Shown piece after piece: positions 1 through 64,000 of a DNA stretch of 64,000 nt. How positions within the stretch are numbered: position 1 is the stretch's first letter; the number at the start of each line of letters is the position of its first letter. The translations under genes were made by a program, and so were the position numbers. Location of the stretch: the NCBI GenBank assembly GCA_964017045.1, contig OZ024811.1, positions 11,313,818 through 11,377,817 on the forward strand. The letters are read 5' to 3'. A model generated the notes under the pieces. The model made no database searches, was not told the origin of the DNA, and saw only the letters and a program-made list of their open reading frames with translations. Origin of the DNA: Omphiscola glabra. Lineage: Eukaryota > Mollusca > Gastropoda > Lymnaeidae.

Positions 1-839
1 AAAGCGTGAGGCATTCATGAAACAAAAACGAGTAATGTCAGTGGTGACGTTTCCGTGATAAACATTTTGTTGTCAAAGCTGGTTGTTATCTGGAAGGAGT
101 TATCATGCATAAGGAAACGCTGTAGTGCACACTTTATGTCCATAATTATTTCTGTTCCTGAGATTTCCGCAGAGTTCACTCAATGGTCATTGGGGGACAC
201 TGACCTACTGATCATGAAGTGTTGTATTGTCATCAGGGTCGGGTAAGTGTACAAAGTTTCAGTTCAGTTGGAGATCATGGGATCAAATAGGGATGCAAGA
301 GGTCGCTCAAGGGTAAGTGGGGGGTCAGTAGTTACCACGTGATCATCAAGGGGATGCATTGTCATCGGGGGCGGATCAGTGTACATTTGTCAACTCAGGT
401 GAACATCAGGAAATTGGTGAAGTAGAAGGATTTGACGCGCACAGGTGACTTAATGGTCAGTGGATGTAACTGATGATCTAATGATCATGCAGATTTGTAT
501 TGCAATCGGTGACGGGCATGCGTACAAAGATTAAGCTCAATCGAACTTCATTGAAGTTTATCGAAATTGAGATGCAATGAGAAGTTTTCTTGATGGGCGA
601 TTTAGAAAACAAGACTTTAAACAATTGGACGCCGAATAAATATTACAAATGTGTCCCTTTATTCTTTTTTTTTTTTCATTTCCATGTTATTGTAATGTAA
701 TGCGATGACTAGTAAAAAAAAGTGGTTATAAATTTGTAATAATTTCTTAAGGAAGCCTTCATAAATGTCAAAGATTATACAATATTGGAAAGAAAATGGC
801 TGCAACGTAATAGAAACATAATGGAATTACTGAAATTAT
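1..839. other. Intergenic DNA with degenerate ~137 bp repeat
   Basis: No gene is visible. Three loosely similar segments start near 215, 350 and 488. Each holds a TGTATTG/GCATTGTCATC-like stretch followed by a G-rich run and GTGTACA or CGTACAAA, preceded by a TGATCAT motif, which suggests an old tandem repeat of roughly 137 bp. A poly-T tract lies at about 663-677. On the minus strand an AATAAA hexamer (658-663) sits about 180 bp beyond the receptor stop codon at 840 and is a candidate polyadenylation signal for that gene. Confidence 0.4.
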
Positions 840-3800
840 TTACATTGAAGAATGTTTAACCCTTTTCACTGCGATCCACTTTTTCAATATTGCTGGTATT
901 GTGTAGATCATTGGGTTGATGGCGGCGTTCAGTGGTAGGACAAATATAACGAACCAGGCGTAAGACTCAGGACTGACTGTATATCCATTCAGAGACATTA
1001 AACCGGTTACACAGATGGGGAACCAGCACAGGAAGTTGGACATGGCAACAATGAATAGTTGCTTAGCAACGTTTATGTCTTGCAGTCTTCTTGTAGCGTT
1101 GAGGGTGGTGACGATGAATCGTTGACCTGACATGGAAATAAAAATTAGAACTTGTCCAAATGCAATAACTAAGAAACAAACACAATTAAAAACAATGAAA
1201 ACCCCAAATGGATACTGCCAACCGAGTTGTCGGTCTGTGGTCAGTGGTAAACCAACACACATTCCGTTTGAGGAATAGATTGTCCATTGCGGAAAGAGAA
1301 GAGGAATTAAAGCCAGTGTGAACCCCGTGGTCCAGGTGGTTACAACTAAAACAATTATAACCAACTTTGTTAGTCTGTACTCTCCAAACGGAAATCGTAT
1401 CACCAAAAACCTTTCCAGTGTTATCAGTAAAACAAAGAAAGTTGAGGTTTCACTTGACAGTGTTGATAAAAACCCAGACAACTTACACAAAACACTTTCA
1501 CGCCAATCTGTTTCATGAATGACATAATTGTCTCTGAAGTAAATGTCCACAGACGCAATTATTGTCAGGTAGACGCCCATGATAAGATCAGCAATTCCAA
1601 GGTTAGTAACAAAGGCGCCATAAGCTTTCTTTAACACTCCACGTTCATAATGAATCCTGAATGCCAACACCATTATGTTTCCAACTAGAGACATAAGGAC
1701 CCCAAGCCACAGAAGTGAACGTTTAAGGATGTCACCGATAAGATCTTCACAAGACGATATGCCGTCAAATGGTGCATGACACACATGTTTTGGTATCCCA
1801 GTACCAACGACTTGAGGACAACAGTATTTGAAATTGTCCACGTACAAAGCCGTCGTGATAGTTAGTTTACTTAAGAGATTAACGGTGTCACTGTCTTTCA
1901 GGCATGTATTGCGAATATTTAAAAAATCTAAAACGCTAACTTTATAAATATACATAGCTTCAAGGCTTTCTATTTTAGTATTCGCTATGTTTAAATATCT
2001 CAATGCATTACTCAGTTTTATGTTGTCAACTGGCAAACTAGAAATATTTGTTTCGGATAAATCAAGTTGTTTAAATTTGCTTAAACCTCGAAAGAATAAA
2101 TCAAAACGATCAAGGTACGTATTTCCGGTTAAATTTAGAAAGTGCAAATTTTCAAAATCTTTATATCCATAATCGTCGAGGCTAGTAAATTTATTGTAAC
2201 TTAAATCTAAGAAATATAATGACGTTTTTAATTTACTCCCAACAATAAATTGTAAATTTGTTAAATTACAGTTGGACGCGTGCAACTCCAATAAATTTGG
2301 TAAAATATAAGGTTCACTTAACTGAGAGAGGTCAAGGCCGCTAAGCTTCAAAAATTTAGTTTGGATGTCAAAAATTCGAAATGATTTAATTTCCCCAACT
2401 TCCGAAATGTTGTTGACCATAACTGCATTGCCAAAACATTTGAACCCGGGTGGACACGTGACATTACAATTTAGCTCATCATCGCCGTGTGGACATTGGG
2501 CAACACCATCACAAACATGAACAGGGTGAATAAAATTGTGTTTGTCACTGTTACAAATGAAATATCCGCTCTTGTTATAAAATGTGTACTCCTCTTCATC
2601 TTCGCCATGTGGACAGTCCATGACGCCATCATTGATGAGATAAAAGGGAATGCAGTAAGAATCATGACACTTAATGAACTCTTCAGCACATGTAAAATTT
2701 CCGCAGCCCTGTAAGTGTGACATATCATTGCAGCCAATCGGTTGGCCACTTCGTTCTCTAAGAAACAAGCATTTAGGAGCCCAATTGTATGTCTCTTTGT
2801 TATAAGATAGTTTATAAATTGGATTTAAATCTTCTAGCTTGTTGCAAGGAACGACTTCATGTTGTTTTGGTGTTAAACGTTCTACATTTATATTTATATA
2901 TGTGTGCCCATTACTATTGTTATATAATCTGCATTCCTCCCCATCACTTGATAACCAGTGCCGAGGTACACATGTGCCATCAGAGCAGCGTCTCTCCATA
3001 CATTCATCACATCCTTCCTCATCACTGTTATCAGGACAATCTTGGTAAATGTTACATTTTTTAACAGTTTTAATTTTTTGTATCGGTTCGATAATAAGAT
3101 TTCCATTTGGATTCACACAGAAAAAATAACTTTTCTGGTCAATATTTGAAACCGCACAATATGCTTCATCTCTACCATTGGAGCAATCTGTGAAGTAGTT
3201 ACACACTTTAGAATACACGACGGGATCTGTACCATCCTCGCAGTCAAACAACAAATCTTTGTAATCTGCAATCATCCGTGTTTCTAAGCTCCTGTATTGT
3301 TTCACTCTCGAATAAATTTCACTTTTGTTTAAGTCCAAAATAAATTCTTTTTTCAGCCACATTTGTTCCTTTAATGCCCGGCTTCCAGGTGGAAATGGTT
3401 GGGATGCTCTATAGAATCTATTTCCTATTTCTGTTTTACACAAAACTATTTGAGTCATGTCTTTGTTACAGTCAACCAGCTCCCATGTGATGTCATCCTG
3501 TTTTCCGATCGATTCACTTTTCTCTCCTGTAAGGATGGAATATTTTAAGACCCCACATTTGTCATTGTCATTCTTGCTTTTAATTTGTTGTCCTGAAGTA
3601 AATGGCCGTTGATTAGTCCACTGAAGTGTGTTTAGTCCAACACTTGTTTTGGTGAGTCCAACAAACACGAAAATATCAGTTGTTGTATCATTTATTGCAT
3701 TGTTTAAAGTTGCTCTTAAGAATTGTAACTCTTCATCGGTTTCCAGTGTAGGTAACTCTGAGTAGACTTGGTTACACCGCTTTGACGCGTCTATCCAGTT

Positions 3801-4821
3801 ACGTTTAATATGTGAAATGTCTATTTTATAGCACTTTAAATTTAAAAAAGAATTCCGAAAGCGAAAGTCAATCCATCCAGCAGGACATTTGCGAAATAGG
3901 TTTATAGAAATAAAATATGAAACACTTGATGTACCCACAGAATCGAGAAGAAACAAATCAAATCCGATATCGTTTTCCATTAAATTGCTAATTATGCTCA
4001 CAAAGCCTTTTCTTGAACATGGTAAAACAAGCAGACTTTTGTTTATCACTAAATTAAAATCGATATTGACCAAAGATTGAATGATTTCCTGGCAATTTCT
4101 GTAGTAAGCAGAAAACCAAGCAATTATAACTGACGACTCTTCCTCTTCACCGCTATCATGTTTTATAGTTTCAAATGCAAACGATACAGCGTCATGGAGT
4201 GTTAACAAGTTGGTCCCCGAGGATCGACTTAAGCTTATTAATAGTTTAAACTCAACCAGGGATTCGAGTAACTCTTCAGTTGAACCGACGATCAAACACC
4301 GCAAGACTTTTTGTTGAAATGGTTCTATCAAAGAAATGGGCGATTTGAATGAGTTATCACTTTTGGGAATAACATATTTAACCAAATTATTTATTCGTGT
4401 GATAGTTAAATCTAGGTCAACTGAGCTATCCAGGATGATGTACACGTTGTCCTCGCTTGTGTTGCATCTTTTCCTGGTAAGTTCAGCAGCGCCAGGAACA
4501 ACTTAGAAATATTGAATAGAAAACATATTTAATTATTGCCATATCTTTAAATGAATACTAAGAAAAGCTTCTTTTTTTGTTATAAAATCCATGTGGATAT
4601 TTACTTTTTAAAAAAAAATCACATTTTAATAAATTTTCAAAAATTCTTTCAATGCAATCAATACGTTTCAACATAAAATATCTCGAAAATATTTAGCCTA
4701 GTCTGTAGGTTAAAATAACACACTATATCTATATATATGATGTTAATTTGATACACATTCAAATGTACTTACTTAGCGACAGTTGTAGTACCCAGTATAA
4801 TAACATCTTGGCTGAATACAT
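840..4821 (-). CDS. GRL101-like receptor: CTLD, LDLa, LRR and 7TM (2 exons)
   Basis: A large membrane receptor of the GRL101 / leucine-rich-repeat GPCR type, expected at the cell surface and coupling an extracellular ligand to G proteins; the ligand is unknown. I join 4773-4821 to 840-4501, giving 1,236 aa. Seen in order: signal peptide (1-~23); a divergent von Willebrand A-like region (~31-215, with DSSVD where a MIDAS would be DxSxS); a C-type lectin-like domain (~222-373, ending in a WELVDC-type core); LDL-receptor class A modules (~437-465, 478-515, a partial at ~517-540, 616-646, 666-695) with CPDNSDEEGC and CPHGDDELNC calcium motifs; leucine-rich repeats (~735-905); a Cys-rich hinge (~910-934); and seven helices (~945-1225) with ERF for E/DRY at ~1046 and NPMIY at ~1212. 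The main exon is unbroken over 3.66 kb, which argues for a live gene. Lymnaea GRL101 is known to have more LDLa modules than are visible here. Family call firm; vWA call tentative. Confidence 0.88.
4773..4821 (-). CDS. Exon 1 of the GRL101-like receptor (signal peptide)
   Basis: The large exon is open upstream of its first ATG-like position back to an acceptor AG at 4502-4503, so it needs a 5' exon. On the minus strand an ATG at 4819-4821 opens 16 codons with a hydrophobic core (MLLYWVLQLSL), then a strong donor GTAAGTAC from 4772. It ends in phase 1, and the downstream exon begins with two bases of a codon, so the joined frame is open and gives a signal peptide ending near VPGAAE. The intron would be 271 bp. 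Inferred from splice signals and phase only. Confidence 0.7.
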
Positions 4822-5439
4822 CAATGCATTTGTTGTAGAAATTGAACACAATCTCGTAACATCAGCTTACACGTCCAGTCAATCTACAACGTAACTGATT
4901 GTAACACTTTGATTATAATCAATTAATTGATTTCTTTTTTTTTTGTTGTTTTAAATTTAGATTTTCCGGGAAAACAAATCAAAAATCCTCAACAATCACG
5001 GTACAGCTAGTTGATTTTTTAAATGTATATTAGTAATCAAGCTATAGTTAGTTTTTGTTTAGTATCATAATTTGAGTGCAGCGAATCGTGGTCATCTGGA
5101 GACATATTGGACATTTATTTTGAACGAACAATATAAGACGGTAATAATGTGCTGAAATCACTCATGAACATTAACTTTAAATGCATTTTAAAACATGAGA
5201 TCGATATATTATAAATAATTATAATAATCCAATTACCAATGTAAAATAATATATCTTCCGAATTACAAACGTTACTGTTTCATTATACAGCTAAAAAAAA
5301 AACTCCATTTCATAATAATTAAAGCTTAGATACAAAGGTTCTCCCCCCCTAGCCCCCCCGCCCCGGATCACGCTAATGACAGAGATGTGCCGCTTAGTGC
5401 TTTTAAAAATAATGTGCATGTGACCTAACCAGTTAGCGT
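4822..5439. other. Receptor 5' flank, AT-rich
   Basis: Upstream side of the receptor gene. It is AT-rich with poly-T and poly-A tracts and a short C-rich patch at about 5341-5365. A promoter is expected here but I cannot point to a convincing TATA box or initiator. Confidence 0.4.
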
Positions 5440-8400
5440 ACTACTACTTAATAATAGGCGCAAGTAATAAGTGATGGCTAAGTGGTCTAGTAATGGGCGG
5501 TTGTATTAAGTGATGGCTAAGTGGTCTAATAATAGGAGTAAGTAATAAGTGATGGCTAAGTGGTCTAATAATAGGAGTAAGTAATAAGTGAAGGCTAAGT
5601 TGGTCTAATAATAGGAGTAAGTAATAAGTGATGGCTAAGTGGTCTAATAATAGGAGTAAGTAATAAGTGATGGCTAAGTGGTCTAATAATAGGAGTAAGT
5701 AATAAGTGATGGCTAAGTGGTCTACTAATGGGCGGTTGTAATAAGTGAAGGCTAAGTGGTCTACTAATGGGCGGTTGTAATAAGTGATGGCTAAGTGGTC
5801 TAATAATAGGAGTAAGTAATAAGTGATGGCTAAGTGGTCTAATAATAGGAGTAAGTAATAAGTGATGGCTAAGTGGTCTAATAATAGGAGTAAGTAATAA
5901 GTGATGGCTAAGTGGTCTAATAATAGGAGTAAGTAATAAGTGATGGCTAAGTGGTCTAATAATAGGAGTAAGTAATAAGTGAGGGCTAAGTGGTCTAATA
6001 ATAGGAGTAAGTAATAAGTGATGGCTAAGTGGTCTAATAATAGGAGTAAGTAATAAGTGATGGCTAAGTGGTCTAATAATAGGAGTAAGTAATAAGTGAT
6101 GGCTAAGTGGTCTACTAATGGGCGGTTGTAATAAGTGATAGCTAAGTGGTCTACTAATGGGCGGTTGTAATAAGTGATGGCTAAGTGGTCTAATAATAGG
6201 AGTAAGTAATAAGTGATGGCTAAGTGGTCTAATAATAGGAGTAAGTAATAAGTGATGGCTAAGTGGTCTAATAATAGGAGTAAGTAATAAGTGAGGGCTA
6301 AGTGGTCTACTAATGGGCGGTTGTAATAAGTGATGGCTAAGTGGTCTAATAATAGGAGTAAGTAATAAGTGATGGCTAAGTGGCCTAATAATAGGAGTAA
6401 GTAATAAGTGATGGCTAAGTGGTCTACTAATGGGCGGTTGTAATAAGTGATGGCTAAGTGGTCTAATAATAGGAGTAAGTAATAAGTGATGGCTAAGTGG
6501 TCTAATAATAGGAGTAAGTAATAAGTGATGGCTAAGTGGTCTACTAATAGGCGGTTGTAATAAGTGATGGCTAAGTGGTCTACTAATGGGCGGTTGTAAT
6601 AAGTGATGGCTAAGTGGTCTAATAATAGGAGTAAGTAATAAGTGATGGCTAAGTGGTCTAATAATAGGAGTAAGTAATAAGTGATGGCTAAGTGGTCTAA
6701 TAATAGGAGTAAGTAATAAGTGATGGCTAAGTGGTCTAATAATAGGAGTAAGTAATAAGTGATGGCTAAGTGGTCTAATAATAGGAGTAAGTAATAAGTG
6801 ATGGCTAAGTGGTCTAATAATAGGAGTAAGTAATAAGTGATGGCTAAGTGGTCTAATAATAGGAGTAAGTAATAAGTGATGGCTAAGTGGTCTAATAATA
6901 GGAGTAAGTAATAAGTGATGGCTAAGTGGTCTAATAATAGGAGTAAGTAATAAGTGATGGCTAAGTGGTCTAATAATAGGAGTAAGTAATAAGTGATGGC
7001 TAAGTGGTCTACTAATAGGCGGTTGTAATAAGTGATGGCTAAATGGTCTAATAATGGGCGGTTGTAATAAGTGATGGCTAAGTGGTCTAATAATGGGCGG
7101 TTGTAATAAGTGATGGCTAAGTGGTCTAATAATGGGCGGTTGTAATAAGTGATGGCTAAGTGGTCTAATAATGGGCGATTGTAATAAGTGATGGCTAAGT
7201 GGTCTAATAATGGGCGGTTGTAATAAGTGATGGCTAAGTGGTCTAATAATGGGCGCTTGTAATAAGTGATGGCTAAGTGGTCTAATAATGGGCGGTTGTA
7301 ATAAGTGATGGCTAAGTGGTCTAATAATGGGCGTTTGTAATAAGTGATGGCTAAGTGGTCTAATAATGGGCGATTGTAATAAGTGATGGCTAAGTGGTCT
7401 AATAATGGGCGGTTGTAATAAGTTATGGCTAAGGGGTCTAATAATGGGCGATTGTAATAAGTGAAGGCTAAGTGGTCTAATAATGGGCGGTTGTAATAAG
7501 TGATTGCTAAGTGGTCTAATAATGGGCGGTTGTAATAAGTGATGGCTAAGTGGTCTAATAATGGGCGGTTGTAATAAGTGATGGCTAAGTGGTCTAATAA
7601 TGGGCGGTTGTAATAAGTGAAGGCTAAGTGGTCTAATAATGGGCGGTTGTAATAAGTGATGGCTAAGTGGTCTACTAATAGGCGGTTGTAATAAGTGATG
7701 GCTAAGTGGTCTACTAATAGGCGGTTGTAATAAGTGATGGCTAAGTGGTCTACTAATGGGCGATTGTAATAAGTGATGGCTAAGTGGTCTACTAATAGGC
7801 GGTTGCAATAAGTAATGGCTAAGTGGTCTACTAATAGGCGGTTGTAATAAGTGATGGCTAAGTGGTCTAATAATGGGCGGTTGTAATAAGTGATGGCTAA
7901 GTGGTCTACTAATGGGCGGTTGTAGTAAGTGAAGGCTAAGTGGTCTACTAATGGGCGGTTGTAGTAAGTGAAGGCTAAGTGATCTACTAATGGGCGGTTG
8001 TAATAAGTGATGGCTAAGTGGTCTACTAATAGGCGGTTGTAATAAGTGATGGCTAAGTGGTCTAATAATAGGCGGTTGTAATAAGTGATGGCTAAGTGGT
8101 CTACTAATGGGCGGTTGTAATAAGTGATGGCTAAGTGGTCTACTAATGGGCGATTGTAATAAGTGATGGCTGGGTGGTCTAATAATGGGCGATTGTAGTA
8201 AGTGAAGGCTAAGTGGTCTACTAATAGGCGGTTGTAATAAGTGATGGCTAAGTGGTCTACTAATGGGCGGTTGTAATAAGTGATGGCTAAGTGGTCTACT
8301 AATGGGCGGTTGTAATAAGTGATAGCTAAGTGGTCTAATAATAGGAGTAAGTAATAAGTGATGGCTAAGTGGTCTACTAATGAGCAATTGTAGTAAGTGA

Positions 8401-11400
8401 AGGCTAAGTGGTCTACTAATAGGCGGTTGTAATAAGTGATGGCTAAGTGGTCTAATAATGGGCGATTGTAATAAGTGATGGCTAAGTGGTCTACTAATAG
8501 GCGGTTGTAATAAGTGATGGCTAAGTGGTCTACTAATAGGCGGTTGTAATAAGTGATGGCTAAGTGGTCTACTAATGGGCGGTTGTAATAAGTGATGGCT
8601 AAGTGGTCTACTAATAGGCGGTTGTAATTAGTGATGGCTAAGTGGTCTACTAATGGGCGATTGTAATAAGTGATGGCTAAGTGGTCTACTAATAGGCGGT
8701 TGTAATAAGTGATGGCTAAGTGGTCTAATAATGGGCGGTTGTAATAAGTGATGGCTAAGTGGTCTAATAATGTGCGATTGTAATAAGTGATGGCTAAGTG
8801 GTCTACTAATAGGCGATTGTAATAAGTGATGGCTAAGTGGTCTACTAATGGGCGGTTGTAATAAGTGATGGCTAAGTGTTCTACTAATAGGCGGATGTAA
8901 TAAGTGATGGCTAAGTGGTCTAATAATAGGAGTAAGTAATAAGTGACGGCTAAGTGGTCTACTAATGGGCGGTTGTAATAAGTGATGGCTAAGTGGTCTA
9001 ATAATGGGCGATTGTAATAAGTGATGGCTAAGTGGTCTACTAATGGGCGGTTGTAATAAGTGATGGCTAAGTGGTCTACTAATAGGCGGTTGTAATAAGT
9101 GATGGCTAAGTGGTCTAATAATAGGATTAAGTAATAAGTGATGGCTAAGTGGTCTACTAATGGGCGGTTGTAATAAGTGATGGCTAAGTGGTCTAATAAT
9201 GGGCGATTGTAATAAGTGATGGCTAAGTGGTCTAATAATGGGCGGTTGTAATAAGTGATGGCTAAGTGGTCTACTAATGGGCGATTGTAATAAGTGATGG
9301 CTAAGTGGTCTACTAATAGGCGGTTGTAATAAGTGATGGCTAAGTGGTCTAATAATAGGAGTAAGTAATAAGTGATGGCTAAGTGGTCTACTAATGGGCG
9401 GTTGTAATAAGTGATGGCTAAGTGGTCTACTAATAGGCGGTTGTAATAAGTGTAGGCTAAGTGGTCTAATAATAGGAGTAAGTAATAAGTGATGGCTAAG
9501 TGGTCTAATAATAGGCGGTTGTAATAAGTGATGGCTAAGTGGTCTACTAAAAGGCGGTTGTAATAAGTGATGGCTAAGTGGTCTACTAATGGGCGGTTGT
9601 AATAAGTGATGGCTAAGTGGTCTACTAATGGTATGTTGTAATAAGTGATGGCTAAGTGGTCTACAAATGGGCGGTTGTAATAAGTGATGGCTAAGTGGTC
9701 TAATAATAGGCGGTTGTAATAAATGATGGCTAAGTGGTCTACTAATGGGCGGTTGTAATAAGTGATGGCTTAGTGGTCTAATAATAGGCGGTTGTAATAA
9801 GTGATGGCTAAGTGGTCTAATAATAGGCGGTTGTAATAAGTGATGGCTAAGTGGTCTAATAATAGGAGTAAGTAATAAGTGATGGCTAAGTGGTCTACTA
9901 ATAGGCGGTTGTAATAAGTGATGGCTAAGTGGTCTATTAATGAGCGATTGTAGTAAGTGATGGCTAAGTGGTCTAATAATGGGCGGTTGTAATAAGTGAT
10001 GGCTAAGTGGTCTAATAATGGGCGGTTGTAATAAGTGATGGCTAAGTGGTCTAATAATAGGCGGTTGTAATAAGTGATGGCTAAGTGGTCTAATAATGGG
10101 CGGTTGTAATAAGTTATGGCTAAGTGGCCTACTAATGGGCGGTTGTAATAAGTGATGGCAAAGTGGTCTAATAATAGGAGTAAGTAATAAGTGATGGCTA
10201 AGTTATCTAATAATAGGAGTAAGTAATAATTGATGGCTAAGTGGTCTACTAATAGGAGTAAGTATTAAGTGATGGCTAAGTGGTCTAATAATAGGAGTAA
10301 GTAATAAGTGATGGCTAAGTGGTCTAATAATAGGAGTAAGTAATAAGTGATGGCTAAGTGGTCTACTAATAGGAGTAAGTAATAAGTTAAGGCTAAGTGG
10401 TCTAATGATAGGCGGTTGTAATAAGTGATGGCTAAGTGGTCTACTAATAAGAGTAAGTAATAAGTGATGGCTAAGTGGTCTAATAATAGGCGGTTGTAAT
10501 AAGTGATGGCTAAGTGGTCTAATAATAGGAGTAAGTAATAAGTGATGGCTAAGTGGTCTACTAATAGGCGGTTGTAATAAGTGATGGCTAAGTGGTCTAC
10601 TAATGGGCGGTTGTAATAAGTGATGGCTAAGAGGTCAACTAATAGGAGTAAGTAATAAGTGATGGCTAAGTGGTCTAATATTAGGCGGTTGTAGTAAGTG
10701 ATGGCTAAGTGGTCTACTAATAGGAGTTAGTAATAATTGATGGCTAAGTGGTCTAATAATAGGAGTAAGTAATAAGTGATGGCTAAGTGGTCTAATATTA
10801 GGAGTAAGTAATAAGTGATGGCTAAGTGGTCTAATAATAGGCGGTTGTAGTAAGTGATGGCTAAGTGGTCTAATAATAGGAGTAAGTAATAAGTGATGGC
10901 TAAGTGGTCAAATAATAGGCGGTTGTAATAAGTGATGGCTAAGTGGTCTACTAATAGGAGTAAGTAATAAGTGATGGCTAAGTGGTCTAATAATAGGCGG
11001 TTGTAGTAAGTGATGGCTAAGTGGTCTACTAATAGGCGGTTGTAATAAGTGATGGCTAAGTGGTCTAATAATGGGCGGTTGTAATAAGTGATGGCTAAGT
11101 TGTCTACTAATAGGCGGTTGTAATAAGTGATGGCTAAGTGGTCTACTAATAGGCGGTTGTAATAAGTGATGGCTAAATGGTCTACTAATAGGCGGTTGTA
11201 ATAAGTGATGGCTAAGTGGTCTAATAATAGGAGTAAGTAATAAGTGATGGCTAAGTGGTCTACTAATAGGCGATTGTAATAAGTGATTGCTAAGTGGTCT
11301 ACTAATAGGCGGTTGTAATAAGTGATGGCTAAGTGGTCTAATAATGGGCGGTTGTAATAAGTGATGGCTAAGTGGTCTACTAATGGGCGGTTGTAGTAAG

Positions 11401-13089
11401 TGATGGCTAAGTGGTCTACTAATAGGCGGTTGTAATAAGTGATGGCTAAGTGGTCTACTAATAGGCGGTTGTAATAAGTGATGGCTAAGTGGTCTACTAA
11501 TGTGCGGTTGTAATAAGTGATGGCTAAGTGGTCTACTAATAGGCGATTGTAATAAGTGATGGCTAAGTGGTCTAATAATAGGCGGTTGTAAAAGGTGATG
11601 GCAAAGTGGTCTAATAATGGGCGGTTGTAATAAGTGATGGCTAAGTGGTCTACTAATAGGTGGTTGTAATAAGTGATGGCTAAGTGGTCTACTAATGGGC
11701 GGTTGTAATAAGTGATGGCTAAGTGGTCTACTAATAAGAGTAAGTAATAAGTGATGGCTAAGTGGTCTAATAATAGGCGGTTGTAGTAAGTGATGGCTAA
11801 GTGGTCTGCTAATAGGCGGTTGTAATAAGTGATGGCTAAGTGGTCTAATAATGGGCGGTTGTAATAAGTGATTGCTAAGTGGTCTACTAATAGGCGGTTG
11901 TAATAAGTGATGGCTAAGTGGTCTACTAATAGGCGGTTGTAATAAGTGATGGCTAAGTGGTCTACTAATAGGCGGTTGTAATAAGTGATGGCTAAATGGT
12001 CTACTAATAGGCGGTTGTAATAAGTGATGGCTAAGTGGTCTACTAATAGGCGGTTGTAATAAGTGATGGCTAAGTAGTCTACTAATAGGCGGTTGTAATA
12101 AATGATGGCTAAGTGGTCTACTAATAGGCGGTTGTAATAAGTGATGGCTAAGTGGTCTAATAATGGGCGGTTGTAATAAGTGATGGCTAAGTGGTCTACT
12201 AATGGGCGGTTGTAGTAAGTGATGGCTAAGTGGTCTACTAATAGGCGGTTGTAATAAGTGATGGCTAAGTGGTCTACTAATAGGCGGTTGTAATAAGTGA
12301 TGGCTAAGTGGTCTAATAATAGGCGGTTGTAATAAGTGATGGCTAAGTGGTCTACTAATGGGCGGTTGTAATAAGTGATGGCTAAGTGGTCTAATAATAG
12401 GCGGTTGTAATAAGTGATGGCTAAGTGGTCTACTAATGGGCGGTTGTAATAAGTGATGGCTAAGTGGTCTAATAATAGGCGGTTGTAGTAAGTGTTGGCT
12501 AAGTGGTCTACTAATGGGCGGTTGTAATAAGTGATGGCTAAGTGGTCTACTAATGGGCGGTTGTAATAAGTGATGGCTAAGTGGTCTACGAATAGGCGGT
12601 TGTAATAAGTGATGGCTAAGTGGTATACTAATAGGCGGTTGTAATAAGTGATGGCTAAGTGGTCTACTAATGGGCGGTTGTAATAAGTGATAGCTAAGTG
12701 GTCTACTAATGGGCGGTTGTAATAAGTGATGGCTAAGTGGTCTACTAATAGGCGATTGTAATAAGTGATGGCTAAGTGGTCTAATAATAGGCGGTTGTAA
12801 AAGGTGATGGCTAAGTGGTCTAATAATGGGCGGTTGTAATAAGTGATGGCTAAGTGGTCTACTAATGGGCGGTTGTAATAAGTGATGGCTAAGTGGTCTA
12901 CTAATGGGCGGTTGTAGTAAGTGATTGCTAAGTGGTCTACTAATGGGCGGTTGTAATAAGTGATGGCTAAGTGGTCTACTAATGGGCGGTTGTAATAAGT
13001 GATGGCTAAGTGGGCTTATAATAGGAGTAAGTAATAAGTGATGGCTAAGTGGTCTACTAATGGTCGGTTGTAGTAAGTGAAGGCTAAGT

Positions 13090-16000
13090 GGTCTACTAAT
13101 GGGCGGTTGTAGTAAGTGAAGGCTAAGTGGTCTAATAATAGGAGTAAGTAATAAGTGATGGCTAAGTGGTCTACTAATGGGCGGTTGTAATAAGTGATGG
13201 CTAAGTGGTCTACTAATAGGCGGTTGTAATAAGTGATGGCTAAGTGGTCTACTAATGGGCGGTTGTAATAAGTGATGGCTAAGTGGTCTACTAATGGGCG
13301 TTTGTAATAAGTGATGGCTAAGTGGTCTACTAATGGGCGGTTGTAATAAGTGATGGCTAAGTGGTCTACTAATAGGCGATTGTAATAAGTGATGGCTAAG
13401 TGGTCTAATAATAGGCGGTTGTAATAAGTGATGGCTAAGTGGTCTAATAATGGGCGGTTGTAATAAGTGATGGCTTAGTGGTCTAATAATAGGCGGTTGT
13501 AATAAGTGATGGCTAAGTGGTTTAATAATAGGCGGTTGTAATAAGTGATGGCTAAGTGGTCTACTAATGGGCGGTTGTAGTAAGTGAAGGCTAAGTGGTC
13601 TACTAATGGGCGGTTGTAGTAAGTGAAGGCTAAGTGGTCTAATAATAGGAGTAAGTAATAAGTGATGGCTAAGTGGTCTACTAATGGGCGGTTGTAATAA
13701 GTGATGGCTAAGTGGTCTACTAATAGGCGGTTGTAATAAGTGATGGCTAAGTGGTCTACTAATGGGCGGTTGTAATAAGTGATGGCTAAGTGGTCTACTA
13801 ATGGGCGGTTGTAATAAGTGATGGCTAAGTGGTCTACTAATGGGCGGTTGTAATAAGTGATGGCTAAGTGGTCTAATAATAGGAGTAAGTAATAAGTGAT
13901 GGCTAAGTGGTCTAATAATAGGCGGTTGTAATAAGTGATGGCTAAGTGGTCTAATAATGGGCGGTTGTAATAAGTGATGGCTTAGTGGTCTAATAATAGG
14001 CGGTTGTAATAAGTGATGGCTAAGTGGTCTAATAATAGGCGGTTGTAATAAGTGATGGCTATGTGGTCTACTAATGGGCGGTTGTAATAAGTGATGGCTA
14101 AGTGGTCTAATAATGGGCGGTTGTAGTAAGTGATGGCTAAGTGGTCTAATAATAGGCGGTTGTAATAAGTGATGGCTAAGTGGTCTAATAATGGGCGGTT
14201 GTAATAAGTGATGGCTAAGTGGTCTACTAATGGGCGGTTGTAATAAGTGATGGCTAAGGGGTCTAATAATAGGCGGTTGTAATAAGTGATGACTAAGTAG
14301 TCTACTAATCGGCGGTTGTAATAAGTGATTGCTAAGTGGTCTAATAATGGGCGGTTGTAATAAGTGATGGCTAAGTGGTCTACTAATGGGCGGTTGTAAT
14401 AAGTGATGGCTAAGTGGTCTTATAATAGGCGGTTGTAATAAGTGATGGCTAAGTGGTCTATTAATAGGCGGTTGTAATAAGTGATGGCTAAGTGGTCTAA
14501 TAATAGGAGTAAGTAATAAGTGATGGCTAAGTGGTCTACTAATGGGCGGTTGTAATAAGTGATGGCTAAGTGGTCTACTAATAAGTGGTTGAAATAAGTG
14601 ATGGCTAAGTGGTCTACTAATGGGCGGTTGTAATAAGTGATGGCTAAGTGGTCTAATAATGGGCGGTTGTAGTAAGTGATGGCTAAGTGGTCTAATAATA
14701 GGCGGTTGTAATAAGTGATGGCTAAGTGGTCTAATAATGGGCGGTTGTAATAAGTGATGGCTAAGTGGTCTACTAATGGGCGGTTGTAATAAGTGATGGC
14801 TAAGGGGTCTAATAATAGGCGGTTGTAATAAGTGATGACTAAGTAGTCTACTAATCGGCGGTTGTAATAAGTGATTGCTAAGTGGTCTAATAATGGGCGG
14901 TTGTAATAAGTGATGGCTAAGTGGTCTACTAATGAGCGGTTGTAATAAGTGATGGCTAAGTGGTCTTATAATAGGCGGTTGTAATAAGTGATGGCTAAGT
15001 GGTCTATTAATAGGCGGTTGTAATAAGTGATGGCTAAGTGGTCTAATAATAGGAGTAAGTAATAAGTGATGGCTAAGTGGTCTACTAATGGGCAGTTGTA
15101 ATAAGTGATGGCTAAGTGGTCTACTAATAGGTGGTTGAAATAAGTGATGGCTAAGTGGTCTACTAATGGGCGGTTGTAATAAGTGATGGCTAAGTGGTCT
15201 AATAATAGGAGTAAGTAATAAGTGATGTCTAAGTGGTCTACTAATAGGCGATTGTAATAAGTGATGGCTAAATGGTCCACTAATAGGCGGTTGTAATAAG
15301 TGATGGCTAAGTGGTCTACTAATAGGCGGTTGTAATAAGTGATGGCTAAGTAGTCTACTAATAGGCGGTTGTAATAAATGATGGCTAAGTGGTCTACTAA
15401 TGGGCGGTTGTAATAAGTGATGGCTAAGTGGTCTTATAATAGGCGGTTGTAATAAGTGATGGCTAAGTGGTCTATTAATAGGCGGTTGTAATAAGTGATG
15501 GCTAAGTGGTCTAATAATAGGAGTAAGTAATAAGTGATGGCTAAGTGGTCTACTAATGGGCGGTTGTAATAAGTGATGGCTAAGTGGTCTACTAATAGGT
15601 GGTTGAAATAAGTGATGGCTAAGTGGTCTACTAATGGGCGGTTGTAATAAGTGATGGCTAAGTGGTCTAATAATAGGAGTAAGTAATAAGTGATGTCTAA
15701 GTGGTCTACTAATAGGCGATTGTAATAAGTGATGGCTAAGTGGTCTACTAATAGGCGGTTGTAATAAGTGATGGCTAAGTGGTCTACTAATAGGCGGTTG
15801 TAATAAGTGATGGCTAAGTAGTCTACTAATAGGCGGTTGTAATAAATGATGGCTAAGTGGTCTACTAATAGGCGGTTGTAATAAGTGATGGCTAAGTGGT
15901 CTAATAATGGGCGGTTGTAATAAGTGATGGCTAAATGGTCTACTAATAGGCGGTTGTAATAAGTGATAACTAAGTGGTCTACTAATAGGCGGTTGTAATA

Positions 16001-19000
16001 AGTGATGGCTAAGTAGTCTACTAATAGGCGGTTGTAATAAATGATGGCTAAGTGGTCTACTAATAGGCGGTTGTAATAAGTGATGGCTAAGTGGTCTAAT
16101 AATGGGCGGTTGTAATAAGTGATGGCTAAGTGGTCTAATAATGGGCGGTTGTAGTAAGTGATGGCTAAGTGGTCTACTAATAGGCGGTTGTAATAAGTGA
16201 TGGCTAAGTGGTCTACTAATAGGCGGTTGTAATAAGTGATGGCTAAGTGGTCTTATAATAGGCGGTTGTAATAAGTGATGGCTAAGTGGTCTACTAATGG
16301 GCGGTTGTAATAAGTGATGGCTAAGTGGTCTAATAATAGGCGGTTGTAATAAGTGATGGCTAAGTGGTCTACTAATGGGCGGTTGTAATAAGTGATGGCT
16401 AAGTGGTCTAATAATAGGCGGTTGTAGTAAGTGTTGGCTAAGTGGTCTACAAATGGGCGGTTGTAATAAGTGATGGCTAAGTGGTCTACTAATGGGCGGT
16501 TGTAATAAGTGATGGCTAAGTGGTCTACGAATAGGCGGTTGTAATAAGTGATGGCTAAGTGGTCTACTAATAGGCGGTTGTAATAAGTGATGGCTAAGTG
16601 GTCTACTAATGGGCGGTTGTAATAAGTGATGGCTAAGTGGTCTACTAATGGGCGGTTGTAATAAGTGATGGCTAAGTGGTCTACTAATAGGCGATTGTAA
16701 TAAGTGATGGCTAAGTGGTCTAATAATAGGCGGTTGTAAAAGGTGATGGCTAAGTGGTCTAATAATGGGCGGTTGTAATAAGTGATGGCTAAGTGGTCTA
16801 CTAATGGGCGGTTGTAATAAGTGATGGCTAAGTGGTCTACTAATGGGCGGTTGTAGTAAGTGATGGCTAAGTGGTCTACTAATGGGCGGTTGTAATAAGT
16901 GATGGCTAAGTGGTCTAGTAATGGGCGGTTGTAATAAGTGATGGCTAAGTGGTCTAATAATAGGAGTAAGTAATAAGTGATGGCTAAGTGGTCTACTAAT
17001 GGGCGGTTGTAGTAAGTGAAGGCTAAGTGGTCTACTAATGGGCGGTTGTAGTAAGTGAAGGCTAAGTGGTCTAATAATAGGAGTAAGTAATAAGTGATGG
17101 CTAAGTGGTCTACTAATGGGCGGTTGTAATAAGTGATGGCTAAGTGGTCTACTAATAGGCGGTTGTAATAAGTGATGGCTAAGTGGTCTACTAATGGGCG
17201 GTTGTAATAAGTGATGGCTAAGTGGTCTACTAATGGGCGGTTGTAATAAGTGATGGCTAAGTGGTCTACTAATGGGCGGTTGTAATAAGTGATGGCTAAG
17301 GGGTCTACTAATAGGCGATTGTAATAAGTGATGGCTAAGTGGTCTAATAATAGGCGGTTGTAATAAGTGATGGCTAAGTGGTCTAATAATGGGCGGTTGT
17401 AATAAGTGATGGCTTAGTGGTCTAATAATAGGCGGTTGTAATAAGTGATGGCTAAGTGGTCTAATAATAGGCGGTTAAAATAAGTGATGGCTATGTGGTC
17501 TACTAATGGGCGGTTGTAATAAGTGATGGCTAAGTGGTCTAATAATGGGCGGTTGTAGTAAGTGATGGCTAAGTGGTCTAATAATAGGCGGTTGTAATAA
17601 GTGATGGCTAAGTGGTCTAATAATGGGCGGTTGTAATAAGTGATGGCTAAGTGGTCTACTAATGGGCGGTTGTAATAAGTGATGGCTAAGGGGTCTAATA
17701 ATAGGCGGTTGTAATAAGTGATGACTAAGTAGTCTACTAATCGGCGGTTGTAATAAGTGATTGCTAAGTGGTCTAATAATGGGCGGTTGTAATAAGTGAT
17801 GGCTAAGTGGTCTACTAATGGGCGGTTGTAATAAGTGATGGCTAAGTGGTCTTATAATAGGCGGTTGTAATAAGTGATGGCTAAGTGGTCTATTAATAGG
17901 CGGTTGTAATAAGTGATGGCTAAGTGGTCTAATAATAGGAGTAAGTAATAAGTGATGGCTAAGTGGTCTACTAATGGGCGGTTGTAATAAGTGATGGCTA
18001 AGTGGTCTACTAATAAGTGGTTGAAATAAGTGATGGCTAAGTGGTCTACTAATGGGCGGTTGTAATAAGTGATGGCTAAGTGGTCTAATAATGGGCGGTT
18101 GTAGTAAGTGATGGCTAAGTGGTCTAATAATAGGCGGTTGTAATAAGTGATGGCTAAGTGGTCTAATAATGGGCGGTTGTAATAAGTGATGGCTAAGTGG
18201 TCTACTAATGGGCGGTTGTAATAAGTGATGGCTAAGGGGTCTAATAATAGGCGGTTGTAATAAGTGATGACTAAGTAGTCTACTAATCGGCGGTTGTAAT
18301 AAGTGATTGCTAAGTGGTCTAATAATGGGCGGTTGTAATAAGTGATGGCTAAGTGGTCTACTAATGAGCGGTTGTAATAAGTGATGGCTAAGTGGTCTTA
18401 TAATAGGCGGTTGTAATAAGTGATGGCTAAGTGGTCTATTAATAGGCGGTTGTAATAAGTGATGGCTAAGTGGTCTAATAATAGGAGTAAGTAATAAGTG
18501 ATGGCTAAGTGGTCTACTAATGGGCAGTTGTAATAAGTGATGGCTAAGTGGTCTACTAATAGGTGGTTGAAATAAGTGATGGCTAAGTGGTCTACTAATG
18601 GGCGGTTGTAATAAGTGATGGCTAAGTGGTCTAATAATAGGAGTAAGTAATAAGTGATGTCTAAGTGGTCTACTAATAGGCGATTGTAATAAGTGATGGC
18701 TAAATGGTCTACTAATAGGCGGTTGTAATAAGTGATGGCTAAGTGGTCTACTAATAGGCGGTTGTAATAAGTGATGGCTAAGTAGTCTACTAATAGGCGG
18801 TTGTAATAAATGATGGCTAAGTGGTCTACTAATGGGCGGTTGTAATAAGTGATGGCTAAGTGGTCTTATAATAGGCGGTTGTAATAAGTGATGGCTAAGT
18901 GGTCTATTAATAGGCGGTTGTAATAAGTGATGGCTAAGTGGTCTAATAATAGGAGTAAGTAATAAGTGATGGCTAAGTGGTCTACTAATGGGCGGTTGTA

Positions 19001-22000
19001 ATAAGTGATGGCTAAGTGGTCTACTAATAGATGGTTGAAATAAGTGATGGCTAAGTGGTCTACTAATGGGCGGTTGTAATAAGTGATGGCTAAGTGGTCT
19101 AATAATAGGAGTAAGTAATAAGTGATGTCTAAGTGGTCTACTAATAGGCGATTGTAATAAGTGATGGCTAAATGGTCTACTAATAGGCGGTTGTAATAAG
19201 TGATGGCTAAGTGGTCTACTAATAGGCGGTTGTAATAAGTGATGGCTAAGTAGTCTACTAATAGGCGGTTGTAATAAATGATGGCTAAGTGGTCTACTAA
19301 TAGGCGGTTGTAATAAGTGATGGCTAAGTGGTCTAATAATGGGCGGTTGTAATAAGTGATGGCTAAATGGTCTACTAATAGGCGGTTGTAATAAGTGATA
19401 ACTAAGTGGTCTACTAATAGGCGGTTGTAATAAGTGATGGCTAAGTAGTCTACTAATAGGCGGTTGTAATAAATGATGGCTAAGTGGTCTACTAATAGGC
19501 GGTTGTAATAAGTGATGGCTAAGTGGTCTAATAATGGGCGGTTGTAATAAGTGATGGCTAAGTGGTCTAATAATGGGCGGTTGTAGTAAGTGATGGCTAA
19601 GTGGTCTACTAATAGGCGGTTGTAATAAGTGATGGCTAAGTGGTCTACTAATAGGCGGTTGTAATAAGTGATGGCTAAGTGGTCTAATAATAGGCGGTTG
19701 TAATAAGTGATGGCTAAGTGGTCTACTAATGGGCGGTTGTAATAAGTGATGGCTAAGTGGTCTAATAATAGGCGGTTGTAATAAGTGATGGCTAAGTGGT
19801 CTACTAATGGGCGGTTGTAATAAGTGATGGCTAAGTGGTCTAATAATAGGCGGTTGTAGTAAGTGTTGGCTAAGTGGTCTACAAATGGGCGGTTGTAATA
19901 AGTGATGGCTAAGTGGTCTACTAATGGGCGGTTGTAATAAGTGATGGCTAAGTGGTCTACGAATAGGCGGTTGTAATAAGTGATGGCTAAGTGGTCTACT
20001 AATAGGCGGTTGTAATAAGTGATGGCTAAGTGGTCTACTAATGGGCGGTTGTAATAAGTGATGGCTAAGTGGTCTACTAATGGGCGGTTGTAATAAGTGA
20101 TGGCTAAGTGGTCTACTAATAGGCGATTGTAATAAGTGATGGCTAAGTGGTCTAATAATAGGCGGTTGTAAAAGGTGATGGCTAAGTGGTCTAATAATGG
20201 GCGGTTGTAATAAGTGATGGCTAAGTGGTCTACTAATGGGCGGTTGTAATAAGTGATGGCTAAGTGGTCTACTAATGGGCGGTTGTAGTAAGTGATGGCT
20301 AAGTGGTCTACTAATGGGCGGTTGTAATAAGTGATGGCTAAGTGGTCTAGTAATGGGCGGTTGTAATAAGTGATGGCTAAGTGGTCTAATAAATGGAGTA
20401 AGTAATAAGTGATGGCTAAGTGGTCTACTAATGGGCGGTTGTAGTAAGTGAAGGCTAAGTGGTCTACTAATGGGCGGTTGTAGTAAGTGAAGGCTAAGTG
20501 GTCTAATAATAGGAGTAAGTAATAAGTGATGGCTAAGTGGTCTACTAATGGGCGGTTGTAATAAGTGATGGCTAAGTGGTCTACTAATAGGCGGTTGTAA
20601 TAAGTGATGGCTAAGTGGTCTACTAATGGGCGGTTGTAATAAGTGATGGCTAAGTGGTCTACTAATGGGCGGTTGTAATAAGTGATGGCTAAGTGGTCTA
20701 CTAATGGGCGGTTGTAATAAGTGATGGCTAAGGGGTCTACTAATAGGCGATTGTAATAAGTGATGGCTAAGTGGTCTAATAATAGGCGGTTGTAATAAGT
20801 GATGGCTAAGTGGTCTAATAATGGGCGGTTGTAATAAGTGATGGCTTAGTGGTCTAATAATAGGCGGTTGTAATAAGTGATGGCTAAGTGGTCTAATAAT
20901 AGGCGGTTGTAATAAGTGATGGCTATGTGGTCTACTAATGGGCGGTTGTAATAAGTGATGGCTAAGTGGTCTAATAATGGGCGGTTGTAGTAAGTGATGG
21001 CTAAGTGGTCTAATAATAGGCGGTTGTAATAAGTGATGGCTAAGTGGTCTATTAATAGGCGGTTGTAATAAGTGATGGCTAAGTGGTCTAATAATAGGAG
21101 TAAGTAATAAGTGATGGCTAAGTGGTCTACTAATGGGCGGTTGTAATAAGTGATGGCTAAGTGGTCTACTAATAGGTGGTTGAAATAAGTGATGGCTAAG
21201 TGGTCTACTAATGGGCGGTTGTAATAAGTGATGGCTAAGTGGTCTAATAATGGGCGGTTGTAGTAAGTGATGGCTAAGTGGTCTAATAATAGGCGGTTGT
21301 AATAAGTGATGGCTAAGTGGTCTAATAATGGGCGGTTGTAATAAGTGATGGCTAAGTGGTCTACTAATGGGCGGTTGTAATAAGTGATGGCTAAGGGTTC
21401 TAATAATAGGCGGTTGTAATAAGTGATGACTAAGTAGTCTACTAATCGGCGGTTGTAATAAGTGACTGCTAAGTGGTCTAATAATGGGCGGTTGTAATAA
21501 GTGATGGCTAAGTGGTCTACTAATGGGCGGTTGTAATAAGTGATGGCTAAGTGGTCTTATAATAGGCGGTTGTAATAAGTGATGGCTAAGTGGTCTATTA
21601 ATAGGCGGTTGTAATAAGTGATGGCTAAGTGGTCTAATAATAGGAGTAAGTAATAAGTGATGGCTAAGTGGTCTACTAATGGGCGGTTGTAATAAGTGAT
21701 GGCTAAGTGGTCTACTAATAGGTGGTTGAAATAAGTGATGGCTAAGTGGTCTACTAATGGGCGGTTGTAATAAGTGATGGCTAAGTGGTCTAATAATAGG
21801 AGTAAGTAATAAGTGATGTCTAAGTGGTCTACTAATAGGCGATTGTAATAAGTGATGGCTAAGTGTTCTAATAATAGGCGGTTGTAATAAGTGATGGCTA
21901 AGTGGTCTAATAATGGGCGGTTGTAATAAGTGATGGCTAAGTGGTCTACTTATAGGCGGTTGTAATAAGTGATGGCTAAGTGGTCTAATAATGGGCGATT

Positions 22001-22800
22001 GTAATAAGTGATGGCTAAGTGGTCTAATAATGGGCGGTTGTAATAAGTGATGGCTAAGTGGTCTAATAATGGGCGGTTGTAATAAGTGATGGCTAAGTGG
22101 TCTAATAATAAGCGATTGTAATAAGTGAAGGCTAAGTGGTCTAATAATGGGCGGTTGTAATAAGTGATGTCTAAGTGGTCTACTAATAGGCGGTTGTAAT
22201 AAGTGATGGCTAAGTGGTCTATTAATAGGCGGTTGTAATAAGTGATGGCTAAGTGGTCTAATAATAGGAGTAAGTAATAAGTGATGGCTAAGTGGTCTAC
22301 TAATGGGCGGTTGTAATAAGTGATGGCTAAGTGGTCTACTAATAGGTGGTTGAAATAAGTGATGGCTAAGTGGTCTACTAATGGGCGGTTGTAATAAGTG
22401 ATGGCTAAGTGGTCTAATAATAGGAGTAAGTAATAAGTGATGTCTAAGTGGTCTACTAATAGGCGATTGTAATAAGTGATGGCTAAGTGTTCTAATAATA
22501 GGCGGTTGTAATAAGTGATGGCTAAGTGGTCTAATAATGGGCGGTTGTAATAAGTGATGGCTAAGTGGTCTACTAATAGGCGGTTGTAATAAGTGATGGC
22601 TAAGTGGTCTAATAATGGGCGATTGTAATAAGTGATGGCTAAGTGGTCTAATAATGGGCGGTTGTAATAAGTGATGGCTAAGTGGTCTAATAATGGGCGG
22701 TTGTAATAAGTGATGGCTAAGTGGTCTAATAATAAGCGATTGTAATAAGTGAAGGCTAAGTGGTCTAATAATGGGCGGTTGTAATAAGTGATGTCTAAGT
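13090..22800. repeat. Higher-order repeat in the satellite, 88 units (3,432 bp)
   Basis: Rare unit variants recur at a fixed distance. TGAAGG variants lie at 13586, 17018 and 20450 (3,432 bp apart, twice). GACTAAGTAG variants lie at 14291/17723 and 14837/18269 (both 3,432). TTGAAATAAG variants lie at 14591/18023, 15137/18569 and 15605/19037 (all 3,432). AAAAGGTGATGG lies at 16737 and 20169 (3,432), with an earlier copy at 12798, 3,939 bp (101 units) before. 3,432 is exactly 88 x 39. The third block is shortened: 18023 to 21182 and 18569 to 21728 are both 3,159 bp (81 units). Smaller duplications of 14, 12 and 16 units are nested inside. Confidence 0.9.
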
Positions 22801-23204
22801 GGTCTACTAATAGGCGGTTGTAATAAGTGATGGCTAAGTGGACTACAAATGGGTGATTGTAATAAGTGATGGCTAAGTGGTCTACTAATAGGCGGTTGTA
22901 ATAAGTGATGGCTAAGTGGTCTACTAATAGGCGGTTGTAATAAGTGATGGCTAAGTGGTCTAATAATGGGCGTTTGTAATAAGTGATGGCTAAGTGGTCT
23001 AATAATGGGCGATTGTAATAAGTGATGGCTAAGTGGTCTACTAATAGGTGGTTGTAATAAGTGATGGCTAAGTGGTCTACTAATAGGCGGTTGTAATAAG
23101 TGATGCCTAAGTGGTCTAATAATAGGCGGTTGTAATAAGTGATGGCTAAGTGGTCTAATAATGGGCGGTTGTAATAAGTGATGGCTAAGTGGTCTACTAA
23201 TAGG

Positions 23205-23505
23205 CGTAAGTAATAAGTGAAGGCTAAGTAGTCTACTAATAGACTAGACGTATGTAATAAGTGAAGGCAAAGTAGTCTACTAATAGTCTAGACGCATGTA
23301 ATATGTGAAGGCTAAGTAGTCAACTAGTAGACCTATGTAATATGTTATGGCTAAGTAGTCTATTAATAGACTAGACGTATGTAATAAGCGAAGGCTAAGC
23401 AGGCTACTAATAGACTAGACGCATGTAATATGCGAAGGCTAAGTAGTCTACTAGTAGACCTATGTAATATGATATGGCTAAGTAGTCTACTAATAGACGT
23501 ATGAT
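23205..23505. repeat. Decayed right edge of the satellite (44/44/39 bp units)
   Basis: The last seven or so units differ from the rest. They contain AAGTAGTCTACTAATAGACTAGACG, lack the GGCGGTTG tail, and run as 44, 44, 39, 44, 44, 39 and 39 bp, so two 127 bp trimers can be seen. A 5 bp insertion (TAGAC duplicated as TAGACTAGAC) explains 44 versus 39. The array then stops in AT-rich DNA. Confidence 0.75.
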
Positions 23506-24021
23506 GTTATTAATTTTTTTTAATTGCCTGATTTCTTTTTATTATTTTTGTAAAAAAAATTAAATGGAGGAAAATTATATGTTAGATACAATTTTAACAT
23601 TCTGATCTGAATCTTTGCAACCACATTTATGGCAGCATTTTGGCAAAATGTAAGGACGTTTTTTTTAGCTTAGTGGGCTGGTCATTAAAAAAGACGAAGT
23701 GTCTATTCGTACCCGGGTACCAGAAGTGAGAGGTTTGGATTTTAAAAAAGGCTATTTAAAATATAATGGTTCGGTTTGAACGACAAAATGAGGTATCAAA
23801 TGAAAGATAATTGAAAGGATTATATTTGTGTAAACTTACTTCTTCAGTATAACTAAAATAAACGACCACAAATGACATCAATATTATTAGTTACTACTGC
23901 ACAATAATTACATATCTTTAGAACAGCCTTTCAATACAACTAGTTGCCAATCACCACTTAAATATATTTTTTAACTCCTAACTTAACAGTAGCAATTTTA
24001 TAATTTCACATTCGAATTACG
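23506..24021. other. AT-rich spacer
   Basis: Nothing recognisable: AT-rich DNA with poly-T stretches between two tandem arrays. A GGGTACC sequence lies near 23714. Confidence 0.4.
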
Positions 24022-24418
24022 TCACTACAACACATTTATTTAGAATCATGAAGATGCCACTATAACACATTTATTACGAATCACGAAGATGCCACTACAA
24101 CACATTTATTACGAATCACGAAGATGCCACTACAACACATTTATTACGAATCACGAAGATGCCACTATAACACATTTATTACGAATCACGAAGATGCCAC
24201 TACAACACATTTATTACGAATCACGAAGATGCCACTACAACACATTTATTACGAATCATGAAGATGCCACTACAACACATTTATTACGAATCACGAAGAT
24301 ACCACTACAACACATTTATTACGAATCACGAAGATGCCACTGCAACACATTTATTACGAATCACGAAGATGCCACGTTAACACATTTATTACGAATCACG
24401 AAGATGCCACTACAACAC
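24022..24418. repeat. 35 bp minisatellite, ~11 copies
   Basis: Tandem copies of a 35 bp unit containing GAAGATGCCACTACAACACA and TTATTACGAATCAC. Copies differ by one to three bases; the first is partial. An open frame across it (24089-24508, +) is generated by the repeat and is not called a gene. Confidence 0.93.
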
Positions 24419-25559
24419 TATATATCAAATGACACTTTTCCAGTCCACAATTTATCTTTTATGCTCATTGCGAACAAAGGCTGGAACGTAATTTATACAA
24501 TTAAATGAATAAATATTTATTGTTTGAAGGTGTTGGAATGAAAGCTTAATGGACATCATGTGCTGTCCAGGGGGAGTGTTTACACTGGCCACACAGTCTG
24601 CCTCAGTGGCTCTCAAACAAGATGATCTCGGCAACCATAGCTTTTTTTTTTTTTTGCGATATACACGATTCACTAGGCCCCCCTTGTCTTAATCCATAAT
24701 AAACATTATATATCATTATAGCTTTTATGTCACATATAAATGTTAACATTATTAACTATAGAAAAAGAGTAATATACGTGTAAAGCTTTATAATAAACAT
24801 ACAACTGAAATGTATAAGTTGAATTAACTCAATGACAAAATTATTCGTTAGAATCAACAACACCATCATATTTTTTTTTTAAAACTATGAAAAATTGTAA
24901 CAAGTGTTTGAAATACTCCTCTTAACAGAATAATCGAGCGTCTTCAGTTGTCAACTATTTTGAAAGCTTTATATTGACTTGGTGACTTGAAACCCCCTCT
25001 GCAATTTCCAATAACTAAACACCATTCAGATATCTGGAATTTTTTAGATTTTTGTTTTGTTTTGGTACTTGCTAGGACGCAGTACTCAAAACCACTACGA
25101 TATAAACAAAGTTCCACCAAATAGGAGAATATAAATGCAACACGTAGCTTCCTACGCGCAAAGTCCAACAACAGCATTAACACAAGGTTCCAACAAACAC
25201 GATCATGGACATCAGGCAAGATGCCTTCTTTAAAGAACAAGCAGCAGTGAGACCAATAAACACAATTAAACCCTTAGCTGCAATGTAGTATCCGAGATAT
25301 GTGATATACCATTGGTAGGTAAGAGAGTTATTATAGCATCAGGGAAAATTCCACAGCTATTTATTTTAACACAGAAGGAGCGGAGAAAAGATTTCATGAG
25401 TGAATAAGAACGTTACATTCAAGCCATTTTCTGTCAATGTCCCATTTCTGAATCATTTTGATCTCTTAAGTTCACCCTGGCAAAGCTTGTTGGTACTGTG
25501 CAAAACATATCCTATGTACCAGTTGCGCATTTGTATCGTGTCACTGTGTCATAAAGTAA
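24419..25559. other. Non-coding DNA with hAT-like terminal sequence
   Basis: No gene recognised. CAGTGGCTCTCAAAC at 24603 resembles a hAT transposon terminus (CAGTGGTTCTCAAA class), followed by a poly-T run at ~24642. A 98-codon open frame at 24944-25240 (-) matches no family I know and has no compositional support, so it is not annotated. Confidence 0.35.
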
Positions 25560-25965
25560 TGGACATCGTTTAACAAACAAAGTTTATACGTCTTGATGAT
25601 TTGCAGTTCTTGTTTTGAACATAACCTTATTTTTTAAATTGATTTTCCTATCTAACCGGACACCCAGCTATTTTCGTTGGTCTTTTCTTTTTTTTCTTTT
25701 TTTGCATGTGTAGTGTAATATTCTGTTTGGGTACCTTGTAGGTATAGTGTAATGTTCTGTTTGGCTAGCTTGTGACTTTTAGTGAGGACTGACGATTAGG
25801 TGTTGTCTACCATCAGTTTCCACTTGTCACACTATTCTCGGAGCCTGATCAATTCTTGGTTGAGACGTCTTGCTATGTGTCTACAGGTGTGTAGCATCAC
25901 AAGGTCTCCTGTGTAGAGTACGTTCCCCACCAGCTGCTGGTCCGGTAGATCATTATCAAACATTA
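25560..25965 (-). pseudogene. Fossil non-LTR retrotransposon reverse transcriptase
   Basis: On the minus strand a degraded reading passes through YTGDLVMLHT (a decayed YADD catalytic box with its following strand), an amphipathic LNQELIRLRE stretch, CDKWKLMVDNT (the usual W-KLxVN-KT segment) and, downstream, LGVRLDRK (the usual YLGVxLD motif). Stops and frameshifts break it repeatedly. This motif order is typical of I/jockey-like non-LTR reverse transcriptases. It has no LTRs and no intact frame. A dead remnant; the clade is not resolved. Confidence 0.6.
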
Positions 25966-28900
25966 AGATTAATTTGTGTTGTTATTTAAATATTCTTACT
26001 TTAAATCTCCAAGTACACTAATATTTCTACTCAGTACTTGCAACAAGGCCCGGTGCTAAACTGTTGTCCCTCAAAGGAAAGATGTATTTTTTTAAACATA
26101 CAAGATGTTTTATTCACTACAGATACGTTGTTTCATTGTTTCCCACTCTGATGATCACGGGTAAATAGCGTCCATGACATCAATATTTAAAAATGGCATG
26201 TAAGATAGACATTACTATAAACATAATTGTTAATTCATCGATACTTAAAGACAGTGAGAGCCCTTTAACAATCTTTCAAACTGGGTTGTCATTAAGCGCG
26301 CGACCTTTTCAAAAAATTAATACATGTTGTTCAATCATGAATGAACAAGATGGAAATTTTCGCTCATGGCTCGAAAATTATATAAGGTCATTCCGAGTTC
26401 CATTGCTCACTTAACGTTATGTTAACAATAATTCAAAATGATTTCCTCATTAAAACTCTGCACCTTGTGTGAACATATTTTCACGCTACAATCACAACAT
26501 CACGTAGGCGCCTGCTGATTGCAAACCATCAAGTTAGTTGGTCTTTTCATGTTTTTTCCTTGATAAATCTAGCCATTCCTGGTTCAGGGAATATCTGTCC
26601 TTTGATACCGTAACGCAAACAGACGTTCAAAGCCGATCATCAATAAATATCCACCAATAGATGACTCTTCATAATCTAACATAATTAAATCGATAACTGT
26701 GAACTTGGGAACTGATGGGCCGTTTTCTAGTTCCGGAGAAGCCAACGGAATATATCATAGAGGAGATATCAGTATGTTAAACAAAGGGTATCATAGATGA
26801 TATACCACTATGTTTAACAAGAGCAAGTAAATCAATTGATTGAAAAATCTAGTCTCAACTAGAAGGCCCCACACTTTTTCTTTTGTCGCGACCCCACTTT
26901 AAGCAAAGTGACCCACAGTTAACAATATTTTGTGTAGAGAATGTTTGGTATCTTAAAAAGTAAATGAATCAATAATTAAATAAATCATGAATGAACGATT
27001 TACAATGTAGCTACATAACAAAAAAAAAAAAAAAAAAGAATAAACAAAAATCGTGGTTGAGGTTTAGTTGATCATTAACTAACAGACCCTTTTTTTAAGC
27101 ATTAAGTTTTTAAAAGGGAACGCAAAAAAAAGTAGAATTTGTCCTCAACGAGATCTTTCCATCCATCAACTTAATAGCTATATAAATATAACTTAGTAAA
27201 AAGAATTCACCGGTTCATAACCAAGTGTTCTCAGAATCGGCTGGGGGGGGTGGGGTGGGGGAAAGCGGTGTCAAGGTGTGCAGCAAAATAAATTCATTTT
27301 TGAACAAGACTATTAAAAATTGTAATGAGCTTTCAAAATTAATCAATATTTTAAGTTTAAAATAAAATATCAAAATAAACATGCAAAAAAATGTTACAAT
27401 TTTGTAAAAAAAAATTTATAATATACGTTATAACCATCATTAATTGTATTTATAAAGTTATAAATTATCTTTTTTTAAAGACTGTAGATTTGCCAGTGCA
27501 ATTTGTATGGGCTTAAGCGAACTTTATAAGTAAATCAAGCTGTGTTTTGCTCAATAAATATTTGAGACGTATAATGAATAGTAAATCAGTAATAAACCGA
27601 ATGTATTTAAACTCTAAAAAATAAGTGAATATAAATATATTAAAATATTATGCCCTTTGACAATATATCATGACTACTTTGACACTGATATACTTTTTGT
27701 CTTTCGCTAACAAATCTGTAACAAACTCTTAAAAATCAATCGACATTTGACCAATTGATTTGACTTGTCATTTCAAGTACGTTAAGTCTTTCTAGTAATT
27801 TCTTCTTATTTTTAGTTTACTTTGGATAACATTCCTTTTTGTTATAGAACCTTTTCTTGCTGAGTTCAGAAATCTTTTAATATATATCATTTATTTATAT
27901 CTTTTCATAGTTCTGTCGAGAATACACCCTCCTTTAGAATGGCAAGTATCGTAGCCATATTTCTTCCATATTTTGAGGGCTCACTGTCAATTAATCGATC
28001 GCTGTGGCTCCTGGTTTGAATCAGGGATTGCCTTGATGGTGATGAGGATTGGAGACTTTTATAGTGCTTGGATTCAGGCAATTTTAGCATGCTCAGCCCT
28101 CTGATGCCCTAAAATCGTTTAATGTTTCTTAAGTTCCAAAATGTAGGCGCTATAGCTTCAAAAGAGCGCAAACCGCATGACTACTCACTAAAAATCTATA
28201 AATGCTATATTGGAAGTTTCTACGATGGAGTTATGGCATAAAAATTCGAATTGAGACGCAATTTTATTTGCTTTCTTAACTTCAATCGGAATATTCTGAT
28301 TTCGACGGCCGATCGTTGGTACATCTCTGTGAAGCACCGCCTGTCACCGATATTGCCTGAGCAAATGTAGCCACGTTCACTTTGTTATTACATTTGTTAG
28401 TTTGGTTGGGTTTTTTTTCACTGGATCCGGTCTCGTCCGTCAGTTTTGGATTCCGGTGATATAAGGTCTAAGATGAGCCAAAGCCTCAGATGGTATGGTT
28501 TTATTCTCAAATGAAGGGACACAACTCTAAGTCTAGGGACAAATGTTGGTCTTTCATTTATTTTATGTCCCTTAATTTACCCCTTCCTTTAAAAAATATA
28601 CACAAAAGTGATTTTTTTAAAAGAATTATTTACAGAAATTTTTAAATAAATTGTTTCGTAACATAATAAAAGCTTTTGTTGCTATAAATAAATATATTAC
28701 TTGTTTAAAAATGAAATCGATATGCCTAACAGAACCCATTGTAAGTCTCTGATGAATAAAAAAAAACGTGCTCTCCCGGATCCTTTTTACTTTTAAGTTA
28801 AACGCGTTGTCCATTTACCTGATGTAACTGAATTAGATAATCTTCCCTATGGCAAGATTACAATTTTAAAAATGTGTACTTTAACTTATATGAATATAAC

Positions 28901-29629
28901 GAATCAGACAACAATGCAGATGGCAGGATTTAAAATAAACAAAATATTAACACAAATAGAAAACTTATCTTTTTGAATTCAACCATCATTTACAAAACAA
29001 TATGAAAAGTTTTACATCAGTCTAATGTTTATAGGTAAAAGAAAAATTATATTTTCCTGATAATTTGTCTTAACATGTTAACGGAACAAAACATAACAAT
29101 TTTCTTAATATTATTTATACATCATTTATCTAGAGGACAACTTGAACCATTTTGGCAACGAATATGTAAGGATGAAGAGAAACATGTTTAATAATTTAGA
29201 TACAATTTAGAAGGGGGGAGGGGGGATCATTAAATTGCTGGGAAACGAATGGATGAAATATTTTTTTGGGAAAATTACCGAGATACGTTCCTTTAGATTC
29301 AATTCAGGAACATAGTTGACAGACATTTACCGGGAGAAAAGACGGATTGAGAATTATTATCAACAAAAGCACAAAAGACACAACAGCTCCATTTGAAGTC
29401 AGTTCCTGGAAACTTTCTGTTTTTTAAAAGACAAAATTTGACTAGCGTGTGGAGAAACTAACTATTGCTGATAGTGCGGTGACTGCCCCTGCTGAAGACA
29501 GATAACAGCTGAGCAGCAGAAAATCATAAGAAATAAATGTGCTTGATTGTCATTTCAATTGTCATTTTCTTTGTTTGTTAATATAATAAAAAAATTGAGT
29601 ACACATAGTATGATGAATATTGGACTGCA
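25966..29629. other. Gene-free AT-rich region with transposon scraps
   Basis: No gene recognised over 3.6 kb. At 26858-26915 GGCCCCACAC, TTTTGTCGCGACCCC and AAAGTGACCCAC resemble subterminal sequence of hAT-type MITEs. At 27228-27265 TGTTCTCAGAATCGG precedes a G-run, another possible hAT-like end. Long A- and T-runs are common (e.g. ~27020). 28000-28080 has a weak tRNA B-box-like GGTTTGAATCA without a matching A box. The rest shows nothing I can support. Confidence 0.35.
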
Positions 29630-30260
29630 ATGCTTATATATATAAAAGTGAAAATGTGTGGGTTTGTTTGACTGTTTGTTCCATAAAGGCTTTTACATGG
29701 ATTGATGGATCTTGACCAAACTTGGCACTTATATCCATCATTATCCGAAGGAACTCTTGAGGGGTTATGAACTTATTATAACATTCCATTTGGGACTGGG
29801 AGCCCGGATTTTGTTTTCTTAAATTAGCTATATAAATATAATGACAAACAAATACTTATATGGGAATATATGGATCTTGACCAAACTTAGTACCCATAAA
29901 CTTGATTATCCATTATTAAAAAACAAAGGGTACAGAGCTCTCATATTACCTAACCTCTGGGGCCAGGTCCACGTTTATTTTTTTCATTATATAAACTATA
30001 TAAGAGTAAATAGTCTAAACACTCCTACGTCAATAGATGGATCTTTTATCAAACTTAGTACACATACACGTGATAATCCATATTCAAATACCGTAGGGTA
30101 TTGAACTCATAATATACACTCCTCTGGGGCCGGGGCCCAATTTCATTTTTCATATGTTAAGCTAATATATTATTATGTCAAAAGGGTTTAGACAACACTA
30201 TAGATTCTATGTGAATTGATGGATCTAGACCTAGCTTGTTAGCATTACCCTTCATTGTGT
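29630..30260. repeat. Degenerate ~155 bp dispersed repeat, ~4 copies
   Basis: After a TATATATATA stretch and AAAAGTGAAAATGTGTG, four diverged copies follow of a unit holding ATGGATCTTGACCAAACTT, then a TTATCC block and CTCTGGGGCC. Copies begin near 29695, 29860, 30035 and 30210. A 5' TATATATATAAAAGTGAAAATG block followed by GGAT-TTGACCAAACTT repeats is common in invertebrate interspersed elements, possibly Helitron-related. No Helitron ends or coding capacity are visible, so the class is open. Confidence 0.5.
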
Positions 30261-30689
30261 CGTATAGAAATATAAGTGGATTTTAAAATAATAATTTTCC
30301 AATCTAGAAGTTTTCCAGAAAGTTCAATAATTTTTAAAAAGCTATAACTATGGCAGTTTTAAATAGATTTTAATGAGACAAATTTTATACTCCATTAATT
30401 ATCTGACTGATTTTTATAGGACCCCCAATCAAATGCAAATCTAATTCGATGCAATTATGGATGGGCCACCAATGGAAACCCTCTTTCAACTAAAATGTAC
30501 TATAGTTATAGAAGTGCATTTAGTTTTACAATTTTTCTTATTAAAAAAATAATTACTTAAAATTGTCATTTTTTGCACGTTTCGAGAAGGATATTATTTT
30601 TAATCTAGAATGTTCCAGAAATGTCTATATTGTTCTACAGGGATATATGATAGGATATAACAGCTTATTATAATGTTAGCGAGATCCAA

Positions 30690-31165
30690 CATTATATTGA
30701 ACCCACCAGGTACTCGATCCCATCGGGTAAAAGGGATCGAGATCCTATTGGGAAATAGAGAAGACGATCCGACCTGGAAACAGGATCCTAGCGCGATCGG
30801 GATACCAACGGGATCGCGGTCCTATCAGAAAACTCGATCCTACCGTACCGGGAAACAGGATCCTAGCGCGATCGGGAAACCGCCGGGATCAGGATCCCAC
30901 AGAGATCGGGGTCCTATCGGAAAACTCGATCCTATCGTACCGGGAAACGGGATACTGACGAGATCGGGATCCTATCGGGAAACTTGATCCTACCGGGATC
31001 TTGATCCTATTAAAATTGGGATCCCACCAGGATCAGGATCCTATTCGGGAAGCTCAATCCTATCGGGATCGGGATTCAACCGAGATCGGTATCCAAACGG
31101 GATCGTGAACGCACCGGTATTGGGATCCCACCGGAATCGGGATACCATCAAGATCGTGATACCTC
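30690..31165. repeat. GATC-rich degenerate repeat (GATCGGGATCCTATCGGG type)
   Basis: About 475 bp dominated by GATCGGGATCC, CCTATCGGGAAAC and CTCGATCC words in irregular order, roughly 12-18 bp apart. It is much more GC-rich than its surroundings and has many GATC and GGATCC sites. An open frame at 30673-30987 follows from the composition and is not a gene. Confidence 0.8.
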
Positions 31166-32292
31166 AGGTGCGATGAAAATTTTGTCCAGCTGAATGTCTC
31201 AAAAACAAAGGAAATGGTTGTTGATTCCCTCTGGGGGAAACACCAGATTACAGATCTCAAATTGAAATTGAGTTATCAATGCGGGAAATGTTTTGAAATC
31301 AAGAACGGGTGGGATGGGGTGGATGAGAGGACTACAAAAAAGGTTGAGAACACCTTGCCCTAGCCTTTTTCAAAACTGCCACGGCACACCAGAAATAAAA
31401 TAAAAAAACTTTACAGCAAAATATTGAAGTAAAGAGGGCATACCTGAAATTTACCTGCTTGAGAGGATCTTTTATATCTAATAATAGAATATCGCTGACA
31501 GTCATGGTGACTTCTAGTTCTATAGAAGATATCAGATTACACCTTGTCTTTTGTTTGTTCCCGCTTTGCTTGACAGCTTTGTATCACGCTGAGCAATGCC
31601 TTACGTTTATACCAAAATGTTACATCATTTTAAAATGTACGTGCGTACATATACTTTCATTTGCCTCATCTTATTAAAGGTTTTTTTTTGTTTGGCCATC
31701 TAAATCGCTCTATATATATGCAACTATATTTGACTACTTGTCCCTCTAGACCACTCTTTGTAACTGTTGGTCAATCTATGCCACGCTGTGCCCTTCTATG
31801 CCAATGAATGCCTTTCTATACCATTGTTTGTCAGTCTATTGTACTTCAAGCCCTCTATGACCATATGAATCATTCTGCTACGTTTATTTATGCCACTTTA
31901 TGTATCTCAATGCCCCTCTATGCCACTAAATAAAATTATTTCTCACTCTGTTTACTTTTTAACCCATTATGCCACTCAATGCATGCCACTCGACACAATT
32001 TGTGCCACTATTTTCCAATTGATGTCACTCATTTTCTATTGCCCTATTCACTTAATTAATTTAACCTTGCAATCTGCTATCCTGAAAGAAAATTATTTTT
32101 GTTTTACCCGTGGTGAACGATCCTATAAACATATGAGAACCACTGGACTACATTAATTTTTTACTAAAAACGGCGCTGGAAATTAACAATGACTTGAAAT
32201 GGTTCGGGAATTTTTTAGGGTGAATCGGCGCGTTACAGATAACAGTTTGGGTAACAGAGAAGTGCCGAGTACAGATAGATCGTCATTTCAAG
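31166..32292. other. Upstream flank of carbonic anhydrase gene
   Basis: GGTTGAGAACACCTTGCCCTAG at 31343-31364 and CCTTTTTCAAAACTGCCACGGCACACC just after it look like two abutting hAT-type ends. 31755-31995 is a degenerate short minisatellite built on TATGCCACT. The last ~100 bp before the ATG at 32293 should hold the 5' UTR and promoter of the carbonic anhydrase gene; no clear TATA element is seen. Confidence 0.45.
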
Positions 32293-32383
32293 ATGGCTAG
32301 AGCATACACACATCTAAATGTATTGATAACGTGGTTGATATTGGCAAGTTTCTTTATCGAGCAGGTAGATGCAGATGTTGTAG
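32293..32383 (+). CDS. Carbonic anhydrase exon 1: signal peptide
   Basis: ATG at 32293, 30 codons plus one base (phase 1). It encodes a typical hydrophobic leader ending in VDA-DVV. Donor GTAAGC. A nearer GT at 32364 would end in phase 2 and break the join to exon 2, so it is not used here. Confidence 0.88.
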
Positions 32384-35300
32384 GTAAGCAGATGTTTGTT
32401 CATTTATATCCTGAGTCTGATTGTAATCAAGAGTTTGGGAGTTGCTAAAAAACATTTCCCTTCTTTCTAGGCAATGTATACTTAAGTGCACGTGACTGAC
32501 ACGCTTCCCTTTCAGGTGATGTGGTTTATTCAAAACACTTTTTCTTAAAAATCCGTTGCTGGAAAAAATCTTCGGATGGCTAATTGACCCACTTCCCGCC
32601 AAAAAATCGAAATGAATTTCGGAAAATAGACACGTTGCCGATGACAACATAATTTTTTTTTCTTCCAAATCTTCATTCCCAACTCACAAACATTCAGTTT
32701 TTGCTATTTTTCAAGGGGAAGATAAAAGAAAAATGATGGCAATGATTTGACGAAATAAAATTCCCGATAATTGCGCTACATGCGAATCTTTTTTATAAAA
32801 ATTTCGCAAGTAAGTTTTTTGAGTAATATTTTCTTTTGTTTTTTCTGAAAACGTTGGTGAAGTAAATCTGCGGTGTAAAAGCGGATAGGTCATTAGATTA
32901 TAAATATATTTCAGGTGCGAGGAAAAAAAACTGTAAAGTAAAAAAAACGTTGTATCCAATGTTAGTGCCCAATATTTGTACCTTTATTGTAAAAAATCCA
33001 ATGAATTTTTTCAATGTTACTATCCAAATGCTAGTATAGAAAGCGTCGATACAATTTTTTAAATGATCTTTATGATTCCGGTGTTGATATTTAATGCTTC
33101 TTGTCCAATGCTTCTATCCAATGTATATAGATTCAATGTTGGTATCCGATGTGGGTGTAAACTATTAGAATACAATGCTAGTATCCAATGTCAAGTATCT
33201 GAAACCTTTTCTTGTGTTGCAGGATGGAGTTATGACCCAAAGCGTGGAGGTAGGTCGCCATGTTTTTTTTTTTATTATTAGACATTTAAACTCTAGTATG
33301 TATAGATGGGCAACTTCTCATTTAAATAGAGTCGGAGTCATTACTCCTTCTATTAAAGGCGTGATCTCTGTTTAAGGGAGATGTTATCTTCTTCTACCTG
33401 AGCCATTTTTTTCTTTCTAATAGAAGCGTTATCTCTTTCTAATAGAAGCGTCATCTCTTTCTAATAGAAGCGTTATCTCTTTCTAATAGAAGCGTTATCT
33501 CTTTCTAATAGAAGCGTTATCTCTTTCTAATAGAAGCGTTATCTCTTTCTAATAGAAGTGTTATCTCTTTCTAATAGAAGTGTTATCTCTTTCTAATAGA
33601 AGTGTTATCTCTTTCTAATACAAGTGTTATCTCTTTCTAATAGAAGTGTTATCTCTTTCTAATAGAAGTGTTATCTCTTTCTAATAGAAGTGTTATCTCT
33701 TTCTAATAGAAGTGTTATCTCTTTCTAATACAAGTGTTATCTCTTTCTAATACAAGTGTTATCTCTTTCTAATAGAAGTGTTATCTCTTTCTAATAGAAG
33801 TGTTATCTCTTTCTAATAGAAGTGTTATCTCTTTTAATAGAAGTGTTATCTCTTTCTAATAGGGGCTTTCTGGAAAATCAGATAGGGAAGTTTTGAAAAA
33901 TCTAGGTCACTGAATTTTATATTTCCACTGCCAGGTGCCTTTTAAAGCTATTTCTTTAAGGACTCTGGCATTTATTATGATCATCGGGCCACACTGGTGA
34001 CACATTCATGTAAGACGGGGAGGGGGGGTGTGTGGCTGACGCAGAAATAAAGAATTAAGTATTTGAAATAACCAAGTCGTTTGCATCAGGGAAGACCAGG
34101 AAGTATATTTGAAAATGTATCGTTGTTAAATTGTAATATTTGTTTTTTTTATTTTTAAAAAATGTTATCAAATGTTTGTTATAGACCATCTCTTTAATTC
34201 TTAACTGCCTCTATTGCAGCGTAGCATTTCCATCTTGTTGGCCGTAATTTTTACAAAATAAATTATTTTATTTTTATTTATTTTTTAGCCGCGCGAAATT
34301 TTAAGTTTCTCTCGTGCAGTGTTCGCCTGGTGAGCATGCTGGAAAAGAATACTGGGTCGATGGTGGCGAGTTAACACCGTCGCTCAGATCCTGGTTGATC
34401 GCGTCGGCTTCGTTGAGGGAACTGGTGGGTGGGTGAGCTCAGATCTAATTGTTAGTTTTTTGACTAGGTTACAAAATTAGGTACTTTAACCTTGCTTTTG
34501 TAGGCATTCGTTCTTTTAAAAGAAAAGTAAATAAATATAATTTTGTCGATAATCTAAAGATTAAAGAAGAAAATGAGTAAAGCAAAGTATGTGAAAACCT
34601 GAAAAAAAAAGGAAAACAAGAAAACAACGAACGTGTTGGCAGGAAGCCTTCGTCAGCGAACACACAACAGAAAAAAAAAGAGTTAAATTTAAAATAGCAC
34701 TTGGCTTAAAAGTAGTATCTGAGGGCTGCTGATCTTTGACAGAAGGTCTTTACCGTTTTAATATGTATTACTTAATTTTTAAAAATGAAAATGTGTTACA
34801 TAAAATTCCATGTTTTCTCTTTATGTCATTTGCTTTTGAGGACTTTCTATACAGTCTTATAAACAAGTTCTTTTTTTTATTTTCTATTGCGTGTAGCTTG
34901 CTTTTGAAGGGTAATAATCCTTTTAAATTAAAAAAAAAATATTTGACTTCCAATGTTTTTACCGAAAAGCAAAGAGAAAAGTAGAATTTAAGAAATAAAT
35001 GTTAGACTTAATTTACACATAAAAGAAAAAAATTATAAAGAATTTTTTTTTTAAAAACACTACTTTTTATAATAACCGTATATTTCCTCGCATCTTAAAT
35101 TCTCTTTTCTGGCATCCAATTTTTGAAATATTTTTGGAAAACCCTAGACAAGAAATGATTGTGACCTGATCTGATTAAAATTGTGGTATATGCAGGTCTG
35201 GGTTGGACGGGTGGGTGGGGGGCGTGGAATCTGGAAGTTAGGACGACACCATGCGTTTACCGCACCGGGTGACGTCAACCCCGGTGATGCCTCCGTTAAA

Positions 35301-38300
35301 CACATCAATGTTATTGCACTTACGTCACAAGTAAAAATTTATAAGAACACACTGTATGTTATACTGATGTGTTATATGTCACACGTACATTTATAACAAC
35401 AGACTGTATGTTATGCTGGTTGCTCCGATGTGTTTGCCTACCATCTCTCAGGTCCTGACGTGTGGAAGAATTCCTACCCAGATTGTGCCGGGCTGCTGCA
35501 GTCACCCATCAACATTGTCACCAAGGATGCTGTGTACCATCACAAGTTGCAGTACATCAATATCAACAACTATTCCATGACGGATGGTGTGAAGATGAAT
35601 CTAGTGAACAAAGACGGACACACAGGTAAAGGCTAATGTCCCGCAGACACATATGTAAAAGCTAAAGTCACGCGGACACTCAGGTAAAAGCTAAAGTCAC
35701 GCAGACACACAGGTAAAAGCTAAAGTCACGCAGACACACAGATAAAAGCTAAAGTCACCGAGACACACATGTAAAAGTTAAAGTAGCGCGGACACACAGG
35801 TAAAAGCTAAAGTCACGCGGACCCGCAGGTAAAAGCTGAAGTCACGCGGACTCACAGGTAAAAGCTTAGGTCACACGGACACACAGATAAAATGCTAAGG
35901 TCACGCGGACACACAGGTAAAAGCTAAGGTCACGCGGACACACGGGTAAAGGCTAAGGTCACGCGGGTATAGATTGGCTAGTCACGCTTTAACTAGGATA
36001 ATAAACCGAAACTTAAAAACTAGGGCCATAGCGAAATGTCATATGACTTGGGTTATACATGTACACAACGGTTGATACAGTTTTGACCTCGGTCATTTCT
36101 GTTATATGTACTGTCACAGAAATATGCCTGATGCAGTGTATATATAATTTTAATTCTGTGCATATAGATAGTAACGTAAAACTGTTTGAGTTTATTCTAC
36201 AATCAATTTGATTCCTTTTGCTTCATTATATTGTCTTATACCCTTCTGTTCAGACTTACTTTGCGGAATGCATTTTAAGAAAATTGAAATCATTTTCTTC
36301 ATTTTAATAAAAATGTTTTAAATACTTTAAGTTATTGTATTCTTACAATTTGTGAAAGGATAAGCAAAACAAACCAAAAAAACTGTCCACTTTTCGGGTT
36401 ACCCAATGAGGCAATTGTGGTCTGATTCCGCCAATGAGTTAAGCACGACTCGTGTTGATCTCTCCAGCCGTCATGTGCGTGCGACCAAGAGTGCTTTTAC
36501 TGTGTACCGTTACGTAACATTGTCTGAAAATTATTTTCAGCCGAAACCCTCTATTAAACTCTCTATGAAACTGTCTATGAAACTCTCTATGAAACCCTCT
36601 ATGAAACTCTCGATGAAACTCTCGATGAAACTCTCGATGAAACTCTCTATGAAACTCTCTTTCAAACTCTCTATGAAACTCTCGATGAAACTCTCTATGA
36701 AACTCTCAAAGAAACTCTCTATGAAACACTCTATGAAACTCTAAAAGAAACTCTCTATGAAGCTCTCTATGAAACTCTCTATGAAACTTTCTATGAAACC
36801 CTCTACTTATGAATATCTGCCATTTAATCTCTATGCAATGACTACTGAAAAAAAATCTGGTAACCTTTCATGTTGTAGCGGAAGTCGTACTGTCGGGAAA
36901 ACCGATTTACATTCAAGAAGGCAGCTTGCCGGATGTTTACAAACTGGAGCAGTTTCACTTTCATTGGGGGGCTGAGGATAACAGAGGCTCAGAACATAGC
37001 ATCGATGGGGAGTTTTATCCCATGGAGGTAGGTGCACTAGAAGGTGATAGGAGAGATTGGAACATAGCATCGATGGGGAGTTTTATCCCATGGAGGTAGG
37101 TGCACTAGAAGGTGATAAGAGAGATGGGAACATAGCATCAATGGGGAGTTTTACCCATGGAGGTAGGTGCACTAGAAGGTGATAGGAGAGATGGGAACAT
37201 AGCATCGATGGGGAGTTCTATCCCATGGAGGTAGGTGCCTAGAAGGTGATAGGAGAGATGGGAACATAGCATCAATGGGGAGTTCTATTGCATAGAAGTA
37301 GTTGCATAAGGGCTGATGAAGATTTAAGAATATGTAATTTTTTGGGGTATGCTTTCCCTTATTTTGTTGTTTATTGTTCGTTCTTCGCATCCGTGCAAAG
37401 ATGGTCAAGTCTTATTCAGTGGTGAGTTCGCATGCATATTGTGGTTCCTATTTGTGCTTGAAAAGTTCACCCGCTTCTAAGGCACACGTGTTTTGTTGGC
37501 GAGACGGTAGGTGTTGAAAGCCTTGTGATCAATGTGGTTATTTCCCGCATCTTCACTTCTACGATATCATTTAGGGGATTAGACCAAAAAAAATTGCCAA
37601 AAACAGGTCACTAATAACAGTTATTGTGGTCGGCTTGCATTCTCCTAAAAATTGAAAATAAATTCGTCTGTCCTGGATCTAAGTGCGATGCCGTCATCAA
37701 TGTCCAATAGCAAACAGCATGATTGAGAATGCTATGGTAGAACGTACTGAACCAGGGGAACCGTGAGCCAGGTAGCCGAGTGGTAAAAGTGATTTAATCC
37801 AAGGCTTTTGGAGTTCAATGACCAGAATACGACCACACAAACAAAATCACCACAACAATCCCGGATGGTTGGGACTCGTTAACCTAGGATGGAGATCACT
37901 TTAAGGGCAGGAGACTCTGAATTCAAAACCAGAGATGGTATCCCGCTGGCGGTATGACATTGGTGCAATGAAAACTCCGGCACGTCCTGGGACGTGGAAC
38001 GGATACACGTCCCTGGTGGACAAAGTAGAAATCTTGTCATCTTCGCATGCGAAGGGCACACAATAGTGGGATGCAAAACTTCACCATAATCTTCCATAAG
38101 CTTCCTACAAAGGAAAAAAAATGTTGAAACGATTTGCTGTGTCGCCCTTGACATAGTTTGCTGAAGGTGTTGAGCAGCCAATCTTATGTTAGCACTGCCC
38201 TATTCTAAACGGTGTGCACATTGGCTGTTATGAAGAGTCCATCTTTTGAGTTATTGGAGCATAGCAATGGTTGTGTGAGGAGGTAGAAGATGTAAATACG

Positions 38301-41300
38301 CTGAGAACATCGTAGTATTTGTGGGATGACCTTTGACATTGAGATGTATTTGAAAGCGGTATAAATATAGAGTTTGTGAACTTTGATTGAAAAAAACAAA
38401 AACAAAATCCTTTTTTTAAAAGCTGAAATTCATGTCTGAATCATTTTTTTCGTGTCATTTTCAGTTGCACCTGGTTCACTACCAACATCATCTTGACAAC
38501 TTCACAGCCGCCTCAAATCATCCATTCGGCCTTGCAGTCTTTGCATTTCTCTTTAAGGTACCCCCATAACGTACTCATGGATTCATTGGTTATGCCATTG
38601 TTGGCCAACTTAATATTGCAAAGAATAAAATGAGTTTCGTGCTGAAAATCACTGTTCTTAACTTTAGCTTAAATAAATATTCCGTGTTGTTGTAGGTTAC
38701 AAACTGTATCGTTTTTACGGCAACTATTATTAAAAGTTATGATTGCACATCCTACACCCAAAACAAAATCGCATTTGCTGGCCCAACAATTTGGAACACC
38801 TTCCTGTCGCTCTCAGAAACAGACAGACACTGGAGTCCTTCAAAACCGATTTGAAAACACATCTATGTCGCAAACACCTGCTGGGGTGATGTTGTCTACC
38901 ATCTTTTCCAGCTAGCTATTATCTTCTAGGTGTATATTGGCTTGTGTTTATGGTTGCAAGGGATAAAGAATTTGTTAGTTTTTGTAATGCTGCGTTTTGT
39001 ATTTAAATTGGGTAAAACATCGATTGTTTCATTTCTCTTTTAATATGGTTGACTTTGTACCGCGCTTCGAGCCTTCGGGGATGAAACGTGATTTTTCAAA
39101 TGAACTTTATTATTATTATTATTAGGTTGCACCATAAATATACAACACATTCACAAACATGTATTTCAGTTGGTACAACACGTTCACATCACATATACAC
39201 ACTTGTATTTCAGGTTGTACAACACGTTCACATCACATATGCATGCTTGTATTTCAGGTTGTACCACAAGATAACATCAAATTAAACAGCATTCTGAAGC
39301 ATTTTCCTAAGATTGTTAACCCAAGTAAGTAGACCAGCACGCTAATCAACAATGACTAATGAGTGTACAGCTTCAGTATGGGTCGGCATGTAGTCTGGTG
39401 TATATTGTCTGACTACTCCCAAACAGTATGCCAGTATGACATCCCAAAGTTACAGTGTGTTCTTTAGCTGTGTGTTTCGTTTGTTAAGCCCACTATTTTA
39501 AGATAATTCAATTACAGACATAGAGGTTGAAATCGAGACGTTTATGGTGAGGGACATTCTACCTGATTTGGAAAATCTGGACTTTTACCGCTATGACGGC
39601 AGCCTGACATCGCCACCATGTTTTGAAAGTGTCATTTGGTCGGTGGCCGTGGAGAACATTGAAATCTCGGAGAACCAGGTGATTGATTCTGCATTAAAAA
39701 AAATTATTATGAACATTACATGACTATGATTTACAGTCACGCTATCCAAACATTTAGCCCAAAATATTTTCAACTTTTATCCAAACAGTTATCCCAATAT
39801 TTATCCGAACATTACCCAAAACTTTTCCCCATATTTTATTTCAATATGTATACAAACATTTATCCCAAATTTATCTCAGCTTTGACCTAAAGATTTATCC
39901 CAACTTCTTTGTTATCCCTTCTTTTACCCAAACATTTCTCCCACTGTTTATCGCAAAACGCAATCCCTTAGTCTATCCTAACCTCTATCTCAAATTGTAT
40001 AGAATCCCACCAAATTCCACGAGAGCATCTATTAAACCACATATTCCAGTATTAAGGTTACCATTCAAAAACAAATTTCATCTCAAAGACTATCCCAAAT
40101 ATCTATGCCAAAAAATGCATCAAGAAATACTTCATCCTTTTAAGACACTAAATTTGTTTCCTCTGGGATTTTATCTTCTGAATTTACATAATATTTGGAT
40201 ACTATGCAAAGTCTTGTCTGATATCTTTAAATTTCAACATTTGAAAATGCATATTTCGCATTGAAAAATTAAACAACTGTGTCATAAGCTTCCAAAGAAT
40301 GCACCCGCATTTTTGGCAGTCTCCAGTAAACTAGTAGAAAGCAAAGAAGGCGCAAAAGTTTCAAAATCTTATTTCTTCTGGGCACAGAGCTTCACGAAAC
40401 GTCGGAAAAAAAGATATCACTGGAATTAAATTCGCAAACTACAAACATCATTTCGTTTGAATAATTTTCGCAGGCTGTCAGTACGTTTTACGAAACCAGA
40501 ATTTGCTCATCAATGAAAGTGAATACATAGTAAAAAAAAAAAAATTTATGATTTAAAAAATAAAAATCAAGAAAACTACGAGACTAATCAAAAGATGATT
40601 GTAACTTTCCGTTATCAGATAACAGTAGCTATTAATATTTAAGAGCTGAAAAGAAAACCCATTAAGCAGTGTGCGTTCTCGTGATTTCATCAGTTTATAA
40701 ACATTGTTTTTTTGTTTCAACTCTGAATTGATAATCTTTAACAAAGAAGATCTGCTACACAAAACATCCATGGCATTGCTGTCTTTTGAACGGCAATGAC
40801 CATATCTCACATGACAATACATTTTATCAATAAAATAATAGATATACATATACATAGTTCGTTAAATTACCTCACACTGATTGCTCTAGAAATGACATTT
40901 CGCCAAGAAAGAAAGATAACTTTTATGATGCAACAAATAACCTCAAGCAAAGTGAACATATTTAAAAATCCTTCGCCGGCCCCTCTTTAGAGTCATTGTG
41001 CTATGGCTGTCTGTTCATTGCGCTGCGCCCGGGATTCATGTCTTGTGGTTTTAAACTGGTATATTGGCGCTGTCTGTTCATTGCGCTGCGCCCGGGATTC
41101 ATGTCTTGTGGTTTTAAACTGGTATATTGGCGCTGTCTGTTCATTGCGCTGCGCCCGGGATTCATGTCTTGTGGTTTTAAACTGGTATATTGGCGCTGTC
41201 TGTTCATTGCGCTGCGCCCGGGATTCATGTCTTGTGGTTTTAAACTGGTATATTGGCGCTGTCTGTTCATTGCGCTGCGCCCGGGATTCATGTCTTGTGG

Positions 41301-41996
41301 TTTTAAACTGGTATATTGGCGCTGTCTGTTCATTGCGTCACACTAGGTAGTCATGTCTTGTGGGTATAAGTTGGTGCGCTGGGGCGGTCTGTTCAATAAC
41401 TTATGTTAGCTACTAGTGCCTATACAATAACTTTTCTGATACCTGACATCAGCATAAAGATATATTTTTTTTTTTAAATGGAGATCAAAAATGTTTCCCT
41501 GATTGACTTCACCTTAGCCAATTTGTACGCCCCCAAACCCATACCCATACCCAACGCCCCTTGGGTCAAGGTACCTCCCACTTTGAGAACAATGCTCAAT
41601 CAAAAACATTTTGCCAATCTCTATCGCATTTTAAAAAAACTATACATGTTCTTTGGCCCAAGCTCTATACATATATATCCCTACGTCTACCCAAAACTCT
41701 AACCCTAACTTTCGCCAATGCTGTATTCAAATATATAACCTAAATCTTCGACAAGCTACATTCAAACTTCTATTTCACATTCTCTTTGTCCTCAGCTCAG
41801 TCAGTTCAGGAACCTCAGTGACGACAATCACGCGCATCTTGTTGATGACTTCCGGCCAATCCAACCGGAGCACAGTCGTCTGATTACCACAACACTGCGG
41901 GTATCTAATAATAATGTTGGTTCAAAGGTCACCGCATGCCTCCTTGTGTTATCTCCCAGCCTACTTTCAGTTTTGTATTATAGCCTATTGTATTAA
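32293..41996 (+). CDS. Alpha carbonic anhydrase, secreted and GPI-anchored (8 exons)
   Basis: Reversible hydration of CO2 to bicarbonate and a proton at the outer cell surface. Exons: 32293-32383, 33223-33249, 35452-35625, 36879-37027, 38465-38557, 39258-39324, 39518-39678, 41796-41996. They total 963 nt (320 aa) with GT-AG ends and matching phases throughout. Seen: signal peptide (1-~27, FFIEQVDA); QSPINI (56-61); proton-shuttle His96 in DGHTAEV; zinc ligands His124 and His126 in QFHFHWG, and His149 in LHLVHY; gate residues Glu136 (GSEH) and Thr231 (GSLTSPPC); FRPIQP near the C-terminus; Cys51 and Cys235 placed as the disulfide of extracellular members; a hydrophobic tail (~297-320) after NNNVGSK, as in GPI-anchored CA IV/XV types. 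All catalytic residues are present, so activity is expected. A role in acid-base balance or shell formation is inference. Introns 1-5 and 7 carry tandem repeats. Confidence 0.95.
32950..33212. repeat. Degenerate ATCCAATGCTAGT repeat in intron 1
   Basis: Scattered, mutated copies of a short unit containing TATCCAATG(C/T)TAGTA within intron 1, ending just before the exon 2 acceptor. An old, decayed minisatellite. Confidence 0.55.
33223..33249 (+). CDS. Carbonic anhydrase exon 2: 27 nt microexon
   Basis: Acceptor TTGTGTTGCAG, donor GTAGGT. It encodes GWSYDPKRG, matching the W-Y segment that opens mature alpha carbonic anhydrases. Phase 1 in and out. Assigned because it restores the frame and the expected protein start. 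Confidence 0.85.
33408..33863. repeat. 22 bp minisatellite in intron 2, ~20 copies
   Basis: Tandem copies of a 22 bp unit containing TTATCTCTTTCTAATAGAAG. Early copies read GAAGCG, later ones GAAGTG or CAAGTG; one copy lacks a base (CTTTTAATAG near 33831). Confidence 0.95.
33864..35451. other. Rest of intron 2, no further gene
   Basis: Mostly AT-rich. A moderately GC-rich patch at about 34290-34440 (CCGCGCGAAATT to GGTGAGCTCAG) is unlike the rest but matches nothing I recognise. The short open frames here lack any family resemblance. Confidence 0.35.
35452..35625 (+). CDS. Carbonic anhydrase exon 3: QSPINI and His shuttle
   Basis: Begins after CTCTCAG and ends in ACACAG|GTAAAG, phase 1. It encodes PDVWKNSYPDCAG, QSPINI and the DGH that carries the predicted proton-shuttle histidine. 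Its last ~10 bases plus the donor are the founder of the 29 bp repeat that follows. Confidence 0.93.
35612..35968. repeat. 29 bp minisatellite spanning the exon 3 donor, ~12 copies
   Basis: The unit holds CACGCGGACACACAGGTAAAAGC. The first copy is the end of exon 3 with its own splice donor (GGACACACAG|GTAAAGGC). At least ten further CAGGTAAAAGC-like donors follow downstream in the intron, some mutated to ATGTAAAAGC or AGATAAAAGC. Confidence 0.93.
36546..36806. repeat. 12 bp minisatellite AAACTCTCTATG in intron 3
   Basis: About 21 copies of AAACTCTCTATG with variants (CTCGATG, CCCTCTATG, CTCAAAG). It generates open frames with a KLSM repeat that are not genes. It ends about 70 bp before the exon 4 acceptor. 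Confidence 0.93.
36879..37027 (+). CDS. Carbonic anhydrase exon 4: HFHWG zinc ligands
   Basis: Acceptor TGTTGTAG, donor GAG|GTAGGT, phase 1 in and 0 out. It encodes QFHFHWG (two zinc histidines) and GSEHSIDGEFYPME (gate glutamate). Its last 36 bases lie inside the 68 bp repeat unit that continues into intron 4. Confidence 0.95.
36992..37320. repeat. 68 bp tandem repeat spanning the exon 4 donor, ~4.9 copies
   Basis: Copy 1 starts at 36992 inside exon 4 and contains 12 codons (EHSIDGEFYPME), the donor GTAGGT and 26 bp of intron. Copies 2-4 follow from 37060 with few changes, each keeping the coding-like stretch and ATGGAGGTAGGT donor. Copy 3 has lost one base (TTTTACCCATGG). Copy 5 is partial and its donor is mutated (ATAGAAGTAGTT). 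Confidence 0.95.
37762..38135 (+). mobile_element. tRNA-derived SINE-like element in intron 4
   Basis: TAGCCGAGTGG at 37772 is a perfect pol III A box of the Leu/Ser tRNA class, followed by a weak B box (GAGTTCAATGACC, ~37811). The body from about 37862 (GTTGGGACTCGTTAACCTAGG, TCTGAATTCAAAACC, GAGATGGTATCCCG) is shared with the minus-strand element at 62450-62765. No intact tRNA fold is expected. A repeat family present at least twice here. Confidence 0.65.
38465..38557 (+). CDS. Carbonic anhydrase exon 5: third zinc histidine
   Basis: Acceptor TTTTCAG, donor AAG|GTACCC, phase 0 both ends, 31 codons. It begins LHLVHYQHH, whose first His is the third zinc ligand, and ends in GLAVFAFLFK, a core strand of the fold. 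Confidence 0.95.
38750..39122 (+). mobile_element. 3' end of a CR1/L2-like non-LTR retrotransposon in intron 5
   Basis: With one or two frame changes the plus strand reads AFAGPTIWNT and then TLESFKTDLKTHL, the conserved C-terminus of CR1/L2-type ORF2 proteins. A short 3' UTR follows (CGCGCTTCGAGCC, GATGAAACG), ending in (ATT)n at ~39106-39123, the usual tail of such elements. 5'-truncated and dead. Confidence 0.65.
39124..39292. repeat. 44 bp tandem repeat spanning the exon 6 acceptor, ~3.5 copies
   Basis: GTATTTCAG occurs at 39161, 39205 and 39249, exactly 44 bp apart. The last one is the exon 6 acceptor, and the start of exon 6 (GTTGTACCACAAGATAACATC) aligns with the repeat interior (GTTGTACAACACGTTCACATC). 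A partial earlier copy begins at ~39124. Confidence 0.88.
39258..39324 (+). CDS. Carbonic anhydrase exon 6
   Basis: Acceptor ATTTCAG, donor CCAA|GTAAGT, phase 0 in and 1 out, 22 codons (VVPQDNIKLNSILKHFPKI). It is the helix between the LF(L/K) strand and the C-terminal core. Of three AG acceptors in the repeat, only this one keeps the expected protein sequence. Confidence 0.9.
39518..39678 (+). CDS. Carbonic anhydrase exon 7: GSLTSPPC active-site loop
   Basis: Acceptor ATTACAG, donor CAG|GTGATT, phase 1 in and 0 out. It encodes FYRYDGSLTSPPC, with the gate threonine and the second disulfide cysteine, then the ESVIWSVAVENIEIS strand. Confidence 0.95.
39690..40000. repeat. Degenerate ATTTATCCCAAAC repeat in intron 7
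   Basis: Irregular copies of (C)CAAACATTTATCCCAA, about 14 bp apart, strongly diverged. An old minisatellite at the start of intron 7. Confidence 0.55.
40000..40990. other. Middle of intron 7, nothing recognised
   Basis: AT-rich, no gene, no clear transposon. A poly-A run lies at ~40534. Short open frames here show no family resemblance. Confidence 0.35.
41005..41340. repeat. 63 bp minisatellite in intron 7, 5.3 near-identical copies
   Basis: CTGTCTGTTCATTGCGCTGC recurs every 63 bp from 41007. Five full copies appear identical, each with one CCCGGG site, and a broken sixth begins at ~41322 and diverges at CACTAGG. Identity suggests very recent expansion. Several long open frames on both strands come from the 21-codon period. 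Confidence 0.95.
41341..41795. other. End of intron 7
   Basis: 41520-41770 is another weak, mutated short repeat (CCAAACCCATACCCATACCC and similar CCA-A-ACT words), then a pyrimidine-rich tract (TTCTCTTTGTCCTCAG) that is the exon 8 acceptor. Confidence 0.45.
41796..41996 (+). CDS. Carbonic anhydrase exon 8: C-terminus and GPI signal
   Basis: 66 codons and TAA. It encodes LSQFRNL, DDFRPIQP (conserved C-terminal strand), then SNNNVGSK followed by about 20 hydrophobic residues to the stop, the pattern of a GPI-attachment signal. The exact anchor residue is not resolved. Confidence 0.93.
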   Translation, partial: LSQFRNLSDDNHAHLVDDFRPIQPEHSRLITTTLRVSNNNVGSKVTACLLVLSPSLLSVLYYSLLY

Positions 41997-42939
41997 ATTA
42001 CTGTTAAATTTGTCATGAAGAATTTAATGTACCATTTTTCTATTTGTAGTAGCGAAACTGAAATATCTTTAATATATTGTTTGAATTGTATGTAAAGGAA
42101 TTATAGTACTATATCGCCCTACGTTGTAATCTGTTTATTTTATGTAATGTATATACTGAACTTTGTATAACTGAACATATGTTAATATTGTACCAAAGAT
42201 ATATGTCTAGTGTGGGTTGTTGATTAATTGTGTTTATGTTAAAATGACAGGTGAATGTGTGTATGTCACCCAAGACACTCACCACTTACCCAGTAAACAC
42301 CCGAGAACACCTAATTTATAATACACACCCAAGTACAACCCATAATAACCCTCGGTAAATAAAATATAAGAATAGGGTATGCTAAATTTGAATTTATTCA
42401 GGACAAAAGATCTTAAGTCTTATATTTTTATTTGCACAACTTGAATGCAGTCCATCAATTATTAACCTCGGTAACCCTCATATCTATCCCAAAAAGTCAT
42501 ATGTAACACATCCCACACTAAACACATAACATTAACTATAAAATGATTAGCACCTGGGACCACCTCCAGTTCAACCCGGCAAAACACAAGAACATTTCAT
42601 ATGTACACCATATTACATCATAGTACAACAACACAAAATGAAATATTCATTCCCTTGTATTACAATTACACCTTACTATGCCCAATATCTACTCAAGTAC
42701 TTCCAATGTATTCAATGGTACAATAATGATTCATTGTAGAAAAATATATTTTTTAAAAATGTTTTCATATGTGTATTAGACACTAATTTGCGTGAAGTCA
42801 AATGGGCAATGCTGGAATGATTGTGTCCCACATCAGAATTAGAGCCGTTCTTTACTATAATGTGTTTCTTAAGTCATAACTCATTGTAGCTCATTCTCTG
42901 GGACTCTGTCGGAATGATGTAAATCACAATCAAAATTGA
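41997..42939 (+). other. Carbonic anhydrase 3' flank
   Basis: Expected 3' UTR and downstream DNA. An AATAAA hexamer at 42358-42363 is a candidate polyadenylation signal about 360 bp after the stop; ATTAAA also occurs close to the stop. The remainder (CACCCAAGACACTCACC-like, CA-rich) holds nothing I recognise. Confidence 0.4.
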
Positions 42940-42942
42940 CAC

Positions 42943-43435
42943 CAGATACTTAGATCAGTTAGATTTCTGCACTCACGTGACTACAACAGACCTTATCTTG
43001 GGGCAGTGAGATTTCTTCAATCACGTGACTACTACTGACCTTATCTTGGGTCAGTTAGATTTCTGCAATCACGTGACTACAATAGACCTTATCTTGGGTC
43101 AGTTAGATTTCTGCACTCACGTGACTACAGCAGACCTTATCTTGGGACAGTTAGATTTCTGCAATCACGTGACTACAACAGACCTTATCTTGGGACAGTT
43201 AGATTTCTGCAATCACGAGACTACAAGAGACCTTATCTTGGGTCAGTAAGATGTCTGCACTCACGTGACTACAGCAGACCTTATCTTGGGACAGTTAGAT
43301 TTCTGCAATCACGTGACTACAATAGACCTTATCTTGGGTCAGCTAGATTTCTGCACTCACGTGACTACAACAGACCTTATCTTGATTCAGCTAGATTTCT
43401 GCAATCACGTGACTACTACTGACCTTATCGACATA
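42943..43435. repeat. 48 bp minisatellite with CACGTGAC core, ~10 copies
   Basis: Tandem copies of a 48 bp unit with CTTATCTTGGGTCAGTTAGA and TCTGCAATCACGTGACTAC. Nearly every copy keeps the palindrome CACGTG (one reads CACGAG). Its 16-codon period yields repeat-made open frames with no gene. It lies ~950 bp downstream of the carbonic anhydrase stop. Confidence 0.95.
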
Positions 43436-43589
43436 CGTTCATCAACAGTGATCTACTGTAGGTCGTGGCATTATAAAAGTCAAAACAGCAAGTCATAAAA
43501 TTATCACGTTCCCAAAACATCATTTGAATATGTAGGCCATCGCTACAGGTCAATGAATTTTGTAGTGTAATAATTGAAGGCGATAGAAT

Positions 43590-43860
43590 GATATGGCTCA
43601 GTGGTTCTCAAATTGGGCGGTATCGCCTCAAAATCAGAGGCAATTTAAAAGGTTTTGTATATCTTTTAAGGAATGTGGGGGGGCGGGGGGGGGGGGGTTT
43701 CGTTGGGATGTAGAACGTGGGATCTTGGGAACTACACTAGGAATATTTTTTTCTTTAAAACTGTATATTTATAGATAGATGATGTACCAATTTTTATTGT
43801 TGGATTCCAAGAAGTCTAAAAAGGGGGGGTTGGTGTGGTGGAATAGAGATCCGACTGACA
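43590..43860. mobile_element. hAT-like MITE remnant
   Basis: CTCAGTGGTTCTCAAATTGGGCGG at 43597 is a typical hAT-type terminus, followed by CGCCTCAAAATCAGAGGC, a short palindrome, and G-runs near 43677-43697. No second terminus or target-site duplication found. Confidence 0.45.
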
Positions 43861-44907
43861 TAATGTACTATTTTCACCAGATAACAGTGGAGAGATAAAA
43901 ACTTTGATTAAACTTCCAAACAGCAATAACAACTGCAATTTACAACAACTTGCTTTGGATCGTATACATGCAAATATATATATATATAAATATGGTTTTT
44001 AAGATAATTCTCACAATTCTTGTGAAATGAGTCTTTTAATGGCAACGGCTAACAGACTTTAAGTAAGCTACCTGAAACGGCTTGTAAATTTTATATTTTT
44101 ATGTTGTCACGGTTCCACAAGTTTCTTCAATGCCGCTGAAATGTGCACCGTTCAGTTTAAATAGGTTCTTTCATGCACTATCTGTACTTAAGCCTTATCA
44201 AAGATCTGTCTCCCGTTTCTGAACGGGACGATTATATTTAAATTCTGACTTTCACGTGACATTGAATTTCTTTTCCAAACTAGTTTTAGCTTTACACTAC
44301 GTTACATAAAGCTGGTTTTAATTTATTTTTATTTATTTTTTTAAAATCCTTTCTCAAATTACTTACCTTGGGTGACCCTTAAAAGGTTATAATGCCTATA
44401 CATACATTGAGTGTGGCAAATTTCAAGTGCTGTGTTCCAGAGCGCCTGGGGTTGTACTATATTTAAATTCTTTCTTTTTTTTTTTTAATTTAGTCTACCG
44501 CGGGTTAAACAAACCCATTTTGATAAATACGATTTTAAACATACATAATCATCAATAATTACAATATCTATTGGATCTTCTCAGCATCGCTCTAACTGCG
44601 CACAGTGATGCGCTCTCATTCGCTTCTAAACACATCTCACACTTTATTTCCTGCACACCCGCTCTTAATAGTCTGATTACAGCTAAGCACTGGAGGATAT
44701 ATGGAGGGCTATCTGGATTTATTATTATAGATGATGCAACTTTTTCTGTATATGTTTGGTTTTTGTAGAGAGAATATATTGTGTTGAATGGACAAAGATG
44801 ATAAGCGAACAAATCGTTTCATATTTCGATCCTCCTTGCTTAAAATAAACTTTTTTTGATTTTTTTTTTTTAAAGTTTTAAAGTTTCAACAGCTCTCAGA
44901 CAAAGAG
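43861..44907. other. AT-rich spacer before the frameshifted receptor
   Basis: No gene. (TA)n near 43977-43990, poly-T runs near 44467 and 44862. The open frames at 44552-44812 have no recognisable domain. Confidence 0.4.
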
Positions 44908-45881
44908 TTAAGTTAAGAAATGACCACACACTAACTTTTTGAAAGTGGCAGCAAACTTTGAACTTAACGTGACGTAAATGACAAAGTTTAGTGACGCGTA
45001 CATGTAATCAAACATCCTCACAACCATTCGGCCGGTTACAATGAAAAAATCATTGTCAGGATAATCATTCATGAAAAAAAGGCCTTTTTGCACATGACAG
45101 GTTTTGGAGAAAAAGTCAACAAAGCCAAACAGGAGATGACCGTTAATAATTTGAACGCCTTCAACTCTTTTCTCACTTTCGAGAGACGACAACGGGGATC
45201 ATGGGAGAATTTTCGGGACATGAGATAGATCTTGACGCCAATCGTTGTGTTGCACGCCAATATCACTAGCAGCGGCATCAAACTAATAAATATTGTAAAT
45301 ACTAGGTTAAAAGTGTTTCTTCCATTGAAGAATAAAACCAGCGGTATCTTGTTAAATAAAAGATATGCGGGAACTATAAAAAGGTATATATATATAGGAA
45401 CAGCAGCTAAAATAAATGTAGCCCTAGTCGTTGTAAAAAGTCTGGAAATAAGAAAGGGGAATAAGACGGCTACCATCCTCTCTACGGAAAGTATAGCCAC
45501 AAGAGTATAGCTGGCAAAACAGTCATTCAAGAACATCTGTAACACGAACGAAATTACACCGGAAGTGCGGAAGAATATCCTAAAAAAATGGATCAGCATC
45601 TCCAAAAAGTCGAACACTAGATGGATGCAATCGCATACAGTAATGGATATCAAGAGGATATTTGTTGTATCTTTAATTCCGTGGCGAGTTAAAACAAAAA
45701 TGGTTATGACGTTGCCCACAATACCACATAGGCCAACACATGAACGTAGAAAGGTGGTCAAAAATGTGTACAGTAAAAAGCATTCGACACTTTTGTGAAT
45801 GTCGAATGGAACTTGATAAAAAGCTGATTGATTCCAGTTATGAGAGTCCTTGAATTCCTTTACGGAATTAATTGTGTTCAT
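44908..45881 (-). pseudogene. Rhodopsin-class receptor with one frameshift
   Basis: A class A GPCR of the type expanded as peptide or chemosensory receptors in gastropods. The first ATG giving a plausible N-terminus is at 45879-45881 (MNTINSV, with an NQS glycosylation site). Seen: TM1 with GNVITIF, TM2 with DCIHLVFD, TM3 ending SVERMVAVLFP (ERM for E/DRY), TM4, TM5 (LMPLLVILACNTTIG), and TM6 after KELKAFKLL. The frame then stops at TGA near 45069, just after a run of seven A on the plus strand (45074-45080). The protein continues one frame away through MNDYPDN and TM7 (SLNFVIYVTLSSKF, an NPxxY variant) to a stop at 44908. One missing or extra base in the homopolymer explains this, so it may be a young pseudogene or an assembly error. 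An upstream exon is possible (CAG at ~45926). Confidence 0.8.
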
Positions 45882-45920
45882 AAAACGAATGCTCTTTATT
45901 GATCTGATTGCCTTATCCAA

Positions 45921-46169
45921 CGATTCTGTAAGTATTATATCACATCAAAATGTTGCACTTCTTTTTATATGTATCCCATAATTCTCCTGTTTTTTTATAC
46001 CCGTATAGTCCTGAAATGAGCCAATCTAATGTGGCGATAGATTTAGTGCTGGTTATCTTCAAAGGTTGAAGTGCTGAGATATCAAATGTAAAACTATCAA
46101 TAATAGCTTCGTCTCCTTGGGAAAAAAACTGGTTACGTGTGATGCAATCGCTTCCTAGAAATCTGCTGG
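45921..46169. other. Spacer upstream of the frameshifted receptor
   Basis: Short stretch between the receptor and the U2-like element. Nothing recognised beyond a possible upstream splice acceptor for the receptor near 45926. Confidence 0.3.
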
Positions 46170-46390
46170 CTATCTTTGATAGATACAGTTTAAGGAGGAA
46201 GGCTGAAAAAGCCCACCCCGCCCCTCAATACTCCGTAAGTTCTCAGCCTGTTGGCTAAGATCAGGATGTAGTGTCTGTTCATATCCTGCCGGGATACCAA
46301 ACCTGGTTGGGGGAACTTGATATCTCGCTTTGTTTTCAGCTCTGGACGGGACGATCAGTAACAACAAATGAGATAGCCGCAAGGTATCTA
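46170..46390 (+). mobile_element. U2 snRNA-like repeat (snRNA-headed SINE or pseudogene)
   Basis: 46240-46286 (TTCTCAGCCTGTTGGCTAAG, GATGTAGTGTCTGTTC, ATATC) matches the 5' part of U2 snRNA in about 40 of 46 positions. The region includes the branch-point-pairing segment, altered here from GTAGTA to GTAGTG. A short hairpin follows (TATCC/GGATA at ~46283-46297) where U2 has stem IIa. The rest of U2, including its Sm site, is absent. snRNA-derived SINE heads are known in animals; a simple truncated U2 pseudogene is the alternative. Confidence 0.6.
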
Positions 46391-47289
46391 CCAGAAAATG
46401 CAGACTTTTCTACAGACATTACCCCCAATGCTGACATCGGTGTGTGGTGAAACCTAACAAAAGAAAGCGCAGTTCATGGGCCAAGATAAAGGGTGGGAAC
46501 ATTAATATTTTATAAAAATATTTGTTGTAAATGTAACTTGCAAAAACATTTTAAAATTTAAATCTTTCAGAATCGAACCATTTTTTGTGGATAGCAATAT
46601 CTAAAGATACATAGCAAAAAATGGAAATTCAATATTTTTTTTACAAAATGAAAAAAAAAGGTTTCATTACCACAAAAAAAAAAAGGTAATGGGGTTTGAA
46701 CGAGTCAGTGTTAAGATTATACTTTACAGTAAAGATTTTTTGTTTTTATTTTTAGCAAAATACAACTGGTGGCATGAACATTTTTGATGAGACAAAGAAT
46801 AATTCCTTAAAAGAAGCACACACATTTTACACTTGAATATTGAAGAAAAGATTTATAAGAAATATAAAAAGTATATTATAATCATTTTGTATAGCTCAGG
46901 GGCGAAGAAGAGCATGGGCACGCTTTAATCCAGATACCAAAATATCAAAATCCTTTAACTATACAGATATTGAGATGGTACTTTTATTTTTGTTGTTGTA
47001 ACGTTAAGGACATTTTTTTTTTCCTTTTCTTTAAAGCTCAGGGTTCTGAAATTAATTTGGCTGACGTATTGCATTGAGAAGAAAATAACTCTTAAAACCA
47101 ATTGAAACTGAAATATCTTTTCATGGATCTTTTTTAATTACAAAATGTATAATTAACTACTTCATAAATATAAAATAGAAAGAGGCTGAAATTGTTCGAA
47201 TTTTTAAAAAAGTTAAGGATAAATTATATCAAAGCTCATTTCAGTCCCTGTAAAAAAATAGATTTTCAGAGAATTCGCAAGAACAAGTG
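46391..47289. other. AT-rich spacer
   Basis: No gene, no clear repeat. Poly-A runs at ~46651 and ~46674, poly-T near 47012. Confidence 0.35.
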
Positions 47290-49575
47290 AAAAGTAACGC
47301 AAAACACCTTCAATTATTATCCCGGTAACGTTGGGTCATATATTCTAGTTTAAAAATATGAACTTTTGTAATATGAGTTTGTTTGCTTCTTTAACTTTTA
47401 TTCCATGCGTATATATTACATCAGTTGCTATTTTGTTCCTGGTGTATCAGCCATACTCGTATGTACCACTCTGTAACTGAATCAGCCTTACTCGTATGTA
47501 TCCCGCTTAATTATTTAATAAGACCTACTCCTTATACCACTGCGTTACTGGACCAACCCAATTTCATATCCATCACTCTGTTACTTCTTTAGACCAACAG
47601 TGTATCACTGTATTTTATCGATCAGCCCAAAATATGCTTACAATTCTTTTACAATTAAAGCGATCATTTTATGTGAGTAATTTATTTATTAAATAAAGAA
47701 TATATTTTTTAAAATAAATTAACAAACCGAACGCGTATCTTTTAAACATTTATGTTTTTTTTAATCATCCACAGATACATTGTCAGCTGAATTAACTTCA
47801 CTTGTGTCACCCGAATCTCAAGTGTTTACGAGGGAGGAGCGCTTAGAACCGTTACATTATATTTATATCTAGAGTTCTATTATAAATCACCATCGACTAT
47901 CATCAACAGCCATCGAAAAACAAAACAGGCGGTCACGACAACAACATACTTCCGATTGCAAAGAGACGTGCCGGTTGTATGGGGTTCTCTCATATATGAG
48001 AGATAAATATTTTTTTATGAATTATATTAAATACGCGGTATAGAATTCTCAACATTGTTTTAATGCACTTCAAATTTAAATGATCCCTTTTGTATTTCAA
48101 TAATTCGTCAAAAAAAATTATCTGGGCGAAATGGCGGCGGCGAATAATCCCACGCTTCTTATTTAATCACTTTATCAGACGACAAAGTATTTACCACTAC
48201 GGTGTGTTTGTTTATTTTTATTTTGTGTTTTTTTTTTTGTTTACATTAAACCCAGAAAGAATCCCATCAACTTTTCTAAACTATTATCACAACCGAAACC
48301 ATATAATCGCTTTCGTGGGTCAAGAGAGTTAACCCCCACCCTCCTCCCCCTCCGCCCAAACCGCTTTGTTTTTTAGAATCCTAGTTTCCAGACAAACAAT
48401 GACACAAATACATAAACCACCAGAAAATTAACAAAAGGCTAACATCAAGGAGACATGAAATATTCTTAGTCAAGAAACAATGGGGGACATTATGTTTAAC
48501 AGTATTAAATAAAATTATAAACATTTCAATTACAGTGATTCATACGTTGACAAATATTGAAAATGTATAAGTTTGTGGAAACCTTATTACAAATTTTATG
48601 TCCGTTCAGTTGTATTTGAATGGGGCTACATGACAAGCCCTTTGAGGGAAAAGTGACGTCGTGGTATTATTTTTAGTGTTCCATTTTGAAAAGTGTTTTG
48701 CCATAAATTCATTTGAATATGTATGCACCATGCAATGTAGTTGAATTTGTTATTAAACTATTGAAAGCAAAGCCACGGGAGCTTCTCTTACAATAAACAT
48801 AATAATTCAACAGAAACGTGTATTAGATTTAAAACAAAGCAAATACTTTAACGCTAGTTAAATTGTTATTTCTTGCAATGGAAATATATTTTGCAAATCT
48901 CTAAGAACTAGACATTGTAGATGTCATCCGGATGAGTAAATTAACTGCCTAACACAAAATGTCCCCTTTTGTCTCGGAGAAACGCCTTGCTGTGCCACGA
49001 ACGATTTGTCCATTAAGGCGAGCTTTGCATCTACTAGTATTTCATAATGATAGTATTATTATGCAGAGGCGAAACTGGGTTTTTGGCGCCCTTGGCTAAT
49101 TTATTTTTTAAATTATAAAAATTTAAAAATTAGAGATTTAGCAGCGCCCTCTTGAACTGGCGTAGGCCGGCGCCCTTGGCAACTGCCCCAATGCCAAGCA
49201 GTTGTTACGCCTCTGTTATTATGTCATCAATTTTAACGGTTTCAGTGTTCACACACACACGCGCGTACAATGTTTATTTCCTTCGCAATGTCTTTGAAAG
49301 GCAATTTTAGAGAAATGAAGTACGAGCTAGGATTTCCACTTTAGGTTTGGATTCGATAAAAAGACCGAGTGTTTTAAAAACCTGTATTTTCTAACTTCTA
49401 TGTTAAGGTAAATCTTAAGGGCGCGGTTTAGACAATAAACTATGATAGAAACCTTGAGACACATCTAATATACACCTGGTTACATATCTGGTTATTCAAA
49501 ACTGGCTGGCGGACCTTTTCAGATGGTACAGGCAGTGGGCAGACAATACGATCGCCAGAGGCGTCTTCGATAGCT
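47290..49575 (+). repeat. Left arm of a large imperfect inverted repeat
   Basis: About 2.3 kb whose reverse complement recurs at 60280-62450. Anchor blocks, left to right: CCCGGTAACGTTGGGTCAT (47321); a block with TCGTATGTACCACTCTGTAA (47457) and related ~35 bp sub-repeats; GGCGGTCACGACAACAACAT (47929); GGGCGAAATGGCGGCGGCG (48124); ACATGAAATATTCTTAGTC (48454); GATTCATACGTTG (48538); TTGTATTTGAATGG (48608); GGAAAATGT-type blocks near 48957; TTCTATGTTAAGGTAAATCTTA (49397); and CAATACGATCGCCAGAGGCG (49544). Order is conserved and inverted on the other side. It holds a MITE the other arm lacks. No open frame of interest. Confidence 0.85.
49064..49215. mobile_element. 152 bp hAT-type MITE with 8 bp target duplication
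   Basis: Terminal inverted repeats CAGAGGCGAAAC... and ...GTTACGCCTCTG (CAGAGGCG perfect at both ends) flank an AT-rich interior with GGCGCCCTTGGC motifs. Identical 8 bp direct repeats TTATTATG lie at 49056-49063 and 49216-49223, as expected of hAT insertion. The other inverted-repeat arm has a single TTATTATG (60624-60631, complement) at the matching place with no element. Confidence 0.9.
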
Positions 49576-51383
49576 TGCCAGCTAGACATAGAAATATGAT
49601 GGAAACCTTCAGACTCATCTTGTATAAGACACAATTGTCACAGAATGGGATCTTCTTAGGTATGGCCCTTCGCGTACCAAGTAATATTGGTGTTGATTAG
49701 TGCGGGGCTGTTCCTCTCTGTGAAAGTTCAGTATCCAGACGTTGAGGATTTTAACGAAGACCACACAGACGTTAATGAATAACCAAGGAATTCCTCATTA
49801 ACAATTGTAAACAAGAGAATGTATTGATAGAAAGATTAATATAGTCTAGTAATGTTTCTTCAACTTTCAAACGCAACGTTAACGTCCATTAATCTCAACC
49901 TCCATAAGCTCTCCAAAACATTCCTCACTTCCCCCGGAAATCGCACCCCAGCACGTTTTTCATCAAATAAATGTGGTGCTACATATCGGAAAGTCCCGAA
50001 CAAAACACATTATAAGTTACATGAGTAATTAATTGTGCGCCGTAGTTCAATCCCAACCCAGTCATTTGTGACATATGTCCCCCTTTCAAGAAATTTTTCA
50101 ATACATTGACAAATTTCAAAAACTCCACAAATAACCACCCTACAACTCTATGCATAACACCATCACATGGGTCCAGCTCTTTGTCTATGCTTCGCTACGC
50201 CCATTATCACCTATACTCATCTTCAGTTTTTCTCCACCAAAATAATTTAGCAACACAAAACATCATGCTTATGTCAATAATAAGCAACAAAATTAATAAT
50301 CGTCTACAACAGCGTGAACATTGTACCTTAAAAACTCGAAGCTAAACCAAGAAAACTTAATTAAACAATTCTGCTCTGTCATTAAGATATATTGATCTCA
50401 GAATCCTGGTTAACTCTGCAATAACCAGATACCAACATCATCTTCAATTTCCACACTGACAATATCTTCCTTAGTTGCATCATCAAAGATCACCATATTC
50501 TATGCAACCTCTGAACATGTGTCTCTAACATGGTAACTCTAAACTACTATCATAAAAGACTTAACCCCTAAGTCTTAATCTCTTCATCCGATTCCACGGA
50601 TTTGGTCGACGGATTATCCATTTCTAACTCACACATTCACACATAGTGTAGGGTATAGCCGCACTACCCATGTTATACCCACACATTACCCAGCGTGGGA
50701 AATAGCTAACCTAACCAAGCTATCATAAACATTACAGTGTAGTTTATAGCTGACCACCTCATGCTACTCTACACATTATCCAGTGTAGGCTTACTATTCA
50801 TCCTAAGCTGTCTCACACCTCTCTAAGTTAGACCAACTCTATCTCCAATGCTGTTTTAGTTTAATTAAAATAGCCATACAACTTATACTATCCAATTAAC
50901 ATATTCACCAACACAAAATAGCAAATTCTACTTGACACCCTAAACATCGTCTACACCACAAGCCATTATGTGCCCTGCACACTCTTGTGTAGACGAGTAC
51001 CGGTGATGTGCATACCAACATTCCTGTTATGATGATATAAATAACCAACATAACTGAAACATTATAAATCCACCCACACTGTCTTCTTAATAATTGCACA
51101 TGGGCAGCGTCTCGCATATATAATTCATTACAAATATGTATAACACAACCCAACAAATGTTAAAAAACATGATGATTATACTTATTATCGGCATTATTTA
51201 AATTACACAGGTTTTTTTTTTTTTTAAATGCACGTATGAAACTGAAAACTTAAATGAAGATACCACAACTAAATTATCTAAAGTTACACCAGAGTCTAAA
51301 AAACATGCCTAATGTCTCTTTCAGAAAATCACCTTGATGACACTATAGAAATAATTCTCATAAAACACAGCAATTTAATAATA
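49576..51383. other. Downstream side of the retrotransposon; 3' LTR not resolved
   Basis: On the minus strand this follows the pol stop at 51384, so a 3' UTR and LTR should begin here. The stretch has CA-rich, repetitive words (ACCCACACATTACCCAGCG, CACATTATCCAGTGTAGG near 50680-50790). I could not match any of it to sequence upstream of gag, so no LTR pair is claimed. Otherwise nothing recognised. Confidence 0.35.
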
Positions 51384-53392
51384 CTAGCAAAGTCTACTAA
51401 GAAAGTCTGCCTCCACATTATTGGCTCCTACAATGGACTGCCAACAAAAACTGTAACTCTGTAAAAACATAGCCCATCTCATTATCCTGGCGCTCACGAA
51501 TCGGGCCGTTCCAATGTATTGTAATGGCTGATGGTCAGTTTGTAGAATGAACTTTTTTTTTCGTAAAGATATAGTTCAAATTTCTTGATAGCTCATACTA
51601 TCGCCAAGCACTCTTTTTCGATAGTTGAATACCTGGTCTCCCTTTGCAATAGCTTCTTACTGGCGAAGGCAACGGGATGAAGTACCCCGTCATCACCTTC
51701 TTGAAGCAGGGCAGCTCCCAGTCCCACATCCGATGCATCAGCCCTCAAAACAAATGATTTACCCATATCGGGGATGTGTAAAATTGGACGTGTGGTGATT
51801 GCACCCTTCAAGGCTTCATATGCTTTTTCCTGGTCTCCTCCCCATTTTAATTTGTTTGGTTGACCTTTCTTAGTTAGAGCCGTCAATGGGGATGCAAGGG
51901 TCGCATAGTTTGGTACAAAGTCCCTGTAATACCCCGTGAGACCAAGGAAGGAACGGACCTCCCTTTTCGTAGTTGGTCGAGGGGCATGCTTGATCTTGTC
52001 AACGTTATCTTCCTGTAGCCCTATCGTTCCCAGTGATAATCTGTGTCCCACGAAGTCCACCTCGACCGCACCAAATACGCATTTGGTGGGCCTCCCAGTC
52101 AGTTTGGACACTCTCAATCGATTAAATAATTCCGACAGTGTCTCTAAATGTTCCTTCCAAGTGCTGGTGTAGATAAGCAAATCATCTACGTAACTAATCA
52201 CATTTTTCATTCCTTCTAACAGTTGTCGAGTTGCCCGAATCAGCGTAGCTCCTGAATTCATCATTCCAAACGGCATTCTCAAAAATTCATAATGGCCATC
52301 CGGAGTCACGAATGCCGTTTTTGGGATATCCTTAGGTTCAACGGGAATCTGCCAATACCCTTTCCTAAGATCAATTTTGCTGAAATATTTAGCCTCTGGA
52401 GTGGTATAAAATATTTCGTTCGGTGACGTCACTGGCACTGGATCAAAAACAGTAATCTTGTTTAGGCCTCGATAGTCAACACAGACTCGATTTGATCCAT
52501 CCTTCTTCTTCACAATAACCACGGGTGATGCATAAGGTGATGTGCTCTTGCGGATAACACCTAGAGTCTCCATTTCAAGCATCTCGGCCTGGAGGGCATC
52601 ACGAACTGCGTAAGGAATTGAGTATGGCCTTGATCGGACGGGGGCATCTGATGTCAGTTTGATATAATGTACACTCAAATTGGTGGCCCCTGGGCGGTCA
52701 GTAAAGATCATATGATATTCTGTTACCAATTTAGTGATTTGTTGACGCTGTTCGGTCGTTAACTGCTCACAAAACTGTACATCTTGGTGTGACTCCTTTT
52801 GTGACCACACACCAAGTTCTGATAGAAGCTCGGTGCTTGCACTTTCGTCATCCTCTTCATAATCCTCTAGCACCCCGACACCAGCTACAATCAATGTCTC
52901 TGATTTCTCTTCACTTTTATCGCTATCAATGTTCTTAAAAACTTCATCTTTCCTGTGATCTGTGCCATGAGACACGTATTCCTTGAGGAGGTTTGCATGA
53001 AATGTCTTCTTCTTCCCTTTCATGTCAACACAATAGTCACAGGGTCCTACGACTTCGGTAATTAGATATGGTCCCTTCCAGTGCATCAACAACTTGTTTA
53101 CCTTAGTTGGAAGTAATATCAAAACCTTGTCACCCACCACGAACTTTCTATCTCTCGTTCCTCTATCATAGTAATGTTTGTATCTTCCTTGGGCTTTGCT
53201 TAGCTCCTCCTGAGCCAACGTTAGTGTGTCATCTATCTTTTCTCGTAGATCAACTACGTACTGGTAGTTGTTTCTCACCTCTTCATCTTGAATGTCTTGG
53301 GTCCACAACTGTCGCAACACATGCATAGGGCCTCTGATGCTACGCCCGTAAAGCATCTCCAAAGGAGAAAATCCAGTTGACTCTTGTGGCAC
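51384..53392 (-). pseudogene. pol: Integrase C-terminus, reverse transcriptase and RNase H
   Basis: Copies element RNA into DNA. The frame 53392-51593 (599 codons) starts in the integrase (STGFSPLEMLYGR), passes a GPY/F-type module (HWKGPYLITEVVGPCDY, ~104-120) and a 130-residue acidic linker, then the reverse transcriptase (~250-450): SPYASPVVIVKKKDG, the first catalytic Asp in KIDLRKGYW (341), and YVDD (401-404). It continues into RNase H with Asp in LRADASD (~552) and Glu in EKECLA (~593). A TGA at 51590-51592, where tryptophan is usual, stops it. The same frame then stays open about 68 codons to TAG at 51384, passing TDHQPLQYIG and ADFLSRL, so RNase H is otherwise complete and ends the element. 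Confidence 0.92.
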
Positions 53393-54342
53393 CTCCCTAT
53401 ACGCGAACAGCGCTGCGTTTATAAAACGATGTCACTGCCTTAGCTGTTTGTGACACAATCGTTTTAGCATGGTTTTTAATGTCCCATTGAATCTCTCGAC
53501 CAATCAATTACACATGGGGTGGTAGGGTGTGGTGGTAAGTGGTTTGATACCCAGCATCCTGCTCACCTCTTTCATACACTCCGATGTGAACTGGGAACCT
53601 TGATCACTTAAAACTTCTTCAGGGATTCCCAAACGACTGTACACGTCAACTAGTGCCTCAGCCACGGTCTCTTTGTCGATTCTTTTTAACGGTACCACCT
53701 CCGGATACCTATTAGCATAGTCAACAAGTGTCAAAATATAACGATAACCGGCTTCACTCTCCGGCACAATAGGTCCTATCAGATCGATGGCCACTTGAAT
53801 GGAACATCAACCACAGGGAATCTTTGCATTGGAACTTTTGATACTTATCATTTCTTGGTAGTTTTCTGGCAAATATCACATGATCTTCAGTATTCCTTTA
53901 CGTCATTGCTCATTCCTTGCCAATAGAAATTGCTCAGGATCATCTCCTTTGTCCTGCCAACTCTGAGATGACCACCCACCATACTGTCATGGGCAACTGA
54001 CATGACTTGCCGTCTGAGAGACTCTGGTAATACAACTTGTCTGATTGTCCTTCCTCTTTTCTTGTCCTTAAAAACTCTATAAACTATGCCATCTTTAAAA
54101 TCAAAGATTGAATTGTTCTTTTGTTCCGAATCTTTCTCTTGTGGCAATGAGCGAATAACAGGGTCGCCTTGTTGCAGCTGTATGAGAGTCTCGCGACTCA
54201 CCCCCGGGTGCTTTTCAACCACAGGTATTTTTAAGTGAGATATATCTTCAGCCCTTTTATCTTGCGCTCTGGTAGTCACCATGGGCACCGTCATTGTCTT
54301 GTCTGGGTCATCAGCGCCCCTCGTGCCATCCACATTCCCCAC
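53393..54342 (-). pseudogene. pol: Integrase zinc-binding and catalytic core, broken
   Basis: Joins element DNA to the host chromosome. 54342-53887 carries the N-terminal H2C2 finger (VAHDSMVGGHLRVGRTK, then CDICQ beyond a TGA at ~53887). 53794-53504 carries the core with Asp in AIDLIGP, Asp in VLSDQGSQFTSE and the PYHP motif. Breaks: TGA after VKEY, two adjacent stops near 53830, a frameshift near 53795, TGA at 53505 just before LVERFNGTLK, and another TGA near 53440. No active protein can be made. Confidence 0.88.
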
Positions 54343-54683
54343 TATAAGTCCACTATAGATTTTGAAACACAGAGCACCTCTACTCTTCCACTAAGGTATG
54401 GTGTTGCTATGTCAATGATAGCCATTTCTGCTTTTACAATGTCTGTGTTCATTAGCTCAATGAATCCTACTCCACCTGTTAGCTGGTCATCCCTTACATA
54501 CTTTCGCTTAACAATTATTGCTTCACATCCAGTGTCTCTTAACACCTCAACTTTAGTAGACCCGACAAAGCCTTCCAAAATCGACAATCTCCTCTTTCTT
54601 TTCATTTCATTGTGCTGCTTACAAATCTCTCCGCAACATTTGATATCTATCTTTGTGGCAATCTCTTTATTTTCTTTTGGCAA
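54342..54683 (-). pseudogene. pol: Aspartic protease of the retrotransposon
   Basis: Cuts the element polyprotein. The active-site triad DTG is seen in VLRDTGCEAIIVKR (complement of about 54510-54550), followed by DDQLTGG and a TPYLSGRVEVLC strand, typical of Gmr1-like elements. A TAG after SIVDL separates it from GNVDGTRGADD, which belongs to the same domain end and leads into integrase. Protease therefore precedes integrase directly. Confidence 0.85.
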
Positions 54684-54754
54684 TCTGTTTTTATTTTGTC
54701 GCTGTTTCCCGAAAGTTGCTTTCCAGGATAAAATATTGCTGATGCAGCCATTTT

Positions 54755-55480
54755 TTAATCATTTTTACCCGATTCACATACATTAGGACAGTTTCTCGCT
54801 ATATGTCCACTCTTATTACACACAAAACACTTAAAGTCAGATTTCACCTGTCCCCTAATGCCACTATAATCTCTCATTGGACCAGGCCATGTCTTCTGCT
54901 CTTCCTCTTCTCTATTGTTTGTGCCGTTTCTCCGATTCTCCAACTGGATCACGTGAGGCTGATCATTGAAGCGTCTCCTCCTTGCATCAAGAAATAGCTC
55001 TGATACTCTTACTACTTCATCAAGACTATTAATCCCTCTCTCTTTTAAGTGAGTAGCCAAATCAACGGGACACACACTCATGAATTGCTCCTTGATGAAC
55101 ATTTCCATAATACATTTCACAGTACTCTCTGTTTTCGATAGACTAATCCATTTCTTGAGGTAATTCTTCAATCTTCCAATGAATACGGCCGGACACTCAT
55201 CTGCCTGTGGCCTACTTTCTCTGAATAGGATCCTGTATCCATCTTCTGTAAGGTTGTACCTCTTTAACAGCACCTCTTTCACCTTTTCATAATCTAGTGC
55301 ATCTTCATAGGACATTCTTGAATACTCTTCTAAAGCACGCCCAGACAGAAGCGCACTAAGCGACAACGCCCAGTCGCTTACCGGCCAATTGCTGGTCTTA
55401 GCAAATAACTCGAATCTGGTGAGCCATCCATCAAATGAAATGTCTCATTAGGAAATGGCGCCGATGGGCAGTCGAGCTTA
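54755..55480 (-). pseudogene. gag: Gag with SCAN-like capsid and zinc knuckle
   Basis: Structural protein of the particle. The capsid part reads LSALLSGRALEEYSRMS, ALDYEKVKEVLLKRY, then a FRESRPQADECPAVFIGRLKNYL-like stretch and a helix with KERGINSLDEVVRVSELFLDAR. This is the pattern of Gmr1-like gags from which the SCAN domain is thought to derive. A CCHC knuckle follows (CFVCNKSGHIARNC, ~54795-54836). The frame is open upstream of 55366 through DGWLTRFELFAKTSNWPV up to a TGA near 55452; the N-terminal part (IRSFKLDCPSAPFPNE) continues in another frame, so one frameshift lies near 55440-55455. Confidence 0.8.
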
Positions 55481-55930
55481 AAGCTCCTTATGCCCTCCCT
55501 GGCGCTCCCCCACACCTGCCAGCCGCCGGGTTTCCCCGACGTCGGGCCGTGCGGGGGCACGCCAGAGACCTACCCGGGCGTTGACCGTCCCCACCAGCAA
55601 CCACTCGATCGGGCTTACCGACGGAGACCCTCCCCGTCCGCAGACGTCTGGTCGACCGAAGACGCTGCCTTTTAAAACGTCTGCAGTCCACTCTCCTAGG
55701 GGCCGGGACGGTGAATTAACGTCCTAATATCTCCCCCCACCCGTCCCGGGGAAAGCATCGGACGCCCTCTAAGAGGGATTCTACAGTGGGTTTCTACCTC
55801 GCAACTAATTCGCAAAGTAGCTGGGACGAAACGGTTGCCTAGGAGCAGCTTTCTCGGGGCTGCGTATTTAGAATCATCGGTCAGAGACTTCCACCACAGC
55901 CTCTCGCCTCATATCCCTTAACGGCAACTT
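55480..55930. other. GC-rich segment of unknown origin
   Basis: About 450 bp far richer in G+C than any neighbour (CCCACACCTGCCAGCCGCCG, GGGCCGTGCGGGGGCACGCC, CCGTCCCGGGGAAAGC). It starts within the gag N-terminus and ends in ordinary AT-rich DNA. It could be the element's 5' leader or unrelated captured sequence. I compared it from memory with rRNA and snRNA and saw no match. No convincing gene. Confidence 0.5.
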
Positions 55931-57452
55931 GTAATCATGCTCCCTAGCCGTACTAAATGTTTATGTACCGATGAGCCATTACTATGCTATAAAGCTATTA
56001 GTGTTTCAAGAATCGTCAGCTTTGCTGCCTCCATGATGGCTACAGGTTATAGAAATGCCTATCACGTCTCCCAATGGGGGCGGGGGGGGGGTTGGAAACT
56101 ACAGACAGGATTCGAATAATCTTTTAAAAGTTCTGGTTCGGTAAGAACAAAAGGTCTCCCTGGTCAGGGACTCCTTGGCCCCCACTGAAGTTTGCCGCGT
56201 TCAGTGAATATTATAATATGTGAAATTAGTTTTTCATTGTACAAGACTTTAGATCACTATGAAAAAGTCGAGGTTCCTAAGAAGTTACTGAAAATAAAGA
56301 AAAACAAACAGTTGAATTAATTTTTAAAAAAAAATTTAATCAGTTTTTGAAGACAATACGAAATGGCACATCAGTCTTCTTAACGTAGAACTGTTGTTCA
56401 GTCATCTCTTAAACGATGTGCATTAGATGTATAAACAATTGTAATTTTGCTTATTTGTTTAACTATACAAATGTCTGACAGTGTGTAAAGCAAGTCGATT
56501 TCAGAGTGTTATGTCAAGTTTTAAGACTTAACATAAATCAATCATACAAAGGAAAGTGTTTTGGCTTGGGGGGGTGGTGGTTGGGGTTACATAACATTTT
56601 ATTTTTTAAAATCATTTTCGGTTACAAAAAAAAAAAAAAAAAGGGAAAAAGAAAAGAAAAAAATTAAGAATCTTTTCCGATTGGGTTTTCTTGGGTCAAT
56701 TTAAATTTAATCATTTGTGAATAAGTTGTGATGTGTCACATTCGTTTAAACTTTGTGATTGAAATAAGAAAAATCGAATGTGTCAGTTGTGGTTTATGTG
56801 TACGCTGTGTGACGTCGAAGTTTAGGTTATGTTCGTGTCCTGTCGACGGCAGGGTTTGGTTCAATTCGGGTCTTTTCGTCATTAGGGTTCGGTTCGATTC
56901 CCGAACGAAACTATGTCTACTTTTTTACCACTCGGACAAGAACATATTGGGTGTTGTCTCAAAATACCCGGACACTAACCGCGGGTAAAAAAAACAACTT
57001 GCACCCAGCTCAATTATTGTAAATTCATGTTTAGGAAGATGAATTTATTTGACTCTATATTTAGTTTCTTCTTCTTCTATATATTAAGGGCCCACGATCA
57101 AGTTATTGATCATTATGGCTCGTATGAATGTAGATGGGATTTGCAATGTTTCTGTGCCTGGTGTTGATGAGGATATTTCACTGGTTACAAGAGTAACTGT
57201 GTGAGGGTATCATGCACTGGGGGTTGGAAGGCCTGAGGCAATAGACACAAATGTTGTCGCCTCAACTGTTACTTTTGAAAGATTGTTCCAGTCCCTGATT
57301 GTCTTTGGTAGGAATGAGCACTTTGGGTAGTTGCATGTTTGGGTACATGGGTGTTTGTGTAAATATATAATTTACTAACAGAAATGCTAACAGTTTGCAG
57401 AAACTGATTAACTCTGAGAAGTGAATACCAAGTCAGTGCACCCTACCCCACC
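55931..57452. other. Spacer between retrotransposon and receptor
   Basis: No gene recognised. A hairpin-forming stretch at 56184-56208 (CACTGAA...TTCAGTG, 7 bp stem) follows GGTCTCCCTGGTCAGGGACT. G-runs at 56078 and 56570, poly-A at 56626. A degenerate GGTTCGGTTCGATTC patch lies near 56880. Confidence 0.35.
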
Positions 57453-58433
57453 TTACAAGAAAAAAAATGGTCTTTTTTTAATGAAGCTTTTCACCTTTGA
57501 ACTCATGACTAAAAATATAAAAGCATTTATTGAGTAAAAAAATTTGTTGGCAACTATACTCATACAATACAAAACAGAGTTAGTTGGCGTATTAAAATCA
57601 ACTTTAACGTTATATGTTGTTAACAGGGTAAAAGAAACGATTGGGATAAAACTGATCAACCTTAGCGCAAAAACACAAGAAAGTAACTTGACATGCTTCA
57701 GTTGTCTGACATTACTTTGAGTGACACAAGCAGACGATGGTGTTTCTTCTGTACGAGAAAGCAAATAAATGTTTACAATGATAGAAGATATGAGTATTAT
57801 GAGTAAAGGTATGTAGAGAATAACATGGTTGTCAATTTCATTCAAGTATGTAGCGACATTTATATGGCGAATCATAAAAATAGAGTTTACACACATAATT
57901 CTGCGGTTAATCCTTACAAATGCATTCTTTAAATACACGCGAGTGAATGTGAAGACAAAAGTGATGGTCACCAGCACGGGAATGGACCACTTCATGCGGT
58001 ATGGCGTAAACAATCTTGATGCCAGCCCCGGGGAAGACAGCATCACAAGTCTCTCTAGTGCAATCAGGGCAAGTGTACAGAGGCTAAAGTAGAAGGCGCG
58101 TTGATTCCACCTGAAAATACAAAACCTGTAAAATGCGGCCAAGATGTTTGTAATGTCAGGGTCCAAGCCTTCCAGGAGGTGTATGCTGTTAGATATGACT
58201 TCTGCAGTCGTAAGAACTGTGTCCGATACTGCCATGGCGTACAGGAGTATATTTGTCGAGGGGTTGAATTTGTGATGTTTGAGAACCTTGAGCACCGTGA
58301 CGCTTCCAGCCACTCCATAGACACATAAAATGGGAGGAACAATTTCTGTTATGATAAATATGAAGCTTTTCAAACTGGAATATTCCGATGCTGTATAGAC
58401 ATGGTAGAATGGATGTGTTGAATTAGGAGACAT
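57453..58433 (-). CDS. Rhodopsin-class G-protein-coupled receptor, single exon
   Basis: 326 aa, intact, from ATG at 58431-58433. An integral plasma-membrane receptor with unknown ligand. Seen: short N-terminus with NST glycosylation site (4-6); TM1 (~24-51); TM2 (~60-82, LLYAMAVSDTVL); TM3 (~105-129) ending in ALERL in place of E/DRY; TM4 (~149-167); Cys181 in the second outer loop, paired presumably with Cys105; TM5 (~203-225); TM6 (~246-273, without the usual CWxP); TM7 (~285-312) with NAFIF in place of NPxxY. Intronless, divergent class A receptors like this form large chemosensory-type families in gastropods. Similar in plan to the frameshifted receptor at 45 kb, but not a close copy. It sits between the arms of the large inverted repeat. 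Confidence 0.87.
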   Translation of the reverse strand: MSPNSTHPFYHVYTASEYSSLKSFIFIITEIVPPILCVYGVAGSVTVLKVLKHHKFNPSTNILLYAMAVSDTVLTTAEVISNSIHLLEGLDPDITNILAAFYRFCIFRWNQRAFYFSLCTLALIALERLVMLSSPGLASRLFTPYRMKWSIPVLVTITFVFTFTRVYLKNAFVRINRRIMCVNSIFMIRHINVATYLNEIDNHVILYIPLLIILISSIIVNIYLLSRTEETPSSACVTQSNVRQLKHVKLLSCVFALRLISFIPIVSFTLLTTYNVKVDFNTPTNSVLYCMSIVANKFFYSINAFIFLVMSSKVKSFIKKRPFFFL

Positions 58434-58724
58434 TTTTGTCCAGTTGGCTTACCTAGTAAAACGGTTACTTAGTAAGATCGTTTAATTAAGTAACACTTTT
58501 ATGAGCTGTGTTAATGTTTTTTAGGACAACTTGATTTGCGTTTTGTAAATGTACGTCCAATGCAACGAAGTATATTTCGTAGATGAAATTATACTATTTA
58601 CTTCATGGATAGTTTAACTTTTATAAACTTTGATTAAATGTTAATCGTCACAAAACTGTTGAACAAATTAGTGGTGCTGTCAAAATGAAAATATTATGCA
58701 TCTCAACAACAGCATGTGCTAAGT
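58434..58724. other. Receptor 5' flank
   Basis: Expected promoter side of the receptor at 57,453-58,433. AT-rich; GGCTTACCTAG just upstream of the ATG (58446-58456) could on the minus strand be a CTAG-GTAAGC donor, hinting at a 5' UTR exon boundary. Confidence 0.3.
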
Positions 58725-58945
58725 AAAGGATATAAAAAAATTCGGACCGTGTCAAATAAAAGCGTTAGGCCTAAACATTTTATGATGAAAGATACCTTAG
58801 AATGAAATACAGTAAGGTAGTCTTTTGTAAGTAAAGGATATAGAAAAATTTTCAGACGGTATTAAATAAAAGCGTTAGGCGCAGACATTCTTTATGATGA
58901 AATATACCTTAGAAGGAAATATAGCAAAGTAGACTTTTGTGAGAT
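58725..58945. repeat. Two-copy ~110 bp tandem duplication
   Basis: 58725-58832 and 58833-58945 share, in order, GTAAAGGATATA, AAATAAAAGCGTTAGGC, ACATT and TTATGATGAAA, TACCTTAGAA, and AGTAG(T/A)CTTTTGTAA/GA. They differ by many substitutions and small indels. Confidence 0.85.
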
Positions 58946-59395
58946 ATCAGATACCATTAAATAAATAACTGCAATCAAGAGCAGGATTTGCTCATTTGGA
59001 ATTTGTTCAGGATTTAATCTGAACTTGAGAAGTTTGTTCATCTATTGAAATGGCAGAACTGCTGTTGAATGGTGTATATCGTTAAAACAATAATATATAC
59101 TTGCAGTGGACATTATATTGATTATTTTGGAGGGGGTCGGTTGGGGAGGAAAAAGATCGCCTCACTGGTGCATATTCACCTCATTTGGCATTTAGTCAAG
59201 GCAAGCGACTTAATAGAAAACTCAACTCTTTTATCGAACCATCATCCCTTTTCTTTAAAGTTATGATGTATCACCGACTTAATTAAATAAAGCGAAAAAA
59301 ATTCACATAAAGATATAATCTTCTTGCTAAATTTGCTAAGGGAACAGAAACCTTTTTAATATAATGTTATATTTATATAGTGTCTTTATCCTCGC
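58946..59395. other. AT-rich spacer
   Basis: Nothing recognised. Confidence 0.35.
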
Positions 59396-59590
59396 CGGCA
59401 AAACGGCGAAATTTCCCGGTGACAAAATGTCCCGGTGACAAAATATCCCGGTGACAAAATGCAAAAATGCGACGGCACCAAAATATCCCAACGAACAAAT
59501 GACCCGGCACCGGACTATCCCAGCGTACAAAAAAAAGACTCGATATAGGAATGCCCCGTAGTACAACTGACCAGGCACCGAATGGACGGC
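59396..59590. repeat. Short TCCCGGTGACAAAATG repeat
   Basis: Three near-perfect 16 bp copies of TCCCGGTGACAAAATG at ~59414-59461, flanked by decayed ones (CAACGAACAAATGACCCGGCACC). An open frame at 59336-59578 (-) reflects this repeat. Confidence 0.65.
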
Positions 59591-60080
59591 TGCTTTAATG
59601 TCGCTTCTGGGTCGCCTATAATCCCAACATCACAATGAAAAGCAAGAAAAGGCAATATGTAGAATGTTTTCTAACATATCTCGAGTCTCGAATCATGCGT
59701 GTCTATAACGCCAGTCACATAAATAATTTTAAATTTTCCAACTAAAATTAAAAGAATCCCCTACTGGAAAAAAAAATTCAATTTTAAATATAATTTCCCA
59801 TGCAAAGGTAAAAGAAAATGTAAGTAAGGTAAGGAAATAAATTCAATCATCGAATGTCTTCGGGTCAATTCAATCACACGATGACGAGACTGTTTCACAG
59901 AGTCTACAAATTAACACTAATAATCTGGTGAGGTTACTGAGATTACTCTTTAATGACCCCGGCTAGTACATTGGCTACCTGCTCCATCTGTTGAGAAGAG
60001 CCTTATAAAATTTTCCTAATATGAGCTCTCGGGCCGCCCTGGCCTTCCCCCTCCCCCAACCCCCACCCCCCGAAACATCT
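59591..60080. other. Spacer with no gene
   Basis: Nothing recognised apart from a C-rich run at ~60048-60072. Confidence 0.35.
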
Positions 60081-60200
60081 AGTGAGGAGCATTCGGTCAG
60101 CAGATGCGCTAGTGTATCAGGGACCAGGCTGCTATTTTGGCAGGTATGGTCACTCGTTGTTATCTAACCTGTAGAAGTATGTGCCGATGGAACAGTGCTC
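60081..60200 (-). pseudogene. Zinc-knuckle tail of a non-LTR retrotransposon ORF2
   Basis: On the minus strand a short frame reads TSDHTCQNSSLV, then DTLAHLLTECSSLDV: the C-x(n)-H-x4-C motif that ends many CR1/RTE/I-type ORF2 proteins. A stop precedes it. A fragment only, next to the inner end of the right inverted-repeat arm. Confidence 0.5.
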
Positions 60201-60279
60201 GATACACATCTGTGTCACAAAACTCTACTGCCTGCGGCAAAAACCAACACCATGGGTCATGTCTGCTAGGAGTTGAAAA

Positions 60280-62450
60280 AGTTAGCGAAGACGCCTCTGG
60301 CGGTCGTATTGTCTGCCCACTGCCCGTTCCACTTCGTTCTGAAATGGTCCGAAGCGAGTTTTTAATAACCGGATGAGTAACAAGGTGTACACTAGATGTG
60401 TCTTAGGTTTTCTATCATATTTCATCGTCTAAACCTCGCTCCAAGATTTACCTTGACATAGAAGTTAGAAAATACAGGCATTTTAAAACATTCAGTCTTT
60501 TTTATCGAAATAAACCACAACCAAAGTTTTATTTGTTTCAGTGGAAATCCTGGGTCATAAGTAAAAAGTTAAATACATTTTTTTATGCCCCTGCTGGAAC
60601 ACCGAAACACTTAAGATTGATGACATAATAAAACTGTTCGTCACGAAATACCAGCAGATGCTAAACTCGGCATAATGACAAATAGTTTGTGGCACTGCAA
60701 AGCGTTTCCGCACGCAAAAATGGGACATTCTGTGTTAGAGAGTTAATTTACTCTTTCCTATGATATCTGTGATGTCTGGTTCTTAAAAGATTCACTAAAT
60801 ATTTCCACAGAAACGAATAGCAGTTTCAACAACATGGAAGTACTTGCTTTGTTTTAAATTACTGCAATACTAAAAAAACATTTCTGTTGAACTATTCAGT
60901 TAATTGTAAGAGAAGCTCTTGTGGATCTGCTTCGGTGGTTTAAGCTTAAGAATCCACATCCACTGTCCATAGTCATTCAACGTAATTTATCACAAAACTC
61001 ATTTCAAAATAGAACACTAAATGTAATGCCAAGATTTCACATTCTCTCGTAGACGTTTTCGTTTGGCCCCCATTCAAATACAAGTGAATTATCTTAATTT
61101 GTAATAAGGGTTTACATAAACGTTAAAATGTTCATTTTTTTGACAACGTATGAATCACCGTACAGTCGTGAAGGGTTAAAAAAGGTTGGGTTTTTTTTTT
61201 CTTACGGAGATTGTAATGCTTCCATTGTTTCATGACTCAGAATATTTCATGATTCCTTAATGTAATAGTTTGGTAATTTTCTGATGGCTAAAGTATTTTG
61301 TCATCATTTGTTTTGAAACCAGGAATCTTACCAAAAAAAATATTTAATGGCGGTTTTTTTTTTTGGGGGGGGGGGTAAAAAAAGAAAGGTGGGGGGTAAA
61401 AAAATAGGGGGTGGGGCAACACTCTCAACTCATAAAGGCGTTTATTTGGTTACAATAAAAAAAAAACAGTGGTAAATTCGTTTTTGTCTGATAAAGTGAT
61501 TTGATAGGTGGATTGGGATTAGTCGCCGCCGCCATTTCGCCCAAGGACATTCCGCCCCTGCCGTTTATTGACAATTATAAGAAAACAAATATTGAAGTTA
61601 AAATTTAATAATATATAAATATAAAAGGGACTAAAACAATGTTGAACATTCAAGAACGTATATTTTAAATAACGCACTATATATATTTTATTTTTGTATA
61701 TTAAACTCTCATATAATAGATGAGCCACATACAACCGGTACATCTCTGTACAATCGGCAGTATGCTGTTGTCGTGACCGCCATTTTTTTTATGGCTGTGT
61801 AAAAATATAACTTATGCATAAAGTTTTTAAGGGTCATCATTATTAATTATCTCACATAAATTGTTCTATCTTATTTTTAAAGAAAACCATTATATTTTTT
61901 TTTAAATAACGGAACGTCACATATGTGTTGGGCTGATTCGCGAACAGAGCGGTACATACGCGCTGGCTTTATTGAGTCACAGAGTGGTACATACGCGCTG
62001 GGTTTATTCAGTGACAGAACGGTACATACGCGCTCGGTTTATACAGTTACAGAGAGTTACAAACGTGTTGGGCTGGTGGAGAAATGCAGTAATACACATG
62101 TGTTTGTCTAAAAAAGTAACAGAGCCGTACATAGGAATTGGGTGGGTCAAGTAACGTAGTGGTATAGCCAGTAGGTTTGATTAAATAATTTAGCGGTACA
62201 TACGTGTTGGGCTGATTCCGTTACAGCATGGTACGTGGGTTTATTCAGTTACAGAGACTTACATACGTGTTGGGCTGATTCGGTTACAGCGCGGTACAAG
62301 CGGGTTAGGCTCATACCACAGGGGAAAATATAGCAACTTTTGTTATACATCTCAATGGAATAAAGGTTAAAGTCTCAACGAAACTCATATTACAATATTC
62401 CTATTTTAAACTAGAATGCATGACCCGACGTAACCGGGAGGATATTTGAA
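60280..62450 (-). repeat. Right arm of the large imperfect inverted repeat
   Basis: Reverse-complement partner of 47290-49575. Matching blocks in reversed order: CGCCTCTGGCGGTCGTATTG (60293), AAGATTTACCTTGACATAGAA (60443), TGACATAATAAAACTG (60621, the MITE empty site), GATGTCTGGTTCTTA (60770), CCATTCAAATACAAG (61070), TTGACAACGTATGAATC (61140), GAATATTTCATGATTCC (61239), CGCCGCCGCCATTTCGCCCA (61525), TGCTGTTGTCGTGACCGCCA (61762), GTTACAGAGAGTTACA-type sub-repeats (61920-62290), ATTACAATATTCC (62389) and ATGACCCGACGTAACCGGG (62419). Overall similarity looks like 70-85 %, with indels. Confidence 0.85.
61920..62295. repeat. ~38 bp sub-repeats in the right arm
   Basis: Irregular copies of a unit containing ACAGAGCGGTACATACG(C/T)G and TTGGGCTGATTC/TTTATTCAGT, about nine in all. 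The left arm has fewer copies in inverse orientation (47440-47610), so copy number changed after the two arms separated. Confidence 0.75.
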
Positions 62451-62765
62451 GGCATGCTGGCATCCATCCGTCACAATACGACGATGGTGTGGAATTCGCA
62501 GGACGAAATCCACAAGGCCTGGGATTATTCTTCTAGGATTATAAGCCGGTTCCCAACAGCAAATCGACTCTCTCCACGCCGCTGGATAACCCCAAGGGAA
62601 CATCATGTGGATGATACAACTTGGCACCAGTGGCGTCGCAGGAGTTGTCGGAATATTTCATTGTATCAATGTTATCCGCCTGTCGGGACTCCATCTCCGG
62701 GTTTGAATTCAAAGTTTCCTTCTCATAGATGAGTTGCCATCCAAGGTTAACGAGTCCCATCTCTT
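62450..62765 (-). mobile_element. Second copy of the SINE-like element, headless
   Basis: On the minus strand GATGGGACTCGTTAACCTTGG, TTTGAATTCAAACCC, GAGATGGAGTCCCG and GGATAACATTGATACAATG match the element at 37762-38135 in the same order. No tRNA-like head remains; in its place lies the 39 bp array at 62722-63148. It abuts the outer end of the right inverted-repeat arm. Confidence 0.7.
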
Positions 62766-63148
62766 AGATGAGTTGCCGTCCAAGGTTAACGAGTCCCATC
62801 TCTTAGATGAGTTGCCGTCCAAGGTTAACGAGTCCCATCTCTTAGATGAGTTGCCATCCAAGGTTAACGAGTCCCATCTCTTAGATGAGTTGCCTTCCAA
62901 GGTTAACGAGTCCCATCTCTTAGATGAGTTGCCGTCCAAGGTTAACGAGTCACATCTCTTAGATGAGTTGCCATCCAAGGTTAACGAGTCCCATCTCTTA
63001 GATGAGTTGCCATCCAAGGTTAACGAGTCCCATCTCTTAGATGAGTTGCCATCCAAGGTTAACGAGTCCCATCTCTTAGATGAGTTGCCATCCAAGGTTA
63101 ACGAGTCCCATCTCTTAGATGAGTTGCCTTCCAAGGTTGACGAGTCCC
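62722..63148. repeat. 39 bp minisatellite seeded in the SINE, ~11 copies
   Basis: Tandem copies of a 39 bp unit with GTTAACGAGTCCCATCTC and TTAGATGAGTTGCC. Copies differ at one or two bases (GCCATCC, GCCGTCC, GCCTTCC). The GTTAACGAGTCCC part comes from the SINE body. The 13-codon period gives open frames on both strands. Same period as the 18 kb satellite, but the sequences are unrelated. Confidence 0.95.
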
Positions 63149-64000
63149 ATCGTTCCCTTTTGAAGGCATAGTGCGTTACCTTCCACCTGTTTTTGTCGAA
63201 GTCTCAATATCTAAAAACCTATTTTTACATAGTCAGACTCGTGTTTATACTAGATTGGTTAATTTATCACGTTCTTTAACACGTTGTAATCCGGCGCACT
63301 AGCACTGAATCAACTCAAGTCCTCTATCATAACAAATGCAATTTTAATGTCAGCTTATATACACAGACAGTTCATTCAATAAACTCGTGCATAGCGCAGC
63401 TCGCTATCAGAGAGAAATGAAATACGACCTTCTTTCACACAGTTCTCTACACGACTGCCGGAAGACTGAGAAGTACGTCACAAAACAGACTTGACAATAC
63501 GTCAAAATAACTTAAAAATACGTCACCAAGTCAAGCGGGGGAGGGGGGGGGAGTGCGTTCACTAACTAATTAATCTCTCTCACACTCTAACACCGCGCTT
63601 AATCAAACATAATATCCAGTCCCATTAATTATGAATGAACTCACATGCATGCTTGACATACCTAAGTGACTGATTTCAGTTTTGATGTAATGTATTTTAA
63701 ATTTTTTTTTTAAAATTACAACAATTTCAGCGTCCTTTTATTGGTTATTTAGGAAGTAAGTAATTATACATTCTAAAATTTAAAAAAACAAATCTATGAG
63801 AAGATATTTCAGTTCATAAGATTATTTTCCTCTCAATATAATACGTCAACAAAGCAATTTTCAGGAGCCTTTACTACAAAGAAATCGAACGATTTGTACT
63901 TAACTGTAAAACAACAAAATATGTATGTACCATTTCAATATCTGTAGCATTAAAGGATTTTCATGTGTTGGTATCTTGAGGAAAATTTGACCAATCTCTA
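63149..64000. other. Right end of the window, no gene
   Basis: AT-rich, nothing recognised as coding. Three TACGTCA words lie at about 63473-63525, a G-run at ~63537-63550, and poly-T at 63701. Confidence 0.4.

Follow-up and report, generated by a model that had tools for sequence, protein, structure and literature searches.

Tandem arrays across three splice junctions of a carbonic anhydrase gene in the snail Omphiscola glabra

Three of the 14 splice junctions of a carbonic anhydrase gene in Omphiscola glabra—the exon 3 donor, the exon 4 donor, and the exon 6 acceptor—fall inside a tandem array, each time in its outermost unit. The gene sits in a stretch of 64,000 nucleotides that was analysed as a whole and is referred to here as the window. 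We consider it likely, with a probability of roughly 0.75, that these arrays are random intronic minisatellites spanning exon-intron boundaries ('mirages'), and that they are tolerated since exon definition selects the exon-proximal site.

The gene occupies positions 32293-41996 of the plus strand and, in our splice model, comprises eight coding exons that encode an alpha-carbonic anhydrase of 320 amino acids. All seven predicted introns are GT-AG, and the joined frame runs without interruption over the 320 residues. The predicted protein matches the Pfam domain PF00194 at residues 40-286 (E 3.8e-78) and can be aligned with the solved CA2 and CA7. Its closest relatives are proteins of Lymnaea stagnalis—one 84% and another 79% identical along the full length, and a third with 84% over 64% of it—followed by those of other pulmonate snails. 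Residues H124, H126, and H149, the three zinc-binding histidines of alpha-carbonic anhydrase, are unchanged across 17 aligned sequences. The coding exons are:

32293-32383, plus strand: alpha-carbonic anhydrase, coding exon 1
33223-33249, plus strand: coding exon 2
35452-35625, plus strand: coding exon 3
36879-37027, plus strand: coding exon 4
38465-38557, plus strand: coding exon 5
39258-39324, plus strand: coding exon 6
39518-39678, plus strand: coding exon 7
41796-41996, plus strand: coding exon 8, including the stop

Tandem Repeats Finder (TRF), with a score of at least 50 and overlapping rows merged, places seven arrays within the gene; their copy numbers are those of one assembled sequence:

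33412-33862, plus strand: 22-bp array within intron 2, no junction spanned (TRF)
35615-35966, plus strand: 29-bp array spanning the exon 3 donor at 35625|35626 (TRF period 29, 12.1 copies, score 490)
36543-36805, plus strand: 12-bp array within intron 3, no junction spanned (TRF)
36992-37306, plus strand: 67/68-bp array spanning the exon 4 donor at 37027|37028 (TRF period 67, 4.7 copies, score 539)
39142-39279, plus strand: 44-bp array spanning the exon 6 acceptor at 39257|39258 (TRF period 44, 3.1 copies, score 178)
39743-39875, plus strand: 35-bp array within intron 7, no junction spanned (TRF)
41006-41337, plus strand: 63-bp array within intron 7, no junction spanned (TRF)

The three junction arrays overlap their exons by 11, 36, and 22 bp, in each case by less than one unit. 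The 29-bp array has 12 units, the first holding 11 exonic bases and the exon 3 donor; the 67/68-bp array has five, the first covering the exon 4 donor together with the final 36 bases of the exon. In the 44-bp array the 22 exonic bases lie in the last unit, and a more diverged unit starts at about 39126. An independent scan, in which 24-mers centred on the 14 junctions were searched for in 150 nt on either side, finds copies matching at 20 or more of 24 positions at the same three junctions and at no more than 14 of 24 at the remaining 11. TRF and the exon model thus agree with a preliminary description of this DNA, which had placed the three splice sites within the end units of arrays. It had also described the 36 coding bases of exon 4 as repeated with an intact donor at least three times, and GAG|GTAGGT does recur after 37095, 37162, and 37230 before decaying to GAA|GTAGTT at 37297.

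The units within all three arrays differ by scattered substitutions and small indels. Aligned with the exon unit, units 2-4 of the exon 4 array match in 66/68, 65/69, and 65/68 columns and the far unit 5 in 44/69; such a drifted far edge is the usual minisatellite picture. The intronic copies of exon 4 encode the gene's own GEFYPME (exactly so in unit 2), not the GKFSPME of three L. stagnalis proteins, which fits a local origin of the copies. We also considered dating the copies from these residues, but other gastropods vary at the same positions and no date follows. As a separate observation on repeat content, arrays cover 1984 of the gene's 9704 bases (20%) versus 2358 of 36251 (6.5%) elsewhere in the window with an 18-kb satellite excluded, and the carbonic anhydrase gene may be unusually repeat-rich relative to the rest of the window.

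Many of the extra copies, not all, retain their splice signals: the GT is kept in 9 of 11 extra units at exon 3 (in 7 of these after AG or GG), the donor in 3 of 4 at exon 4, and TTTCAG in both extra exon 6 acceptors. The three extra exon 4 donors carry the authentic 9-mer, GAGGTAGGT, and equal the authentic site in score (9.84) and U1 duplex energy (-11.5), as calculated, like all donor values here, from a weight matrix and a U1 sequence. The 11 extra exon 3 units read CAG|GTAAAA in six cases, CGG|GTAAAG in one, and AT|GTAAAA in two, with the GT lost in the other two; the authentic donor scores 7.67, the six 6.49, the one 6.12, and the two AT-preceded sites at most 2.19. The extra TATTTCAG acceptors for exon 6 stand at 39169|39170 and 39213|39214. 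The motif TTCAC (yUnAy) lies at -28 relative to the authentic acceptor and to the extra one closer to it, but at -17 relative to the more distant one; as a sign of repeated branch-point modules we set it aside, given that within 60 nt a motif of this type is missing from three of the gene's six other authentic acceptors.

All 16 alternative sites tested lead to a premature stop and a truncated protein, with the stops falling 200-800 nt upstream of the last junction. Each of the 10 alternative exon 3 donors terminates the frame after residue 100, the four exon 4 donors give products of 209 or 170 aa, and the two exon 6 acceptors give 201 or 212 aa. One detail of the preliminary description has to be corrected—retention of two exon 4 units had been said to shift the frame; the third donor adds 135 nt (68 + 67) and stays in frame, and a stop is met all the same.

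Which of the sites is used can be approached through homologous proteins and through what is reported of splice-site choice in human cells. None of the 16 aligned homologues (four of them from L. stagnalis, one of those partial) has extra residues at the three junctions, which read HT|AEV, PME|LHL, and FK|VV, an indirect indication of undisturbed splicing; in two, a single residue is missing slightly beyond the third. In a human study (PMC9225289), alternative 5' sites of near-equal strength with both introns longer than 250 nt favour the upstream site, and when a minigene offers a pair of identical strong 5' splice sites under exon definition, the upstream one is used exclusively. The same source reports that larger exons are skipped when the identical 5' sites of the minigenes are weakened, and that the downstream site is preferred in about 60% of human events when no strength filter is applied. 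At 3' sites the upstream one is generally preferred, a tendency weakened under LL architecture, and the LS class behaves as exon-defined (PMC9225289). The introns around exons 3 and 4 measure 2202, 1253, and 1437 nt and those around exon 6 measure 700 and 193 nt; by flanking intron length, exons 3 and 4 belong to the LL class and exon 6 to the LS class. If the human rule transfers to snails, intron lengths would suit use of the exon-proximal site well for the two donors and moderately for the exon 6 acceptor. The suggestion in the preliminary description that the arrays are tolerated as the outermost, exon-proximal site wins therefore gains support from the 16 homologues and from the minigenes.

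We picture the history of these arrays as follows. Minisatellites would arise within the long introns of the gene, three of them from a seed unit that straddled a splice junction by accident. Arrays growing toward the intron would leave the exon and the used site untouched, and it is because of this sparing that their growth would be nearly neutral. Because the exons would be recognised by exon definition, in which the equal-strength sites closest across the exon are paired, the spliceosome most likely takes the exon-proximal copy; if an intronic copy were chosen now and then, a premature stop would follow, and the resulting RNA would probably be removed by nonsense-mediated decay.

The verdict on chance depends on the null chosen. 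Counted per base, a nearby copy of at least 20/24 is found at 3 of 14 junctions (21%), at 1657 of 8580 intron positions (19%), and at 19 of 777 exon-interior positions (2%), and a one-sided test of the junctions against 19% gives P 0.53; across the thresholds tried, 18-24% of intron positions have such a copy, and at 21/24 two of the 14 junctions do. Junctions resemble introns, not exons, in repeat load, and the striking point is that they are not depleted. When the seven arrays are placed whole and at random, at least three junction hits arise in 26% of trials. Restricted nulls leave room for a real junction excess: when exon overlap must be one-sided and shorter than one unit, 0.32-0.38 arrays are expected and P is 0.0022-0.0043 depending on the TRF cut, and placing only the seed unit gives P 0.0017, values that rest on one gene picked by eye after looking. 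Extrapolated from this single gene, a rate of 0.0043 per gene would amount to about 86 genes of this sort per 20,000 of the same architecture. The preliminary description had called three such arrays hard to put down to chance, which holds for them as tandem repeats and is unsupported for them as an excess at junctions.

That description had also proposed that exon edges seed duplications. In a fuller form of the idea, exon edges seed or anchor arrays and selection holds the copy at the used site constant, so that boundary arrays start more often or persist longer; we regard this as unlikely. The tolerated-placement nulls, which expect 0.30-0.38 arrays and give P 0.0017-0.0043 for three, speak for it, as does the closeness of exon 4 units 2-4 to the exon copy beside a drifted unit 5; however, edge-unit drift is ordinary for minisatellites, the per-base repeat load of junctions is no higher than that of introns, whole-array placement reaches three hits in about a quarter of trials, and a single gene was selected after the fact. 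Seeding is unsupported at 3/14 junctions against 19% of intron positions, and the P of 0.002-0.004 in the restricted nulls comes from one gene chosen after looking. Of the two explanations that the preliminary description offered, tolerance is the better supported. It is similarly doubtful that junctions anchor minisatellites in the sense that the selected, used site acts as a master copy and boundary arrays outlive free intronic ones. Were anchoring true, lineages whose long introns are rich in minisatellites (lancelets, lymnaeid snails) should have many more boundary arrays than the tolerated-placement null predicts, and these arrays should be restricted to exon-definition junctions.

Still less probable, in our estimate, is that the rows of sites are functional, with regulated use of some intronic copies lowering gene output through premature stops. 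The 9-mer score and the U1 duplex energy of the three extra exon 4 donors do match those of the authentic donor, and all alternative sites tested yield premature stops, but nearly any intron retention is expected to do the latter. The 11 extra exon 3 units show changes at 7 of 99 donor-core positions versus 24 of 264 elsewhere (the 264 counting gap and terminal columns), no difference and hence no sign of either purging or preservation of these donors by selection, and amphioxus mirages are described in PMC3087553 as leaving regular splicing undisturbed. We judge it very improbable that the extra copies were created by the assembly. Assemblers do easily get the copy number of repeats wrong, and PMC3087553 mentions one amphioxus mirage that was seemingly aberrantly assembled in the draft genome; plain mis-joining, however, would not produce the scattered substitutions and small indels that separate units in all three arrays.

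Arrays of this kind have counterparts in amphioxus, where 'mirages'—minisatellites over exon-intron boundaries—are reported in Adh3, the globins BflGb6 and BflGb9, TnC, and PGBD5, the last two added by the later paper (PMC3087553 and PMC3902484). In the snail, too, the unit of each of the three arrays spans the exon-intron boundary and many extra copies retain splice signals. The amphioxus units measure 10-72 bp in Adh3 and 150-160 bp in the globins, and mirage traits there include undisturbed regular splicing and length instability between haplotypes (same papers); the snail units, at 29, 44, and 67/68 bp, fall within the Adh3 range. Unlike the amphioxus cases, ours concerns a gastropod gene with three boundaries affected, known here from one sequence only. 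A human counterpart is the 31-bp VNTR of CBS (c.1444_1467+7, 16 to 21 units; PMC2630376), in which the unit likewise lies over a donor, with 24 exonic and 7 intronic bases implied by the coordinates; in contrast to the snail gene, it affects one junction and has a known length polymorphism.

Two further phenomena are related more loosely. Internal tandem repeats alter human genes in segmental duplications as minisatellites with a mean unit of 30 bp, some at exon-intron boundaries; in PMC2812944 these are associated with altered gene structure and with putative new introns, whereas the snail gene has no new intron. Intron gain through tandem genomic duplication of AGGT segments (PMC3443670) likewise multiplies splice signals by tandem duplication, but there an exonic segment is duplicated and an intron is created, whereas in the snail existing boundaries are multiplied toward the intron. 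In our exon model no intron is flanked by two copies of a unit: introns 3 and 4 each have a donor array at a single end, as intron 5 has the acceptor array. A paper on Conus introns describes, in its available portion, simple repeats within introns, not boundary arrays (PMC3862624), and among the matches listed in the open-access literature we found no boundary-array case in a mollusc, lymnaeids included. As far as the open-access literature goes, the structure is of a known kind and the animal group is new to it: boundary-spanning repeats, published chiefly for lancelets and a single human gene, are extended to a gastropod, with three in one gene. Exon 4 is in effect a natural construct, presenting the same nine donor bases every 67-68 nt, in which the choice among equal sites can be followed free of sequence differences. 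Gene prediction and assembly programs, too, can be led astray by such junction-spanning arrays.

Elsewhere in the window, the 18-kb satellite lies at 5452-23496, with a 39-bp unit in about 462 copies (92% matches) and a strong G-over-C skew on the plus strand; another 39-bp array, at 62721-63151, has 11 copies with 97% matches and a long open frame on both strands. On the minus strand, 51387-55444 holds the remains of a retroelement with interrupted reading frames, in the order gag (SCAN, CCHC), integrase zinc finger, integrase core, reverse transcriptase, and RNase H; integrase before reverse transcriptase is an order known from Gmr1-like Ty3/gypsy elements. An open frame of 1220 codons at 843-4502, also on the minus strand, carries C-type lectin, LDL-receptor class A, leucine-rich repeat, and rhodopsin-type 7TM domains and resembles snail GRL101-type receptors. 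Two more minus-strand open frames, at 45072-45944 and 57456-58448, have 7tm_1 matches that are weak but above the cutoff.
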